A DNA stretch of 64,000 nucleotides, from positions 1 to 64,000 of the IMG/VR virus record IMGVR_UViG_3300008107_000074; one strand, 5' to 3'. The notes under the pieces are model-generated. The model was not told where the DNA came from and did not search any database. It saw only the letters and a program-made list of their open reading frames with translations. Both the position numbers and the translations under genes were made by a program. The stretch is from a virus. Positions 1 to 64,000 of this stretch are shown in pieces. Each line of letters opens with the position of its first letter. The first letter of the stretch is position 1.

Positions 1-578
1 GTTACTTTATGCATTTTACCACTTCCTTTAGGGAATTCGAATTCTTTTTTACCAGCATCTCTCGCTTTATCAGCAGCCAAAACAAACGCGCTTGATTCCT
101 CCACATTTGTTTCTTCTTCCATATAACCTTGTCCACACTCATCACAAACACCTTCCTCTTCTTCAAGTTGTTTCCATGATTCTTCAACATTATGTACTTT
201 TCCGTTAAATTTAATTTCTTTTAGACCTTTTTCTTTAGCGGATAAAATGGCTTCTGCCATGCTCGATACTTTAATTTTTTTCATTTTTGTGGTTTCTTTA
301 TTTTCTTCTAATTCTTCTCCCATCTGGTCTAATTTATCAATCATTTCAGTTGGTGAATTATATTTTACTTTTTCGATTATGAACTCCTTTTTAGGATGTT
401 TCTTTTTATAAATATCCAAATGTTGCATTGCAATTTCTTCGGATTCAAATGTTTCAACGGGTTCTCCCTCGCAAGTAATTTGAAACATATCTTGAGATTT
501 TTTATTTTCTTTTAATATGGTTCTTTTTACTTCGTCAAATAATGACTCCGAAATGATATTTGATATATTCTTTTTCAT
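1..578 (-). CDS. Hypothetical protein, C-terminus cut by window edge
   Basis: Reading minus from the ATG at 578, the frame stays open for about 192 codons to the window edge. The product begins MKKNISNIISESLFDEVK and is rich in Lys and Glu. It has a single CDECG pair that could be half of a zinc site. It also has two similar short segments, KEIKFNGKVHNV and KEFEFPKGSGKMHKV, that look like a repeated small beta motif. The start codon directly abuts the stop of the upstream gene (579), so the two are probably translated together. I do not recognise the family. Coding status is well supported by the long open frame and the tight junction. Confidence 0.7.
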   Translation of the reverse strand, partial: MKKNISNIISESLFDEVKRTILKENKKSQDMFQITCEGEPVETFESEEIAMQHLDIYKKKHPKKEFIIEKVKYNSPTEMIDKLDQMGEELEENKETTKMKKIKVSSMAEAILSAKEKGLKEIKFNGKVHNVEESWKQLEEEEGVCDECGQGYMEEETNVEESSAFVLAADKARDAGKKEFEFPKGSGKMHKV

Positions 579-1082
579 TTACTTAATAAATATCTTATTT
601 ATTTCATTTATTACAATTTTCTCGACCTGAGAATACGGTAATCCTAATTTTTTTGATACATTATAAACGGATTCTTTCAATTCTTGGTCTTCAAAAAAAT
701 CTAAACTTTTGATATCACCCTGATTACAGTAAGGATATTTTTTACATCTTTCTTTTACCTTTACATAAACACCACCAGGACCTCCCCATTTTGGGAAATT
801 TTTATCTTTTACCGCTCGACTGTTCATGATACTATTGGGACCATTGATTTTTAATGGGTTCGACCTACCAGCACTATAAGAAGTGTCATATTGTCCTGAA
901 GAAGAAGAGTCTGTAACTTCACTTAATTCTTCTTCAAAATTATGAATCTTTTTTATTTTCCTTTTAACTAATGGACCGCTCAGAGCTCCCTCAAATGAAC
1001 CTGAGGAATCTGCAGAAGTTTCATTTGTATCTTTTGGGGAAGATTTTTTCCCTCTCAATATTTTCTCGAAATTATATGACAT
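579..1082 (-). CDS. Hypothetical protein, 167 aa
   Basis: The N-terminal half is Ser/Thr/Gly-rich and probably disordered. The middle holds a Gly/Pro/aromatic stretch (KWGGPGGVYVKV) followed by a Cys-containing segment (CKKYPYC). The C-terminal 45 residues look helical, with a small HTH-like appearance (LGLPYSQVEKIVINEI), too weak to call DNA binding. Its start overlaps the stop of the next upstream gene by one base (1082), typical of a translationally coupled pair. Function unknown. Confidence 0.65.
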   Translation of the reverse strand: MSYNFEKILRGKKSSPKDTNETSADSSGSFEGALSGPLVKRKIKKIHNFEEELSEVTDSSSSGQYDTSYSAGRSNPLKINGPNSIMNSRAVKDKNFPKWGGPGGVYVKVKERCKKYPYCNQGDIKSLDFFEDQELKESVYNVSKKLGLPYSQVEKIVINEINKIFIK

Positions 1083-1321
1083 TATCTAACACTTTTTAAG
1101 GGTTGTTCCCAAAAAGACTTACGTTGCCATAGTGTTTTGAAAAGTTCCACAACAACTTTAGATGATAGGTCAACGATTCTTTCATCAACTGACCTAGCAC
1201 CTATCTCTTTTTGTATTATTTTCATTACAATGGTATGTGCTTGAGTGGTCTCAAGAAAATCTTTCATTTCTTTTCTTGCAATCTTTTCAATTTCTTTAAC
1301 ATCGGTGTTTGTAAGTGCCAT
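1082..1321 (-). CDS. Hypothetical small helical protein, 79 aa
   Basis: A short charged protein (begins MALTNTDVKEIEKIARKEMK) that looks almost entirely alpha-helical, with no cysteines and no membrane segment. It is wedged between two genes with one-base overlaps on both sides (1082 and 1321), which supports it being real. I do not recognise the family. A structural or chaperone role is possible given the neighbouring acidic proteins, but nothing in the sequence shows it. Confidence 0.6.
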   Translation of the reverse strand: MALTNTDVKEIEKIARKEMKDFLETTQAHTIVMKIIQKEIGARSVDERIVDLSSKVVVELFKTLWQRKSFWEQPLKSVR

Positions 1322-1866
1322 TATGCGTTCATTCTATCTCTAATTAATGGCTCCATAGCCGATGTGAAAGTTGGTTCAAATTTTCTCAATTTTTCTAACA
1401 TGTCCATTGTTTCGTCGTCTAATAATAACATGTCGCCATTTATGTATAACCCACTACCTTCACCCGAAATCATAACAAAATTAATTTCTAAGTCTGTAAT
1501 TTCACCATCAAGTCTGATTTCAGTCTCGGTTATGGTAATTCCAGGTTCTAAACTTGCAATTTGTGAAACTTGTTGTCTAAATGAATCAATTATTTGTGAT
1601 AAGGCGGTTTTTTCTTCAGGTTTAAGTTTTATATCCTCTTGGTCAGAAGACAATAATTTAACATCCACATCATTAACAACCTCCACGTTATCGTACTGTT
1701 TTTTGTTTAACTCGTTATCGGTATTTTGTGTATTGGTATTAGGTTGTTGAGTTTCATCCTCTTCCTTAATCAAATTCTTGTTGGTGTACACGGTTTCATT
1801 AAGAGACCTTAACGTCTTTAACATACCTTTTATCTCGTCGTACCCCGATGTTTTTCTATTGTTCAT
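1321..1866 (-). CDS. Hypothetical acidic protein, 181 aa
   Basis: The first about 85 residues are polar (Asn/Gln/Thr/Asp-rich) and probably disordered. The remainder forms a compact mixed region with an ITETEIRLDGEI strand-like segment followed by GSGLYINGDMLLLDDETM. The start overlaps the end of the amidase-like gene by 11 bases. No recognised domain. It belongs to the run of four small overlapping genes at the left end of the window. Confidence 0.6.
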   Translation of the reverse strand: MNNRKTSGYDEIKGMLKTLRSLNETVYTNKNLIKEEDETQQPNTNTQNTDNELNKKQYDNVEVVNDVDVKLLSSDQEDIKLKPEEKTALSQIIDSFRQQVSQIASLEPGITITETEIRLDGEITDLEINFVMISGEGSGLYINGDMLLLDDETMDMLEKLRKFEPTFTSAMEPLIRDRMNA

Positions 1867-2461
1867 TTTTAAAAATTAGTCTAAAATTAAATGATGGGTT
1901 TATATCTGTATAAATATTTGAGAAATTAGATTTACACACTACACCATTAAATTTAATAGCGCTTTCAAGATATCCCTGAGAAGGTACTATATTTTTTGGT
2001 ATACCGTGGGATTCACATATATGTTCACACAATGATGAAATTGATAATACTTGGTCATCATTATACCTATCCCAAAAATAATGGTTTCTCCAATTTCTAA
2101 CGAAAGGTTCACATCTGTAAGGGTCTCCAATCCAATTATGCATGAAACCTGTTACGGTATTTTTACTTAACCATCCTAAATTTTCAACCGCAATTTTAAT
2201 AAATTGTTTGTCAATATAAGGTTCGTCAAATGTATTTGAATAATAGTTGGTATCGAAAAGTTGGTAGATTGTACCTAATTTAGTGACAATAAAGTGTGGT
2301 ATTTCGTCGTATTTACCACACTTCCTGTACTTTAATTTATTAATGAAATCGTCCGCACGTCTATTAGTGTCGTACAGTAATATTTGGGTTTTTTTCGTTC
2401 TGCGACGAACAACATTTAAAGTTTTATCATCTAAACCTTCTACGTTGTGTATTTCCAACAT
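1856..2461 (-). CDS. Amidase_2-like peptidoglycan amidase (putative endolysin)
   Basis: 201 aa. Residues about 54-195 follow the N-acetylmuramoyl-L-alanine amidase (type 2 / PGRP-like) pattern. PHFIVTKLGTIYQLF places H56 as the first zinc ligand. KQFIKIAVENLG matches the conserved central strand, and YNDDQVLSISSLCEHICESH the helix before the last motif. YTDINPSFNF matches the final TDPGPxFDW motif, with D187 at the usual acidic ligand. The second zinc ligand, normally His in a GHSD-like motif, aligns with C176 (VVCKSN), and the usual catalytic Lys aligns with Tyr. In this family the enzyme cuts the MurNAc-L-Ala bond, releasing phage at lysis or aiding entry. Membrane and spanin-like genes lie just upstream in transcription, which suits an endolysin. 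The fold call is moderate, and activity is uncertain because of the altered ligand. Confidence 0.6.
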   Translation of the reverse strand: MLEIHNVEGLDDKTLNVVRRRTKKTQILLYDTNRRADDFINKLKYRKCGKYDEIPHFIVTKLGTIYQLFDTNYYSNTFDEPYIDKQFIKIAVENLGWLSKNTVTGFMHNWIGDPYRCEPFVRNWRNHYFWDRYNDDQVLSISSLCEHICESHGIPKNIVPSQGYLESAIKFNGVVCKSNFSNIYTDINPSFNFRLIFKNEQ

Positions 2462-2575
2462 TTCTAGTTAACCTTTTACTGATAACAGAAGAAATGTCGT
2501 TGTCTTCTGTATTATTTATTTCCCCATTGTCCAAACCAAAGTTTTCCAACGATTCCTCCTGTTGTGGGGACTCTT

Positions 2576-3685
2576 CTAATTTTTTTTTTCTTCCTCAATG
2601 GGAAGTTGTTCATCTTGTATTGGTTCCTCAACAATCGGTTCAGGTGTTTCAATTATTTCCTCAACAATCGGTTCAGGTGTAACAATTGGTTCTTCAATTA
2701 CTATCGGTTGTTCTTCAACTATTACAGGTTGTTCTTCAACAATTGGTTCTTCAATTACTATCGGTTGTTCTTCAACTATTACAGGTTGTTCTTCAACAAT
2801 TGGTTCAGGAGTAATAGTTGTTTCTTCAATTACTATCGGTTGTTCTTCAACAATTGGTTCAGGTGCAATAGTTGGTTCAGGTGTGACAATTGGTTCTTCA
2901 ACTATTACAGGTTGTTCTTCAACAATTGGTTCAGGAGTAATAGTTGTTTCTTTAACAACCACCGGTTCTTCTTTAATTAAATGGTCCTCAATTAAAAAAA
3001 CATCTGATGAGTCATTATCCTCTTCTTCCTCAGGAGTTTCAACATCTTTTGGTTGGGGGGTTTTGTTAAGTAATTTTTCTAAAATATCTAAATCTTCTTG
3101 AGAGATTCTAACTCGAGAGACTTCACCAACAATGTCTTTAGCATCTACCACCGGTGTTTCTTCACCAACGGGTTCAGGAGCGTCTTTTACCACTGGTTGT
3201 TCAACCTCTACAGTATTTTTCTCACTCTGAGTAAACTTAACTAACATATGTAGAAAAGAAAGTGAAATGATTGGTAACATACCTCCAGCGAAAAACGCTA
3301 AAAATCTTTTGTGACCAATCATGTCTGTAGGGTCAACACCAATATATTCTAAAAGTGGTGAAACTAACTCAACCCAAGAAATAAATGCTTGACTCGTAAT
3401 ATCAATATATGAATAGGCGAAATAAATATTACCAATAAATTGAATGAGGGTTACAATACCAAATGGGAAATATACTTTTCTACCCATATCAGCTGATATT
3501 GCAGCCAACGCAGATAATGCGGCAATTTCGATACCTATTGATAAATAGATAGCCCAACTAATTGGGTTTGAAATTCCGTACCATTTAGTTACGTGTGATA
3601 TTGAAACCAACGCAACAGTTATAATTGGTATTAAAAACGCAGATACTATTAATGTTTTATAATTTTTATTAATCCAATTTTTCAT
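2576..3685 (-). CDS. Four-helix membrane protein with long Pro/Glu repeat tail
   Basis: 369 aa. Four hydrophobic segments are visible at about residues 12-32, 42-66, 72-97 and 127-150. A charged linker follows, then from about residue 240 a low-complexity tail built from EEPIVEEQPVIVEEQPIVIEE-like units. The tail resembles the Pro/Glu-rich periplasm-spanning regions of TonB-type proteins in composition only. The frame ends just after a run of ten A (2580-2589 on the plus strand as T). A -1 shift there would extend the acidic tail to 2427 (see findings). The start overlaps the preceding small membrane protein by four bases. It sits between the amidase-like gene and spanin-like genes, so a role in lysis or envelope modification is plausible but unproven. 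Confidence 0.7.
   Translation of the reverse strand: MKNWINKNYKTLIVSAFLIPIITVALVSISHVTKWYGISNPISWAIYLSIGIEIAALSALAAISADMGRKVYFPFGIVTLIQFIGNIYFAYSYIDITSQAFISWVELVSPLLEYIGVDPTDMIGHKRFLAFFAGGMLPIISLSFLHMLVKFTQSEKNTVEVEQPVVKDAPEPVGEETPVVDAKDIVGEVSRVRISQEDLDILEKLLNKTPQPKDVETPEEEEDNDSSDVFLIEDHLIKEEPVVVKETTITPEPIVEEQPVIVEEPIVTPEPTIAPEPIVEEQPIVIEETTITPEPIVEEQPVIVEEQPIVIEEPIVEEQPVIVEEQPIVIEEPIVTPEPIVEEIIETPEPIVEEPIQDEQLPIEEEKKN
2580..2589 (-). other. A10 homopolymer at 3' end of the Pro/Glu-repeat gene; possible -1 frameshift site
   Basis: On the coding strand the gene ends GAA AAA AAA AAT TAG. Slipping back one base, or one extra A, gives GAA AAA AAA AAA TTA GAA GAG TCC. That frame stays open for about 50 more codons to a TGA at 2427. 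The added peptide is acidic and Gln/Glu-rich like the upstream tail, and it fills the otherwise unexplained 114-base gap before the amidase start. It could be programmed frameshifting, polymerase slippage, or a homopolymer count error. Confidence 0.45.
2600..2955 (-). repeat. Tandem repeat encoding EPIVEEQP(V/I)IVEE units
   Basis: Imperfect tandem repeats with units of about 30 to 60 bases. They include several near-identical copies of caattggttcttcaattac and ggttgttcttcaac on the plus strand. All copies keep the reading frame of the membrane protein gene. Confidence 0.75.
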
Positions 3686-3969
3686 TTAACACTATTTTCC
3701 AACTTGCTTATTTCATTATCAATTTCAGTTTGACGGTTTACATCTAAAATTTTTCTATCAGTTGCTTGAATCATTCTTTTTTCTGATTTCAATCCTTCAA
3801 TTCTTAACCTAACATCCAATTCTTCTTTGGTGTAGGTAGAATCTTTAATTGACTCAATTTCCTTTCTCATTTTAGAGAGTTCTCTTCCGTCGCCACAACT
3901 TTTAAAAAATCCTAAAAGTGCAACAACCAAAACGATTATTGTGAAATTTTTTTGAATAAAATTTTTCAT
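3682..3969 (-). CDS. Small membrane-anchored coiled-coil protein, 95 aa
   Basis: A single N-terminal membrane segment (about residues 9-23, FTIIVLVVALLGFF) is followed by FKSCGDG. The rest is a charged helix (residues 32-92) with coiled-coil character. Topology is like an N-in, C-out inner-membrane spanin subunit or a holin accessory, but there is no diagnostic motif. It overlaps the downstream four-helix membrane gene by four bases, so the two are probably made together. The ATG at 3969 lies 9 bases downstream of the sigma gene stop, so these are likely cotranscribed. Confidence 0.6.
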   Translation of the reverse strand: MKNFIQKNFTIIVLVVALLGFFKSCGDGRELSKMRKEIESIKDSTYTKEELDVRLRIEGLKSEKRMIQATDRKILDVNRQTEIDNEISKLENSVK

Positions 3970-3978
3970 GTTTTTTAT

Positions 3979-4791
3979 TTATAAATAGTTTAATAATCCA
4001 TAACTGTCGTTACGAAGTTTCTTTAGTGCTTTATCACGTAGTTGTCTAATACGTTCTTTAGTGCATCCGAATTCATCACCCAAGTCTTCTAAATTCATTT
4101 CAATACCGTTCAACCCATAAGACTTTTCAATAATGACCTTTTCTCTATCGTCAAGGATTGAAAGCATTTGAGAAACTCTTTTTTTAATTTCTTCAGACGT
4201 ATTTAAAATGTCTTCAGGGTTATCAGCGTTGACATTAATGATGGTATCGATTAATTGGTCTCCCTCTTCATTTATTTCATCATTCAAGTTTACACAATGA
4301 GGTAGTACTATTTCTGCCCCATTATCTTCATAATTGATAAAGAAAGGGTCATCAACATTTAACTGTTCATTTTTCTTTCTTTTTTGATTTTCCTGAATAA
4401 TGTTTGACGGCAGTCTTATCATCCTTGAATTCTCGTTTAGAGAAGCCATAATAGATTGTTTAATCCACCAAACAGCATATGAAATAAATTTGTAACCACT
4501 GTTAGGGTCAAATCTTTCGGCGGCTCGTATGAGACCGATATTACCTTCGGATATTAAATCAATTAAATCCATACCATTGTTTTGATATGATTTAGCGACG
4601 GTGATTACAAAACGTAGATTACCCACTACGAGTTCGTTTAACAAATCGACTCTTTCCTTCTTAGGTAGGTCTTTATTTTTTAAGAGTTCGAAGACTTCAT
4701 CCTGTCTTTGGTGAGTAATTACCTTAATCTTTCGGATGTCTTTGATGTAGTTCTGAATTTCTTCAGTGTTGATTAGTAATGTTTTGGCCAT
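3979..4791 (-). CDS. RNA polymerase sigma factor, primary-type (Bacteroidota RpoD-like)
   Basis: 270 aa. Region 2 is clear at residues 58-116 (GNLRFVITVAKSYQ, DLIDLISEGNIGLIRAAERFD, YKFISYAVWWIKQSIMASL), including the -10 recognition and melting residues. Residues 120-130 carry NSRMIRLP. Region 4 spans about 233-262, with the -35 helix-turn-helix LGDEFGCTKERIRQLRDKAL. There is no region 1.1. Length and motifs match the short housekeeping sigma of Bacteroidota better than T4 gp55. The protein should redirect host RNA polymerase to phage promoters, probably for middle or late genes. The stretch between regions 2 and 4 is acidic and diverged (about residues 130-200), so promoter or partner contacts may differ from the host factor. 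Confidence 0.92.
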   Translation of the reverse strand: MAKTLLINTEEIQNYIKDIRKIKVITHQRQDEVFELLKNKDLPKKERVDLLNELVVGNLRFVITVAKSYQNNGMDLIDLISEGNIGLIRAAERFDPNSGYKFISYAVWWIKQSIMASLNENSRMIRLPSNIIQENQKRKKNEQLNVDDPFFINYEDNGAEIVLPHCVNLNDEINEEGDQLIDTIINVNADNPEDILNTSEEIKKRVSQMLSILDDREKVIIEKSYGLNGIEMNLEDLGDEFGCTKERIRQLRDKALKKLRNDSYGLLNYL

Positions 4792-4835
4792 GAATGTTCG
4801 GTTTGTGGTTCATGGGTAAAAATATGTAAAAAAAA

Positions 4836-5186
4836 TCAATTTTTTTCTTTTTTATTATATTCTAACCTTAATGAACTATATTCTTCACTTGGCTTAAACA
4901 TAAAGTCCTTCATCTGTATAGGTAAATTGGCACTATATATACTTTCTCTTTCGAAGAGGAAGTAAAATTTCACATCCTCCATAGAAATAATATTGTGAAG
5001 TTCTTCAGAGAGCTCTTTTCTATTTGATTCGGATTCAAATATAACTATTATACTTTTAGACGTATCTTCAATAACAAACCTAACCTTGGCAATTTTTGGA
5101 CTAACTCCAAGAACTTCCAAACAAAAAAATTCAATGTCTTCGTGGTCTTCGAAATTCGCGAATAAAAATAAAAGATATGTCTTCAT
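4836..5186 (-). CDS. Hypothetical protein, 116 aa
   Basis: Begins MKTYLLFLFANFEDHEDIEFF and alternates predicted strands and helices: VRFVIEDTSKSIIVIFES, then KELSEELHNIISMEDVKFYFLFE. This suggests a small alpha/beta (ferredoxin-like) fold. No catalytic motif is seen. It is separated from the sigma gene by 44 bases containing a T-rich element (4818-4840). Confidence 0.6.
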   Translation of the reverse strand: MKTYLLFLFANFEDHEDIEFFCLEVLGVSPKIAKVRFVIEDTSKSIIVIFESESNRKELSEELHNIISMEDVKFYFLFERESIYSANLPIQMKDFMFKPSEEYSSLRLEYNKKEKN

Positions 5187-5195
5187 TCAAATAAA

Positions 5196-5624
5196 TTACT
5201 GTACGATTAAAAATACGGATAAAATTGCAATAAGTCCACCCCCAACGATGGTTTTGAACTTATTTTTCACCTTTTCTTTCTTCAACTGTAATTCTAAATT
5301 TTTTGTGTGATTTTCTAAAATTTGATATTTTTCGTCTTGAGATTTAATTATTGTTAAATAATTTTCCTCTTTCTTCTGCATGGTAACAATTACACTATCT
5401 TTCAGTGAAACCTTTTCCTCTAATTTTGTGATTTGTTCATTTGATAATTTCAATTCAGCAATCGCAGAATCACCTCTTAATAAGTCTTTAGCAATTGACT
5501 TAAATGTAGAAACCGGTAAACATTTTACTGGTTCGGGGGTTCGATTTTTATTATTTGTATCTGTCTGAGAAAAAGCTATCAAGCTCTGGCTCAGTAAAAT
5601 TAGAAACACGATTAATTTTTTCAT
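5196..5624 (-). CDS. Secreted coiled-coil protein with C-terminal membrane segment (spanin-like partner)
   Basis: 142 aa. Residues 1-20 form a signal peptide typical of Bacteroidota (MKKLIVFLILL...FSQ). Residues about 55-118 are a charged helix with coiled-coil character. The last 20 residues (VGGGLIAILSVFLIVQ) are a membrane segment. There is no lipobox cysteine. Its first 74 bases overlap the end of the upstream membrane/coiled-coil gene in another frame, which recalls Rz/Rz1 architecture. A two-component spanin-like role at lysis is an inference from layout and topology, not from homology. Confidence 0.6.
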   Translation of the reverse strand: MKKLIVFLILLSQSLIAFSQTDTNNKNRTPEPVKCLPVSTFKSIAKDLLRGDSAIAELKLSNEQITKLEEKVSLKDSVIVTMQKKEENYLTIIKSQDEKYQILENHTKNLELQLKKEKVKNKFKTIVGGGLIAILSVFLIVQ

Positions 5625-5943
5625 GATATACTTCCTTTACTATTGTTTTTTGATTTTTAATTTTATCGATACTATTATCAACTTCTCCAATTTCTTTATT
5701 GATGTTGTCGATTTTATCGTCTAACATTTCTTGTTCTTTATACATGTTATTAATTACAACATTCAAAGAATCAATCTTCGCCTTATCTTCAGGTGACATA
5801 CCCACTCGAGGTGTTAAAATGAAAATCATCCAATACAGAACGAACAACCCGAACACAACCATTAAAACGGTTTTATAGTTCTTTGCAAGAAAACCTGCAA
5901 TTTTATTTGTATTTTCTTTTGCGTTTAAAAGTCTTTCGTCCAT
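5551..5943 (-). CDS. Membrane-anchored coiled-coil protein, i-spanin (Rz)-like
   Basis: 130 aa. A membrane segment at about residues 25-46 (TVLMVVFGLFVLYWMIFIL) is followed by a periplasm-length coiled coil (about 55-105). The conserved-looking end NFTEPELDSFFSDRYK follows. This topology (short cytoplasmic N-terminus, one helix, long coil) matches inner-membrane spanins. It overlaps the next gene by 74 bases out of frame. A TATTTAT element sits five bases before the ATG (5949-5955). Alternatively it is a tail or membrane scaffold protein. Confidence 0.6.
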   Translation of the reverse strand: MDERLLNAKENTNKIAGFLAKNYKTVLMVVFGLFVLYWMIFILTPRVGMSPEDKAKIDSLNVVINNMYKEQEMLDDKIDNINKEIGEVDNSIDKIKNQKTIVKEVYHEKINRVSNFTEPELDSFFSDRYK

Positions 5944-5965
5944 ATGATATAAATATTAATAATAA

Positions 5966-6640
5966 TTATTTTTTCTTTCTAATTATCTCATCGATAATGC
6001 CATAACTCAACGCATCTTCTGATGATAACCACAAATCTCTCGACGCATCCTCCATGACAACTTCGGATGGTTTGTTACAATATTCACCCAATAGGTCAAA
6101 TAGAATTTTATTTAATTTTTCCCATTCTTTCATATTAATCTTAGCATCCTGAATATTACCTTCAAAACCTCCTGAAGACTGATGTAACATTGTTCTACTG
6201 AATCTTAGTGAACATCTCTTACCTTTTGTACCCGCACCAAGTAAAACCGAACCCATAGATGCTGCCATTCCAGTGTTGATTGTACGAATATCCGAGTTGA
6301 TATAATCCATTACATCCACCATTGATAATCCACTTTTTACAGAACCACCAGGACTATCAATGTGCATTGTGATATCAGTATTATCGATACTGTCTAAAAA
6401 CATAAGTTGAGCTTGAACCACTGTCGACATGTTATCGTTTACAACACCCGCAACCCATATGATTCTTTCCATCATCAATCGTGAGAATACATCCATCACG
6501 GTTACGTTCATTTGTCTCTCTTCCAATATGTATGGAGTTAAACTGTCTTCAACTTGTTTGTTGTAGTGATGTAAATTTAAACCGCTAATCCCTTTGTCCT
6601 TAGCGAATAGTCCGAAGTCTTTATATAGTTTACTGTTCAT
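5966..6640 (-). CDS. clpP: ClpP-like serine protease (peptidase S14)
   Basis: 224 aa, close to the usual ClpP length. The Ser-His-Asp triad is complete: S128 in GMAASMG, H153 in MLHQSSGG, and D202 in SRDLWLSSEDALSYGIID. The oxyanion and substrate strand IDSPGGSVKSGL is at 94-105. In cells ClpP forms a tetradecameric chamber fed by Clp ATPases; no ATPase partner lies in this window. In phages an S14 protease may act in prohead maturation or regulated proteolysis. The genes around it are lysis, sigma and recombination genes, not capsid genes, so its role here is open. The first about 30 residues are longer than typical mature ClpP and may be a propeptide. Confidence 0.93.
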   Translation of the reverse strand: MNSKLYKDFGLFAKDKGISGLNLHHYNKQVEDSLTPYILEERQMNVTVMDVFSRLMMERIIWVAGVVNDNMSTVVQAQLMFLDSIDNTDITMHIDSPGGSVKSGLSMVDVMDYINSDIRTINTGMAASMGSVLLGAGTKGKRCSLRFSRTMLHQSSGGFEGNIQDAKINMKEWEKLNKILFDLLGEYCNKPSEVVMEDASRDLWLSSEDALSYGIIDEIIRKKK

Positions 6641-6679
6641 GTGAATTATTTTTTTTAAATCTAAGAAAAAAAAGTGATA

Positions 6680-9046
6680 TTAAGAAATTTTTGGTGTGAT
6701 AAAATCAATTGAACTAATGTTGTTATCTTTTTTGACCATAACCAAATTGTCCGACCAGTTTCTAATTAATGGGTTATGGGAAATAACAAATATGTGTTCA
6801 AAATAATCTTTAATTTTTTTGAAGAACTCTCCCACCATTTCCAAATTCTCATCCGCAATTTTACCAAATACTTCATCCATTACAACAATATTTGGTTTGG
6901 GTAATGACGATATCTTGGTTAATACGCTTCGAAGGGCAAGTGATGAAATAGTTCTTTCATAACCCGAACCACTAACGAGTGGTTTTACTACTCTAGTTTC
7001 AGTATCAATCATTATAAATTCAACCTCGTTTCTCTCGTTGATGTTCAATTCTAAAATAAAGTGACAACTATCAACTAAAAGTCTGTACAACTCTTGGTTA
7101 ATTAGTGGGACCATATTTTTTAAAATAACCTTTGAGATTCCATTCTTACCGAAAACGGTTAGGTAAACCTTGAAGATAGATTGAGTTTCATTTTCAACTT
7201 TTATCTTTCTAATTAAATCCTTATTAGTTTCAATTTTTTCAGTTAAAGTTTGATTCTGATTTTTTAATCTTTCAATAGTAGTGCCATAACTTCTTAGATT
7301 TGCATTGAGGGTTTCAATTTGAGACTTTAAACCCACAATTTCAGCATCTATTCTTTGATTCTCTTCTAACTTTTGTTTGTTGCGGTCATAGTTATCAAGT
7401 TTTGTTTGTAACTTTTCAATTTCTATTTTTTTCTGCTCGACCTCCAACTCATACCTTGTCTTTTTAATTTTGTTTTTTTCGTACCCATCGTACTCTTTTT
7501 TCAAATCAATAAAGACCTTTTCCTTTTCAGTTAATTCATCATACTTCTTACGATTATCTGTTTGAATTTTCCTAATTGATTCGACCAATTCTTTTAATTT
7601 ATTTATTTCATCAGTGTGGTCAACCTCAGCTAATGCTCTTTTACAGGTCGGACATATTTGTCCTTCCTCTAATTGTTTTATTAGTTCTTCGTTTCGTTTA
7701 ATGGAGTCAGCATTTACTCTACCTTCCACAACTATTCCATTCATTTCATCTTTTAGTAACAAATGATTTTCCTCAAGATAAAACTGTGAAGGTTCTTTTA
7801 CATTAACAGAATCGGCGTTAGTAATTGAAACTTGTTTTTGTTTTTCCAAATTACTAATATCAACCTTTATTTGACTTGTATTGGTACGAATTAAATCTTG
7901 GTCAATATCTGTGTTTCTTTTTGACAACAAATCATCTCTTTTATTTTCCGCATTTTTTAAGGTTGACTGAGTTTTTGTTGTTTCAATTTCTAATCTAGAT
8001 ATTTCTGATTTGTTTTCATCGATACCTTCTTGAAAAGAAGTAATCTCTGTTTCCAAATCATTCATATTATGATTATTGGAAATCAATTTTTTACTCCATT
8101 CACTTTGAATTGTTTTACAGATTTCTTCTTTTTCTTTAAGAATTTCTAAACCTAAAAACTTTGTAAGTATTAAACCTCTTGCAGTAGGTTTTGATTCAAT
8201 GAGTTCTTCTAAATTATTTCCAGTTGTTAATATTGTTGATAGAAAATCTTCCTCTGTGCCGATTGCCTTTGTTATAAAATCTTCAGTTTCTCTACGTTGT
8301 TCACCTGTTAAATTTTCAATCGTACCATCTTGATTTTTTTTATAAAAATCCAATTTATTTGTGACGGTATAATCACCACTTTTTGTTTTCTTACGTGAGC
8401 TTATTCTCTCAATAATGTAGTCCTCATTGTCTATGGTTATGTATCCCTTAACTTTTACTTCGTCATTGTTACTGAACCTATTGAAAATTTCTGAATTGGT
8501 TTTAGTTTTTGTGGTTTTATTAAAAAATAAAAACATCATTAAATCAACTGTTGCAGTTGACTTACCACCAAAATTTTTGGGTGTAGATTCTACAACTGTG
8601 ATGCCGGGTAATATGGTAAAATCAATCTCATTGTTTCCCCCATAGGACAGGAAATTTGAAAATTCAACCTTTTTGATATACCATTTAGTGTATTTGATTC
8701 TATCACCGTTTTTACGGATGAATTCTTCATTTACTTTATTGTCAAGATTATTAAGTCTTTCTAATGATATATTGATTTCATTCTCCTCAACGAAATCTTT
8801 CATCAAAGTTTTTTGGTACTGAAAATCAGAAATATTTTCTGTTATGTCTAATGACGCTAATTTTGTTTGGTCATCATTGGATATAACTTTAGTTATAATT
8901 TGAACGTACTTTGTGTTGTATTTCTTTTGAAAATATGATTTAACTCTATTGAGTTTTTCAGAGGTGAAGTTCTCATGTGTATCCTGCCATGTAACTTTAA
9001 TGTAGGGATTTTTAAGATTGGTTACTTCTTTCTTTGTAGTGTCCAT
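6680..9046 (-). CDS. gp46: gp46/SbcC-like recombination endonuclease ATPase subunit
   Basis: 788 aa SMC/Rad50-family protein. Residues 1-120 are an extra N-terminal region not present in T4 gp46. The ATPase core then starts (KKVEFSNFLSYGGNNEIDF). The P-loop region is GGKST at 160-164, with the first canonical Gly replaced (ESTPKNFGGKST). Long coiled coils flank a zinc hook, CPTC, at about residue 462. The C-terminal lobe carries the signature-like SGSGYERTISSLAL, Walker B NIVVMDEVFG and H-loop VISHNP. With gp47 it forms the Mre11/Rad50-type complex that resects DNA ends for recombination-dependent replication. Its gp47 partner is about 1.4 kb upstream, separated by three small genes. The start overlaps the upstream gene by 25 bases. 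Confidence 0.92.
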   Translation of the reverse strand: MDTTKKEVTNLKNPYIKVTWQDTHENFTSEKLNRVKSYFQKKYNTKYVQIITKVISNDDQTKLASLDITENISDFQYQKTLMKDFVEENEINISLERLNNLDNKVNEEFIRKNGDRIKYTKWYIKKVEFSNFLSYGGNNEIDFTILPGITVVESTPKNFGGKSTATVDLMMFLFFNKTTKTKTNSEIFNRFSNNDEVKVKGYITIDNEDYIIERISSRKKTKSGDYTVTNKLDFYKKNQDGTIENLTGEQRRETEDFITKAIGTEEDFLSTILTTGNNLEELIESKPTARGLILTKFLGLEILKEKEEICKTIQSEWSKKLISNNHNMNDLETEITSFQEGIDENKSEISRLEIETTKTQSTLKNAENKRDDLLSKRNTDIDQDLIRTNTSQIKVDISNLEKQKQVSITNADSVNVKEPSQFYLEENHLLLKDEMNGIVVEGRVNADSIKRNEELIKQLEEGQICPTCKRALAEVDHTDEINKLKELVESIRKIQTDNRKKYDELTEKEKVFIDLKKEYDGYEKNKIKKTRYELEVEQKKIEIEKLQTKLDNYDRNKQKLEENQRIDAEIVGLKSQIETLNANLRSYGTTIERLKNQNQTLTEKIETNKDLIRKIKVENETQSIFKVYLTVFGKNGISKVILKNMVPLINQELYRLLVDSCHFILELNINERNEVEFIMIDTETRVVKPLVSGSGYERTISSLALRSVLTKISSLPKPNIVVMDEVFGKIADENLEMVGEFFKKIKDYFEHIFVISHNPLIRNWSDNLVMVKKDNNISSIDFITPKIS

Positions 9047-9528
9047 TTGTTCTTCTTTAAGTTATAGGTTTGAACGTGTTCTTTTTTAAATGACATCCAT
9101 TTTTCTATCTCTTCACTATTGTTTGGTTTGAATTCTGTGAAAAGTATTTTGTCTTTATTCTTAATTGTGGTTGGTTTTATTAATATAACTTGAGTAAAAT
9201 CTCTGTTTGTTCTAATAAACCAATGCTTATTTTTGTTTGGGGTTATAGTATCACCTACTTTATCGTACCAATACTTTACCTTCCGTATTGGAATATTAAC
9301 AGTCCTAAAATCATAACCACTAATCAAGGAATATTCATTCTCCCAAAAATCACCAATCCAACCCCCTCTTTCCAACTCCACACCAAATGAATTATCGTCA
9401 ACACAAATTAAATCAATTGCTTTTGAATTAGGATGTGACTCGAACAAAATGTTAAAAACTTCTTTAATGAAAATTTTAGCAAAATTTCTTACTTCAGTGT
9501 CATCAAAACTTCTTTTTATGTAACCCAT
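9022..9528 (-). CDS. Hypothetical protein, 168 aa, possible nuclease-fold
   Basis: Visible elements are IDLICVDDNSFGVELERGGWIGDFW, then NIPIRKVKYW, then KHWFIRTNRDFTQVILI. The pattern of an acidic residue in a strand, a basic strand, and an FIR-N-TxVILI strand loosely recalls PD-(D/E)XK-type folds, but I cannot place a full active site. It overlaps the gp46 start by 25 bases, so it is probably translated with the recombination nuclease operon. Function unassigned. Confidence 0.6.
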   Translation of the reverse strand: MGYIKRSFDDTEVRNFAKIFIKEVFNILFESHPNSKAIDLICVDDNSFGVELERGGWIGDFWENEYSLISGYDFRTVNIPIRKVKYWYDKVGDTITPNKNKHWFIRTNRDFTQVILIKPTTIKNKDKILFTEFKPNNSEEIEKWMSFKKEHVQTYNLKKNKWTLQRKK

Positions 9529-9556
9529 TTAAAATTTTTGAACATCCCGTCAGGGT

Positions 9557-9901
9557 TTATTTATTGAATCTACTTTCTTCAAAGAATTCAACTATTCCAT
9601 TTATAGCCCATACACTTCCCGCGGTAAACATACCGTCAAAGAAAATAGATGGTAACCAATGAATACCAAAATGAGTTGTCATTCCCCCGAGACAGATTGA
9701 AAAGAAGAATCCAACCCATGTTGATGTACATAACATACAACTAATCAATCCTGAAATAAAATTTCCAACTCCTTGTAAAGGAGCGTATTCATTTTTGGCC
9801 CAATTATGTATGGAATCTCTTACAGAGTCAAAAATAGAACCGTAAACGATTATAGTGCTCATTCCATATGCTGCCATAATCCAAATAAAAATGTTTGTCA
9901 T
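9557..9901 (-). CDS. Membrane protein, DUF1360-like, 114 aa
   Basis: Three to four hydrophobic segments are seen (about residues 2-20, 44-58, 60-75 and 84-104). The central SCMLCTSTWVGFFFS resembles the paired-cysteine and WVG signature of the small DUF1360 membrane family. Size and topology would also fit a holin. It sits alone among recombination genes behind a T-tract-containing leader (9919-9942). DUF assignment is tentative. Confidence 0.55.
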   Translation of the reverse strand: MTNIFIWIMAAYGMSTIIVYGSIFDSVRDSIHNWAKNEYAPLQGVGNFISGLISCMLCTSTWVGFFFSICLGGMTTHFGIHWLPSIFFDGMFTAGSVWAINGIVEFFEESRFNK

Positions 9902-9918
9902 GTTTGAATGTATTTTAT

Positions 9919-9942
9919 AAAATATATGAAAAAAAAATCAAT
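9919..9942 (-). promoter_or_regulatory. T-tract leader element, similar to one before the sigma gene
   Basis: On the coding strand it reads ATTGA, nine T, CATATATTTT, 17 bases before the ATG at 9901. A near copy (ATTGA, eight T, ACATATTTTT) lies at 4818-4840 before the sigma factor. Two matching leaders upstream of unrelated genes suggest a promoter class. The evidence is only two copies in an AT-rich genome. Confidence 0.3.
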
Positions 9943-9949
9943 AAAAAAA

Positions 9950-10471
9950 TTATTCACCATATAAAGATGAGAGGTTACTGTCCTTCATAAATTTACCCTT
10001 TCTGCCGAGACCCTCTAATGATTTTGTTAGACTTTCCAATTCAGACTTTAATTTCTCATTTTCAACTTTTAAAGTGTTTAATTCTTCGTCATTTTTTACC
10101 TCAATAATCTTTTCAATTGGGACTTCTTTTATAACCTCTCTTACTACAATCTGAGTATCCCCTTTTATCTCCACCGGTACCTCTTTAATAACTTCAACAG
10201 GTACCTCTTTAATAACTTCTCGAATAATTTCAATTGGTTTTTCAATTATCCTATCTACGGGAATCTCTTTAATAATTTCTTTGATTACTTCCTTCTCTAC
10301 TATCTTTTCACCAGATGAAAATCCAAATGGTACTTCACCGTACTTTACAATATTGAAACCTTTTTTAAAAACTTGTTCCGCAAATTCTTGAGGATTCTCA
10401 ATTTTGTTTAATTCACAATACTTTATGAATTCATTATCTAATATTAAGTAGTTTTTCTGATTCATTGTCAA
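9950..10471 (-). CDS. Hypothetical protein with Val/Pro repeat and coiled coil, 173 aa
   Basis: Three parts are visible. Residues 7-45 are a small helical domain (DNEFIKYCELNKIENPQEF...KKGFNIVKYG). Residues 58-125 are a charged repeat of IKEVPVEVIKEVPVE type. Residues 125-155 form a coiled coil (LKVENEKLKSELESLTKSL). It overlaps the gp47 gene by 38 bases, so it is likely coexpressed. Function unknown; the layout suggests an extended adaptor with a coiled-coil end. Confidence 0.6.
   Translation of the reverse strand: MTMNQKNYLILDNEFIKYCELNKIENPQEFAEQVFKKGFNIVKYGEVPFGFSSGEKIVEKEVIKEIIKEIPVDRIIEKPIEIIREVIKEVPVEVIKEVPVEIKGDTQIVVREVIKEVPIEKIIEVKNDEELNTLKVENEKLKSELESLTKSLEGLGRKGKFMKDSNLSSLYGE
10117..10294 (-). 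repeat. In-frame repeat encoding (I/V)IKEVPVE units
   Basis: Repeated plus-strand words such as acctctttaataact and tcaataatttc encode successive E-V-P-V-E/I-I-K-E units inside the 173-aa protein. Copies differ by synonymous and conservative changes. Confidence 0.6.
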
Positions 10472-11240
10472 TATCTAATATGTCAGATATGGAGAAATGT
10501 AGAAAAGGTTGTTCATTCTCTATATCATAAGTATGGTATTCATCGTTTACCACGTCATAAACACCGTATCCGTGATAATTAACTGTCTCACCAAAATTTT
10601 GTTGAATCAGAGAACCAATCATGATAGCTTTACCTCCGTTGGGTAAGTCAAACATTTGTCTTTTATGGATATCACCACAAAGTAATAAATCCAAACCAAC
10701 AAAGTTTAATGGTGAGTAGGCATTTTCAAACTCGAACCCTAAATCAGTGGACAAACCTTGTATTGGTCCATGAAATAAACCAACATAAAATTTATTATCC
10801 TCTTTTTCAAAATCGGGTTTTTGATTGTGTTGATATAAAGAGTAAACCACCCAATTAATGTTCTCATCCTCATATACCCCACTGTTTTTGAAATATTTGA
10901 CATTTTCATTATTCAACATTTCAACAATTGGGGTAATACTATCCAATCTACTCACATTATTTTCTAAAAAATCATGGTTTCCTGGTATTATTATAACAGG
11001 TCCGATGTTTTCGTGTAACTGTGTTAGGAACCAAGATGTGAGCATCATTTGTTCGTTTGAGATATTAATTTTTTGATGAGCAATGTCACCAGTAATGACC
11101 ACTCTTATCTCATCGTAATTACAATCTTCCACTCTTCTCATCGCATCGTCAATTACCATCTTGAATTGTTTCTTATACATGTCATGTAATTGAAAGGTCC
11201 TGATGTGTAAATCAGATATGTGTATAATTTTTCTTATCAT
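10434..11240 (-). CDS. gp47: gp47/SbcD-like Mre11-family nuclease
   Basis: 268 aa calcineurin-type metallophosphoesterase. Metal-site motifs appear in order: D10-x-H12 (ISDLHI), G51-D52, GNHD at 87-90, an FHGP motif, and CGDIHKR. The later IMIGSLIQQNFGE segment is typical of SbcD/Mre11. It should be the nuclease partner of gp46 in end resection, recombination and DNA repair. Its ATG overlaps the stop of the upstream PD-(D/E)XK nuclease gene by four bases, and its end overlaps the 173-aa coiled-coil gene. It is shorter than T4 gp47, with little beyond the nuclease domain. Confidence 0.93.
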   Translation of the reverse strand: MIRKIIHISDLHIRTFQLHDMYKKQFKMVIDDAMRRVEDCNYDEIRVVITGDIAHQKINISNEQMMLTSWFLTQLHENIGPVIIIPGNHDFLENNVSRLDSITPIVEMLNNENVKYFKNSGVYEDENINWVVYSLYQHNQKPDFEKEDNKFYVGLFHGPIQGLSTDLGFEFENAYSPLNFVGLDLLLCGDIHKRQMFDLPNGGKAIMIGSLIQQNFGETVNYHGYGVYDVVNDEYHTYDIENEQPFLHFSISDILDIDNESEKLLNIR

Positions 11241-12091
11241 TTTAAGTATTTTTTTATATCCATTTGTAAAATCGAATTGGTCATGTCCGATGGGACTTTG
11301 TATTCCGTAAACGTCCCATTATCTTTAAGATGTGTAATGACACAACCTAATAATTTGATATCTGAAAACTTACTACCTTCCAACATTTTTAATAATAGTT
11401 TACCATACAATGGTAGTTGAACATAATAGTGACTTAGAGCGGTATCATAATAGTTTTCAAAAGGGTGTAACATTTTTGAAGTATAGGGTTGTATTTGAAA
11501 ATTCTTTTCTTGGTTTGTTTTCCAATCCGTAACAACAATTCCAAATCCGTCTTTTTGTTTGTTCATCATCAGCCAGCATTTATCAGGTTGACCAACATAT
11601 CCTAGTTCAGGGTCACCCAACACCATTTCAGTATCTAAGAGTACCGCACCTCTTTCTTCCATCAAGGTTAAAAAATCTTTACCCGCTGATATCATACTGT
11701 CACTCTTCATGATTTGTTGATTGTCACATTCAAAAATTGGTTGTCTCACATCTTTATAATTACCATATCTACCAACTAAATCAGTTTCTAACATGTAATG
11801 AACCCTACTACCTAAATTTGTAGAGTAATCACCCGCTTTCTTCCATTTTTCTAACAATAAACGAGTTTCTTCCTCGTCACCATCTGTCATTTGGTAAGCT
11901 TTAGATTCTGCATCAAATGGGATGTAAAATTTTTTAATGACTTTTGATACGGATGGAAAATTATTTCTATGTTTTCCATCTAAATCTCTCATAAAATAAA
12001 TGTGTTCATCTTCATAAAAAGTAAGTTCTAACTCCTTTTTTCTAATTTCAACACACTCTCTGATTTCCTGTGCTATTTCTGTTAAATTCAT
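11237..12091 (-). CDS. PD-(D/E)XK nuclease, RecB/Cas4-like
   Basis: 284 aa. The RecB-family motifs are visible: LGSRVHYMLE with H98, YVGQPDKCW with D170, VVTDWKT with D189 and K191, and the QLPLYGKLL helix (Q-x3-Y). This set defines a Mg-dependent DNA nuclease of the PDDEXK_1 group. Placement directly upstream of gp47 and downstream of the primase suggests recombination, end processing or host DNA degradation. It overlaps gp47 by four bases and ends one base from the primase. No helicase domain or Fe-S cysteine cluster is present. Confidence 0.88.
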   Translation of the reverse strand: MNLTEIAQEIRECVEIRKKELELTFYEDEHIYFMRDLDGKHRNNFPSVSKVIKKFYIPFDAESKAYQMTDGDEEETRLLLEKWKKAGDYSTNLGSRVHYMLETDLVGRYGNYKDVRQPIFECDNQQIMKSDSMISAGKDFLTLMEERGAVLLDTEMVLGDPELGYVGQPDKCWLMMNKQKDGFGIVVTDWKTNQEKNFQIQPYTSKMLHPFENYYDTALSHYYVQLPLYGKLLLKMLEGSKFSDIKLLGCVITHLKDNGTFTEYKVPSDMTNSILQMDIKKYLK

Positions 12092-12092
12092 T

Positions 12093-13031
12093 TTAATCTA
12101 ATTTAAATTCTTTGTATTCGGTTAAGTTTCCTTGTAAATCTGCAATGTCTTTGTCTTTAGGTAGTTTCACGATGTTTATCTTACCCAATAGTTTACCACA
12201 ATTTAATTTGTGATATAATTTTTCTGCGTCGTCCCACGCATCACCATCTAACAATATTGTCACTTCACATCTAAGGTCATATATTTTATTAAAGAGTAAA
12301 TCACTTATGTACTTACCTAACATTGGGACGGCATTATCTAAAAAAATAGAGTCAAACGCACCCTCGACTAAATAAATTTTTTTTGACCAATCTATCAAAC
12401 TTTCATTAAAAATAATTGTCTCTTTTTGTACGTCAGGATTTTTATATTTTAATTTAGTTTTTGACAAAAATGAACGTGCAACAAAGTAATTGATTTGTCT
12501 CCATTCATTATAAGATGGAATTATTATTCTATTCTCATATGGTCCTGAGAATGCAAACCCTATATTGTGTTTTCTTATTATTTTGTCAGTAACGTTTCTC
12601 TTTTTTAGATACGCCATGGCTTGTCTATAGTGGTGAGTCAATTTAACACCGTCACTTGGATTGTTAAGTGCAATAAATTCTTTGGGTAATTCAACTTGTT
12701 TGAATTGTTTTACCACAAGTTCTACCTCATCAGGTTTTAATAACTCATATCTTTTTAGATGTTTTTCGTTTCCATATTTTTTTATGAGTTTGTAAACCGA
12801 GCCATGGGTATTGTATAATTCAGAACATGACCAACACTTATAAACCAACATTTTGTAATTGATTTCCAAGTTACCTTTACCATCACCGTGGTCTAATCCT
12901 TTGATTTCGTGGGAACATACTGGACAATCAAACGCCAACTGTCCTTTGTATTCGTTGTGCATTCTACAGTCACCAAGAATATCTTCAAGGATGTCAATAA
13001 CAGGTTTGTATTCAATGGCAACTGATGGCAT
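12093..13031 (-). CDS. DnaG-type DNA primase
   Basis: I choose the ATG at 13031 (312 aa) rather than the in-frame ATG at 13073, because the longer form would run into a terminator hairpin (13074-13110). A zinc-binding domain is formed by C36-x2-C39 and C66-x2-C69 (FDCPVC, KCWSC). A TOPRIM domain follows, with IYLVEGAFDS and ILLDGDAWDDAEKL. A short RNA polymerase-like region lies between (KKRNVTDKIIRKHNIGFAF). It should make RNA primers for lagging-strand synthesis with the gp41-like helicase encoded at 57932. No C-terminal helicase-binding domain is obvious, so the protein is compact compared with bacterial DnaG. Confidence 0.9.
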   Translation of the reverse strand: MPSVAIEYKPVIDILEDILGDCRMHNEYKGQLAFDCPVCSHEIKGLDHGDGKGNLEINYKMLVYKCWSCSELYNTHGSVYKLIKKYGNEKHLKRYELLKPDEVELVVKQFKQVELPKEFIALNNPSDGVKLTHHYRQAMAYLKKRNVTDKIIRKHNIGFAFSGPYENRIIIPSYNEWRQINYFVARSFLSKTKLKYKNPDVQKETIIFNESLIDWSKKIYLVEGAFDSIFLDNAVPMLGKYISDLLFNKIYDLRCEVTILLDGDAWDDAEKLYHKLNCGKLLGKINIVKLPKDKDIADLQGNLTEYKEFKLD

Positions 13032-13073
13032 AGATAAAATATACAAAATAAAAATTGTAAAACCAAACCGCAT

Positions 13074-13112
13074 AAAAAAAGGTGGGGGTTATACACCAAA
13101 ACCTCCCACCTT
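13074..13112 (-). terminator. Rho-independent terminator between resolvase and primase genes
   Basis: Arms ggtgggggtt (13081) and aacctcccacc (ending 13110) form a GC-rich stem with one bulge. On the minus strand the stem is followed by seven T (13080-13074). It ends transcription coming from the RuvC-like gene, and it argues against the longer primase start. Confidence 0.8.
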
Positions 13113-13202
13113 ATGTCAAAATACTAATGCTATCTTGACATTATTAGTTATTGAATCAAATTCTTTTCAAAGTATACACAATCATTTTCATAAAAACAAA
13201 TT

Positions 13203-13811
13203 TTAATTGGAAATACCTAATTTTTGCATGTTCACAAATCCAATCACCGCTGTTGCCGCATCACTCATATCGTAGTTTTCTTTTTTCAATTGACCGTTTT
13301 TACCATACAACCACTCTACCTCAGGACAAACGGTATTTACGTTTTCCCATATAATGTGTTTCTTGTCTATATCTTTAGGTAAACCACCAAATAAAACATT
13401 CTTACCCTTATCGTTTTTACCAACTAAGCTTGGAAATGCATATTTTCTTGCATTGTAGGTGGTAATGAAAGTAGGTACAATACCTAAAATCTCATAACAC
13501 GATTTGAGAATCATTGTGTTGTATCTCAATAATGTTCCAACAGTGTAAATGTTATTTGAATTTAATAGTGGTTCCTCAATAACAACTCGTGTTATCCCCA
13601 CATCTTTATAATCTTCTAAATGTTTTTTAAACGCCTGTGCCTTCTTTAGAAGTTCCTCAATCTTATCTTCAGGTTGAGGTTTTATTTTAGGAGAAAAGTG
13701 TGTCAATTCTAAAAGTCGCGAAGAATTAACATCAAATAGCGCCCATCCGATGGTCTTGGTTGAAATGTCTAATCCCAAAATTTTGGGTGCATTCTTAAAT
13801 TTTATACTCAT
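13203..13811 (-). CDS. RuvC-like Holliday junction resolvase / RNase H-fold nuclease
   Basis: 202 aa. The RNase H-fold acidic residues are in the expected order: D15 in ILGLDISTKTIGWAL, E79/E80 in RVVIEEP, and D181 and D184 in YDMSDAATAV. The spacing suits poxvirus/phage RuvC-type resolvases. In phages lacking endonuclease VII these enzymes cut branched DNA before packaging. It is followed by a 90-base spacer and a strong terminator, so it closes the transcript that runs through the fibre genes. Confidence 0.85.
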   Translation of the reverse strand: MSIKFKNAPKILGLDISTKTIGWALFDVNSSRLLELTHFSPKIKPQPEDKIEELLKKAQAFKKHLEDYKDVGITRVVIEEPLLNSNNIYTVGTLLRYNTMILKSCYEILGIVPTFITTYNARKYAFPSLVGKNDKGKNVLFGGLPKDIDKKHIIWENVNTVCPEVEWLYGKNGQLKKENYDMSDAATAVIGFVNMQKLGISN

Positions 13812-13849
13812 ATAAAAATTATATGAGATATCATTTAAATTGTAAAGAG

Positions 13850-16000
13850 TTAGAAATCTATTTTTATTGCGAATACTTGTGTTCCGCTTCTTTTTACAGG
13901 ATTGGCGGTCTTACCTATTGCCAACACTTCTTTATTTTCGTTCAATAAAGCAACTTCTGTAATTCTCTTATCTTGACCTGTAGTATACGTTGGATTTTGT
14001 GTAACATTAAATTGACTAGCCGGTAAGTTCACCAAGAAATTCATTTTCTCAATATCCGTTGCTCTTACCAATTTAATACTACCAGGAAAAGGTTGTTCAT
14101 CACCAAACTGTGGTGCTGTTGATGGTTGATTTGGTATCTCACCAATATAAGATTCTAAATCAAATATTGTAGTATCATTATCGTACATGTCAAAAGTAAC
14201 TTGAAATGAATAATCAACTAAGTTCGCAGGGTTAATTGTGTTACCAACAGTATGATTTGGTATATATTGAGTCATATCCAATAATTTCCAAAGATTTGGT
14301 TCAGGTAAATCACCATAATTGGTAACTTGAATTAATAATTGGAACTGATTAGCTATAAACCCATTTTTAAAATTACAAGTACTACCTGTTACCATATCTG
14401 TGAAATAACCATTTGCGAACTTGACATATAACTGACAGGGAGTTGTATAATAGGTACTACCTGTTGTTGTTTCGAATTTAGTATAGTAGTTACAAGGTAA
14501 TCCATTCATTTGGGTATCACCCGTGTAGTTTAACATGTATGTTAACCATATAGTCTGTTCAGTTGAACCAGAATAAAAAGATTGTGCGGCTGGTAAATCA
14601 CTTGGTAATAAGTTTATTTTTGGTGAAGGTAGTGTGTACTTTCTGTTAGATTTATAATCCATAACAGCAACCAACTCTTGGTCGTCAATGACAACTACTT
14701 TATTGTTTACGAAAATTTTACCAACTCTATTTCCAATCTCATCTAATAGATATCTGTACTTGATTTTTTGGTATGCGTTTTTCTTCGAACTAACAAAGTA
14801 ATCTGTTGTGTCCATAGTAAGTAAAGCACCTATTGTTGTACCAGTATTTCTATGGTATTGAATAAATGGGATATATACTTCAAAATATTCTAAATCTGTT
14901 ATCGTGTTACCAATTGAGTCTTCTAACAATGCTTGAGATTCCGTATTATTTGTGCTTATATAATCGTCGTACTTATAGAATCTTTCAGGGTCATTTTTTA
15001 AATCTCCGAGTTCTGAATAATGGATTACAGCAATACATCTTTGTTCCTCAGGAGTAACTTCAATCACTTCATTATATGAATTTTTATAAGAAGTGGGGTT
15101 AGTTACCGTGGTACCTGAACTTGTTGTAAATGTTTGACCACTTGATGTTGTATAACCTAAAAATTGTTTAGTTGATACGTGTTTGTTTGATGTAAAACCT
15201 GTTATGTTTTCGTCCACACCATTAACGTCAAAACCGATTGGTTTCATACCCCAAACGACATTCATGGTCCATGAATTTAATTGTTGTGTTGGGTCAATTT
15301 CCGCGGGTTTACAGTTTGGATTATATGTTACACTTACAGGATATTCATTTTCACAAGAATTACATACCACTTGAGCGGGACCTGTACATCCTGAAAAATT
15401 AGGTGTCGCTCTATCAAGATAAAGTGTATTTCCTGTTACACCTGTAATTTTATATGTTAAACTGTTTGTTTCACCAGTGATTACAGGATGATTTGGGTCA
15501 TTACCACAAAATCCACCATAAACTATTGTAATATACTCACAGTCATTAAAACTAGCACCTGTTAATACGGTCACACTATTATCACCTGTCATCGCGGATA
15601 ATGATATTTGTTGAGTTTCACACTCAACACTCGTTCCTGTACAATTACTACTATCATAATCAATATACTCGGTTACAAAACCGGCAGGACCCATAACGTT
15701 TCTTAAAGTATCGGTGGTTGAAGATTGTACGGGAATACCATAAACCGTAGAACCCGTGTTACTACTATCTAATTTATAGGGATATTTTACACCCCCTTCT
15801 TTATCAAAGGGTGCAAAGACCATTTGAAATGGTTGTGAGTTTAATCCTGTAAAATTATCAAACGGTGATGTGTAATCAAATTCAGAATCCCCAATTTGAA
15901 AATATGCGATGTTAAAACTACCTTTTGCAATAGAATTTCTACCCTTTTGGGTGATTCTAACTGATAAAAATTCTGAATTATTATTACTTAAAAAACTCAT
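13850..16000 (-). CDS. Virion structural protein, 716 aa
   Basis: The N-terminus (SVRITQKGRNSIAKGSFNIAYFQIGDSEFDY) resembles a conserved opening found in large tail or fibre-associated proteins of Bacteroidota phages. The rest is Thr/Gly/Asn-rich beta-type sequence, with Cys-containing stretches near residues 125-235 (including CNSCENEYPVSV). No enzymatic motif is seen. It is the last gene of the structural block, directly after the Thr-Pro-linked proteins. A TATTTAT element lies nine bases before its ATG (16010-16016). Probably a tail or baseplate-attached protein; the exact role is unknown. Confidence 0.7.
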   Translation of the reverse strand: MSFLSNNNSEFLSVRITQKGRNSIAKGSFNIAYFQIGDSEFDYTSPFDNFTGLNSQPFQMVFAPFDKEGGVKYPYKLDSSNTGSTVYGIPVQSSTTDTLRNVMGPAGFVTEYIDYDSSNCTGTSVECETQQISLSAMTGDNSVTVLTGASFNDCEYITIVYGGFCGNDPNHPVITGETNSLTYKITGVTGNTLYLDRATPNFSGCTGPAQVVCNSCENEYPVSVTYNPNCKPAEIDPTQQLNSWTMNVVWGMKPIGFDVNGVDENITGFTSNKHVSTKQFLGYTTSSGQTFTTSSGTTVTNPTSYKNSYNEVIEVTPEEQRCIAVIHYSELGDLKNDPERFYKYDDYISTNNTESQALLEDSIGNTITDLEYFEVYIPFIQYHRNTGTTIGALLTMDTTDYFVSSKKNAYQKIKYRYLLDEIGNRVGKIFVNNKVVVIDDQELVAVMDYKSNRKYTLPSPKINLLPSDLPAAQSFYSGSTEQTIWLTYMLNYTGDTQMNGLPCNYYTKFETTTGSTYYTTPCQLYVKFANGYFTDMVTGSTCNFKNGFIANQFQLLIQVTNYGDLPEPNLWKLLDMTQYIPNHTVGNTINPANLVDYSFQVTFDMYDNDTTIFDLESYIGEIPNQPSTAPQFGDEQPFPGSIKLVRATDIEKMNFLVNLPASQFNVTQNPTYTTGQDKRITEVALLNENKEVLAIGKTANPVKRSGTQVFAIKIDF

Positions 16001-16037
16001 GGTTATAATATAAATACTTTAGTTGAGATAATCAATT

Positions 16038-18959
16038 TTAATTACATGTTCCAGTGCTTGTAAAAGTACCGTCACCATCATTCGTAACTTGAGGTGTTGG
16101 TGTTAAATAACCACAGTATGTCTCAGTTGTACCATTCCCAACAGTAATAAATTGAAGGGTACCGGTACAGTCAGTATAACTAAATGTGGTATGACCTCCT
16201 GTTCCTGTCGTTCCTCCATCGAATTCCCATAGTATGTCACATGGAGTAGCCGAACTGGTTGGGGTGAGTGTTGGTGTTGGGGTATTTGTTGGTGTTACTG
16301 TATTGGTAGAAGTCACGGTCGGTGTTGGTGTTACAGTTTCAGTTGGTGTAACTGTATTAGTAGGTGTTACAGTATTCGTTGGGGTTACGGTCGGTGTTGG
16401 TGTTACAGTTTCAGTTGGTGTAACTGTATTAGTAGGTGTTATTGTTGGTGTTGATGTGGGCGAACCACCGGGTGATGTTGTAATTGTTGGAGTTACTGTA
16501 TTAGTAGGTGTTACAGTATTCGTTGGGGTTACGGTCGGTGTTGGTGTTAAAGTATTGGTGGGTGTGGGTGTTACAAGTGGTATGATTGAATCGGAGCAAA
16601 TACCCACCCTAGAACCTGAGGCACCACCATTACCTGATATGGTCATCGAGATAAATGGTGTTGAATTTGTTATTATGAATTTTCCACCACCATTGACAAA
16701 AAGTGGTGCGGTTGAGCCACCAATAATTGTGTTACCTGTTATTGTTACATAACAACTTAACGGTGAAGATATTGTGGGGGTACCTGTATTTGTTGTAAAT
16801 GTGAAATCTTCATCACTAGTACCACCCATACCGGTTATAAAAACAACTAAATCATTTACTGGTGAACTAAAATTGTATCTATATGAGAAAGGTCCTGAAT
16901 TTCCTAAAAAGTTATGATAGTCGGTCATTACAATAGTGTCACCAACACAGGATGACGTGTATCCAGATGTATTTTCGGTAACACTACCACTATATGTTGA
17001 TGTTATAGAAACACCGTTCACTGTCGAGGGGACATAAACGCTATCGTTACAAGTATACCCTGTTGATGGTGTACTACTAACAGTTGGTGTTGGGGTAAGT
17101 GTTGGTGTATTCGTAGGAGTCGCACTCTGAGTCGGTGTTACTGTTGGGGTGGGTGATGATATCGGTGTCGACGAACTATCACAACAATCATCCAAATTAA
17201 CTCTAAAAACTTGTTCACAACAACCTTCACAATCAATTCTAACATATATCTCCATTAATGTTGGGTCTATACCTGTAATATCACAAATATCTCCTGTGGA
17301 CATACTTGTACATGAAGTTATACCTGTTATGTTAGTTGAAGTTAATCCGGTATAGACCGTACAATTTGTATAATTAGAACCGGAATTAAATGAAATCTTA
17401 ACGCCTTTTGGGGTGACCAAATCGTTTACACAACCTGAAGGTGTAACAGTAGGTGTAGGGGTTTTTGTTGGGGTGTTGGTGGGTGTTGGGGTTGGCGAAC
17501 CACCAGGTGTTGATGTAACTGATGGTGTAACGCTAGGTGTTAGAGTCGGTGTTGATGTTACTGTAAGTGTAACTGTCGGTGTTAAAGACGGAGTTGTTGA
17601 AGGTGTTTCACTTGGTGTATTAGAGGGTGTTGCCGATGGTGAAGTAGTTGGTGTGGGCGAACCTCCTGGTGATGAAGTAACTGTAGGTGTAACTGTATTT
17701 GTAGGGGTTGATGTATTGGTTGGAGTTACTGATGGTGAGGTAGTTGGTGTGGGTGTAGGTGAATCGCCTGGTGATGAAGTAACTGTAGGTGTAACTGTAT
17801 TTGTGGGAGTTGATGTATTGGTTGGTGTAGGTGAACCGCCAGGTGAAGTTGTGACTGTAGGTGTAACTGTATTTGTAGGAGTTACTGTTGGTGTGACAGA
17901 TACAGTTGAAACCGGCGAACTTGTTGGTGTTACTGTTGGTGTTACTGTTGGTGTGACAGATACAGTTGAAGCTGGTGAACTTGTTGGTTCAGGAGTGACT
18001 GTAGGTGTGACTGTCGGAGTACTAGTTAATGTAGGTGTTGGGACCGGTAGTGAGTCACAATTTTGGTAGTCCTCACAACCACCATTAGGATTCACAACTA
18101 TATTAGTTGGGTCACTGAATGTAATTGTTTGATTGTCAAAACATACACATTGATAAACCGTAGCAAAAGGTGCGATGGTTCCGGAAGTTTGAAGCAAACC
18201 ATAACAATCAGTATATGAATATGTAATTGTATTTCCATCTTCACTTATGATTTGTTTACACACACAATCCGTACATATTGATGGTGTTGGTGTTGGGGTG
18301 GGGGATAGTGTTGGTGTTACAGTGTTAGTTGGTGTGGGTGTAACTGTTTTAGTAAGTGTTGGAGTTGGGGTTGGGGTTTCTGTGGGTGTTTCTGAAGGTG
18401 TTGGGGTTGGGGTTTCTGTGGGTGTTTCTGTTGGAGTTGGGGTTTCTGTGGGTGTTTCTGTTGGAGTTGGTGTCGGGGTTGGTGAAGGACATGATGGACA
18501 CTCACCAGCTGTACAACTTGGTTGTGAAACCCACGTCCCAGTGTCGTCAACTGTTGCGGTTGAAGGGCCCGACGCAACCGCAATATAACAATCCGTATTG
18601 TCAGTGTATACACTACCTACTATATAATTTAATCCACTTTGTACTTCATAAATAGTGCCTCCTTGTTCACAACATTTTTCAAAAAAAGTGGTTTCTTGAC
18701 ATTGTGAACCACTATCATTTGCAGTACTATTCGATGCGGTTAATGGAGAATCGTTTTTAAAATAATATAAACTAGGTAATCCATTTTGTATGTCGGTACA
18801 AATAGTATAACTACCATTTGAAAAACTTGTTGTTGTAAGTACACCATTACAGTTGTAATAAGCAACATACACCTTACCATTATTAACAGGGTTAGTGTTA
18901 CCGGTGGCATTACCGGTATCCAATGAACTTATTGTGACGTTATATAATTGACAAGCCAT
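16038..18959 (-). CDS. Modular Thr-Pro-linked virion adhesin-like protein, 973 aa
   Basis: Five Cys-containing beta modules are joined by Thr/Pro-rich linkers ([35 protein letters not shown]). Module 1 covers about 1-160 and has YYNCNGVLTTTSFSNGSYTIC. Module 2 has YSYTDCYGLLQTSG...CVC. Module 3 is CC-rich (DCEGCCEQVF, DDCCD). Module 4 is the largest (about 160 aa). Module 5 is C-terminal, with FSYTDCTGTLQ and a final Cys. The Y-x-D-C-x-G pattern recurs in its neighbours. The architecture suggests an extended fibre with binding domains on flexible or glycosylatable stalks. No chaperone or peptidase domain is seen. Function as a receptor-binding or surface decoration protein is inferred from position and design. 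Confidence 0.75.
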   Translation of the reverse strand: MACQLYNVTISSLDTGNATGNTNPVNNGKVYVAYYNCNGVLTTTSFSNGSYTICTDIQNGLPSLYYFKNDSPLTASNSTANDSGSQCQETTFFEKCCEQGGTIYEVQSGLNYIVGSVYTDNTDCYIAVASGPSTATVDDTGTWVSQPSCTAGECPSCPSPTPTPTPTETPTETPTPTETPTETPTPTPSETPTETPTPTPTLTKTVTPTPTNTVTPTLSPTPTPTPSICTDCVCKQIISEDGNTITYSYTDCYGLLQTSGTIAPFATVYQCVCFDNQTITFSDPTNIVVNPNGGCEDYQNCDSLPVPTPTLTSTPTVTPTVTPEPTSSPASTVSVTPTVTPTVTPTSSPVSTVSVTPTVTPTNTVTPTVTTSPGGSPTPTNTSTPTNTVTPTVTSSPGDSPTPTPTTSPSVTPTNTSTPTNTVTPTVTSSPGGSPTPTTSPSATPSNTPSETPSTTPSLTPTVTLTVTSTPTLTPSVTPSVTSTPGGSPTPTPTNTPTKTPTPTVTPSGCVNDLVTPKGVKISFNSGSNYTNCTVYTGLTSTNITGITSCTSMSTGDICDITGIDPTLMEIYVRIDCEGCCEQVFRVNLDDCCDSSSTPISSPTPTVTPTQSATPTNTPTLTPTPTVSSTPSTGYTCNDSVYVPSTVNGVSITSTYSGSVTENTSGYTSSCVGDTIVMTDYHNFLGNSGPFSYRYNFSSPVNDLVVFITGMGGTSDEDFTFTTNTGTPTISSPLSCYVTITGNTIIGGSTAPLFVNGGGKFIITNSTPFISMTISGNGGASGSRVGICSDSIIPLVTPTPTNTLTPTPTVTPTNTVTPTNTVTPTITTSPGGSPTSTPTITPTNTVTPTETVTPTPTVTPTNTVTPTNTVTPTETVTPTPTVTSTNTVTPTNTPTPTLTPTSSATPCDILWEFDGGTTGTGGHTTFSYTDCTGTLQFITVGNGTTETYCGYLTPTPQVTNDGDGTFTSTGTCN

Positions 18960-18962
18960 TTA

Positions 18963-19313
18963 TTACGTTATTTGAACAACATTAACATTAAATGCACATG
19001 GGTAGTAACAATCACTACATCTTAAATCAACTAATGCTAATTGATAACCACCTTGCAATTTTGGTACCGATGATGGTACAGGGTTTATGTGTCCGTCACA
19101 GTGTTCCACAAATACAAAAATTTGTGGTATGTTATCCAATAAACTTATATTAAACGTATATCCCGTTGATATTGGAATTAAAACTTCAACCCCATTGATA
19201 TAATTTGCATCATCAATATTATGTGTTAACCCTGTGTAGATATAGTACCCGTTACAAGGTGTTTGTCCTGAAAAATTTGATATTGTTACTGAGTATGTTA
19301 CTAATGACGGCAT
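18963..19313 (-). CDS. Small Cys-containing beta protein, 116 aa, fibre cluster
   Basis: Begins MPSLVTYSVTISNFSGQTPC and reads as a single beta-sandwich-sized bead with no Thr-Pro linker. Cysteines occur at about positions 19, 69, 98, 101 and 105 (RCSDCYYPC near the end). Its style matches the N-terminal beads of the neighbouring linked proteins, so it may be a free-standing bead or a cap of the same fibre. Three bases separate it from the 973-aa gene, and a TATTTAT element (19320-19326) precedes the ATG by six bases. Confidence 0.65.
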   Translation of the reverse strand: MPSLVTYSVTISNFSGQTPCNGYYIYTGLTHNIDDANYINGVEVLIPISTGYTFNISLLDNIPQIFVFVEHCDGHINPVPSSVPKLQGGYQLALVDLRCSDCYYPCAFNVNVVQIT

Positions 19314-19338
19314 TATTTCATAAATATAAATTCAATGT

Positions 19339-20187
19339 TTAATTACAATAATCGGGATTTAAATCACAATCTATAAATGCAATACCACAATAGTTAGGGT
19401 CTGTTATGGTTCCACTTAAACCGGTTTGTGCAACTAAGTATTCACCAGCACTTGGATTGAGTGTAATATTTCCACTATCCTGTGATGAACCAATGAATAT
19501 TTGCCATTGTGGTGATGTGTATACCGCAATTACCACCCCTGAACTATTAACCTTATAAAAAGTAATTGGGATATTTGAAGTGGCGGTTGTTACACTACCT
19601 AAATTATCTTTTAGTGTCCAAGTAACTTCATATTGTATATTTTCATCTATCGTTTCAATACTGTACCATAAACAATATGATGAAGGGGTGTTTTGTGTTG
19701 GAGTAGGAGTTGGAGTCTTGGTAACTGTTGGGGTTGGTGATAAACCAGGAGTTTTTGTTGGAGTAGGGGTTGGTGTAATTGAAGCGTTCGGTGTCTTAGA
19801 TGGTGTAGCGGTAACTGTTGGTGTTTTTGTAACTGTAGGTGTTGGGGTTGGGGTTCTTGTAACTGTAGGTGTTGGAGTTGGACTTATTGGTGGGTCACAC
19901 TGTACCTCAACACTAAAACATAGTGTATCATAACAAGGAAACGCTTTACTATCGTGAGTGTAAATATTTTTAATTATATAACGACCTGTAGTGTCGTCTG
20001 TCATTTTAACCCAATATTGAGTATTAAAACTTAAGTTTGTAATTGTAACAGCTGTAAGAGTTAAACCTGTTGCGTAAAGTGTAAATGTTGAATTGTTCGT
20101 TTCAGGATACGGGCTATCACCGGACTTGTATCTAATTGAGTACGTACCATCATTGATTATATTGTATAAACGAACATTTAATCCCAT
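19339..20187 (-). CDS. Two-bead Thr-Pro-linked virion protein, 282 aa
   Basis: Residues 1-100 form a fibronectin-like beta bead ([37 protein letters not shown]). A linker of about 70 residues follows ([23 protein letters not shown] and similar). A second bead covers about 172-282 ([19 protein letters not shown] ... [12 protein letters not shown]). This is the smallest example of the bead-linker-bead design in the cluster. The FN3-like impression of bead 1 rests on strand pattern only. Probably a fibre or virion decoration subunit. Confidence 0.7.
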
Positions 20188-20250
20188 TTTTTAATTATTG
20201 ATTTCTATATTTGATAAATATAAAAAATCCTATTTTATAGTAAAGTTATT

Positions 20251-22815
20251 TTAACATCCATCACCAATTGTATACTGAGTAGTTACCGAACCAGAAACTA
20301 CTTCATAAATTACACTTCCAATTTGAAAAAACCCATCAAATGTTGTTGTTAAGTTATTATTCGTGTAGATGGTAACACCTGAATCATAAATATTGACCAC
20401 ATTTGGTAATGTGTATAATGTTACACTATACGAACCTGAACACAACACAACCCCACTACAGTAATTTGTACATCCAACCATATTCCATTCTTGATATGTC
20501 GGACTAGGTGTTGGTGTAACTGATGGAGTTTTAGTTGGGGTTGGGGTTTTAGTTAAAGTAGGGGTTGGGGTTGGGGAAACCGCTACCAAGGATGAACCAC
20601 AAATTTCGTATAGAGCATTATCATTTATACCATATATTGTATTTGTCGGTACATACAAAGGTTTAGAAATACCGTCACCAATAATTTCACTAAATATACC
20701 TGTTGTCGGGTCTAGAACACCTAAGAATCCATCTGACAATGTTGAATATCTGCTAATATATAATTTACCGTTATCAGGATTATATATCATAGACCTTGTT
20801 GAGCCAAAAATCCAAGTTGCTCCCGATATTGAATTTAAAGTAAGTGTGGTGTTTGTTGCAACATCTATTTTGTATACCGTAGACGCACTAACTAAATAAA
20901 TAATATTGTTCGTCACATCCAAAGCAATTAAACTTGCTGAGGTGATTGGTAGTGATGTACCATCTAACGAAATAGTATTACCAGAACAAGAATATATTCT
21001 ACCACTCTGAGCGAAATATAATTTATTATTATTAGGATTGTAAACAGTCGCTTCAGGGTTTGATAAAGTTATACCTGTAATTTGGTTTGTAAAAGTATCT
21101 GTTGAACCATCTATGACACTAATTTGTGAAACTGAAAAATTTCCACCTGTTTGACTAAATGCATAAATTTTATTTAAAACAGAATTATATTCAATTTTTC
21201 CTAAACCTGATGTTATTCCCGAAATTGATATTGACGATGTTGTGTTTGTGTTTAAATTTCTTATTAACATTTTAACAGGAAATGATGATTCCCAACTGTA
21301 TAATTTGTTGTTAGTTGAGTTATATCCTAATAATAAACTACTTCCTGACCATGTAAATTCATTTGTTAAACTTGTTGAATTTGGGACAAAAGATTGTACA
21401 ACACTTGATGCGTTTAGAACGTATGCTTTGTTATTTGATGATGAATAAACCATACCTTGTCTACCAACGGCAGAATATGAATTCGTTGCGGCAAGAGTAT
21501 TTCTAACTGAATCACTACAACCACCTGATGGTGTTGGGGTCAGGGTCGGGGTTACGGTATTAGTAGGTGTTACACTTGGGGTCGCAACTGGATTACCGGA
21601 TGGACTTGGTGTTGGGGTTTTTGTTGGGGTCGGGGTTGGAGATACAATAGGTACAGGTAATGTAAAATTCACAGAATTAGTACACGTACCAGTACTTTGA
21701 ACTGTAAATGTTGTTATTGAATAACACACAAGTGCGGTATACCCAGATAATAATTGAGATGTTGTCACACCAGTTGCAATTAATACTATAGTTCCTCCTG
21801 TTGTTGTTCCCGAAATATTATAAGGTCCGGCTTGCGTTAAAAAATAAATTGGGTGTAATGAGAATGTATATTGAGTACATCCTGTAGGTACTAGTGAAGG
21901 TGATGGGGTTACTGTGGGTGTTACACTAACAGTTACCGAAGGTGTTAATGAAGGGGTATTTGTGGGTGTATTTGTTGGTGTAACCGAAGGTGTCGAACCT
22001 AACGTACTTGACGGTGTATTTGTGGGTGTATTTGTTGGTGTAACCGAAGGTGTCGGAGTTAGACTTGGAGTTTTTGTTGGAGTTACAGTATTTGTTGGGG
22101 TTGGGGTTTCGGAAGGAGTTTCGGAAGGAGTTTGTGTTAATGTGGGTGTTGGAGTTGGGGTCACACTCGGACAAACTACAGTACAGAAACCATTGAAAGA
22201 TATCCCTGCATATGGGTAACTCGGGTCGTAACAAACATATGTTGGTGAAAATGAACCACTATGATATACACCACAACAGTCCGTATAATACCAATTTGGT
22301 GAATCGGTTATACCTGAGTAACATAAAGTTGGTGTGGGTGTTGGAGTAGGGGTAGGAGTTGGACTTGGTGGTGTTAAACAGTCAATACAATTTGTAAAAA
22401 GAGCATTTTCAGAAATTAATTGTGCAACAGTATAATTGTAAGTGGTGCTACCAGTGCCTTGTTCATAAACTCCTGTATAGTTGTAACATGTACCATCATA
22501 AGAAATTGTTGCACCTGTACTTTGGAAATACTGATTAACTTCTGAATTTTTTAAACCAAAGTAAACAAATGCCCCTGGTATTTGGCAATGTTCAAATTGC
22601 CACCCATTAAAATCGTCGTTACATTGTTCACAGGTTGTATAACCACTAAAAATAACCGTACCTGACGGTCCACCTCCGACATTTCCTGTTGAAGACCAAC
22701 ATTGGTAATCAGCAAAAATCGTGTCACCCGATAATACTAAACTGTCATCGACGACAAAATCATAGTATGACGCTGGGTCTAAACAATTTTGAAATGTTAT
22801 TATTTGTGCTGGCAT
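20251..22815 (-). CDS. Thr-Pro-linked virion protein carrying a beta-propeller bead, 854 aa
   Basis: Five beads are separated by Thr-Pro linkers. Bead 1 (about 1-148) is Cys-rich. Bead 2 has NWYYTDCCGVYHSG. Bead 3 (about 310-390) is immunoglobulin-like. Bead 4 (about 430-745) is a repeat domain of YNPxNNKLYxxx blades: YNSTNNKLYSW, YNSVLNKIYAF, YNPNNNKLYFAQ, VTNNIIYLVS and YNPDNGKLYIS. These are typical of YncE/NHL-like beta-propellers. Bead 5 is a C-terminal Cys bead (CTNYCSGVVLC ... YTIGDGC). Propellers often bind glycans or proteins, so this bead is a candidate receptor-binding domain. Neighbours share the linkers and the Y-x-D-C-x-G pattern. Confidence 0.75.
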   Translation of the reverse strand: MPAQIITFQNCLDPASYYDFVVDDSLVLSGDTIFADYQCWSSTGNVGGGPSGTVIFSGYTTCEQCNDDFNGWQFEHCQIPGAFVYFGLKNSEVNQYFQSTGATISYDGTCYNYTGVYEQGTGSTTYNYTVAQLISENALFTNCIDCLTPPSPTPTPTPTPTPTLCYSGITDSPNWYYTDCCGVYHSGSFSPTYVCYDPSYPYAGISFNGFCTVVCPSVTPTPTPTLTQTPSETPSETPTPTNTVTPTKTPSLTPTPSVTPTNTPTNTPSSTLGSTPSVTPTNTPTNTPSLTPSVTVSVTPTVTPSPSLVPTGCTQYTFSLHPIYFLTQAGPYNISGTTTGGTIVLIATGVTTSQLLSGYTALVCYSITTFTVQSTGTCTNSVNFTLPVPIVSPTPTPTKTPTPSPSGNPVATPSVTPTNTVTPTLTPTPSGGCSDSVRNTLAATNSYSAVGRQGMVYSSSNNKAYVLNASSVVQSFVPNSTSLTNEFTWSGSSLLLGYNSTNNKLYSWESSFPVKMLIRNLNTNTTSSISISGITSGLGKIEYNSVLNKIYAFSQTGGNFSVSQISVIDGSTDTFTNQITGITLSNPEATVYNPNNNKLYFAQSGRIYSCSGNTISLDGTSLPITSASLIALDVTNNIIYLVSASTVYKIDVATNTTLTLNSISGATWIFGSTRSMIYNPDNGKLYISRYSTLSDGFLGVLDPTTGIFSEIIGDGISKPLYVPTNTIYGINDNALYEICGSSLVAVSPTPTPTLTKTPTPTKTPSVTPTPSPTYQEWNMVGCTNYCSGVVLCSGSYSVTLYTLPNVVNIYDSGVTIYTNNNLTTTFDGFFQIGSVIYEVVSGSVTTQYTIGDGC

Positions 22816-22859
22816 TTATTACTATTCTTTCTATAAATACTTAAATCATTATTTTATCA

Positions 22860-25800
22860 TTAACATGCTTCTCCACAAAATGTGTTACAATAATCACCAC
22901 AACCAGTACCGTATGTATATTGCGAAGTATATATTGGTGGTACGAAGTTTCCTCTAAACAATATAAACACATTTGTCACTCTCATAAGACAAACGCTATA
23001 ATTACCAGGGGCGTTATAACCTTGTGTTGTGAATGTACCATCACAACATTGGTATGCAAAGTATACTTGATTATCATCTGAGGCTGTTAAATCATTAATA
23101 TCAACAAAAAAGTCTGTACACAAACAATCACCACAAGCACCATCATACGTTATCTCCCCACCATAAGGACCTAATACACTTGGAATACTACATGAACATA
23201 TCTCAATTGTACCACTTGCTGGGTACACATTTGGGTCAAGTATTTCTGTGGGTGTTCCTCCACCGCAACAAGTGGTATAGTTAACTATATTACCAGGTCC
23301 TAATCCTGTAATAATATATGACTCACAAACACATGGTGGAGTTGGGGTTGGGGTCGGAGTTGGAGTTGGGGTTGGGGTTGATGACGGATTTGAAACCGGA
23401 GATGGTGTTGGAGTGTTTGTTGGAGTGTTTGTTGGAGTTACAGTCTTGGTTGGTGTATTTGTAGGAGTATTGGTTGGTGTTAAAGTTGGAGTAACTGTCC
23501 TTGTTGGAGTATTTGTAGGGGTAAAGGTTGGAGTTACAGTCTTGGTTGGAGTATTTGTAGGGGTAAAGGTTGGAGTTACAGTCTTGGTTGGTGTATTTGT
23601 AGGGGTAAAGGTTGGAGTTACAGTCTTGGTTGGTGTATTTGTAGGAGTATTGGTTGGTGTTAAAGTTGGAGTAACTGTCCTTGTTGGTGTATTTGTCGGT
23701 GTTTTTGTTGGGGTTAAAGTTGGTGTAACTGTTGGTGTAACTGTTGGGGTTGGTGAAGGACAAGGGTGATAAGTTTCACATTCAGTACATGTATTGTATG
23801 TACCATACGCAGTGATTGCGGAACCAGGTACTCCTGGTCCGACTGAGTTTGTAACAAAATAACAACAACCATTAATTGATATATAACGGTTTACTAAAAG
23901 ATTTGGGTTAAATCCATTTTGACAACCAAATTGAATTGTATATTGTCCTGTTGTACCACAACATCCACATCTTTGTAAATCGAAAATCCAAGTGGCGCAT
24001 GGGTTAGCTCCAATACATGTTTCACATGTATCAACACTAAATGATGATGGTGGATAATACCCGTCAACCCCACTAAAGTTTGGTGGTGAGTAGGTTTGAC
24101 TATAACCTTCAACAAAATAACAACATCCATTTATAACAATAGTTTGACCTTGTGAAATACCGCTTTGAACATAGGTCAAATTAGTTGTTATACTTAAATA
24201 AGAAATAGTATTACCTAAAATACCACCATCACAACATGGTAATAAATAAACATAACCAACCTGTAAGGATGGTGATGGTGTTACTGTGCTTGTTGGTGTT
24301 AATGTAGGAGTTAAAGTTGGTGTAACTGTTTTTGTTGGTGTATTGGTAGGGGTTACGGATGGTGTTCTCGTAGGAGTAACACTATTGGTTGGGGTGTTAG
24401 TCGGGGTTAAAGTTGGTGTAACTGTTCTTGTTGGTGTATTGGTAGGGGTTACCGTAGGGCTAACAGTGGCGGCTGGAGTTCTTGTTGGAGTAACAGTATT
24501 TGTTGGGGTATTGGTTGGTGTGAGAGTTGGTGTAACTGTTCTTGTTGGTGTATTGGTAGGGGTTACCGTATTCGTAGGTGTAACAGTTCTGGTTGGTGTT
24601 GGTGTCGGGGTTGGTGATGGACAAAAATTTAGAGTTTCTCCTAAACATTGTGCACAACTTGTCTGAACAGTAGTGTAAATCGTACCTCCAGGTCCTACCT
24701 GTTGCACATACGTTGCACATAACTGAATGTCTTGTAAATAAAATACCGTACCTAACAATGTACCTAATGGTACTTGACCATAATAAACATTGGTGTCACC
24801 AGGACAACATGATTCAAATCTAGCAGCAACATACTGAGGACTAGCCGTTGGGGTTACTGTTTTGGTTGGTGTCAATGTTGGTGTAACAGTATTTGTTGGA
24901 GTGTTAGTTGGTGTTACGGTTGGACTAACTGTGGCAGCCGGTGTTCTTGTTGGTGTAACAGTATTTGTTGGGGTATTTGTTGGAGTTACCGTAGGACTAA
25001 CAGTGGCTGCTGGAGTTCTTGTTGGGGTATTGGTTGGGGTAACAGTATTTGTGGGGGTTACTGTGTTCGTTGGGGTATTGGTAGGTGTATTTGTTGGTGT
25101 TAATGTTGGACTAACAGTAGCCGCTGGTGTTCTTGTTGGTGTAACAGTATTTGTTGGGGTATTTGTTGGAGTTACCGTATTTGTTGGAGTATTAGTTGGG
25201 GTGTTAGTTGGTGTTACAGTGTTGGTTGGTGTATTAGTTGGAGTTAAAGTTGGTGTAACTGTTCTTGTTGGTGTATTGGTAGGTGTAACTGTATTCGTAG
25301 GGGTGACTGTATTAGTTGGAGTGTTGGTTGGAGTATTAGTTGGAGTTAAGGTTGGACTAACAGTGGCAGCTGGTGTTCTTGTCGGGGTTACGGTATTAGT
25401 AGGGGTATTGGTTGGAGTTACCGTATTTGTTGGAGTATTAGTTGGGGTGTTGGTTGGAGTAACAGTGTTGGTTGGGGTGTTAGTAGGGGTGTTGGTCGGT
25501 GTAACTGTATTTGTTGGAGTAACAGTATTAGTAGGTGTGTTTGTTGGTGTGTTAGTCGGTGTTAATGTTGGACTAACAGTAGCCGCTGGTGTTCTCGTAG
25601 GAGTTACAGTATTGGTAGGAGTATTGGTAGGAGTAACGGTGTTTGTTGGGGTGTTTGTAGGAGTATTGGTTGGTGTTACAGTATTGGTTGGAGTATTGGT
25701 TGGTGTAAAAGTTGGTGTAACAGTTTTTGTTGGTGTATTAGTAGGAGTATTGGTCGGTGTGACAGTGTTGGTTGGTGTTACTGTATTTGTTGGAGTATTG

Positions 25801-25892
25801 GTTGGGGTATTGGTTGGTGTAAGGGTAGGACTAACAGTGGCTGCCGGAGTTCTTGTTGGAGTAACAGTATTGGTTGGGGTATTGGTTGGTGT
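22860..25892 (-). CDS. C-terminal part of the giant Thr-Pro repeat protein (third reading frame)
   Basis: The frame is open from 25892 to the stop at 22860 (1010 codons). It has no ATG, and the first usable codon is a TTG at 24875 inside the repeat array, so it reads as a continuation of the giant gene rather than an independent gene. About 340 residues continue the Thr-x array, including recurrent TPAATVSPT units. Then come Cys-rich beads ([16 protein letters not shown], two NGCCYFV modules, [28 protein letters not shown]) separated by short Thr-Pro linkers. The protein ends CNTFCGEAC. Paired CC motifs suggest disulfide or metal-stabilised tip domains. It is joined to the upstream frame at 25893 by one extra base. 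Confidence 0.6.
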
Positions 25893-28800
25893 TGACTGTA
25901 TTCGTTGGAGTGTTAGTAGGTGTAAAAGTTGGTGTGACGGTTCTTGTTGGTGTATTGGTTGGTGTAACGGTATTGGTTGGGGTGTTTGTGGGTGTAAGGG
26001 TAGGACTAACAGTGGCGGCCGGAGTTCTTGTTGGAGTCACTGTATTGGTCGGTGTGTTGGTGGGTGTGACTGTGTTAGTAGGTGTATTTGTAGGTGTATT
26101 AGTTGGTGTGACTGTATTTGTTGGAGTGTTTGTTGGGGTGTTTGTGGGTGTAACAGTATTAGTAGGAGTATTGGTTGGTGTTACAGTTTTGGTTGGAGTG
26201 TTAGTAGGTGTAACAGTATTAGTAGGTGTATTGGTAGGTGTATTGGTTGGTGTAACAGTATTCGTAGGAGTATTTGTTGGAGTATTTGTTGGACTAACAG
26301 TAGCTGCTGGTGTTCTTGTTTTTGTTGGAGTATTTGTTGGACTAACAGTAGCTGCTGGTGTTCTTGTTGGGGTTACGGTATTAGTTGGGGTTACAGTGTT
26401 AGTCGGAGTGTTAGTTGGTGTATTCGTTGGTGTAACGGTATTTGTTGGGGTGTTAGTTGGTGTATTTGTTGGTGTTACTGTATTGGTAGGAGTATTTGTA
26501 GGACTCAATGTAGGTGTAACTGTATTGGTCGGTGTTAAAGTTGGTGTAACTGTCTTTGTTGGTGTATTAGTAGGTGTCTGAGTTGGTGTAACTGTATTAG
26601 TCGGAGTATTAGTAGGCGTAACAGTGTTTGTTGGAGTATTGGTTGGGGTATTTGTAGGAGTTACCGTATTGGTTGGGGTGTTTGTAGGAGTATTGGTAGG
26701 GGTGACAGTCTTGGTTGGAGTATTTGTGGGGGTAACAGTATTTGTTGGGGTAACCGTATTAGTTGGTGTGTTGGTTGGAGTATTTGTTGGGGTTAGAGTT
26801 GGTGTAACAGTTTTTGTTGGTGTATTAGTTGGAGTAACGGTATTTGTTGGGGTATTGGTTGGGGTATTTGTAGGAGTTACCGTATTAGTCGGGGTATTAG
26901 TAGGCGTAACAGTGTTTGTTGGAGTATTGGTTGGGGTGTTTGTAGGAGTTAAGGTAGGTGTAACAGTCTTGGTTGGGGTGTTGGTTGGTGTAACTGTATT
27001 AGTAGGTGTGTTAGTTGGTGTAACTGTATTAGTAGGTGTATTTGTTGGAGTATTTGTTGGGGTAACAGTATTCGTAGGAGTATTGGTCGGTGTTAATGTA
27101 GGAGTAACAGTTCTTGTTGGAGTATTTGTTGGGGTAACAGTATTCGTAGGAGTATTAGTAGGTGTTAATGTAGGTGTAACAGTCTTGGTCGGAGTGTTTG
27201 TAGGAGTATTTGTTGGTGTATGGTGTAACGGTGTTCGTAGGGGTAACTGTAGGACTCAATGTAGGGGTTACAGTATTGGTCGGAGTATTAGTAGGTGTTA
27301 ATGTAGGTGTAACAGTCTTGGTTGGTGTATTGGTTGGGGTAACCGTGTTAGTTGGTGTGTTGGTGGGTGTTACTGTATTAGTAGGAGTAACTGTAGGACT
27401 CAATGTAGGAGTTACAGTCTTGGTTGGTGTATTAGTGGGTGTGTTTGTTGGTGTAACAGTATTGGTTGGGGTAACCGTGTTAGTTGGTGTGTTGGTTGGA
27501 GTATTTGTTGGGGTATTGGTTGGGGTGACTGTCTTAGTCGGTGTATTAGTTGGGGTTACTGTATTTGTTGGTGTAACCGTATTTGTTGGTGTATTTGTGG
27601 GTGTATTGGTTGGAGTTAAAGTTGGTGTTACAGTTTTTGTTGGTGTGTTGGTCGGTGTAACTGTATTTGTTGGTGTATTTGTGGGTGTATTGGTCGGTGT
27701 AACTGTATTTGTTGGAGTATTTGTTGGGGTGTTAGTGGGTGTAACAGTATTAGTAGGAGTATTTGTGGGCGTATTGGTCGGTGTAACTGTATTTGTCGGA
27801 GTATTGGTTGGGGTATTTGTTGGTGTAACGGTGTTCGTAGGGGTAACTGTAGGACTCAATGTAGGGGTTACAGTGTTTGTAGGAGTGTTTGTGGGAGTGT
27901 TGGTTGGGGTAACTGTATTAGTAGGAGTAACTGTAGGGGTGACAGTTTTAGTAGGTGTATTAGTTGGAGTATTGGTAGGGGTTACAGTATTAGTAGGGGT
28001 ATTTGTAGGAGTTAATGTAGGAGTTACAGTCTTGGTTGGGGTATTTGTTGGTGTAACGGTGTTCGTAGGGGTAACTGTAGGACTCAATGTGGGAGTCACC
28101 GTATTGGTCGGAGTATTGGTGGGGGTTACTGTATTAGTAGGAGTATTAGTAGGAGTATTGGTTGGGGTTACCGTGTTGGTCGGAGTTAAAGTTGGTGTAA
28201 CAGTTTTTGTTGGTGTATTGGTTGGAGTTACAGTGTTCGTAGGGGTATTTGTTGGTGTTAGAGTTGGTGTAACAGTTTTTGTTGGTGTATTAGTAGGAGT
28301 TACGGTGTTAGTTGGAGTGTTGGTAGGTGTGTTAGTTGGTGTTACAGTGTTGGTTGGTGTATTAGTAGGTGTCTGAGTTGGTGTAACTGTCTTGGTTGGG
28401 GTATTAGTTGGCGTTACAGTATTGGTTGGGGTTACCGTATTTGTAGGAGTTACGGTATTGGTTGGAGTAACAGTATTAGTCGGCGTTACTGTGTTAGTTG
28501 GGGTGTTAGTGGGGGTAACAGTATTAGTAGGAGTAACGGAATTCGTGGGAGTGTTTGTAGGAGTGTTTGTTGGTGTTAATGTAGGTGTTACGGTTTTTGT
28601 TGGTGTATTGGTTGGGGTTACTGTATTTGTAGGAGTATTTGTAGGAGTTAAGGTAGGTGTAACAGTATTGGTTGGGGTATTGGTAGGTGTGTTGGTCGGG
28701 GTGACTGTGTTAGTTGGTGTAACTGTATTAGTTGGTGTATTCGTAGGGGTTTGAGTTGGTGTAACAGTATTGGTTGGGGTATTTGTTGGAGTTAAAGTTG

Positions 28801-31800
28801 GTGTGACAGTTTTTGTTGGTGTATTGGTAGGAGTTACGGTATTTGTAGGAGTATTAGTCGGTGTCTGAGTTGGTGTTACGGTGTTTGTTGGAGTATTGGT
28901 TGGAGTTAATGTAGGTGTTACAGTCTTGGTTGGTGTATTAGTTGGTGTTACAGTATTAGTAGGTGTAACAGTATTAGTAGGTGTAACAGTGTTTGTAGGT
29001 GTAACGGTATTGGTGGGAGTCACCGTATTAGTTGGTGTGTTAGTTGGGGTTACGGTGTTGGTTGGAGTAACGGTATTTGTTGGGGTGTTTGTAGGAGTGT
29101 TTGTTGGTGTTAATGTAGGTGTTACGGTTTTTGTTGGTGTATTGGTTGGTGTAACAGTATTTGTTGGTGTGTTGGTGGGTGTGTTGGTGGGTGTTACAGT
29201 ATTAGTTGGGGTATTAGTAGGACTCAATGTTGGGGTAACAGTATTCGTTGGTGTTACAGTATTGGTTGGAGTGTTTGTTGGGGTATTTGTTGGGGTTACG
29301 GTATTAGTAGGGGTATTGGTTGGAGTTAATGTAGGAGTAACAGTCTTGGTTGGTGTATTAGTTGGCGTAACAGTGTTTGTTGGGGTGTTAGTTGGGGTAT
29401 TTGTAGGGGTTACCGTATTGGTCGGAGTGTTGGTTGGTGTTAATGTAGGAGTAACAGTCTTGGTTGGAGTGTTTGTTGGGGTAACAGTATTGGTTGGAGT
29501 CACTGTATTAGTTGGTGTGTTGGTCGGTGTATTTGTTGGGGTTAAAGTTGGTGTGACAGTTTTTGTTGGTGTATTGGTTGGGGTTACTGTGTTAGTAGGA
29601 GTGTTTGTAGGTGTATTAGTAGGGGTATTAGTATTAGTCGGGGTATTGGTCGGTGTAACTGTATTCGTTGGAGTAACGGTAGGAGTTAATGTAGGAGTAA
29701 CAGTCTTGGTTGGTGTATTAGTAGGTGTGTTAGTAGGGGTTACCGTATTGGTTGGGGTGTTAGTCGGGGTAACTGTGTTAGTTGGTGTGTTAGTTGGTGT
29801 GTTGGTCGGAGTTACCGTATTTGTTGGAGTATTTGTAGGGGTTAAGGTAGGCGTAACAGTTCTTGTTGGAGTATTGGTCGGTGTAACTGTATTCGTTGGA
29901 GTTACAGTGTTAGTGGGGGTTACGGTATTGGTCGGCGTTACAGTGTTAGTCGGTGTTACCGTATTAGTTGGAGTATTTGTTGGCGTAACAGTGTTTGTTG
30001 GAGTTACAGTGTTTGTGGGGGTATTGGTTGGAGTATTGGTGGGAGTCTGAGTTGGGGTGACTGTCTTAGTTGGGGTATTGGTCGGGGTAACTGTGTTGGT
30101 TGGAGTAACGGTATTTGTTGGGGTATTGGTCGGGGTATTGGTTGGAGTTAAAGTTGGCGTAACAGTGTTTGTTGGTGTATTGGTAGGTGTTACAGTATTA
30201 GTTGGGGTATTGGTTGGAGTTAAAGTTGGTGTAACAGTTTTTGTTGGTGTATTAGTTGGCGTTACAGTATTAGTTGGTGTGTTAGTTGGTGTGTTTGTTG
30301 GGGTTACCGTATTGGTCGGAGTTACCGTAGGACTCAATGTAGGAGTTACAGTATTAGTTGGTGTGTTGGTTGGTGTGACTGTATTCGTTGGAGTGTTAGT
30401 AGGTGTCTGAGTTGGGGTAACAGTATTTGTTGGAGTATTGGTAGGAGTATTGGTAGGGGTTACAGTATTGGTAGGAGTATTGGTAGGGGTTACAGTATTG
30501 GTAGGAGTATTCGTTGGGGTTAGAGTTGGTGTAACAGTTTTGGTAGGAGTATTAGTAGGGGTTACAGTATTTGTAGGAGTTACCGTAGGACTCAATGTGG
30601 GAGTCACCGTATTAGTTGGTGTATTGGTTGGGGTTACGGTGTTGGTTGGAGTGTTTGTAGGTGTATTAGTTGGAGTAACAGTATTTGTAGGTGTATTAGT
30701 CGGGGTATTGGTTGGTGTTACGGTGTTGGTTGGGGTTAAAGTTGGTGTGACAGTTTTTGTTGGTGTATTGGTTGGCGTAACAGTGTTTGTCGGAGTATTA
30801 GTTGGGGTGTTGGTTGGTGTATTAGTTGGAGTTACAGTGTTGGTTGGAGTGTTAGTTGGTGTTACGGTATTGGTTGGGGTTACTGTGTTTGTAGGAGTAT
30901 TGGTCGGTGTATTCGTTGGGGTTAGAGTTGGTGTAACAGTTTTGGTAGGAGTATTAGTAGGAGTTATAGTATTCGTTGGTGTGTTGGTCGGTGTAACAGT
31001 ATTAGTTGGGGTGTTGGTTGGGGTGTTGGTTGGAGTAACAGTATTAGTTGGAGTATTAGTTGGGGTGTTGGTTGGAGTAACAGTGTTTGTTGGGGTTACC
31101 GTAGGGCTCAATGTGGGAGTTACAGTTTTAGTAGGGGTGTTTGTTGGAGTTACGGTGTTGGTTGGGGTATTGGTTGGTGTGTTAGTTGGTGTAACTGTAT
31201 TAGTGGGAGTCACTGTAGGGCTCAATGTTGGAGTTACAGTGTTGGTTGGGGTGTTAGTTGGTGTATTGGTTGGTGTAACTGTATTCGTTGGAGTGTTTGT
31301 AGGAGTGTTGGTTGGGGTTACAGTATTAGTTGGTGTGTTGGTTGGAGTTAATGTAGGTGTAACGGTTCTTGTGGGGGTGTTGGTAGGGGTTACGGTATTA
31401 GTTGGAGTGTTTGTTGGGGTATTTGTTGGGGTTACGGTATTAGTTGGAGTGTTTGTTGGGGTATTTGTTGGGGTTACGGTATTAGTAGGGGTATTGGTTG
31501 GGGTATTTGTTGGGGTTACGGTATTAGTAGGGGTATTGGTTGGAGTTAATGTAGGTGTAACGGTTCTTGTGGGGGTGCTGGTAGGGGTTACGGTGTTAGT
31601 TGGAGTGTTGGTAGGTGTGTTAGTTGGCGTAACGGTGTTAGTTGGAGTCACAGTCGGACTCAATGTAGGTGTTACTGTATTTGTTGGGGTGTTGGTAGGG
31701 GTATTTGTAGGTGTTACGGTGTTGGTAGGTGTAACTGTTGGACTCAATGTAGGAGTCACAGTATTTGTTGGTGTATTTGTAGGTGTGTTAGTTGGGGTAA

Positions 31801-34800
31801 CGGTATTAGTTGGAGTGTTGGTTGGTGTATTTGTTGGTGTTACTGTGTTAGTAGGGGTATTTGTGGGAGTATTTGTAGGTGTTACGGTGTTGGTAGGTGT
31901 AACTGTTGGACTCAATGTGGGAGTCACAGTTTTAGTAGGAGTATTTGTAGGTGTTACGGTGTTGGTAGGTGTGTTTGTTGGGGTATTGGTTGGAGTTACC
32001 GTATTCGTCGGAGTATTAGTAGGGGTGTTAGTTGGAGTTACAGTGTTTGTTGGTGTGTTTGTAGGGGTATTGGTAGGTGTTACTGTGTTAGTAGGAGTAT
32101 TTGTAGGAGTATTGGTTGGTGTTACGGTATTTGTAGGAGTTACAGTTGGTGTTAATGTAGGAGTCACCGTGTTTGTTGGGGTATTGGTGGGAGTATTTGT
32201 AGGGGTTACCGTATTTGTCGGTGTATTGGTTGGTGTTAAAGTAGGTGTAACCGTTCTTGTTGGAGTGTTAGTTGGTGTAACCGTATTTGTAGGAGTATTA
32301 GTAGGGGTGTTGGTAGGGGTTACAGTATTCGTAGGGGTATTGGTTGGTGTATTCGTGGGTGTGACAGTATTAGTTGGTGTTACGGTTGGACTCAGTGTAG
32401 GGGTTACTGTATTGGTTGGAGTGTTAGTTGGGGTATTTGTAGGTGTAACTGTATTTGTTGGGGTGTTTGTAGGTGTATTAGTTGGTGTAACTGTATTAGT
32501 TGGTGTATTCGTAGGGGTTTGAGTTGGTGTAACAGTATTTGTAGGAGTCACAGTCGGACTCAATGTGGGAGTCACGGTCTTAGTCGGTGTGTTAGTAGGG
32601 GTAACTGTGTTCGTAGGAGTTACCGTAGGACTCAATGTAGGGGTGACAGTGTTGGTTGGAGTATTGGTTGGTGTGTTGGTTGGTGTTACGGTGTTTGTAG
32701 GAGTTACTGTATTAGTAGGAGTGTTCGTAGGGGTATTGGTAGGGGTTACTGTGTTAGTTGGAGTGTTAGTAGGTGTATTGGTAGGAGTAACTGTATTGGT
32801 TGGTGTATTTGTGGGTGTAACAGTGTTAGTTGGTGTGTTAGTTGGTGTGTTGGTAGGAGTTACGGTGTTAGTTGGAGTATTTGTAGGTGTCTGAGTTGGT
32901 GTAACTGTATTCGTAGGGGTTACAGTCGGACTCAGTGTAGGTGTTACTGTGTTAGTCGGGGTAACTGTAGGTGTATTTGTTGGAGTTACAGTGTTGGTTG
33001 GGGTGTTGGTTGGAGTTACGGTGTTCGTTGGAGTATTGGTTGGTGTATTAGTTGGGGTTACTGTATTAGTTGGAGTATTGGTTGGGGTATTGGTTGGAGT
33101 TACAGTCTTGGTTGGTGTGTTGGTTGGTGTTACGGTGTTTGTTGGAGTATTGGTTGGAGTGTTTGTGGGGGTGTTGGTTGGTGTTACGGTGTTTGTTGGG
33201 GTGACTGTATTGGTTGGAGTGTTTGTTGGGGTGTTGGTGGGAGTATTTGTAGGGGTTACCGTATTTGTCGGTGTATTGGTTGGTGTTAAAGTAGGTGTAA
33301 CCGTTCTTGTTGGAGTTACAGTCGGACTCAATGTTGGAGTTACTGTATTGGTTGGTGTTAGTGTCGGGCTTAATGTTGGTGTAACAGTACTAGTTGGGGT
33401 ATTGGTTGGGGTGTTGGTTGGAGTTACCGTATTGGTTGGTGTATTCGTCGGTGTATTTGTAGGTGTAACAGTATTCGTAGGTGTTACAGTTGGAGTATTG
33501 GTTGGGGTTACTGTGTTAGTTGGAGTATTGGTGGGGGTATTGGTTGGAGTAACAGTATTTGTTGGTGTCACAGTCGGACTCAATGTTGGTGTAACAGTTT
33601 TTGTTGGGGTATTTGTCGGTGTCTGAGTTGGTGTTACGGTATTGGTTGGCGTATTGGTAGGAGTATTGGTTGGCGTATTTGTTGGAGTTACGGTATTAGT
33701 TGGTGTGACTGTATTGGTTGGGGTGTTAGTCGGCGTGTTCGTAGGGGTGTTGGTTGGTGTTACCGTATTTGTTGGTGTATTAGTAGGTGTGTTAGTAGGT
33801 GTTACTGTATTTGTAGGCGTGTTCGTGGGAGTCTGAGTTGGTGTTACAGTGTTAGTAGGAGTGTTAGTTGGCGTGTTAGTGGGTGTAACAGTATTAGTAG
33901 GAGTCACCGTTGGACTCAATGTAGGTGTAACAGTATTGGTTGGTGTGTTGGTCGGAGTGTTGGTAGGAGTTACAGTATTAGTAGGAGTCACCGTTGGACT
34001 CAATGTAGGTGTAACTGTATTTGTTGGGGTATTTGTTGGGGTATTGGTAGGAGTTACTGTATTAGTCGGAGTGTTGGTCGGGGTGTTGGTTGGAGTAACA
34101 GTGTTGGTGGGAGTATTGGTTGGAGTGTTAGTTGGTGTATTTGTTGGGGTTACGGTGTTGGTTGGAGATACCGTATTTGTAGGAGTATTGGTTGGAGTGT
34201 TAGTTGGGGTTAGTGTTGGGGTTACGGTGTTTGTTGGGGTATTGGTAGGTGTATTGGTTGGTGTAACGGTATTTGTAGGAGTAACAGTGTTGGTTGGAGT
34301 ATTGGTAGGACTTAATGTTGGCGTATTAGTTGGGGTTACGGTGCTGGTTGGAGTCACTGTTGGACTCAATGTAGGTGTAACTGTATTTGTTGGTGTGTTG
34401 GTAGGAGTGTTTGTAGGAGTCACAGTATTAGTAGGAGTCACAGTTGGACTTAATGTGGGAGTTACTGTATTAGTTGGAGTGTTGGTAGGTGTGTTAGTTG
34501 GGGTTACTGTATTTGTCGGGGTATTGGTTGGGGTATTTGTTGGTGTAACGGTGTTGGTCGGAGTGTTTGTGGGAGTATTTGTAGGAGTTACTGTGTTCGT
34601 AGGAGTTACTGTAGGACTCAATGTTGGTGTTACTGTATTTGTTGGGGTGTTAGTAGGAGTGTTTGTTGGAGTCACCGTGTTTGTTGGGGTATTGGTGGGA
34701 GTATTTGTTGGTGTAACAGTATTTGTTGGGGTGTTAGTTGGGGTGTTGGTAGGAGTTACCGTATTGGTTGGTGTGTTAGTTGGGGTGTTGGTAGGAGTTA

Positions 34801-37800
34801 CCGTATTGGTTGGTGTGTTAGTAGGAGTGTTTGTTGGTGTAACAGTATTGGTTGGTGTGTTAGTAGGAGTGTTTGTTGGTGTAACAGTATTGGTAGGAGT
34901 TACAGTTGGGGTGTTGGTTGGAGTTACAGTATTAGTAGGCGTATTGGTAGGAGTATTAGTTGGAGTTACTGTATTTGTAGAAGTATTGGTAGGAGTATTG
35001 GTAGGGGTGACAGTATTGGTGGGCGTATTGGTAGGAGTATTGGTTGGGGTGACTGTATTTGTTGGAGTATTTGTTGGGGTGTTAGTTGGAGTTACTGTAT
35101 TTGTAGGAGTATTGGTAGGAGTATTGGTAGGGGTGACAGTATTGGTGGGGGTGTTTGTAGGAGTATTGGTAGGGGTGACAGTATTGGTTGGAGTATTAGT
35201 TGGGGTGACTGTATTTGTTGGAGTATTTGTTGGGGTGTTGGTAGGGGTGTTGGTAGGAGTTACAGTATTGGTTGGAGTAACTGTATTGGTTGGAGTGTTT
35301 GTCGGGGTATTTGTAGGTGTCAGTGTCGGTGTTACGGTATTTGTTGGAGTATTAGTAGGAGTGTTAGTTGGTGTAACCGTATTTGTTGGTGTATTTGTGG
35401 GTGTATTGGTAGGAGTAACTGTATTGGTAGCCGTATTGGTAGGAGTGTTGGTTGGTGTATTAGTTGGTGTGACTGTATTGGTCGGAGTTACCGTCGGTGT
35501 ATTTGTTGGGGTTACGGTATTGGTAGGGGTTACTGTTGGTGTATTCGTAGGCGTGTTTGTTGGGGTTACGGTATTTGTTGGAGTATTAGTGGGGGTATTC
35601 GTAGGTGTATTGGTTGGTGTTACGGTGTTAGTTGGGGTATTTGTAGGGGTTTGAGTTGGTGTAACGGTATTGGTTGGAGTCACTGTTGGACTCAATGTTG
35701 GCGTTACCGTATTGGTAGGAGTATTAGTTGGCGTATTGGTAGGAGTAACTGTGTTGGTTGGGGTGTTGGTAGGAGTGTTAGTTGGTGTTACAGTATTAGT
35801 TGGTGTGTTAGTTGGTGTGTTTGTTGGTGTTACGGTGTTCGTAGGGGTGTTAGTAGGTGTCAGTGTTGGGGATACCGTATTGGTAGGAGTGTTAGTTGGT
35901 GTATTTGTAGGGGTTACCGTATTGGTAGGAGTATTAGTTGGTGTATTTGTAGGAGTAGCAGTATTAGTAGGGGTATTTGTTGGAGTATTGGTCGGTGTTA
36001 CAGTGTTTGTTGGAGTGTTGGTTGGTGTTACAGTGTTTGTTGGGGTGTTTGTCGGAGTGTTGGTTGGGGTATTCGTTGGTGTTACAGTATTTGTAGGGGT
36101 TACGGTGTTGGTTGGAGTATTGGTGGGGCTTAATGTTGGGGTATTTGTAGGGGTTACGGTGTTGGTTGGGGTCGCTGTTGGAGTCAATGTAGGTGTAACT
36201 GTATTGGTTGGGGTATTGGTAGGAGTATTGGTTGGGGTAACAGTATTGGTAGGAGTAACTGTTGGACTCAATGTAGGAGTAACTGTATTGGTAGGAGTGT
36301 TTGTTGGTGTATTGGTTGGTGTTACAGTATTAGTTGGAGTATTTGTTGGAGTTAAAGTTGGTGTAACAGTTTTTGTTGGTGTATTAGTTGGGGTGTTAGT
36401 AGGAGTTACTGTATTGGTTGGTGTGTTTGTGGGAGTATTGGTTAATGTAACGGATGGTGTTACAGTGTTGGTTGGTGTTACCGTTGGAGTATTGGTGGGT
36501 GTTGGGGTGCTCGTTGGAGTTGGTGAGGGTAACATTGTATAATCAATGTCACAAGAAGGTGCTGGTGTTGGTGAAACCGTCACAGTTACACTTGGTGTAT
36601 TTGTTGGAGTTACAGTATTGGTTGGAGTTACAGTATTTGTCGGGGTGTTTGTGGGGGTAACTGTATTGGTTGGAGTCACTGTTGGACTCAATGTTGGTGT
36701 TACAGTGTTAGTAGGAGTGTTGGTCGGCGTGTTAGTTGGAGTATTGGTTGGTGTTACGGTGTTAGTTGGTGTTACCGTAGGACTCAATGTAGGAGTCACA
36801 GTATTGGTAGGTGTATTGGTTGGAGTATTGGTTGGTGTTACGGTGTTAGTTGGTGTTACCGTAGGACTCAATGTAGGAGTCACAGTATTCGTTGGTGTGT
36901 TTGTAGGTGTATTAGTCGGAGTTACGGTGTTGGTTGGAGTTACGGTATTTGTGGGAGTGTTTGTAGGAGTGTTGGTAGGAGTGTTTGTTGGAGTTACGGT
37001 GTTGGTTGGGGTATTGGTTGGGGTATTGGTTGGTGTAACGGTATTTGTAGGAGTATTTGTAGGTGTCTGAGTTGGAGTTACTGTATTCGTCGGTGTGTTT
37101 GTTGGGGTGTTGGTAGGAGTTACGGTATTGGTAGGACTTAATGTTGGAGTGTTAGTTGGAGTATTTGTTGGAGTTACTGTGTTGGTTGGAGTATTCGTAG
37201 GTGTAACCGTATTTGTTGGTGTATTAGTTGGGGTGTTTGTAGGTGTATTAGTTGGTGTCACAGTTTCTGTTGGAGTCACTGTAACAGTATTGGTTGGTGT
37301 GACTGTATTGGTAGGGGTTACGGTGTTGGTTGGTGTAAGTGTTGGTGTTTCTGTGGGAGTATTTGTTGGTGTGTTGGTGGGGGTATTTGTTGGTGTTTCG
37401 GTTGGTGTATTTGTAGGTGTATTAGTTGGAGCTACCGTATTTGTTGGAGTTACAGTTGGAGTGTTAGTTGGGGTAACCGTTGGTGTAACAGTATTGGTAG
37501 GAGTATTGGTTGGGGTTTGAGTTGGTGTAACGGTTGCAGTATTTGTTGGTGTTAGGGTAGGTGTTTCAGTTTGTGTTACAGTGGGTGTATTGGTTGGAGT
37601 TACAGTATTGGTTGGAGTTACAGTTGAGGTATTAGTCGGAGTGTTAGTTGGTGTTATGGTGTTGGTTGGGGTATTGGTAGGTGTTTCGGTAGGGGTAACG
37701 GTTGGACTCAGTGTTGGTGTTACTGTGTTAGTCGGAGTATTAGTTGGGGTGTTGGTTGGTGTTTCGGTAGGGGTAACGGTTAGGGTTACGGTGTTGGTTG

Positions 37801-38640
37801 GAGTATTGGTTGGTGTTTCGGTTGGTGTTTCGGTTGGTGTATTAGTTGGGGTAACAGTATTGGTTGGAGTTACAGTTGGGGTAACAGTTGGGGTAACAGT
37901 TGGAGTTACGGTGTTGGTTGGGGTATTGGTTGGTGTTTCGGTTGGTGTTTCGGTTGGTGTATTAGTTGGGGTAACAGTATTTGTTGGGGTGTTAGTGGGT
38001 GTTTCAGTCGGTGTATTAGTTGGGGTATTGGTTGGTGTTTCGGTAGGGGTTACTGTATGAGTTGGTGTATTGGTAGGTGTTTCGGTAGGGGTTACCGTAT
38101 TTGTTGGAGTTACAGTTGGAGTTTCGGTAGGGGTAACTGTATTTGTTGGGGTGTTGGTAGGTGTTTCAGTTGGTGTATTGGTTGGGGTTACCGTATTTGT
38201 TGGGGTTACAGTTGGAGTTTCGGTCGGAGTAACAGTTGGTGTCTCGGTTGGTGTAACTGTATTCGTAGGAGTTACAGTAGGTGTGTTGGCTGGTGATTCG
38301 GTTGGAGTTACTGTGTTAGTTGGGGTAACTGTAGGAGTTTCAGTTGGGGTAACCGTTGGGGTATTTGTTGGGGTATTGGTTGGAGTTACTGTGTTAGTTG
38401 GAGTAACTGTAGGAGTTTCAGTTGGGGTAACTGTAGGCTCGTTTGTTGGAGTATTAGTCGGAGTTACGGTATTCGTAGGAGTATTTGTTGGAGTGATAGT
38501 ATTGGTTGGGGTAACAGTAGGTGTTTTTGTAACCGTAGGTGTAACAGTAGGGGTTTTGGTAACTGTTGGGGTTGGGGTATTTGAAGTAAAGGTTGTTGGT
38601 GTTGGTGTTAATGATGGTGTAAGTGTTGGTGAAGGTGTAG
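24846..38640 (-). repeat. About 13.8 kb degenerate tandem array encoding (Thr-x)n
   Basis: The basic DNA units are 12, 18 and 30 bases, encoding [10 protein letters not shown] and [10 protein letters not shown]. Copies such as ggtgttacagt, gtattggttgg and ggactcaatgt recur throughout on the plus strand. Units are highly similar in peptide but vary at synonymous third positions. There is one non-repeat interruption (about 36521-36571) and two frame-breaking indels (27220, 25893). Confidence 0.9.
25894..27219 (-). pseudogene. Middle segment of the giant Thr-Pro array in a second reading frame
   Basis: 442 codons of uninterrupted (T-x)n repeat, open between the two frame breaks at 27220 and 25893. 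It contains no ATG; a TTG at 26508 is the only start-like codon I found. In the present assembly it would not be translated from the giant gene's start. It is shown separately because it could reflect assembly errors, a real frame-breaking mutation, or translational frameshifting. Confidence 0.55.
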
Positions 38641-38848
38641 GTGAAGGTGTAGGGCAAGGAATCTCAGCCACACAAGTTTTATCAAGTGACGGAAAATAAA
38701 CTGAGTAAGTACCTAAGTAGTAGTTTGTGTCGTAATAATATGGCATCACGACAGTACCTAAATTCAAGGTACCGCCAGTACAAGGATAAAATGTGATAAC
38801 ACCAATTTCACCATCAAAATTACCTGTGTTTATTTTTATTAATGCCAT
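27155..38848 (-). CDS. Giant Thr-alternating repeat protein (3897 aa in this frame; about 5330 aa if frame breaks are joined)
   Basis: Residues 1-66 form a small bead ([16 protein letters not shown] ... TCVAEIPC). From there nearly every second residue is Thr, in units such as [10 protein letters not shown] and [14 protein letters not shown]. One break occurs, near residue 768 ([15 protein letters not shown]). The last 21 residues ([21 protein letters not shown]) are the repeat read out of frame after 27220, so the natural protein almost certainly continued into the two downstream frames. There is no signal peptide, enzyme motif or membrane segment. All four Thr and all four Pro codons are used, so the peptide pattern is kept while the DNA varies. 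It is probably an extended virion stalk or mucin-like surface protein. A consensus-like promoter precedes it (38889-38917). Confidence 0.8.
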
Positions 38849-38888
38849 TTAAATCTACAGTCTTATCTATATCTATTTTTATTATAAA

Positions 38889-38917
38889 AATATACTCATT
38901 TATTCGGGTATTGTCAA
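38889..38917 (-). promoter_or_regulatory. Sigma70-like promoter before the giant repeat gene
   Basis: On the minus strand TTGACA (38917-38912), a 17-base spacer and TATATT (38894-38889) lie about 41 bases upstream of the ATG at 38848, in the 90-base gap after the 1414-aa gene. The -35 box matches the E. coli sigma70 consensus fully, the -10 box at five of six positions, and the spacing exactly. No comparable match was seen at other gaps I examined. Confidence 0.55.
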
Positions 38918-38938
38918 CGTCTATTTTTACAGTTTTTA

Positions 38939-41900
38939 TCATGGACAATCAAAAATGGAACTACTTAATTCCTCATTAGTTGGTTCTGTAGGACAATGGT
39001 TGGCATCGATATAATATTGACCGAGGTTGAATCCAATATTTGGATGTTTATCGTATTTGTGTTTCATCAGAATTTGGTCGCTGTTATTTCCATTGAAAAC
39101 AACAACAAATTCATCAGTTAGTGGTGTATTGTCTAATTCAAAATTTAGATTGAAGTATAATCCTGTATCGCAATAATTTAAGTCGACATCAATTACTTCT
39201 ATGGTTTTACCATATTTGTTTATTAAATAATCCCCATGGTTATATAATTCTTTCGGATGGTCACAACAAGGTTCAATAAAATCTGTTGGTTTTTTTTGTA
39301 ATTCCTCTGGGAACCTATCGTCAAAAAAGTAAACACTATTTGTAGGTGTTCCAAAATTTTCAATGATTCTATTTGTATAAACTCTTAGTTGTGTTGTTGG
39401 TAAAACTTCAAAAACTTCATAAGTATTATTTTGGGTTAATCCTGTAATGATACTTTTCTTGATTGATGCTAAACATTCAATGTCTGTAATTTCAAGTTTT
39501 TGATAGTTGTACGTAAATGAATACCCTGATACAGGTCCATTCACAATTTGTTGGTGACTATATTCTGTACATTGTTTGTAAGATGCAGATAAAACATATT
39601 CCCCAACATTTAAATCACAAACACTTTTACCACTTATCGTACCACCACTAATATAACTTTCAATATTGTCATCTGTAGTTTGGTTGTCAATGGTTAATCC
39701 GCTATCAACTACTAAAACTATAGAGTCACATTTTAAACCATAGTTAAAGTTTGATTTGTATTCAACTTTTGGTTGTATTGTGTAACCTGTGTAATTGTCA
39801 CAATATGTTGCACCTGAAACAACTGAAATTGGGGATGATATTGTTCCTTGGTAACCAACAATACTAAATAATTCTACGTGACTTTTTCCTGATGGTGTTG
39901 GACATGGGTCATGTTCAATTTTGGGTTGTAGACCTTCAATTTTGAATTTTACTTCTTTATTTGCTGCATCTACAATATTAAAATCTATTACATCATTTTC
40001 TGAAAAACCAGTTAATTTATATACACAATCACTAACTTTTTGAATGTAAACATCCGCATTTTCATTTGTTCCACTTACACAATTAGCATAAATGTTAAAT
40101 GGCCATGTTGAACCTTGTTGGATACCTGTTTTGTATCCAATTACTTCAAAAAACACATCACTCACTAATGTACATCCACTGTTTGAGTCGCAATAAACGG
40201 TATTATCAGTATAAACTTTAACACTGATTCCATTTGTATTTTTTGTGATTTTGTAATCGGCATCAAATCGATAATCAAAATAGTCGACCACTGAACATTC
40301 GTTTGGACCTAATTTTACGGATGAAAACTTAACTTTTTCAACACCATTTTCATCAGTGTATGTTGTGTATTTTATTAATGGTATTGTTTCTGAAAAATAT
40401 GTTTGGCCTGTGGTTCCCGTGAAAGCAGAATAGGGTTCATACCCTGCACTATTTCTTGTAATAGTTACGTCATCAATCAATACAGATAACGCCGATAACC
40501 ATAGTTCTTTAATTTTAGTAACATCAGGTTCAAGATAATCTTTATAATCACATATTAAGGAAAGATTTACCGTATCACCACTGGTGACCCCACTTGTACA
40601 TCCTGTAAATGGTTGTGCATCAAATAATTTTGCACTGTTTGAAGTGTTACTTGTTCCACTAACAATCACATACATAGAGGATGTTAGACCCGTGTAGTCG
40701 GCCCCACCATAAACTGTTCCATCAATTTCAATTACAGGATAGTAAGTAACACCTGTAAGGTTTATTAAACCTCTAAAATTATTTTCTTCACCTAAAATAT
40801 TTTCTAAATCTTCCTCAATTACATTTTCAAAATCAGGGTATAGTTCCTCAATAAATTCTAATGGTTGACAATCATATCTATATTGATATTTTGGTCTACC
40901 AAACACGTTATTTTCTATTAAATTACCGCCGGTCCATTGAGTGGTTGATGGTACTAATTGTTCAACTAATTGTGGCCAATAAGGTGATAATTTATTAACA
41001 AATTCAATAACATTTATTTGATTATATGGTGTAAAACCTGTTGTTTGTGATATATAATCTCTATAGACATCTTCTAATTGAATATAATTTTTTTTGTAAC
41101 GAATTTTGTTAGAATTTGTTACAAGTCCATGAATAAAGGTGTCTAAAAATTCAGCAAAAGTTTTACCTGTTTGGGGTAATAAAGTATTTGTACCAAAACT
41201 TATTAATAATTCTCTACTTTGTCTAAAGATATCATAATCTATACCTCGTGATGGTGAGATATAAATTCCAATGTTTTTTCTATTTAAAATTAATAAATAA
41301 TCATCCTCAATTGGTTTTCCGTCTTTATTATCGACCGCGGAAACCAATTCATAACCGGTATCTAAACCTGGTAATGTTCTATATAAATCAAAGTATTCTT
41401 CTCCGTATGTGTAGTTTTTATTCTTTGTTTTAATTGTTTTGGTGTTACCCGTTAGTATTGAGTTACTACTGTCTAAAACGAGTGGAGTACGGTGTGATAA
41501 TGTAATATCGTACCATCCTGAACCTTTACCAAAGAATATGTTTTCAGTTTCGTTATATGCTCTTCTTGGTAGTCCAGTTTTTTCGTCTACAGGGTAACCC
41601 TCTCTGTCAAATGTTGTTGACGCTGAGTAGTAAACTTTAGAATATGTGAAACCTGTACTATCAAAGGTGGCGTAAGAATATCTTTTGTTACCTTGAATCG
41701 CATCGTATATGTCTTGTTGTAAATTAAAACTAGATGGAATTGACGTTACTTTATAAATGTATTCATCAATCCTAATCAAAGGCTCGGGTGCCCCCAAAAA
41801 TTTTAAAAAGAAATCAATAGAGGATTTTGTTCCTTTTGATTTATAAATGTGAGCAAGATTTATAAGTAATCTTCGATAAAACTCATACTCAGCTTCAATT

Positions 41901-43183
41901 AAATTCGTACCGGTTGATACTCCGTCATAATTTGATTGTAATCTTGAATATAAAACATCATTTAGACTATTTTCATCGAATAAATTTAATGTTGATAAAC
42001 CTAAATTTTCTGCTAAGTTTTTTAAAAGTACATCAGGTAAATTATTAATTCCATCATAACTTACGTTTCTCATATAAGCTATGTTGTCTATGTATTTCTT
42101 TACACTATCAAAGCTTTGACCATATAATTGAAATACACTTTCAGCTCTTTTATCTTCGGTGTCAAATTCAAATAACTGTGGTGCGGCTAAAAATCTAACC
42201 ATTAGATTAGATTTATACACATCTATCTCATCAGCAATATCTTTTAATTTACCAACATATAAATCGTAATCAAAACCGGTTATTTGTATGTTATAACCAT
42301 CATTAGATATTGGCCAAGTTATTACAACATCAACCAAAGATGTTTTTGAATTGTCTTGAACATCTCTCGGTACTTTAAATGATGAAGTATAAATTGGATT
42401 TGTTTCTCTATTTAAAAGTGATTCCTCTAAATCGTCTAACCCTTCGAAAAATTCTTCAACTAAACCATCGTTTGGTCTTATCAATAAATTTTCTGAATAT
42501 GTTGAACCAGTAAATGGTTGTCCATATACCTTTAAGTAAATTCTATTGTTTGTATTCGGTTCGCTGTATTCTAAAATTGGATATGGTGTGTTATTTGTAA
42601 CAACAACATATTTTGTATAAGACGAATAAAAATTTCTTAATTCGTTTTCAGTTTCTGGTTTAACTACTGAATTAGGCTCAACAAAAACTAAATCAAAAGG
42701 ATTGAATATTTTACTTCTTTCGATGTAAAAAGTTGTGGTATTGGTGCTATCGTTATATGTTATTCCACTAGCACTGTAATTAGAAACACCTATAGGACTG
42801 TCCGATAAGATTGAAATTCCACCCGGAAACTTGTTTATAATTCTAGTTAATGAAACTAAAATTCTACTTGTTAACGAACCAAATAAAGATTTATCGGCAT
42901 ATTTTTTGTTGCCCTTAAACCTTACTTCGTCAGTTCTCTTTTTTCTTGGTGTTGCTGATGTTGTTTGAATACCCTCAACCTCTTTTAACGTATCTAATGT
43001 TAAAAATTGAGAGAATGGGTTACTCGTAAAATTTTTAGAATCTTTGTCAGGGATAGACTTATCAAGCGCAAATACGGTGTTGGTTAGTGCAGATGAACCA
43101 TCAGTTATCTGTCTACCAACTAAGAAATCATTAAATGTTTCCGCTCCGCTTGACGCTTGACTCGGTACTTTTCTCCTTGCCAT
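38939..43183 (-). CDS. Large baseplate/tail protein with P2 gpI-like motif, 1414 aa
   Basis: Residues about 320-480 contain AESVFQLYGQSFDSVKKYIDNI and later RRLLINLAHIYKSKGTKSSIDFFLKFLG. The second resembles the conserved helix-KGT-helix motif of P2 gpI and related baseplate wedge proteins. The C-terminal half is beta-rich, with Cys-containing domains (CTSGVTSGDTVNLSLIC, CDSNSGCTLVSD). Position downstream of gp25 and gp6 suggests a wedge protein in the place of T4 gp7. It follows its upstream neighbour with a one-base overlap (43183). Confidence is high for virion protein and moderate for the specific role. Confidence 0.7.
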   Translation of the reverse strand: MARRKVPSQASSGAETFNDFLVGRQITDGSSALTNTVFALDKSIPDKDSKNFTSNPFSQFLTLDTLKEVEGIQTTSATPRKKRTDEVRFKGNKKYADKSLFGSLTSRILVSLTRIINKFPGGISILSDSPIGVSNYSASGITYNDSTNTTTFYIERSKIFNPFDLVFVEPNSVVKPETENELRNFYSSYTKYVVVTNNTPYPILEYSEPNTNNRIYLKVYGQPFTGSTYSENLLIRPNDGLVEEFFEGLDDLEESLLNRETNPIYTSSFKVPRDVQDNSKTSLVDVVITWPISNDGYNIQITGFDYDLYVGKLKDIADEIDVYKSNLMVRFLAAPQLFEFDTEDKRAESVFQLYGQSFDSVKKYIDNIAYMRNVSYDGINNLPDVLLKNLAENLGLSTLNLFDENSLNDVLYSRLQSNYDGVSTGTNLIEAEYEFYRRLLINLAHIYKSKGTKSSIDFFLKFLGAPEPLIRIDEYIYKVTSIPSSFNLQQDIYDAIQGNKRYSYATFDSTGFTYSKVYYSASTTFDREGYPVDEKTGLPRRAYNETENIFFGKGSGWYDITLSHRTPLVLDSSNSILTGNTKTIKTKNKNYTYGEEYFDLYRTLPGLDTGYELVSAVDNKDGKPIEDDYLLILNRKNIGIYISPSRGIDYDIFRQSRELLISFGTNTLLPQTGKTFAEFLDTFIHGLVTNSNKIRYKKNYIQLEDVYRDYISQTTGFTPYNQINVIEFVNKLSPYWPQLVEQLVPSTTQWTGGNLIENNVFGRPKYQYRYDCQPLEFIEELYPDFENVIEEDLENILGEENNFRGLINLTGVTYYPVIEIDGTVYGGADYTGLTSSMYVIVSGTSNTSNSAKLFDAQPFTGCTSGVTSGDTVNLSLICDYKDYLEPDVTKIKELWLSALSVLIDDVTITRNSAGYEPYSAFTGTTGQTYFSETIPLIKYTTYTDENGVEKVKFSSVKLGPNECSVVDYFDYRFDADYKITKNTNGISVKVYTDNTVYCDSNSGCTLVSDVFFEVIGYKTGIQQGSTWPFNIYANCVSGTNENADVYIQKVSDCVYKLTGFSENDVIDFNIVDAANKEVKFKIEGLQPKIEHDPCPTPSGKSHVELFSIVGYQGTISSPISVVSGATYCDNYTGYTIQPKVEYKSNFNYGLKCDSIVLVVDSGLTIDNQTTDDNIESYISGGTISGKSVCDLNVGEYVLSASYKQCTEYSHQQIVNGPVSGYSFTYNYQKLEITDIECLASIKKSIITGLTQNNTYEVFEVLPTTQLRVYTNRIIENFGTPTNSVYFFDDRFPEELQKKPTDFIEPCCDHPKELYNHGDYLINKYGKTIEVIDVDLNYCDTGLYFNLNFELDNTPLTDEFVVVFNGNNSDQILMKHKYDKHPNIGFNLGQYYIDANHCPTEPTNEELSSSIFDCP

Positions 43184-44100
43184 TATTCTGTTATAGTATC
43201 AAAGTTTAAGGTTTCGTCTACGTCATTTCTTTCTTCACGAATCTCATATAATGTTTCATTAAATTCGTCTTTAACTTCGTAAAGATTGTATTGTCTATAG
43301 ATGTTATTATTATTGTCATAGATGGTATAGATACCTTGTGAAACCGCTTTACTTTGATTACCATAAAGAGCATGTGCCAATGTTGAAGCATCATGTTCAA
43401 CCATTTCTACCTCAATTGTGGTGGGATTTAAATATGTGTTTGTTAATATGATTTTTTGTGATGGTACACCAATAAATGGAACCGTATTTGGTTTATTTGT
43501 TGGTGCTGAAGATGGTGTTACTGTTAAAAACATCAAATTGGTTGCCTGTTCACTATACTGATATCTGATAGCTTTTTGTGATGTACTTGTTAAATTTGAA
43601 ACAATTGGTGTACAGTAGAACGAAGATGTTACGATTCTATAAAAATTTGGAATTTTTTTATTGTCAGATGAATTAATGTACTCAATTCTATATCCAACAA
43701 GTCCTTGTGGTGTAAATTTATTTCTATCATCAGCAGGAACATTGGATAAGTCAATGACCAATCCTCTAACTGAAGGTAGAGACGCTAAAATTCCACAATC
43801 AGTAATTGAAGTTCTTATTTGTTTTGGTCTTATATGGAGTGTGTATACACCTAAATCCGCAAAATCGGATGCGGTTAATTTTAAGTTGTACAATCCACCT
43901 AAGATTTCAACATTAGGTGCTGAAGTATCATCCGTGGTGTTCGAATTATGATAAACAGGGGTTAATACTTCAGCTGAACTTAATTTCTTAAGAGTAACAG
44001 TCGAAGTGCTATTTCTATCCGCAACGTAATGAAAATAAATTTCAACGTCTTCGGGTGACACATCTGATGGTCTAATTATACCGTAACTACCTACTGCCAT
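43183..44100 (-). CDS. Virion structural protein, 305 aa
   Basis: Starts MAVGSYGIIRPSDVSPEDVEIYFHYVADR and is strand-rich. It includes LGGLYNLKLTASDFADLGVYTLHIRP-like beta-sandwich sequence and a helical acidic C-terminus (LYEVKDEFNETLYEIREERNDVDE). It lies between the 388-aa PKD-like gene and the 1414-aa wedge-like gene, in an uninterrupted structural operon. A TATTTAT element (44112-44118) precedes it by 11 bases. A baseplate or tail accessory role is inferred from position only. Confidence 0.65.
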   Translation of the reverse strand: MAVGSYGIIRPSDVSPEDVEIYFHYVADRNSTSTVTLKKLSSAEVLTPVYHNSNTTDDTSAPNVEILGGLYNLKLTASDFADLGVYTLHIRPKQIRTSITDCGILASLPSVRGLVIDLSNVPADDRNKFTPQGLVGYRIEYINSSDNKKIPNFYRIVTSSFYCTPIVSNLTSTSQKAIRYQYSEQATNLMFLTVTPSSAPTNKPNTVPFIGVPSQKIILTNTYLNPTTIEVEMVEHDASTLAHALYGNQSKAVSQGIYTIYDNNNNIYRQYNLYEVKDEFNETLYEIREERNDVDETLNFDTITE

Positions 44101-44124
44101 GTTTTTTTATAATAAATATGAAAA

Positions 44125-45291
44125 TTATTGTTTTCTAATATTAAAATATCCGTTTCCATAAATTGATAATTCACCTGTGTTGTCAATTTCAGATAATCGT
44201 AATGTTTTTTCCATTACACCTTGTTTTCCTCTTTCAACAAAAATGTCAGAATAGATTACTGGTTCATCAATAAATCCTAAGAAATGTTCATTTCTTGTAA
44301 TAACCTTATTGATGACTTCTTCTTTTGTAAATCCTGATGTTGTACCAGTAATTGTAGTGATTCCATCCTCAAAATCTTGATAATACAAATTATCAATTGT
44401 GTATGCACTGTAAGCCACACCATTTGTTACTCCTGTAGTTACACCTGAGTATGTATTTGAACCGTATAATTTTAATTCGCTAATTTTACTTTTACCAATT
44501 GCAGCATATGTAAATGTGGTATAACCTGTGTTGGTTCCATTATAGTCTAAATCGTTTAGATAATTTTGACTTTGACCCGATATGTTGGTGTATGGTATTG
44601 TGAACCCGGAGAATGTCCCTAATGGGTTAGAGACAGTGGTATTTGAAGGTACTTGTACTTTCTTTTTAGTTTCAAACTGACTCCATGGTGTGTTGATTGA
44701 AATTGATATGGTTGTTTCGCCGGTGGATGAATATGTTTTTGTTGCGGTAATTCCAGTTGTTGATAGAATACTTGTAGTCCCGTCTCCCCAACTGACAGTA
44801 AAATCGATAAAATGTATTTCAGAAACTTTACTCGTGTCCACCGTATTGTAAACCTGAACTGTGTTACCGGTCTGAGTATAAGAAAAGTTACAAATTTGTT
44901 CAACTTGTTCAAGTTCCCCATCAAAACCAACCATTACACCCATTTCGTCAACGTGTGTTTCTAAAAATATCGGTAACATGTGTTCACCATACGCCTCCCC
45001 TTTTGTAATATTGTTCCAACCATATAGTTCTAAAGTTAAATCACAACCAGCGTCTCCGTAAGAGTTGGTTGGTATGGTGGTTCCCGTCCACATGTAGTAT
45101 CCATTACTAACAGTACCACCAGTGACGTTATACACTATAAAACCATCTAAAGGGTCAAGATATTGAGACTCCGACCACGATATTAAACTACCCAAACTAT
45201 TGTACCAATATGGACCATCGTTTGAATACAATTTAACATTAGGAATATTTTTCCTAAGTATTTCGTATTTTGTTGGTGATTTAATATCCAT
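44125..45291 (-). CDS. Virion structural protein with PKD-like domain, 388 aa
   Basis: Residues about 160-215 show a PKD-type Ig fold: FTVSWGDGTTS followed by ATKTYSSTGETTISISI, the WGDGT and tY..G pattern of PKD domains. These usually mediate protein or glycan contacts. The rest is Gly/Thr/Tyr-rich beta sequence ending in GNGYFNIRKQ. Its ATG overlaps the stop of the 277-aa gene by one base. It probably forms part of the tail, baseplate or fibre attachment region. Confidence 0.65.
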   Translation of the reverse strand: MDIKSPTKYEILRKNIPNVKLYSNDGPYWYNSLGSLISWSESQYLDPLDGFIVYNVTGGTVSNGYYMWTGTTIPTNSYGDAGCDLTLELYGWNNITKGEAYGEHMLPIFLETHVDEMGVMVGFDGELEQVEQICNFSYTQTGNTVQVYNTVDTSKVSEIHFIDFTVSWGDGTTSILSTTGITATKTYSSTGETTISISINTPWSQFETKKKVQVPSNTTVSNPLGTFSGFTIPYTNISGQSQNYLNDLDYNGTNTGYTTFTYAAIGKSKISELKLYGSNTYSGVTTGVTNGVAYSAYTIDNLYYQDFEDGITTITGTTSGFTKEEVINKVITRNEHFLGFIDEPVIYSDIFVERGKQGVMEKTLRLSEIDNTGELSIYGNGYFNIRKQ

Positions 45292-46124
45292 TATTGTTTT
45301 CTTTCATAAAAATTTATTGGTGCGGTTACTATTCCTTTTCTTGTACCTAATGAACCATTATACGCATAAACTATGTATGAATAATTTGTTCTATCTATAA
45401 TTACTTTATAGTAGACATCTTCTTCTTCAGCATACGGTGTTGTTGCATTTACATTTTTTGATTTATTTACAAAATCAATAACACTTCCGTCTTTTGCATT
45501 ATAGTACTTGGCGGTCATATAAAATGTATTTCCCGTAATATTTGTTTCATCAAATGGTGAATCATCCGCAAACCAAAAAAAGTACATATTTTCCGTATTT
45601 CTGTAGTTTGAACCAGTGAAAACAGGGACATAAACAAAATCGTTTAGAGGTAACGTAGCTCCCGACGGTGTGCCTGTATAATATATTCTTTCACCAAGAG
45701 GGAGTGATAAATTCTTTGCAAAAACCAATCTTCTATTCGTTTGATTTGGTGATGCGTCATTATTAGTTTTGTAAAACTCTAATCTGAAAAAACTTTCTGT
45801 TGACTGTTTTAACATTTTAGAATTTTCTTCCATTGTTATTCCAACGTCTTCATAATTTTGTGAGTAATTACCAAAACTATTCAAAAAATAAAAATTATAC
45901 CATATGTCCGTTTGGTTAAAAGTATTATCAGTTACCGGTGAAACTTGGTCATATGCGGTATGTATGTATCTTACAGTTTCATAATTTTCAGTTGGGTTGA
46001 TGATTTCATATAAAATCTCTTGCTCCATCTGCTCAGCATTATCAGTCCAACCCAAATCTGTTTTAAACATTTGGTTTGATGGAATTATAATTGTTTGGTC
46101 ATTATTTTTAGCAAGAATTTTCAT
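45291..46124 (-). CDS. Virion structural protein, 277 aa
   Basis: Rich in Tyr, Asn and Phe, with predicted strands throughout (IWYNFYFLNSFGNYSQNYEDVG, YYKVIIDRTNYSYIVYAYNG). It ends NFYERKQ; the neighbouring 388-aa protein ends FNIRKQ, a similar terminal pattern that may mark a shared assembly contact. No known domain. It sits one base from the 586-aa gene and overlaps the 388-aa gene by one base. Confidence 0.6.
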   Translation of the reverse strand: MKILAKNNDQTIIIPSNQMFKTDLGWTDNAEQMEQEILYEIINPTENYETVRYIHTAYDQVSPVTDNTFNQTDIWYNFYFLNSFGNYSQNYEDVGITMEENSKMLKQSTESFFRLEFYKTNNDASPNQTNRRLVFAKNLSLPLGERIYYTGTPSGATLPLNDFVYVPVFTGSNYRNTENMYFFWFADDSPFDETNITGNTFYMTAKYYNAKDGSVIDFVNKSKNVNATTPYAEEEDVYYKVIIDRTNYSYIVYAYNGSLGTRKGIVTAPINFYERKQ

Positions 46125-46125
46125 A

Positions 46126-47886
46126 TTAACATTTAAACTTGTTTACGTTCTTAACTTTATCTTGTTTATTCCTGTAGATATTTTCGTTTCGTAAATAAAA
46201 ATCAATATCACTTTTTACATAATGTATATTATTAATAAAAGGAAAGTTGGTACCGAAACCATCAGGGTCAATAAATCCATGGTCGTATAAATCTCTCCAT
46301 TTCCATAACGCCTCGTCTTCAAAATATTTTGAATTCTGTGGTAATCCGTATACTTGATTTGTTGTTGAAGTTTCAATATATGGTGACAATTGTCTTAGTT
46401 TTACTCTATGGTGTGGTTGATAATAAAGACCATACATGTTTGTCATTGAACCACCTGAAAAGGTTACAGTTGTACCCGTTTGTCCATAATCAAAAACAAA
46501 TAAAGGATTAGAGAATCTGTGATATGATTCACTTATAATTCTTTCTTTTAATTCTGAACGATTGTATTCAACAAAGGCACCATGTAAAACTGTACCAACA
46601 GGTAAATCTACACCTGTTGTAAAATTATAGGTTGTTGCACTAATCGTTCTCGAGAAACCACTTGTTAATATGGACGTTTCAGTAGTTCCTGTACCATTAA
46701 AATGTTCGTCAACCCATGTATCATGAAAATTGAATTTCCAACCAACTTTAGGTGGGTATTCAAAATAACCGTTTCTATTGGCCAAAATGGTACTTACATA
46801 AACTTCAGTTGGTAAATAACCTAAATTATTAGTTAATCCCGTAAGAACAAATGGTTCTTTGAAATCATAAATTAATGATTCCATCATATTCCTTTCAACC
46901 AAAACATCAGAAACACCAGCACTATTTTCTAAAAGTAATTTTCTTTCGTTTTCCCAAATAGATGACTCAAATCCAATTTTGTCTAATATATAATCTTCCC
47001 TTTCTGTTAGTGTTTTGTGTTTGTGAACGTAATAATTAGATGTGGAACCTGTTATGTCATTTCTGTCAAGACATCGTTTACCAAAAACAACTGTTGAAAG
47101 TGTTGAACCAGAGGGTAATTCGGATTTAGATATTTCTAAAACATATTTTTCAGAATTATATATTGAGTCACCAACACTTATAATTGTGAATGTTTTACCC
47201 GTGACATTTACCGCGTTATTAAAACTACCTCCGCTTAGTGTAATAAATTCACCCGATAACATTCCGTGTTCTACAGGACTTGTTAACTTGTATGTGTTAC
47301 CATTGCTTTCAACCCTAAAAGGTATTCCATCGCCTGATGTAAAACTAAAATAAGTTCCACCACTTAATGAATATTTCATCGGATAAGCACTGTCTTGACC
47401 ATAAACATATGAAAGGTATATGTTCCAATTGTGATATGGTGCTTGTATGGACGATATTGAGGTGTGTTCAGTTTCTCCTGAATAAGCAAAAATGGGACTG
47501 TACGTTGTTAATGATGAAATAGTTTGTATAGTGTTTATTTGTCTTACCACATCTTTTCTTAAAAAAGCAAATTCTTGGTAGGGTATGAAACCTGTAAAAT
47601 CATTATTACCACCGTCACCAACCAAATACAGTCTTTTTAATAATGGATTATATTCAGATGAACCACTATAAAGATTTCTAAAAACCATTTTTAGTTTACC
47701 ATGAATTTTATAGCTATTACTTTCGTTCCTTTCTTTATTAAAGAGCTCCGCGTTACTTAGAATAATTGTTCTGTCACCTTCTCTTAAAAGATTCTCAGTT
47801 TCCTCTAACCCAACACGAATTGTTTGGTCTTCATTGATTGAACCAAAAAATTTTTTAGATGGTAATATAATCCTTTTTTTATCCAT
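46126..47886 (-). CDS. Virion structural protein, 586 aa
   Basis: The N-terminus (RIILPSKKFFGSINEDQTIRVGLEETENLLREGDRTIILS) is polar and may be a docking segment. The middle is Gly/Ser/Thr-rich beta sequence. Later parts contain YHRFSNPLFVFDYGQTGTTVTFSGG and a charged Lys/Asn-rich end. It is coupled by a one-base overlap to the 1374-aa gene. The N-terminal NxDQTIRVGLEE-like pattern resembles GKDQKVVVELKNDFD of the next protein upstream, hinting at a shared attachment motif. Role unassigned beyond tail/baseplate. Confidence 0.65.
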   Translation of the reverse strand: MDKKRIILPSKKFFGSINEDQTIRVGLEETENLLREGDRTIILSNAELFNKERNESNSYKIHGKLKMVFRNLYSGSSEYNPLLKRLYLVGDGGNNDFTGFIPYQEFAFLRKDVVRQINTIQTISSLTTYSPIFAYSGETEHTSISSIQAPYHNWNIYLSYVYGQDSAYPMKYSLSGGTYFSFTSGDGIPFRVESNGNTYKLTSPVEHGMLSGEFITLSGGSFNNAVNVTGKTFTIISVGDSIYNSEKYVLEISKSELPSGSTLSTVVFGKRCLDRNDITGSTSNYYVHKHKTLTEREDYILDKIGFESSIWENERKLLLENSAGVSDVLVERNMMESLIYDFKEPFVLTGLTNNLGYLPTEVYVSTILANRNGYFEYPPKVGWKFNFHDTWVDEHFNGTGTTETSILTSGFSRTISATTYNFTTGVDLPVGTVLHGAFVEYNRSELKERIISESYHRFSNPLFVFDYGQTGTTVTFSGGSMTNMYGLYYQPHHRVKLRQLSPYIETSTTNQVYGLPQNSKYFEDEALWKWRDLYDHGFIDPDGFGTNFPFINNIHYVKSDIDFYLRNENIYRNKQDKVKNVNKFKC

Positions 47887-50800
47887 TATTCTTGAGATGG
47901 GAACGCACCTTTTGGTCCAAATAATTTTATAAATTTATCAACCGCAGTTGCGCCTGGTCTTAATCCAAAATAAAATAAGAATGGTGTTGATAATATTTGT
48001 TTATTACCAGTATAATTTACTTGTGTTGGTTTTAATATAAAATCAACATCATTATTCCACGGTTTTGAAGCCCATCCCCCCACCTCTCCAACTCTAATCC
48101 ACAAAGTACCTGCATCCGGTGATAAAGTGGTTCCTGATGTTATATGTAAAACAGTAAACCCTTCCTCTTGATTGTTGTAGTTTAGATGCACGTCGTTTGT
48201 ATCTTCAACATCAAACGAACCATCGTTAACATCAGCACCTGCGATTGTGAATGTATCTCCCGAATATGTTTTTGTCATCGGAAATAAAACATAATTATAT
48301 GTTGAATCACCCGTAAACGCATAATTATACGTCATTCCTTGTAATCTCTGAGAAACAACAGTGGCATAATCCCAAGATTGTCCATATCCTTCACCAAAAC
48401 CTTGTCCGTCCTTATCCCAATAAAAAAATGGAACAATTTGTGACGATTCTGTTAACCTACCTGGTTCATTTAGACAAACTCTAACCCTATAACCGTCATC
48501 GTCTAAAACAAAATTTATCGGCATTGGTCCATTCGTTGTTCCGGATTGTGATTTAAATAATTGAACATAATCATCAGGGTCAAGAATTACAGGACTGTAT
48601 TGACCATAATATCTATTTTGTAAATCAAATTCCTCAATACCGGCTTCATTGTTAATTGATATTAATTGTAAAACGTCACCATTTAATATTTCTTTATTAG
48701 TGTTAAACGGGTAGTATGAAGTGTATCCATTATTAGAGAAAAAATCTTTATAATTATAATTGGCGTTTGTGTCAAGTCTGTAATTAATGTAAAGACCCAA
48801 CATTTCTTTAAAATTTTGATACGATGTTGAACCTATACTTCTAACAATAGAGCAATTTGGGTCTAATGTTGGGTCTACACAAATTTCTTTAATAAATTCA
48901 TCTCTTGGACCTAAATCCATTATTGTTGTTGGGTGTCTTAGGGTACTGAATTCAGAACCTGATGCCGTTTTTTGGAAAATCGAGCCGTTCCATTTTGTGG
49001 ACCTGTAATAAAATTTTTTTACTGCGTCATTTGATGTTTTTTCTGAAACTTTATAATATAGTAAATTTTGACAGTAATTGGTCCCTCTGACGTTCAAATC
49101 TAAAGTTTCTTCATTGTCCCATCTCACTCTAGCTTTGAAAGGGAACATATAAAGAGAACCCGCTAACCAGTTGTCAAAAAAGGAATAATTAGCAATACCT
49201 TCGCAGAAAACTTTATTTACCAATTTTCTTCTTGCATATTCTCTGATTAATTTAAATTGTACATCTCTATTGTCTGTATGAGCCGCGGGAATTACTGTGT
49301 AAACACCAAATCTAAATTCAGAAAAACCACTTCTCGTGTCACATTTTATCGAACAAGGGTTTTTGGACAAGTCATTAGCTGCTGCTTGTCCAACTACCAT
49401 TAAGTTTAAATTATTACAATTTGTACCAGGGTTTGCCGTTGTTCCACTATAATCGGCAGTAGTACCGCTTGCACAGTAACTTATTTTTACAATACCACTA
49501 TCGTCATATATTGTATTTTGAGATAAACACCCTTCGGGTAAAGATGTGGAATCAAACGAGCTTGTTGTTGAACCGGTTATCGGGTAATTTGAATCGTATA
49601 TTTCGTAAGTGAATCCCGACCAAACATAATCTTTTGGGATTGTTGGGTCGTTCCATTGTAACCACGAATTTGCGGACGCTAAATCTCTACCTAAAACACC
49701 TGTTGTTGAACCACAAGTATAGTTTCTGTAAAGAAAAGTATAACTATTTCCTGTTGTTAATCCACTTAATGCTGTAATATCGGCCGTTTGTGCACCTGAA
49801 TGAGCTAGATAAGAAGTAACCCTTATGTAATAATTTCTATTAGGATTTACTATTATATTGTTTATAATTGTTGATAATGATTGTCCATACGTGTAACCCG
49901 TATAATAATAAGATGTTAAACCACTTGAGGGTGATTCACTTAAAAAATATTCTCTTTCAGTTGGGTCATAGTCACATATAAAAATATCTGTCACCGTGGA
50001 ATCACAGGTTCCTGTTACCACGGGTACACCATCTCCACCAGCGTAGGACATAGAACCATCTCTAGCGCAAACACCTGTAACTGATGACCCACTAAATGGT
50101 ATTGATTGGGATTGAATTGAGTTATTAGTACAATCTCTCCAAGTATAGGTGGTTGTGCCAGTAGTTGGTGGTGGTAAAGTGTATGTTGTACAATTAACCA
50201 AAAAAGTAAGTTTGTCTCGAACCGCGGTACCACTAGCGACTTTTTGATATATGTTAGAAGGGTCGGTGTCAGTCGACGAATCTTCCGTAAAAACTTGAAT
50301 TTCATCACAAGATTCACATTCGGGATATATTGTTAAACTTAATCTTACTGTTCCCAATGCTTGTAATGGTTCAATAATTGATTCATCCCACCCGTCAAAA
50401 GGTGCCCAATAAAAAGTCCATCCTAAAATATTCCAAGGACCAATTCTAACTTTTTCATAAATTAATTGAAATGGAGCAATGATAATTTGAACAGCACCAA
50501 CAAAGGCGGTATATATGACTCTTTCGAACGCATTAATAATAATCGCCAAAAGAATTGCAAAACTAAACTTTCTCCACGCATAATTTATTGGTGGGGTGAC
50601 AACACTTGATTCGCAATCTTCTTCCGCTTTTGGTGCAATATCTTTTATACCTAAAAAGTTGTCTTTACCACCTTTAAAATGCCCACCCATGTAAGATGTT
50701 ACAGTGTAGACTTTGTTATATGTAAATCTATAGAAATAATCCTCAGGATAATAACTTCCATAAGTCTGATTGAATATTACTGATGAACTTGTGGCTGAAG

Positions 50801-52010
50801 TTGGGTAGTCGTCCCAATTTAATGAAAACGCATATGAACCATCAACGTCGGAATTGTACTCCCTAATGTTTGGTATCAAATAACTAGCAACATATCTAAC
50901 CCTACCTAAAGTTTCATTTTTACCTGATATTCTGAATCTATAACAAGCCGATGTTGGTATTCCTTTGTTAGGGTCATTTGTTGTTTCATTTTCACCAAAT
51001 TCATTTGTGTACACAAAATCCATGTTCATGGGTAATGGGACCACAAATGAACCATCGTCCTCGATATCTTCTTGTATTTCGTATCTCTCAAGTATTGGTC
51101 GACCACTACTGTCTTTATTTGGTGTAAACCTTATTATTTCAATAACAGCATCAAATGTGGTTAAATCACATTTTCGACCCATCTCACCTCTTGGTCTACA
51201 ATTTTTATTTATTGTATTTTTACCTTTATCCGAATATATTGAACCTAATAGATACGCTTTTGGCTCTACTTTAACCCCTTTACTTGATAAATCAAAATCA
51301 GTTCTGGTTAATCCAATTTCACATAAATCTTCGTTACCCCAAAAAGGATAAACTTCTATAGTTTGATTAAAAGAAACTATTTGAGGTAAAGTGTCTAAAT
51401 CATTTGACGCTTTGTACGAATATGTATTTTTGAATTTGTCAACACCTAAACCTTGTCTAATAAAATCGTCAGGTCTAAGTGAAAAACACCCAATATCAGA
51501 TAAATCTACATCAACATGAATTGTTTGTGTCCCTACAGGAACACCCCAAATCATGAAGTCACCAGCATCGTTTGTTTTTACAGTGTATTTGTAATATTTT
51601 TCATAAACCTCAAGAACCTCTTCTCTCGTTAAAATATCTTTTTGGTCAGGGAATGTACCGGTTGGTTCGTGTCCACCGTGTTGTTTTCGACTTGGTAAAA
51701 GATTATATCTATATCCTTCATCATTTTTACTATCTACCGTGGTAAATGGATATAACTCAGAAATTACGGGGTCGTTTGAATCTTCTTCGGATATTGGAAT
51801 GAAAATAGAAACTCTAGCATTTGGAACACCGAATCCATTGTTTACAAAGATTCTTCCACAAACAACACCATAGTCCGCACACATTGAGGAGTATACCTCC
51901 GTCTGTGTGAATTTAAGGGATAATATTTCCAATAAGTCAAAGTCGTTTTTTAATTCGACAACAACTTTTTGGTCTTTACCTATATTTGTGGAAATTCTGT
52001 GTTTCTGCAT
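47886..52010 (-). CDS. Very large virion protein, 1374 aa, with regulatory-like beta domain and hydrophobic core segment
   Basis: Residues about 45-170 look like a carboxypeptidase-regulatory-type beta-sandwich (GVVCGRIFVNNGFGVPNARVSIF ... DAGDFMIWGVPVGTQTIHVDVD). Residues about 473-540 hold two long hydrophobic stretches (FAILLAIIINAF, FVGAVQIIIAPFQLIY), unusual for a virion surface protein. Around residues 620-665 is a WRDCTNNSIQSQSI...GVC module like the Y-x-D-C-x-G beads of the fibre cluster. It lies between gp6 and the other baseplate genes, so it is probably a baseplate or tail-tip component. A TATTTAT element is six bases before its ATG. Confidence 0.7.
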   Translation of the reverse strand: MQKHRISTNIGKDQKVVVELKNDFDLLEILSLKFTQTEVYSSMCADYGVVCGRIFVNNGFGVPNARVSIFIPISEEDSNDPVISELYPFTTVDSKNDEGYRYNLLPSRKQHGGHEPTGTFPDQKDILTREEVLEVYEKYYKYTVKTNDAGDFMIWGVPVGTQTIHVDVDLSDIGCFSLRPDDFIRQGLGVDKFKNTYSYKASNDLDTLPQIVSFNQTIEVYPFWGNEDLCEIGLTRTDFDLSSKGVKVEPKAYLLGSIYSDKGKNTINKNCRPRGEMGRKCDLTTFDAVIEIIRFTPNKDSSGRPILERYEIQEDIEDDGSFVVPLPMNMDFVYTNEFGENETTNDPNKGIPTSACYRFRISGKNETLGRVRYVASYLIPNIREYNSDVDGSYAFSLNWDDYPTSATSSSVIFNQTYGSYYPEDYFYRFTYNKVYTVTSYMGGHFKGGKDNFLGIKDIAPKAEEDCESSVVTPPINYAWRKFSFAILLAIIINAFERVIYTAFVGAVQIIIAPFQLIYEKVRIGPWNILGWTFYWAPFDGWDESIIEPLQALGTVRLSLTIYPECESCDEIQVFTEDSSTDTDPSNIYQKVASGTAVRDKLTFLVNCTTYTLPPPTTGTTTYTWRDCTNNSIQSQSIPFSGSSVTGVCARDGSMSYAGGDGVPVVTGTCDSTVTDIFICDYDPTEREYFLSESPSSGLTSYYYTGYTYGQSLSTIINNIIVNPNRNYYIRVTSYLAHSGAQTADITALSGLTTGNSYTFLYRNYTCGSTTGVLGRDLASANSWLQWNDPTIPKDYVWSGFTYEIYDSNYPITGSTTSSFDSTSLPEGCLSQNTIYDDSGIVKISYCASGTTADYSGTTANPGTNCNNLNLMVVGQAAANDLSKNPCSIKCDTRSGFSEFRFGVYTVIPAAHTDNRDVQFKLIREYARRKLVNKVFCEGIANYSFFDNWLAGSLYMFPFKARVRWDNEETLDLNVRGTNYCQNLLYYKVSEKTSNDAVKKFYYRSTKWNGSIFQKTASGSEFSTLRHPTTIMDLGPRDEFIKEICVDPTLDPNCSIVRSIGSTSYQNFKEMLGLYINYRLDTNANYNYKDFFSNNGYTSYYPFNTNKEILNGDVLQLISINNEAGIEEFDLQNRYYGQYSPVILDPDDYVQLFKSQSGTTNGPMPINFVLDDDGYRVRVCLNEPGRLTESSQIVPFFYWDKDGQGFGEGYGQSWDYATVVSQRLQGMTYNYAFTGDSTYNYVLFPMTKTYSGDTFTIAGADVNDGSFDVEDTNDVHLNYNNQEEGFTVLHITSGTTLSPDAGTLWIRVGEVGGWASKPWNNDVDFILKPTQVNYTGNKQILSTPFLFYFGLRPGATAVDKFIKLFGPKGAFPSQE

Positions 52011-52062
52011 TATTCTATAAATAGAAAATTATGGATTTCCAGAAAAATAAATAAAAATTAAA

Positions 52063-53895
52063 TTAGAATGTAGTCGTTCCTAATGTTTTTACTCTAACTT
52101 TTATATCTTTCTGAGGAAATCTTATTTGATATATTTGGTTAGATTTCATATAGATAGTCATATCGGATTGAGCAATTTCTTTTGTGGTTGGGTCAATATA
52201 TGATTGTAACACTTCAGAAGATGAATATTCTCCACCTACGTTATTGAAAACTCTTATATCGACAGCGTTTACCACTCCATTTACTTCACCTATTGTTTTA
52301 TATAAATCACCAACAAATAATGGGTCACCCATTTTTCTTTTTTCAATTGAAAAATAACTAACAGTATCCTCGATAATAGTTTTAACAATCTCTGTTTGGT
52401 TACCATTTTTATCAATAACAACGTCAATCTCTAGTGTGAAATCAACCACTTCACCGCTTTGAACTTCTAAAAAGTCATTAACCATTCGGTACTCGGCTAA
52501 GTAAGATAAAATGTTGTTTTTTAATGTGTTTGAAACAGTATCAATAAGATTACCATTCTCATCATATGACAATAATTTAATTTTTATTTTATTGTCTTCT
52601 TCCATCACGTTTACCTTAGCGGGAGCCCCATATGTTGATGGCATTGTCTCAATTAAAGATTTATAATCATTAAGAGTTACCGCCCTATTTTGTGCAGAGA
52701 AGTTATATGCTATCATGTTTCTAACTTCTTCAATTGTGGGTTGGTCCGCACCTCCAACAGCTGGTGTTACGTTGGTTACGGTTAAAGAATTTTGTACTTG
52801 AGTGTTCGTTGATGAGTTAGGTCCATTAATAGAAAATTCAACATTATCTACACTTGTAATAATATCAATACCGAGATTACTATCCTTACCTCCTCCAATT
52901 CTATATTTTATGAATAACGTTGTATTTGATTTCGGTAAAGCACCTAATGATAGGTTATTCAAATACGTTCCAAGACTTACTCTTAAAGTACCTTGGTTAT
53001 AGTTGTCCAAATTATCCAATGGATTAACATTACCAGAACCAAATGTTACCGAAAAATAATTTTCGGGAGTATATTCTGTAATAAATTTATTTGTAACTGG
53101 AACGTATGTTCCCGATATGAAATTATCACTATCAGATGCCGATGTTGGGTCGGGCACAAATACTTTATCTTGTATTAATGATTTTACTTCGTACCATTTA
53201 TTTTCAGAACTTAAAAATTCAGAGTTAGTTGGATTATTTACAAAGTTTGTTCCCTCTTTATGAATTACTCCACTCACCCCTAATATGTTTTGTTCAGGTA
53301 AGAATATTTTTAAGAAAGGTTTTTGGTCAACTTCTGTTATAACTTTTCTATATATTCTTGTTACACCATTTACAACAGCTTCTCTTTTTACAATTGAGTA
53401 TGATATGAGTCTATTATTACCATCAAAATTTGGGATTTTTAATCTGTTTGGTTCACCTCTTTTATTGAAGGGATTTGAGAAATCAATATCGTCGATGGTT
53501 TCAAAAACTTGTCCCCCACCCGATACTTGTGCACCTGATTTTATAGTCCCCAAATAACGCTCATCTTCTTTATCTCCTCTAACAGGTACTTGTATTGTAA
53601 AATCACACAAAGAAACCGATGGTCTATTACCTGGTATTCTCATACCATATGTTTTGGCAATATGATACAATGATTGTCTTTGTTGTGCAAAATCTAGCAT
53701 TGTCTCTTGCCAAACCCTATCAATGTGAAAATGTAAATTGTCTGTCACAGCGGCATTTAAATCCAATAAAACAGAATAAATTGATGCGTCATTTGTATTC
53801 TTAATCAAATCGGGATAATATTCCCTTGTGAGATTAACTAGTTCCTGTCTTAAACTCGCAAAGTCTCTGACGGCGTATGATATTTTTTTAGCCAT
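52063..53895 (-). CDS. gp6: Baseplate wedge protein gp6 (BaseplateJ-like)
   Basis: 610 aa. The N-terminus (RDFASLRQELVNLTREYYPDL) and the central GGADQPTIEEVRNMIAY followed by AQNRAVTLNDYKSLI are hallmarks of the gp6/BaseplateJ family, in which this segment precedes the core domain. The C-terminal half (VDFTLEIDVVIDKNG, YFSIEKRKMGDPLFVGDLYKTI) matches the family's oligomerisation region. gp6 rings hold the baseplate wedges together in contractile tails. It begins one base after the gp25-like gene ends, the same order as in many contractile injection systems. Confidence 0.92.
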   Translation of the reverse strand: MAKKISYAVRDFASLRQELVNLTREYYPDLIKNTNDASIYSVLLDLNAAVTDNLHFHIDRVWQETMLDFAQQRQSLYHIAKTYGMRIPGNRPSVSLCDFTIQVPVRGDKEDERYLGTIKSGAQVSGGGQVFETIDDIDFSNPFNKRGEPNRLKIPNFDGNNRLISYSIVKREAVVNGVTRIYRKVITEVDQKPFLKIFLPEQNILGVSGVIHKEGTNFVNNPTNSEFLSSENKWYEVKSLIQDKVFVPDPTSASDSDNFISGTYVPVTNKFITEYTPENYFSVTFGSGNVNPLDNLDNYNQGTLRVSLGTYLNNLSLGALPKSNTTLFIKYRIGGGKDSNLGIDIITSVDNVEFSINGPNSSTNTQVQNSLTVTNVTPAVGGADQPTIEEVRNMIAYNFSAQNRAVTLNDYKSLIETMPSTYGAPAKVNVMEEDNKIKIKLLSYDENGNLIDTVSNTLKNNILSYLAEYRMVNDFLEVQSGEVVDFTLEIDVVIDKNGNQTEIVKTIIEDTVSYFSIEKRKMGDPLFVGDLYKTIGEVNGVVNAVDIRVFNNVGGEYSSSEVLQSYIDPTTKEIAQSDMTIYMKSNQIYQIRFPQKDIKVRVKTLGTTTF

Positions 53896-53896
53896 A

Positions 53897-54349
53897 TTAT
53901 ATGTTAATAATTATAAAATCGGACGAAACAAAAGGTTCGTTATTTATGTCATAGTCAATTCGAACTTTTGCGGTATATGGTTTGGTTGAATAATCAGAAA
54001 CTCTAAACAATCTTGAGTCCTCATCTTCTTGTGGGCTCATAGATTCTTCAGGGTCTTGGTCAGCGGGTGTAACTCTAATTGATTTTATTTCTAAATTAGG
54101 TATGTATAATTTCACCGCAGTTCTTATTTCATCTTCTATCTGACCCCATGTTACAGCGTCATTTGGTTCAAAAATAAATTCATATAATCTAGTCCCAAAA
54201 TCAGGTAAATAATATCTTGAACCCTTTCTTGTTAATAACAAGTGAATCAAGTTTGCACGAATCTCTCTCTCAGGGGTTTCGGTCATAACCAAAAAATCAC
54301 CCTTAGGACTAATTCTGAATGGAAAATCTATACCATATGTAATCGCCAT
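53897..54349 (-). CDS. gp25: Baseplate wedge protein gp25 (GPW/gp25 family)
   Basis: 150 aa, a normal length. The family core is clear: EREIRANLIHLLLTRKGSRYYLPDFGTRLYEFIFEP at about residues 28-62, with the R-x3-LLLT-x-GSR and PDFG motifs that bind the sheath initiator region. It is the first gene of the structural operon after the terminator behind nrdA. gp25 links baseplate wedges to the tail tube and sheath initiation complex. Confidence 0.95.
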   Translation of the reverse strand: MAITYGIDFPFRISPKGDFLVMTETPEREIRANLIHLLLTRKGSRYYLPDFGTRLYEFIFEPNDAVTWGQIEDEIRTAVKLYIPNLEIKSIRVTPADQDPEESMSPQEDEDSRLFRVSDYSTKPYTAKVRIDYDINNEPFVSSDFIIINI

Positions 54350-54353
54350 ACTA

Positions 54354-54360
54354 ATAAATA
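54354..54360 (-). promoter_or_regulatory. TATTTAT leader element before gp25 (one of eight similar sites)
   Basis: In the direction of transcription TATTTAT lies four bases before the gp25 ATG. The same heptamer occurs in gaps before other genes: 52017-52023, 44112-44118, 22833-22839, 20214-20220, 19320-19326, 16010-16016 and 5949-5955, at 5 to 26 bases from the start codon. It is either part of a late promoter or an A/U-rich translation start signal. The AT-rich background means some matches could be chance. Confidence 0.4.
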
Positions 54361-54386
54361 TAACTAAAGAACAAATACTAATAAAT

Positions 54387-54413
54387 AAAAAAATCCCAAC
54401 CGAAGTTGGGATT
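54387..54413 (-). terminator. Rho-independent terminator with UUCG loop after nrdA
   Basis: A perfect 9-bp stem (aatcccaac 54392-54400, gttgggatt 54405-54413) closes on cgaa, which reads TTCG on the minus strand, an extra-stable tetraloop. Seven T follow on the minus strand (54393-54387). It separates the replication/nrd transcript from the baseplate operon. Confidence 0.9.
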
Positions 54414-54418
54414 ATATA

Positions 54419-54453
54419 TTGTTTGATTTTTTTGCTCCTGTATAATCAAACAA
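54419..54453. other. 10-bp inverted repeat upstream of the terminator
   Basis: ttgtttgatt (54419-54428) and aatcaaacaa (54444-54453) pair perfectly around a 15-base loop, in the gap between nrdA (stop 54500) and the UUCG terminator. It has few GC pairs and no clean T-run, so it is not a typical terminator itself. An operator, an RNA stability hairpin or an RNA processing site are possible. Confidence 0.4.
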
Positions 54454-54499
54454 AGTAGATGTATGGTTAATTATAAAATATCAATGGAGCCACCTACAG

Positions 54500-56932
54500 T
54501 TACGAGCCACAACCTTCACATTCAAAAGGAGAATCTGTTGGTCTTGATGGTATTGACATCTCCACGACTTCTTCTTCTTTTTGATTATTTTGGTTGTATG
54601 AAGTATTTTGTACTTCTTTAGCTTCAACTGTGGGTTTTGCTGTTGAGGTGTCGATTCCTAAACCCTTTAATGGGTCAACAGCAGCTCTGGTTCGTAAATA
54701 ATACATACCCGTTTTTAAACCAAGTTTCCATCCATAAAGATGTGCGGCTAAAACTTTGGTTTTGTTTGCGTTGTCAATAAATAAATTTAAAGACTGTGAT
54801 TGGTCAATGTAAATTGACCTGTTTGCCGCCATGGTTAAGATTCTTTTTTGAGACATTTCCCAAACTGTTTTGTAAACTTCTTTCACATCAACAGGTACCT
54901 CAGGAATGTTTTGAACAGAACCATTTTCCATGATTAGTTTTTTCTTTAATTCGTCAGACCACAATCCTCTTTCAAGTAATTCATTTACGAGATGTTTATT
55001 GATTACAATAAATTCACCTCCTAATGTTCTTCTTGAGTAAAGGTTAGATGTAAATGGTTCAAATGCTTCATTATTACCAAGAATTTGTGCGGTAGATGCT
55101 GTTGGCATAGGAGCAACTAATAGAGAGTTTCTTACACCATGTTTAACAACATCTTTTCTTAGTGACTTCCAATCCCATCTTCCACTTGTGTCCTTGTCTG
55201 TTTTACCCCATAACTCGTATTGAAATTGACCTTTAGATAACGGAGAACCTTCAAATGAAGAGTACGCCCCGTTTTCAACAGCCAAGTCTTTAGACGATGT
55301 GAGAGCCGCGAAATAAATTGTTTCAAATATTTCTACTTGTAATTTGTCCGAATCCTCACTTTCAAAAGGTAATTTTAACATACAAAACACATCCGCCAAT
55401 CCTTGTACACCTAAACCAACTGGTCTATGTTTCATGTTTGAAAGTTTTGTTTCCTCAGTAGGGTAAAAATTCAAATCAATAACGTTGTTTAGGTTTTTCA
55501 CAACTTGATATACATTATCATAAAGTAGTTCATGATTAAATTCTTTATTAATGATGTATTTTGGTAATGCGATTGACGCTAAATTACAAACCGCTTGTTC
55601 TGTTGGGCTTGAGTACTCAATAATCTCGGTACACAAATTAGATGATTTAATTGTACCTAAGTTCTTTTGGTTTGATTTGTAATTAGCAGCATCCTTGTAC
55701 AACATGTATGGGGTACCGGTCTCAATTTGTGCCGTTAAAATTGCGTCCATTAATTTTCTCGCTTTAACAACTTTTCTTGCTCGACCCTCTTTCTCATACC
55801 TTTCGTACAATTCTGTGAATTCTTGAGTAAAAGAAAATGGGTCATCATAAGCGTCTGACAAACCAGGAGCTTCATCAGGTGAAAATAGTGACCACTCCCC
55901 GTCTTCCTCAACTCTTTTCATAAAAAGATTGGGTGTCCACATCGCTAAGAATAAATCACGAGCCCTTAATTCTTCTTTACCGTGATTTTTTCTCAAATCA
56001 ATAAATTCAAAAACATCTGCGTGCCATGGCTCAAGATAAATCGCGAAAGAACCTTTTCTTTTACCACCCTGATTAATCCAACGAGCGACTTCATTGTATG
56101 TTTTCATCATCGGGAGTAGTCCGTCTGATTCACCACCTGTTCCTTTAATATATGAACCCTTGGCTCTAACATCATGAACATGTAGTCCGATACCACCAGC
56201 CCATTTTGAAATTTTAGCAACATCTTTAATTGTGTCAAACAAACCATCAATGTCATCACCTTTATTACCAATTAAGAAACAAGAAGACATTTGTGGTCTA
56301 CGAGTACCGGCATTAAACAAAGTTGGAGTTGCGTGAGTGTAAAAATGTTGTGATAAATCGTCATAAATTCTCAAAGCAGTTTCTAAGTCACCATTACAAA
56401 TACCAACAGCAACTCTCATGTACATATATTGAGGTCTTTCAACGATTCTTCTTCCGATTTTCAAAAGGTAAGAACGTTCAAGAGTTTTAAATCCAAAATA
56501 ATCAAAATCAAAATCTCTCTCTTGAACAATCGCACCATCTAAAGATTCTTTGTTTTGAATCACAAATTGATAAACCTCATCTGATATTAAAGATGAATCT
56601 TTTCCTGTTCTTGGTTCAATAAATGAGTGAAGTTCTTTAATACATTGGGAAAACTTTTTTGGTGTCGTTTTATGTAGATTTGACACCGCCAATCTTCCAG
56701 CTAATTTAGCATAGTCTGAATGTGTTGTTACCATAGACGCAGCCGTCTCGGCTGCTAATGTGTCCAACTCAGTTGTAGATATACCATCGTAAATCCCTTG
56801 AGTAACTTTAAGAGTCACTAATGTTGGGTCAATGTATTCTAAATTCAAATCATCACAGAAATATTGTATTCTTCTGGTGATTTTGTCATATCTCATTTCT
56901 TCCAATGAGCCATCTCTCTTTTTTACTTTCAT
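54500..56932 (-). CDS. nrdA: Ribonucleoside-diphosphate reductase class Ia, large subunit
   Basis: 810 aa, full length. The N-terminal ATP-cone (KKRDGSLEEMRYDKITRRIQ, about 1-90) is the allosteric activity site. Active-site elements are the first redox Cys at about 217 (SSCFLIG) and NLCTE at about 431-435, with the radical Cys flanked by Asn and Glu. The dinucleotide-binding region includes AVCNLASIALP. The C-terminal tail ends CEGCGS, the Cys pair that passes electrons from thioredoxin or glutaredoxin. It reduces NDPs to dNDPs for phage DNA synthesis, with NrdB encoded seven bases upstream. An intact ATP-cone suggests dATP feedback is kept, which not all phage enzymes do. Confidence 0.97.
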   Translation of the reverse strand: MKVKKRDGSLEEMRYDKITRRIQYFCDDLNLEYIDPTLVTLKVTQGIYDGISTTELDTLAAETAASMVTTHSDYAKLAGRLAVSNLHKTTPKKFSQCIKELHSFIEPRTGKDSSLISDEVYQFVIQNKESLDGAIVQERDFDFDYFGFKTLERSYLLKIGRRIVERPQYMYMRVAVGICNGDLETALRIYDDLSQHFYTHATPTLFNAGTRRPQMSSCFLIGNKGDDIDGLFDTIKDVAKISKWAGGIGLHVHDVRAKGSYIKGTGGESDGLLPMMKTYNEVARWINQGGKRKGSFAIYLEPWHADVFEFIDLRKNHGKEELRARDLFLAMWTPNLFMKRVEEDGEWSLFSPDEAPGLSDAYDDPFSFTQEFTELYERYEKEGRARKVVKARKLMDAILTAQIETGTPYMLYKDAANYKSNQKNLGTIKSSNLCTEIIEYSSPTEQAVCNLASIALPKYIINKEFNHELLYDNVYQVVKNLNNVIDLNFYPTEETKLSNMKHRPVGLGVQGLADVFCMLKLPFESEDSDKLQVEIFETIYFAALTSSKDLAVENGAYSSFEGSPLSKGQFQYELWGKTDKDTSGRWDWKSLRKDVVKHGVRNSLLVAPMPTASTAQILGNNEAFEPFTSNLYSRRTLGGEFIVINKHLVNELLERGLWSDELKKKLIMENGSVQNIPEVPVDVKEVYKTVWEMSQKRILTMAANRSIYIDQSQSLNLFIDNANKTKVLAAHLYGWKLGLKTGMYYLRTRAAVDPLKGLGIDTSTAKPTVEAKEVQNTSYNQNNQKEEEVVEMSIPSRPTDSPFECEGCGS

Positions 56933-56939
56933 AATCTAA

Positions 56940-57917
56940 TTAAAAATCTATATCTTCAAATGATGTATCCATATCTTCAATGGAAACGTTATTATTCACA
57001 CCAGCTTTTTGATATTCAGCAACTCTTTTTTCAAAGAAATTAGTCTTACCTTGAAGAGCAATATTTTGCATGAAATCAAATGGATTTTCAACATTGTAGA
57101 CCTTTGAACAATTTAATGACATTAATAGTCTATCGGTCACAAATTCCAAATATTGAGACATCAAATCTGAATTCATACCAATTAGTTTAACAGGTAGTGC
57201 CTCTAAAATAAATTCTTTTTCAATCTCTAAAGCTCCACAGATAATGTCTTTAATTCTCTTCTCACTTAATTTATTTTCAATATGGTGATTAAACAAATGA
57301 CAAGCAAAGTCACAGTGCATTCCTTCATCTCTTGAAATAAGCTCATTTGAAAAGGTTAAACCCGGCATTAAACCACGTTTTTTGAGCCAGAAAATAGAAC
57401 AGAATGAGCCAGAAAAGAAAATACCCTCAACAGCAGCAAAGGCAATAAGTCTTTCAACGAAGGTACCCTTTTCAATATACTTTAACGCCCATTCCGCCTT
57501 TTTCTTAACAGCAGGGATTGTGTCAATTGCATTAAATAATCTACCTTGTTCTTGTTTATCCTTGATATATGTATCAATCAACAAAGAATAAGTTTCACTG
57601 TGAATATTTTCCATCATGATTTGGAAACCATAAAACATTTTAGCTTCCGTATATTGTACCGCATTCACAAAATTCATTGCAATGTTTTCATTTACAATAC
57701 CATCCGAAGCGGCGAAAAATGCTAATACGTTTTTAACAAAATGTTGTTCATCTTCATTTAGTTTGTTTTCCCAATCATAAATGTCTTGAGCTAAATCAAT
57801 TTCTTCAGCAGTCCAAAAACATGCTTCTTGTTGTTTGTAAAGTTTCCAAATGTCGTGGTGTTCGATTGGAAAAAGGACAAAACGTCCTGGATTTTCTTTC
57901 AAAATCTTCTCTGTCAT
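56940..57917 (-). CDS. nrdB: Ribonucleoside-diphosphate reductase class Ia, small subunit
   Basis: 325 aa. All di-iron ligands are present in order: D72, E103 and H106 (ENIHSETY), E164, and E198 and H201 (SRDEGMH). Y110 sits four residues after H106, in the place of the tyrosyl radical, so this is the Tyr-radical type. The C-terminus ([14 protein letters not shown]) is the acidic, aromatic tail that docks on NrdA. The gene lies between the helicase and nrdA genes, so nucleotide supply is coupled to replication expression. Confidence 0.97.
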
Positions 57918-57931
57918 GGTGATAATAATTA

Positions 57932-59308
57932 TTAATTTCTGTTTAAAGTTTCCTGTCTTTTGGTGAAAGCTTCTCTCACCCTGTCAGCAGCGTTTTTTTG
58001 TTTCTCCTCTTTATGACCAAGGAGTGTTGTTTGAGACTCAGTATCAATGACTAACAGTCTATTGTCAAATTTACAATTCTGCCAAATAATTCCGTCACGA
58101 CCAATTCTTGACTTAAGTAAAGTCATGGTTGCTAAGTTATGTTCTTTTTGTTCTATGGTTTTACCTATTGATAAAATTACGTGGGCAATTTGCGCTTTTT
58201 TAATTGACCCACCCATTTGGTCACTGTTTACAACTTCAGATGAAATAGATTCTCTGTTACCCTGAGTAGCCGTCCATATAACAATTCCAAATTCACTTGT
58301 CATCGCTTCTAAACTTCTCATTACTGAACCTTCACCTTTCCATTCTTCACCGAAATTAGATTTTTCGGGACTGATACAGTCGACATAATCAATAACTAAA
58401 AGGTCAATCTTTTTACCTTCTGAAATTCTTTTTCTCAATCGAGATTTAATCTCAGATATTGAAACTGAATCACTTGGTAACTTTAAAATATCCAAGGTTC
58501 CTTTACTTTGAGTTTGAACCTCGTTTATCTTTTCTTTTACAAAATCTTTATTTTCAGGTTGTTCATCGGGTGCAATTCCTGACCAAATTGTGTAATGTTT
58601 CTTTTTGATGTTATCGGGATTGTCTTCAAAAAATATTTGAAGAACATTGTACCCATGTAAGTAAGCAGTATTTGCAAATAATGATAATATGGTCGTTTTA
58701 CCCGTACCTGTTGGTGCTAATACAACACCAAGTTCCCCAATACCCAAACCACCTTTTAAAGCGGTGTCAAGACCCTCTATACCTGTTGGTATTGGTTGTC
58801 TATTATCTTTTTCTAAAGCGGCGTCGATATTGTGAAAAACATCCATACATTCTTCAGGTGGTAATCCGACTTGTAGTGCCTTTTGAATAATACCTTCAAT
58901 CTTATGATACTCTTGGAATTTACCATTTTCAATAATGGTTGTTACCATTTTAAGTTCCTTCTTTAAATTTTGTTGTTTACAAAAATTCAAAGCCTCTTCT
59001 CTGACCATTGGGTCATCTACGGTATTTTCTTTGATGTCGTGAATTGTATCTAAATGTATTCTCGCGGTTTCTTGTGAACCCATTTCAAGAATTATAGTTT
59101 GACACAAACTTTGATAATCAGGAATTTTCCCATATTTCTGATAGTACTCTTTGATATGGGAGGTAATAAATCTAAAAGAACTATTATCAAAATATTTGCT
59201 CTCGATTACATCAATAATCTGTTCACCGTACTTTTTATCCTCTACAATTGATTTAATTAACGTTTGTTGAAATGACGCTCCGAGAAAACCAAAATTTTTT
59301 TCTGACAT
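57932..59308 (-). CDS. gp41: Replicative DNA helicase, DnaB/gp41-like
   Basis: 458 aa. The N-terminal helical domain (about 1-150) is followed by a RecA-type motor. It has Walker [10 protein letters not shown] with K204, preceded by [17 protein letters not shown]. Walker B is LLVIDYVDC, and the DnaB motif region includes [11 protein letters not shown] and [17 protein letters not shown]. It unwinds DNA 5' to 3' at the fork as a hexamer, and should pair with the primase at 12093-13031. Size and the truncated N-domain resemble T4 gp41 more than bacterial DnaB. No separate loader is recognised in this window. Confidence 0.93.
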
Positions 59309-59322
59309 AGTTTTTTATTTTT

Positions 59323-59766
59323 TTATAATTGATAGTTTAAATAAGTTGTTTCCAAATCTCTAGATGATAAAATGTCGGTTAAATCTGACAAATATCTCTT
59401 TAAATAAGGACGAATGTCTACCGTATATCTAACCTTTGGGTGATAGACTTTAGCGGAAAACATCCTTTGAATAAATACATCGTCACCCATCTTAATCTCG
59501 AGCAAAAAGTACTCTTTTTCATTTTGTTCATCGGTTTCTGCACTATCCAAACCGTAAAAATAATCACGATTTTCATGTAGATAATCCAATGTTTTTGTTT
59601 TCAAATCTACACCAATATCGTCACAAATATTTTTAACGTAATAGTGTAAATCCATAGAACGTCTCGACTTTGGGTTATGCTCTCTTACATTGAAGAAGCG
59701 CTGACAGATAATGTTTCCTTCTAATGTCAAAAGGAACTCGAACTTTGTTACTTCTTGATTACTCAT
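59323..59766 (-). CDS. Hypothetical protein with internal duplication, 147 aa
   Basis: Two homologous halves are visible. Residues 9-50 (FEFLLTLEGNIICQRFF, HNPKSRR, MDLHYYVKNI) align with residues 85-128 (EYFLLEIKMGDDVFIQRMF, YHPKVRY, VDIRPYLKRYL). Each carries a QR-(F/M)-F motif, a H-(N)-PK-x-R motif and a D-(L/I)-x2-Y-(V/L)-K motif. It lies between the helicase and FEN-nuclease genes and overlaps the latter by eight bases, so a replication accessory role is likely. It is in the place where a helicase loader (gp59) could be expected, but I see no similarity to gp59. Confidence 0.65.
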   Translation of the reverse strand: MSNQEVTKFEFLLTLEGNIICQRFFNVREHNPKSRRSMDLHYYVKNICDDIGVDLKTKTLDYLHENRDYFYGLDSAETDEQNEKEYFLLEIKMGDDVFIQRMFSAKVYHPKVRYTVDIRPYLKRYLSDLTDILSSRDLETTYLNYQL

Positions 59767-60781
59767 TGTTTTTGATTTTAATTAATTTTTTATTCTTTTC
59801 TTTTCTTGTTAATCTTAAAAATGGATTGAGGAAGTTTATCCACGCATCATCCGATTTTGGAAGTAATAAAAATATACCATCTTCCATCATCATCTTCATG
59901 GTGTTTTTATATGACCGACCTTCAGGGTCAATCAAATCGTTTATTAATGAAGTTATAGATTCCCTTGCTTCATCAGTTAAGAAAGGATTATCAAGACTTA
60001 CAATACGACTATTGACATCAAAAAATTCCTCACCTAATATCCCATATTTGGTAACACCTGTCAGAAGATTCTTTACAAGACGATTATCGTTGTCTTCCTC
60101 AAATAAATTGTTAAATCTTTCAAGAATAAATTCAACGGTAATCTCTTCGGTTTTAATTTCAGGAACTAATGAAATTAATCTCCTGACACCTAAATTTTTG
60201 ATGCCCGCAATATTATCCGATGGGTCACCACAAATCATCTTGACCAATTTTATATTCTGTATAAGAATTTGTTCATGGTCATAAACGAACATATCATTTG
60301 GTTGGTATATTTTACTGTGTGAGGGATTAAAGAGTTTGGTATTTTCTGAAACTAATTGAGTCAAATCACCATCTGAAGAAAAAATTATTTTGTTTTCTTT
60401 TGGTGAGTTTTGAACATAATATGCGATTGAATCGTCTGACTCACAGAATTCATATTCACCTTGTCTAACAAATAGTTCTTCAAGATATTGTTTAATTCTG
60501 TTTCTTTGTTTTCCGTAAGAATGTAATTCTTCTTCAGACCTGATACGAGATTTTCTATTCTCTTTGTATTGATGGTAGAACCTTTTTCTTGTTATAGAAC
60601 CATCTTGTCCATCCCAAAAAACGACAATCTTATCCAAATGATGGATTTCAATTGTTCGTCTTAAGGTGTTTATAAAATGATATATCCCACCAATATGTTC
60701 CCCCTTATAAAAGTGATTTTTTAATCCAAAAAAACCAATAGTAAGTAAATTGTCACCATCTACCAATAATACATTAGACAT
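59759..60781 (-). CDS. rnh: 5'-3' exonuclease / FEN-type RNase H (T4 Rnh-like)
   Basis: 340 aa. The FEN active site is visible: D8 and D10 (LLVDGDN), VVFWDGQDGSITRKRFY with the following basic arch residues, CESDDSIAYYV, and SSDGDLTQL. A helix-hairpin-helix-like segment follows (GDPSDNIAGIKNLGVRRLISLV). The enzyme removes RNA primers and 5' flaps on the lagging strand. The C-terminal about 120 residues are helical and more divergent. It overlaps the duplicated 147-aa gene by eight bases. Confidence 0.92.
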   Translation of the reverse strand: MSNVLLVDGDNLLTIGFFGLKNHFYKGEHIGGIYHFINTLRRTIEIHHLDKIVVFWDGQDGSITRKRFYHQYKENRKSRIRSEEELHSYGKQRNRIKQYLEELFVRQGEYEFCESDDSIAYYVQNSPKENKIIFSSDGDLTQLVSENTKLFNPSHSKIYQPNDMFVYDHEQILIQNIKLVKMICGDPSDNIAGIKNLGVRRLISLVPEIKTEEITVEFILERFNNLFEEDNDNRLVKNLLTGVTKYGILGEEFFDVNSRIVSLDNPFLTDEARESITSLINDLIDPEGRSYKNTMKMMMEDGIFLLLPKSDDAWINFLNPFLRLTRKEKNKKLIKIKNNE

Positions 60782-60812
60782 TAATCATCACTCTTATAGG
60801 GTTAAACAAAAA

Positions 60813-61811
60813 TTAATCTTCTTCTTCGAAATCGTAAGTTGTTGATTCCGCTAAATCAAAGTCGCTAGACCCTAATTTTTCTTTCCAAAAACTTGAATAT
60901 TCTTTTTTATACGACTCCAAAGCTTCTTTGGTGTCGGCAATATATCCATTATGGACAACGATAACTTTACCGTCTTTGTAACCTAATCCATTAACGTGGT
61001 TTTTAAGGATTGAAATTTTGGTTCTAACAGCGTAAACAATTTTTCTACCGTCTTTGGTTGCATCAATGTGGTTGATACCTGATTTTTTCTGATTACCAAA
61101 TAAGAAGATAAGTGAAGACGCTAATTTTAATGCTTCACCACCTTTTGGTTTGATTTCAGGTTGACCCATTGGATTGTCAGGTAATTCTACCCATGGTTGA
61201 TTCACCACAACCATTGTCAAATAATATGACGAGTCTTTAGATGGGTAATCTTCTTTTTTTGATTTGGTAATTCTTGAGTGAATACCCATACCAATTTTAT
61301 CGGATAATGCACTTGCGTTGTGTTGTTTACCACCTTTACCATCAAAAGTCATCTTACATGGTATTGAACCAATTGAATCCCAACAAAATAAAATGTGTCT
61401 TGGGATTTCACCTTTTTCATGAGCATCAATGATGTCATTTATAAAATCGGTTGCTTGTTCAATATAGTCAAATGAATCATTGAAAATAAAATCACCTGTC
61501 CACTCGCCATTCGCATCTTTTTCAGCTTGGAAACCAAGTTCAATTGCGTGTTCCCATTTCCATTTTCTTTCAGTGATAATAAGTACGGGTAAATGGCCTT
61601 TCTTTTGTGCATCAACCGCAGCTAAAATCATTGCGGTTGTTTTTGATGAGTTTGTATGTCCTAAGAACATATTAATACCTCCCATCACGGGTCCTGGTAA
61701 TCCACATGCGTTGTTAAACGCCTCACCACAATAATAAAAGTTTTCATCCTTATATTTTGTTTTTGATGAGAATTTGGATATATAATCGAATTCTTTTTTC
61801 TTGATTGCCAT
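60813..61811 (-). CDS. uvsX: UvsX/RecA-like recombinase
   Basis: I choose the ATG at 61811 (332 aa, MAIKKKEFDY). The in-frame start at 61859 would place 16 extra codons inside a terminator hairpin. The P-loop is GHTNSSKT at 51-58 with K57, lacking the second Gly, as in T4 UvsX (GPSKSFKS). Walker B region HILFCWDSIGSIP and the L2-like MVVVNQPWVE are visible. The C-terminus is acidic (TTYDFEEED), as in UvsX. It catalyses strand invasion for recombination-dependent replication with the gp32, gp46 and gp47 products also encoded here. Confidence 0.93.
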   Translation of the reverse strand: MAIKKKEFDYISKFSSKTKYKDENFYYCGEAFNNACGLPGPVMGGINMFLGHTNSSKTTAMILAAVDAQKKGHLPVLIITERKWKWEHAIELGFQAEKDANGEWTGDFIFNDSFDYIEQATDFINDIIDAHEKGEIPRHILFCWDSIGSIPCKMTFDGKGGKQHNASALSDKIGMGIHSRITKSKKEDYPSKDSSYYLTMVVVNQPWVELPDNPMGQPEIKPKGGEALKLASSLIFLFGNQKKSGINHIDATKDGRKIVYAVRTKISILKNHVNGLGYKDGKVIVVHNGYIADTKEALESYKKEYSSFWKEKLGSSDFDLAESTTYDFEEED

Positions 61812-61836
61812 TGTATATTTTCTATTGTTTTTAATT

Positions 61837-61882
61837 AAAAAAGAAGAACTTGGACACAATGTCTAAGTATGTGTCCAAGTTC
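61837..61882 (-). terminator. Rho-independent terminator between gp32 and uvsX
   Basis: A perfect 12-bp inverted repeat, gaacttggacac (61846-61857) and gtgtccaagttc (61871-61882), with a 13-base loop. On the minus strand it is followed by TTC and six T (61842-61837). It lies immediately after the gp32 stop, so gp32 can be made from its own short transcript, as expected for an abundant SSB. Confidence 0.88.
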
Positions 61883-61889
61883 ATTTTAA

Positions 61890-62747
61890 TTAGAATGGTA
61901 GGTCGTCATCCCCCTCCATGTCTTCTTGTGGGTCAACTTGAGGAACTGATGTTTTTGTTGGTGAAGATGGTTTAGACATTTCAATTTCTTGAGTGGAATT
62001 TGAAACATATTTACCAGTTGTTGTATCCCATCTTGGGACTTCACCTTTAGCAATCATTTCTAAATACTCTTCAGGTTTTTTAGAATATACATCAGACCAA
62101 ACCAATTCATCATTAATCCAAGTATCTGCAATAACTGAATCAGAGTGTAGTGGTGATTGGTCTTCAGGGATGATAGATGTAATTGTTGTGTATTCTCTAC
62201 CGTTACCCGCCTTAGTTAGGTTAAGATTAAGAATCAAATCCCTTCCTTTCTGTGGGTCGGTAATATCACCTTTATTTCTGAAAAGAGGTGCAATTTTATC
62301 CAAAACACCTTCACTTTTAGTGTTTCTTTTAAATCTCCAAAATTTAACACCATCTTGTTCTCTATCTCTATCAATAACTTTTACGATATAGAACATTTTA
62401 GATTTATACTGACGAGCTAAAATAGCATCTTGTTCGTCACCTGTCATTTTTAATCCTTCATGTACTTCGTTCAATGGTGAACGTTTACCTTCTTGATTTG
62501 GGTCATACAGTTTAACCCAATTACCATCAACCTGTACCTCGTGGAAATACACGGGAACAAATGGGCTACTACCATCTTTCATAGGTAGGATTCTAATTCT
62601 TCTTTCACCACTTCTTTCACCTTTTGGTAGGAGTGTGGTAAAATACTTCTTCATTCTATCCTCTTGGGATACCTTGTTTGTGTTGCCGCTTGCGACCTGT
62701 TTGTCTTTTTCGTACTGTGCCAGTACTGACTCTGTTGTTGACATCAT
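61890..62747 (-). CDS. gp32: Single-stranded DNA-binding protein, gp32-like
   Basis: 285 aa. The N-terminal region has basic residues (SQEDRMKKYFTTLLPKGERSGERRIRILP) typical of gp32 core entry. An OB-fold-like core follows (YFHEVQVDGNWVKLYD, FYIVKVIDRDREQDGVKFWRFKR, GREYTTITSIIPED). The C-terminal tail is Ser/Pro-rich and ends DMEGDDDLPF, an acidic protein-interaction tip very like bacterial SSB. The protein has no cysteine, so the zinc site of T4 gp32 is absent. It coats ssDNA for replication and recombination. Terminators flank the gene on both sides, giving it its own transcription unit. Confidence 0.88.
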   Translation of the reverse strand: MMSTTESVLAQYEKDKQVASGNTNKVSQEDRMKKYFTTLLPKGERSGERRIRILPMKDGSSPFVPVYFHEVQVDGNWVKLYDPNQEGKRSPLNEVHEGLKMTGDEQDAILARQYKSKMFYIVKVIDRDREQDGVKFWRFKRNTKSEGVLDKIAPLFRNKGDITDPQKGRDLILNLNLTKAGNGREYTTITSIIPEDQSPLHSDSVIADTWINDELVWSDVYSKKPEEYLEMIAKGEVPRWDTTTGKYVSNSTQEIEMSKPSSPTKTSVPQVDPQEDMEGDDDLPF

Positions 62748-62795
62748 ATGTTTGTTTTTTAAAAGTTAGAAAATGTTTCTATGTAAAGTATAGAC

Positions 62796-62823
62796 AAAAA
62801 AAGTCAGATTACAAAATCTGACT
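62796..62823 (-). terminator. Terminator hairpin upstream of gp32 (possibly bidirectional)
   Basis: A perfect 9-bp stem, agtcagatt (62802-62810) and aatctgact (62815-62823), around a four-base loop. The minus strand continues with T over 62802-62796, and a T-run also follows on the plus strand (62826-62835). It ends the transcript of the Dps-like gene before gp32. Confidence 0.85.
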
Positions 62824-62855
62824 CTCTTTTTTTTTAAAATTGTTTTGGGAAGGGG

Positions 62856-63230
62856 TTACTCAAGAGTTAAAAGATACAGTAATTTATTCAATAAACCAAG
62901 CATCTCATCTCTTAAATTTAACAAATCAGTGTCTAATCTATCATCTAAGTCATCTGAGAACTCAACAAGAGCTTCAGTACAAACTTTGACCATGTCAACG
63001 GGATTGACCTCTGAAAGGTTTACTAACTGAATAGTATTTGTATCCTCTTCAAGTGTAAATCTACCATATTTACCCATGGCAACCTCAACAAATTCGTCAA
63101 TAAGGTCTGATAAACCATCATAGGTTTTACCAAAAGCGTCGTGCCTGGCAATACCTTTTGTTTGCCAATGGTTTATTTTCATTTGTAATTGTAAACCTAA
63201 TAAGAAGTTTACTTTAGAACTTAAATTCAT
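62856..63230 (-). CDS. Dps/ferritin-like small protein (DUF5856-type)
   Basis: 124 aa, all-helical. Residues 16-50 match the Dps signature region: KINHWQTKG with H21, ARHDAFGKTYDGL with H30, and LIDEFVE with D45-x3-E49. The spacing D-x3-E equals the ferroxidase helix of Dps. Dps proteins store iron or protect DNA, but this protein is shorter than Dps (about 150-170 aa). The first two helices are joined by a loop three residues shorter. Phage members have no established function that I can name. It overlaps the upstream 209-aa gene by 17 bases. Confidence 0.6.
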   Translation of the reverse strand: MNLSSKVNFLLGLQLQMKINHWQTKGIARHDAFGKTYDGLSDLIDEFVEVAMGKYGRFTLEEDTNTIQLVNLSEVNPVDMVKVCTEALVEFSDDLDDRLDTDLLNLRDEMLGLLNKLLYLLTLE

Positions 63231-63843
63231 CTTCCTCTGTTTCTGCGTTAAAACTATCTTTTATTGTGTCGTTTGAATAATCTTCAATATCTTGCTTGGT
63301 GAGGACGTATTCGTTTTTACCTGTTTGTTGCATCTCACCTTGTTTTTGAGCAAAAAACTCTTGGGGATTTAGATTGAAAGGGTATGAATCCAAAGAACGT
63401 AACTCCAACTTTTCTTGTGGTGATTTTTCTTTCATGGTTTCAACCTTGCTACCTAATTCATCAATTTTGTTCATTACCGCATCCATCTGAGATAATTTTT
63501 GTTCCAAATCTGTCAGTTTAGTAAATACTGTTTCCATTTTACCAACAACATCATTGTTATTAGATTTGCTATCATCCAAATCCTTTTTAATTGATTTAGT
63601 CATATTAACTAAATCTGTGATATCGATTTCTTCGGTATCTTCCACGGGTGCTGCCGGTGCTGGTGGGACTTCAGCGGGCATCGGTGCTGCTGGGTCCATA
63701 GGTGGTACATCACCAGGTGGTGGGGGTGGTACATCTCCAACAGGAGGTGGTACTTCACCTTGTTCCATTAAGGTTTTTGCATATTTGTTAATCGCGTTGT
63801 ATCTCGCGAGTTCTTCCATAAGTGATTTTTCTAATTTTTTCAT
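63214..63843 (-). CDS. Hypothetical protein with Pro-rich linker and coiled coil, 209 aa
   Basis: Residues 1-28 are helical (KLEKSLMEELARYNAINKYAK). Residues 30-67 are a Pro/Ala linker (PPPPPGDVPPMDPAAP). Residues 70-140 form an extended coiled coil (MTKSIKKDLDD, VGKMETVFTKLTDLEQKLSQM). The C-terminal 65 residues contain LRSLDSYPFNLNPQEFF and an acidic tail. It resembles a scaffold or adaptor in layout, but I recognise no family. Two bases separate it from the partial gene at the window's right edge. Confidence 0.65.
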   Translation of the reverse strand: MKKLEKSLMEELARYNAINKYAKTLMEQGEVPPPVGDVPPPPPGDVPPMDPAAPMPAEVPPAPAAPVEDTEEIDITDLVNMTKSIKKDLDDSKSNNNDVVGKMETVFTKLTDLEQKLSQMDAVMNKIDELGSKVETMKEKSPQEKLELRSLDSYPFNLNPQEFFAQKQGEMQQTGKNEYVLTKQDIEDYSNDTIKDSFNAETEEDEFKF

Positions 63844-63845
63844 AG

Positions 63846-64000
63846 TTAGTCTTGTAAAAGTTGTCTACCGTCTTCGGTTATAAATTTTTTGTTTATTCTT
63901 TCTACTATACCATCCTTAGACCTGATAACATAACATTCACCGGTTTGAAGGTCGCATTCTTCTGTTTCCATTCCGTCTTTTGAAACGGATTTTACTTGTT
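63846..64000 (-). CDS. Hypothetical protein, N-terminus cut by window edge
   Basis: On the minus strand the frame is open from the window edge to a TAA at 63846 (about 51 codons). The visible part includes KDGMETEECDLQTGECYVI, RSKDGIVERINKKFITEDGR and ends QLLQD. Two Cys lie seven residues apart and the composition is strand-rich. It ends two bases before the ATG of the 209-aa gene, supporting a shared operon. No family recognised. Confidence 0.6.
   Translation of the reverse strand, partial: QVKSVSKDGMETEECDLQTGECYVIRSKDGIVERINKKFITEDGRQLLQD

What the first reader, a model, noticed from the sequence alone, without database searches (positions are those of the whole stretch)
24846..38640. 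About 4600-residue protein array in which nearly every second residue is threonine
The minus strand encodes (T-x)n with x mostly Pro or Asn, and Val every 6, 10 or 14 residues ([24 protein letters not shown]). About half of a protein of up to 5330 aa is Thr. The strict alternation excludes N-x-T glycosylation sites within the array, since the residue two after Asn is not Thr. It presents a continuous Thr lattice that could be O-modified or form an extended stalk. At this size it takes more than a fifth of the window. Thr-Pro linkers are common in small numbers, but an array this long in a phage structural block is something I have not seen described.
Basis: partly seen in the sequence, partly recalled or inferred. 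Interest (0 to 1): 0.92.

Follow-up and report, generated by a model that had tools for sequence, protein, structure and literature searches.

The report
Giant threonine-lattice phage fibre, probably sugar-coated
A large freshwater phage carries an intact gene for a 5,472-residue protein whose middle is a 4,750-residue threonine lattice preserved by selection, and the same phage encodes enzymes of a family that puts sugars on threonines, so it may be a bacteriophage's own version of a mucin.

Summary
The array is real. In the window the frame breaks twice, at joints where bases are missing; six other IMG/VR records of this phage carry an identical intact 16,419-bp gene encoding 5,472 aa. Residues 65-4814 are (T-x)n; one unbroken [T/S]-x run is 3,440 residues long (shuffled maximum 36). 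Thr third codon positions agree no more than chance at 16 spacings tested, while the first two stay fixed: strong protein-level selection. The gene follows baseplate genes in a bS21-type jumbo phage (at least 288 kb), with a conserved beta-sandwich head and Cys-rich tips. Complete relatives have 2,737-4,989 aa, other x residues, the same hydroxyl lattice. The phage encodes two PF11397 proteins, the family (by recall GT60) of polypeptide GlcNAc-transferases that glycosylate Thr in trypanosome mucins. PF11397 and TPTxTPT tracts go together across phages: 22 of 31 PF11397-positive records have tracts, 0 of 23 negatives do, and 9 of 16 tract-bearing records have PF11397. Best reading: a baseplate-borne, O-glycosylated, mucin-like tether with binding tips. 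Selection is shown; virion location, glycosylation and binding are inferred.

The parts
22860..38848 (-). Gene of the giant threonine-lattice protein (5,472 aa in intact records; in the window frame-broken at two of three joints where bases are missing)
38657..38848 (-). N-terminal head domain, residues 1-64, six-stranded beta sandwich (AF2 pLDDT 91.6 on residues 1-66), family conserved across phages
24837..38656 (-). [T/S]-x lattice with mostly P, N or V at x (residues 65-4814 of the intact protein)
36512..36565 (-). Mid-array motif [18 protein letters not shown] with the only Cys of the array apart from C65 at its edge; conserved in most but not all relatives (absent in G020)
27220..27221 (.). 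Joint where 149 bases present in intact records are absent (frame break)
26320..26321 (.). Joint where 240 bases are absent (in frame)
25892..25893 (.). Joint where 41 bases are absent (frame break)
24624..24836 (-). Cys-rich module D1 (residues 4815-4885)
23763..24266 (-). Paired Cys-rich modules D2 and D3 (about residues 5005-5172)
22863..23351 (-). C-terminal tip modules tipB and tipA (about residues 5310-5472); tipA AF2 pLDDT 87.8; tipA-type modules in 48 proteins of 41 loci (loci include repeated records of one phage)
38939..43183 (-). Upstream neighbour, 1,414 aa, no match in Pfam, PHROGs or NCBIfam; found in 11 of 12 and 19 of 25 related records searched
52063..54349 (-). Two baseplate wedge subunit genes (52063-53895 and 53897-54349) upstream in the same orientation
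16038..22815 (-). Downstream proteins with short TP linkers (20251-22815, 19339-20187, 16038-18959), all matching phrog_15511 (unknown function), as does the C-terminal part of the giant protein

Best explanation
The gene encodes a mucin-like tail appendage. The small beta-sandwich head (residues 1-64) docks on the virion near the baseplate. The 4,750-residue [T/S]-x lattice is made in the host cytoplasm, and many of its Thr residues are capped with alpha-GlcNAc by the phage's own PF11397 (GT60-type) transferases, possibly extended by its other glycosyltransferases. Glycans and prolines keep the chain extended and protease-resistant: contour length about 1.5 micrometres at 0.31 nm per residue, mean reach about 54 nm as a bare coil and about 170-210 nm if stiffened. 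The Cys-rich modules at the far end bind the host surface or its glycans, and the mid-array CDIDYT motif, where present, is a docking or cross-linking point. Shown: an intact gene, selection for the hydroxyl lattice, a modular family, co-occurrence with PF11397. Inferred: virion location, glycosylation, stiffness, binding by the tips, the motif's role.
For: Six identical intact copies. 127 copies of the 14-aa unit have 125 different DNA sequences; Thr third-base identity is 0.278-0.322 at 16 lags against 0.301 expected, while the 1,720 anchors of the long run are 1,686 T and 34 S. Complete orthologues of 4,989, 2,940 and 2,737 aa, and a truncated one of at least 4,673 aa, have other x residues but the same lattice; T and S interchange in some (708/589 in G020). 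The gene lies downstream of baseplate wedge genes. Conserved head, variable linker and varied C-termini, the layout of adhesive fibres. Two PF11397 proteins in G001 (E 3e-72 and 7e-48) in one cluster with a nucleotidyltransferase and a methyltransferase; a second cluster has a UDP-GlcNAc 2-epimerase and GT2 enzymes. PF11397 against tracts: 22/31 versus 0/23, Fisher 2.6e-8; converse 9/16. The three GenBank phages with a homologue at E <= 1e-5 all carry TPTxTPT tracts, and at least two glycoproteins are reported for one, XacN1 (PMC5852040, passages). TcOGNT, which makes GlcNAc-Thr in mucins, and the Skp1 enzyme Gnt1 are both GT60 (PMC9472816 and PMC6939170, passages).
Against: No proteomics, mass or microscopy. 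The PF11397 genes lie about 140 kb from the array gene in G001. 9 of 31 PF11397-positive records lack the tract pattern, and 7 of 16 tract-bearing records lack PF11397; any may be fragments. Records are phylogenetically non-independent and controls were not random. PF11397 enzymes could act on other targets. Neither the head nor the tip has a significant structural match, so docking and binding are not supported by homology. G038 uses T almost only (2,214 T, 3 S) while G020 mixes T and S; not explained. The mid-array motif is absent from the complete G020 array. Not all copies are saturated: two rarer units keep third-position identity of 0.48 and 0.53 against 0.37 expected, and repeated words of 18 to 60 bases exceed codon-shuffled controls. 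No tail-fibre family matched.
Confidence: 0.5

Rival explanations
1. A virion tether of the same architecture that is not glycosylated: a bare polyproline-like or disordered chain carrying the tips. The PF11397 enzymes act on other substrates.
For: Architecture, position and selection fit equally well. PF11397 genes are distant from the array gene, and 7 of 16 tract-bearing records lack them.
Against: The two-way PF11397 association and the kept hydroxyl while x differs between phages are not needed for a bare tether.
Confidence: 0.27
2. A non-virion protein: displayed or released by the infected host, for example as an anti-superinfection brush, a decoy or an aggregation factor.
For: No virion evidence; several TP-linker proteins sit in tandem.
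Against: Sits in the baseplate block directly after a 1,414-aa neighbour conserved in relatives. Membrane anchors were not looked for.
Confidence: 0.1
3. A DNA-level feature (strand-asymmetric G/T-rich tract acting in replication or packaging), the protein being incidental.
For: GC skew of 0.69-0.78 per kilobase from 25 to 38 kb on the + strand.
Against: The frame is kept for 5,472 codons; variation at Thr codons is concentrated in third positions, whose usage is broadly that of other genes though not the same (Thr ACA 0.34 against 0.48).
Confidence: 0.02
4. Assembly artefact, or recent slippage expansion without function.
For: The window copy and three other records lack stretches at joints; a 116-bp exact repeat and excess repeated words show some recent duplication.
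Against: Six identical intact records, three truncated copies identical over 11.9-12.7 kb, third-position randomness, and orthologues in other phages.
Confidence: 0.03

Closest known systems
Trypanosoma cruzi mucins and their GT60 polypeptide alpha-GlcNAc-transferase TcOGNT (PMC3769586 abstract; PMC9472816 passages)
   Same: Mucin-like chain modified on Thr; enzyme of (by recall) the same glycosyltransferase family encoded by the same genome; GlcNAc-Thr proposed here
   Different: Eukaryotic, Golgi-made and GPI-anchored; here a phage protein made in bacterial cytoplasm, with a strict [T/S]-x lattice; glycosylation undemonstrated
Jumbo phage XacN1 (PMC5852040, passages): ORF334 glycosyltransferase and reported glycoproteins
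   Same: PF11397-type enzyme 48% identical to ours, TPTxTPT tracts (14 matches), and at least two glycoproteins reported by its authors
   Different: The tracts I saw are short; no giant lattice seen; the passages I saw do not link tracts and enzyme
Curly fibres of Bacillus phage 0305phi8-36 (PMC2147016, passages)
   Same: Large fibres at the baseplate of a large myovirus
   Different: No Thr lattice mentioned in the passages seen; candidate fibre genes flank the head module; the accession I tried was not in the collection, so not compared
bS21-encoding freshwater Bacteroidetes phages (PMC9723584, abstract and passages)
   Same: G001 carries bS21 on the reverse strand between portal and major head protein genes
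   Different: The word threonine does not occur in that paper's main text
Thr/Pro-rich linkers of secreted bacterial and fungal enzymes (recalled; listing)
   Same: Short TP repeats joining domains
   Different: Short (recalled), without the head domain; the [16 protein letters not shown] pattern occurs in one stretch of the 84,980-species genome collection

Membership tests
Mucin-type O-glycoprotein | Long Ser/Thr/Pro-rich repeat domain | tested here: met
Mucin-type O-glycoprotein | Cys-rich non-repeat domains flanking the repeat | tested here: met
   (C-terminal side; the head region has three Cys)
Mucin-type O-glycoprotein | Dense O-glycans on the repeat | not testable with these tools
   Needs mass spectrometry
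PF11397 (GT60-type polypeptide GlcNAc-transferase) | Match above the curated Pfam cut-off | tested here: met
   Two G001 proteins at 244 and 164 bits, cut-off 21. That PF11397 corresponds to CAZy GT60 is recalled
PF11397 (GT60-type polypeptide GlcNAc-transferase) | Transfers GlcNAc to a polypeptide | not testable with these tools
   Needs an enzyme assay; catalytic residues were not compared
Phage tail fibre or baseplate appendage | Gene in the baseplate/tail block | tested here: met
Phage tail fibre or baseplate appendage | Conserved N-terminal domain with variable distal parts | tested here: met
   (52 of the 80 loci examined)
Phage tail fibre or baseplate appendage | Match to a known tail-fibre family or fold | tested here: not met
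   C-terminal part matches only phrog_15511 of unknown function; head has no significant PDB or BFVD match, tip none in PDB
Phage tail fibre or baseplate appendage | Present in the virion | not testable with these tools
   Needs virion proteomics
bS21-encoding freshwater Bacteroidetes jumbo phage | bS21 gene on the reverse strand within the portal/major head protein region | tested here: met
   G001 bS21 at 28129-28287 (-) between portal and major head protein genes on +
bS21-encoding freshwater Bacteroidetes jumbo phage | Host among Bacteroidetes | tested here: inconclusive
   Best RNR hits include Tenacibaculum and Cellulophaga phages; no CRISPR evidence sought

The most novel reading that the evidence does not exclude
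Bacteriophages have evolved their own mucin system: a family of virion appendages whose hydroxyl-lattice shafts, up to about 4,750 residues, are O-glycosylated in the bacterial cytoplasm by phage-encoded GT60-type polypeptide GlcNAc-transferases, giving micrometre-contour sugar-coated tethers.
Probability: 0.42. Interest if true: 0.93.

Novelty: new variant of a known kind. Interest (0 to 1): 0.8.

Why it matters
If true, phages make mucin-like fibres with a dedicated glycosylation enzyme, a chemistry best known from eukaryotes. That would change how virion surfaces, adsorption range and phage glycoproteins are understood, and would give a bacterial-cytoplasm route to mucin-type polymers. Even without glycosylation, it is a natural case of extreme protein-level constraint on a simple sequence with largely randomised codons. 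The association gives a direct test: one enzyme and one peptide.

Tried and rejected
Rejected: DNA-level function (Thr-codon variation concentrated in third positions); assembly artefact for the array as a whole; slippage without selection.

Led nowhere: tblastn of the C-terminal part, head, D2-D3 and two neighbours against GenBank phages (no match; single sequences, low-complexity filter on); PDB sequence search with the head profile and with one PF11397 protein (0 hits); fold searches of head and tip (nothing at E <= 0.001); Pfam for four neighbouring proteins (none); NCBIfam for the two PF11397 proteins and three neighbours (none); exact 23-base pattern search of G000 (none). Paper searches for Thr-rich phage fibres, giant proteins, mucin-like phage proteins, TPT strings and O-glycosylated virion proteins listed no paper that I could see describing this; listings were capped and subscription journals are largely not held, so absence from print is not shown. 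pdb_via was not used.

Caveats on counts: one search was given 31 of the 34 contigs of 60 kb or more's list of 80 (left out: two with a PF11397 protein 100% identical to ours, and G020, measured). The 23 negatives are 13 RNR-selected IMG/VR records, some probably near-duplicates, and 10 GenBank phages of my choosing or from the RNR hits. One search examined 52's 80 loci, which are the best 80 of 115. Anchors inside [T/S]-x runs are T or S by definition; the run lengths are not. The unit-copy counts condition on the protein sequence; one search does not. Of one search's 15 loci, 11 were taken on for the whole array region (L002, L005 and L008 end at contig ends; L013 was already held). One search scanned 10 ORFs of the first glycan cluster (4 without a hit) and one search scanned 10 of the second (4 without a hit).
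Full report
OBSERVATION. The minus strand between about 24837 and 38656 encodes (T-x)n. In the window this is a 3,897-aa ORF (27155-38848) followed by pieces in other frames. Nine other IMG/VR records of the same phage were compared over the whole gene: six contain an identical 16,419-bp gene, one open frame of 5,472 aa; three carry one frame break each. The window equals the intact gene except for three exact joints where 149, 240 and 41 bases are missing, and three truncated copies are identical to the intact gene over 11,891-12,741 bases. The broken frame is therefore best read as assembly loss; long reads would settle it.

ANATOMY OF THE INTACT PROTEIN. Residues 1-64 form a small domain. 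Residues 65-4814 are the array: 2,302 T, 1,002 P, 745 N and 419 V of 4,750. One unbroken [T/S]-x run covers residues 775-4214 (3,440 residues); 200 composition shuffles reached at most 36. Cys-rich modules follow at 4815-4885, about 5005-5172 and about 5310-5472, separated by further TP linkers. The array contains one internal island, [18 protein letters not shown] at 762-779; its Cys 766 is the only one between Cys 65 and Cys 4824.

SELECTION. The 14-residue unit [14 protein letters not shown] occurs 127 times with 125 different DNA sequences, and third-position identity between copies (0.386) equals that expected from codon usage (0.385). Two rarer, longer units keep more identity (0.482 and 0.526 against about 0.37), so some copies are younger. 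Without conditioning on units, third bases of Thr codons 2 to 1,000 residues apart (16 lags tested) agree at 0.278-0.322 against 0.301 expected. In the long run, 1,715 of 1,720 anchor codons begin with A and 1,691 have C second. Neutral change of about one substitution per site would leave about 20% of codons with both fixed bases intact (simple model). The lattice is thus held at the protein level. Recent duplication is also visible: repeated words of 18, 24, 30, 40 and 60 bases all exceed codon-shuffled controls, and the longest exact repeat is 116 bases against at most 47 in 20 shuffles.

RELATIVES. Orthologues headed by the same domain are complete at 4,989 aa (G038), 2,940 aa (G020) and 2,737 aa (G012); G019 is cut off at 4,673 aa, and G011 has a 4,688-aa frame that runs through 20 Ns and then breaks. 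Their x residues differ (I, L, V, S), but [T/S]-x holds; anchors are 2,214 T and 3 S in G038 and 708 T and 589 S in G020, and G019 has an unbroken run of 3,636, longer than ours. The mid-array motif occurs in six arrays besides ours, with two distant variants; it is absent from the complete G020 array. Beyond this clade the head domain begins many other phage proteins with shorter or no TP linker and other C-termini, and also occurs alone (52 of 80 loci examined). AlphaFold2 gives a confident six-stranded sandwich for the head (pLDDT 91.6) and a confident model for the terminal module (87.8); neither has a significant structural match.

CONTEXT. Upstream are two baseplate wedge genes and several genes without family matches; RNR, DnaB-like helicase, UvsX-like and single-strand-binding protein genes lie nearby. 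The C-terminal part of the giant and three downstream proteins match phrog_15511, of unknown function. The fuller record G001 (288 kb) has bS21 on the reverse strand between portal and major head protein genes, the layout described for freshwater Bacteroidetes phages (PMC9723584, abstract and passages). Single-sequence tblastn found no relative of the head or the C-terminal domains in 50,697 GenBank phage records. Among those viral hits, other phages reach strict runs of at most 808 (top 50 of 119 shown).

GLYCOSYLATION LINK. G001 carries two glycan clusters. One (153.7-166 kb) has an epimerase, an FkbM methyltransferase, two GT2 enzymes and a UDP-GlcNAc 2-epimerase among 10 ORFs scanned. The other (265-280 kb) has two PF11397 'GlcNAc' glycosyltransferases, a nucleotidyltransferase and a TylF methyltransferase among 10 scanned. 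From recall, PF11397 is the Pfam model for CAZy GT60; from passages read, GT60 contains TcOGNT, which makes GlcNAc-alpha-Thr in trypanosome mucins, and the Skp1 enzyme Gnt1. PF11397 was found in 7 of 21 records given (all are possible fragments; the window's own record is among the 14 without) and in 0 of 14 control genomes. Of 31 PF11397-positive IMG/VR records of at least 60 kb, 22 contain TPTxTPTxTP DNA (reversed-pattern control 1 of 31); of 23 PF11397-negative phage records, 0 do; Fisher 2.6e-8, or 7.9e-8 without the two clade members. Conversely, 9 of 16 tract-bearing records carry PF11397. The only three GenBank phages with a homologue at E <= 1e-5, XacN1, RAS14 and CM1, have 14, 4 and 4 tract matches. 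XacN1's authors report at least two glycoproteins and suggest phage-encoded glycosyltransferases make them.

MECHANISM. I infer a baseplate-borne tether: head docks, lattice extends, tips bind. 4,750 residues at 0.31 nm give 1.47 micrometres of contour; root-mean-square reach is 54 nm for a bare coil (1 nm persistence) and 171-209 nm at 10-15 nm persistence (textbook worm-like chain). Heavy O-glycosylation stiffens mucin domains in simulations that their authors call preliminary (PMC10550946, passages). A hydroxyl at every second residue while x differs between phages is what an acceptor lattice would show; a bare spacer would not need it. The weakest steps are virion location and actual glycan transfer.

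NOVELTY. Searches listed nothing that I could see describing a phage Thr lattice of this size or linking it to PF11397 enzymes. I rate it a new variant of a known kind (mucin-like appendage), with the bolder reading, a phage mucin system, kept as the novel case.

Noticed in passing
L240:8968-10197 (G001 about 273.0-274.2 kb): A RuBisCO-large-like ORF (PF00016 E 1e-31; best NCBIfam rubisco_III at 153 bits, far below its cut-off of 497) sits inside the PF11397 glycan cluster.
   Followed up: partly
L275, L284, L286: Proteins with the same head domain end in NVLTHNK, reminiscent (recall) of Hint/intein C-termini.
   Followed up: no
L280-L283: The head domain also occurs as an ORF that stops after 64-65 aa.
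   Followed up: no
L290, L292, L316, L317, L176: A related short motif PAPxCDFxG followed by TPTPT or TPTPS occurs in other proteins of distant phages.
   Followed up: partly
window 2576-3685 (-): Protein whose gene holds imperfect tandem repeats (periods 18-126 bp, about 2624-3025), no PHROGs match.
   Followed up: no
L100 (G011): Orthologous array carries 20 Ns (positions 884-903 in coding orientation) and its frame breaks; in several relatives contigs end inside the array.
   Followed up: partly
L517 (FCPU426 MAG): The only stretch in the 84,980-species genome collection with the [16 protein letters not shown] pattern.
   Followed up: no
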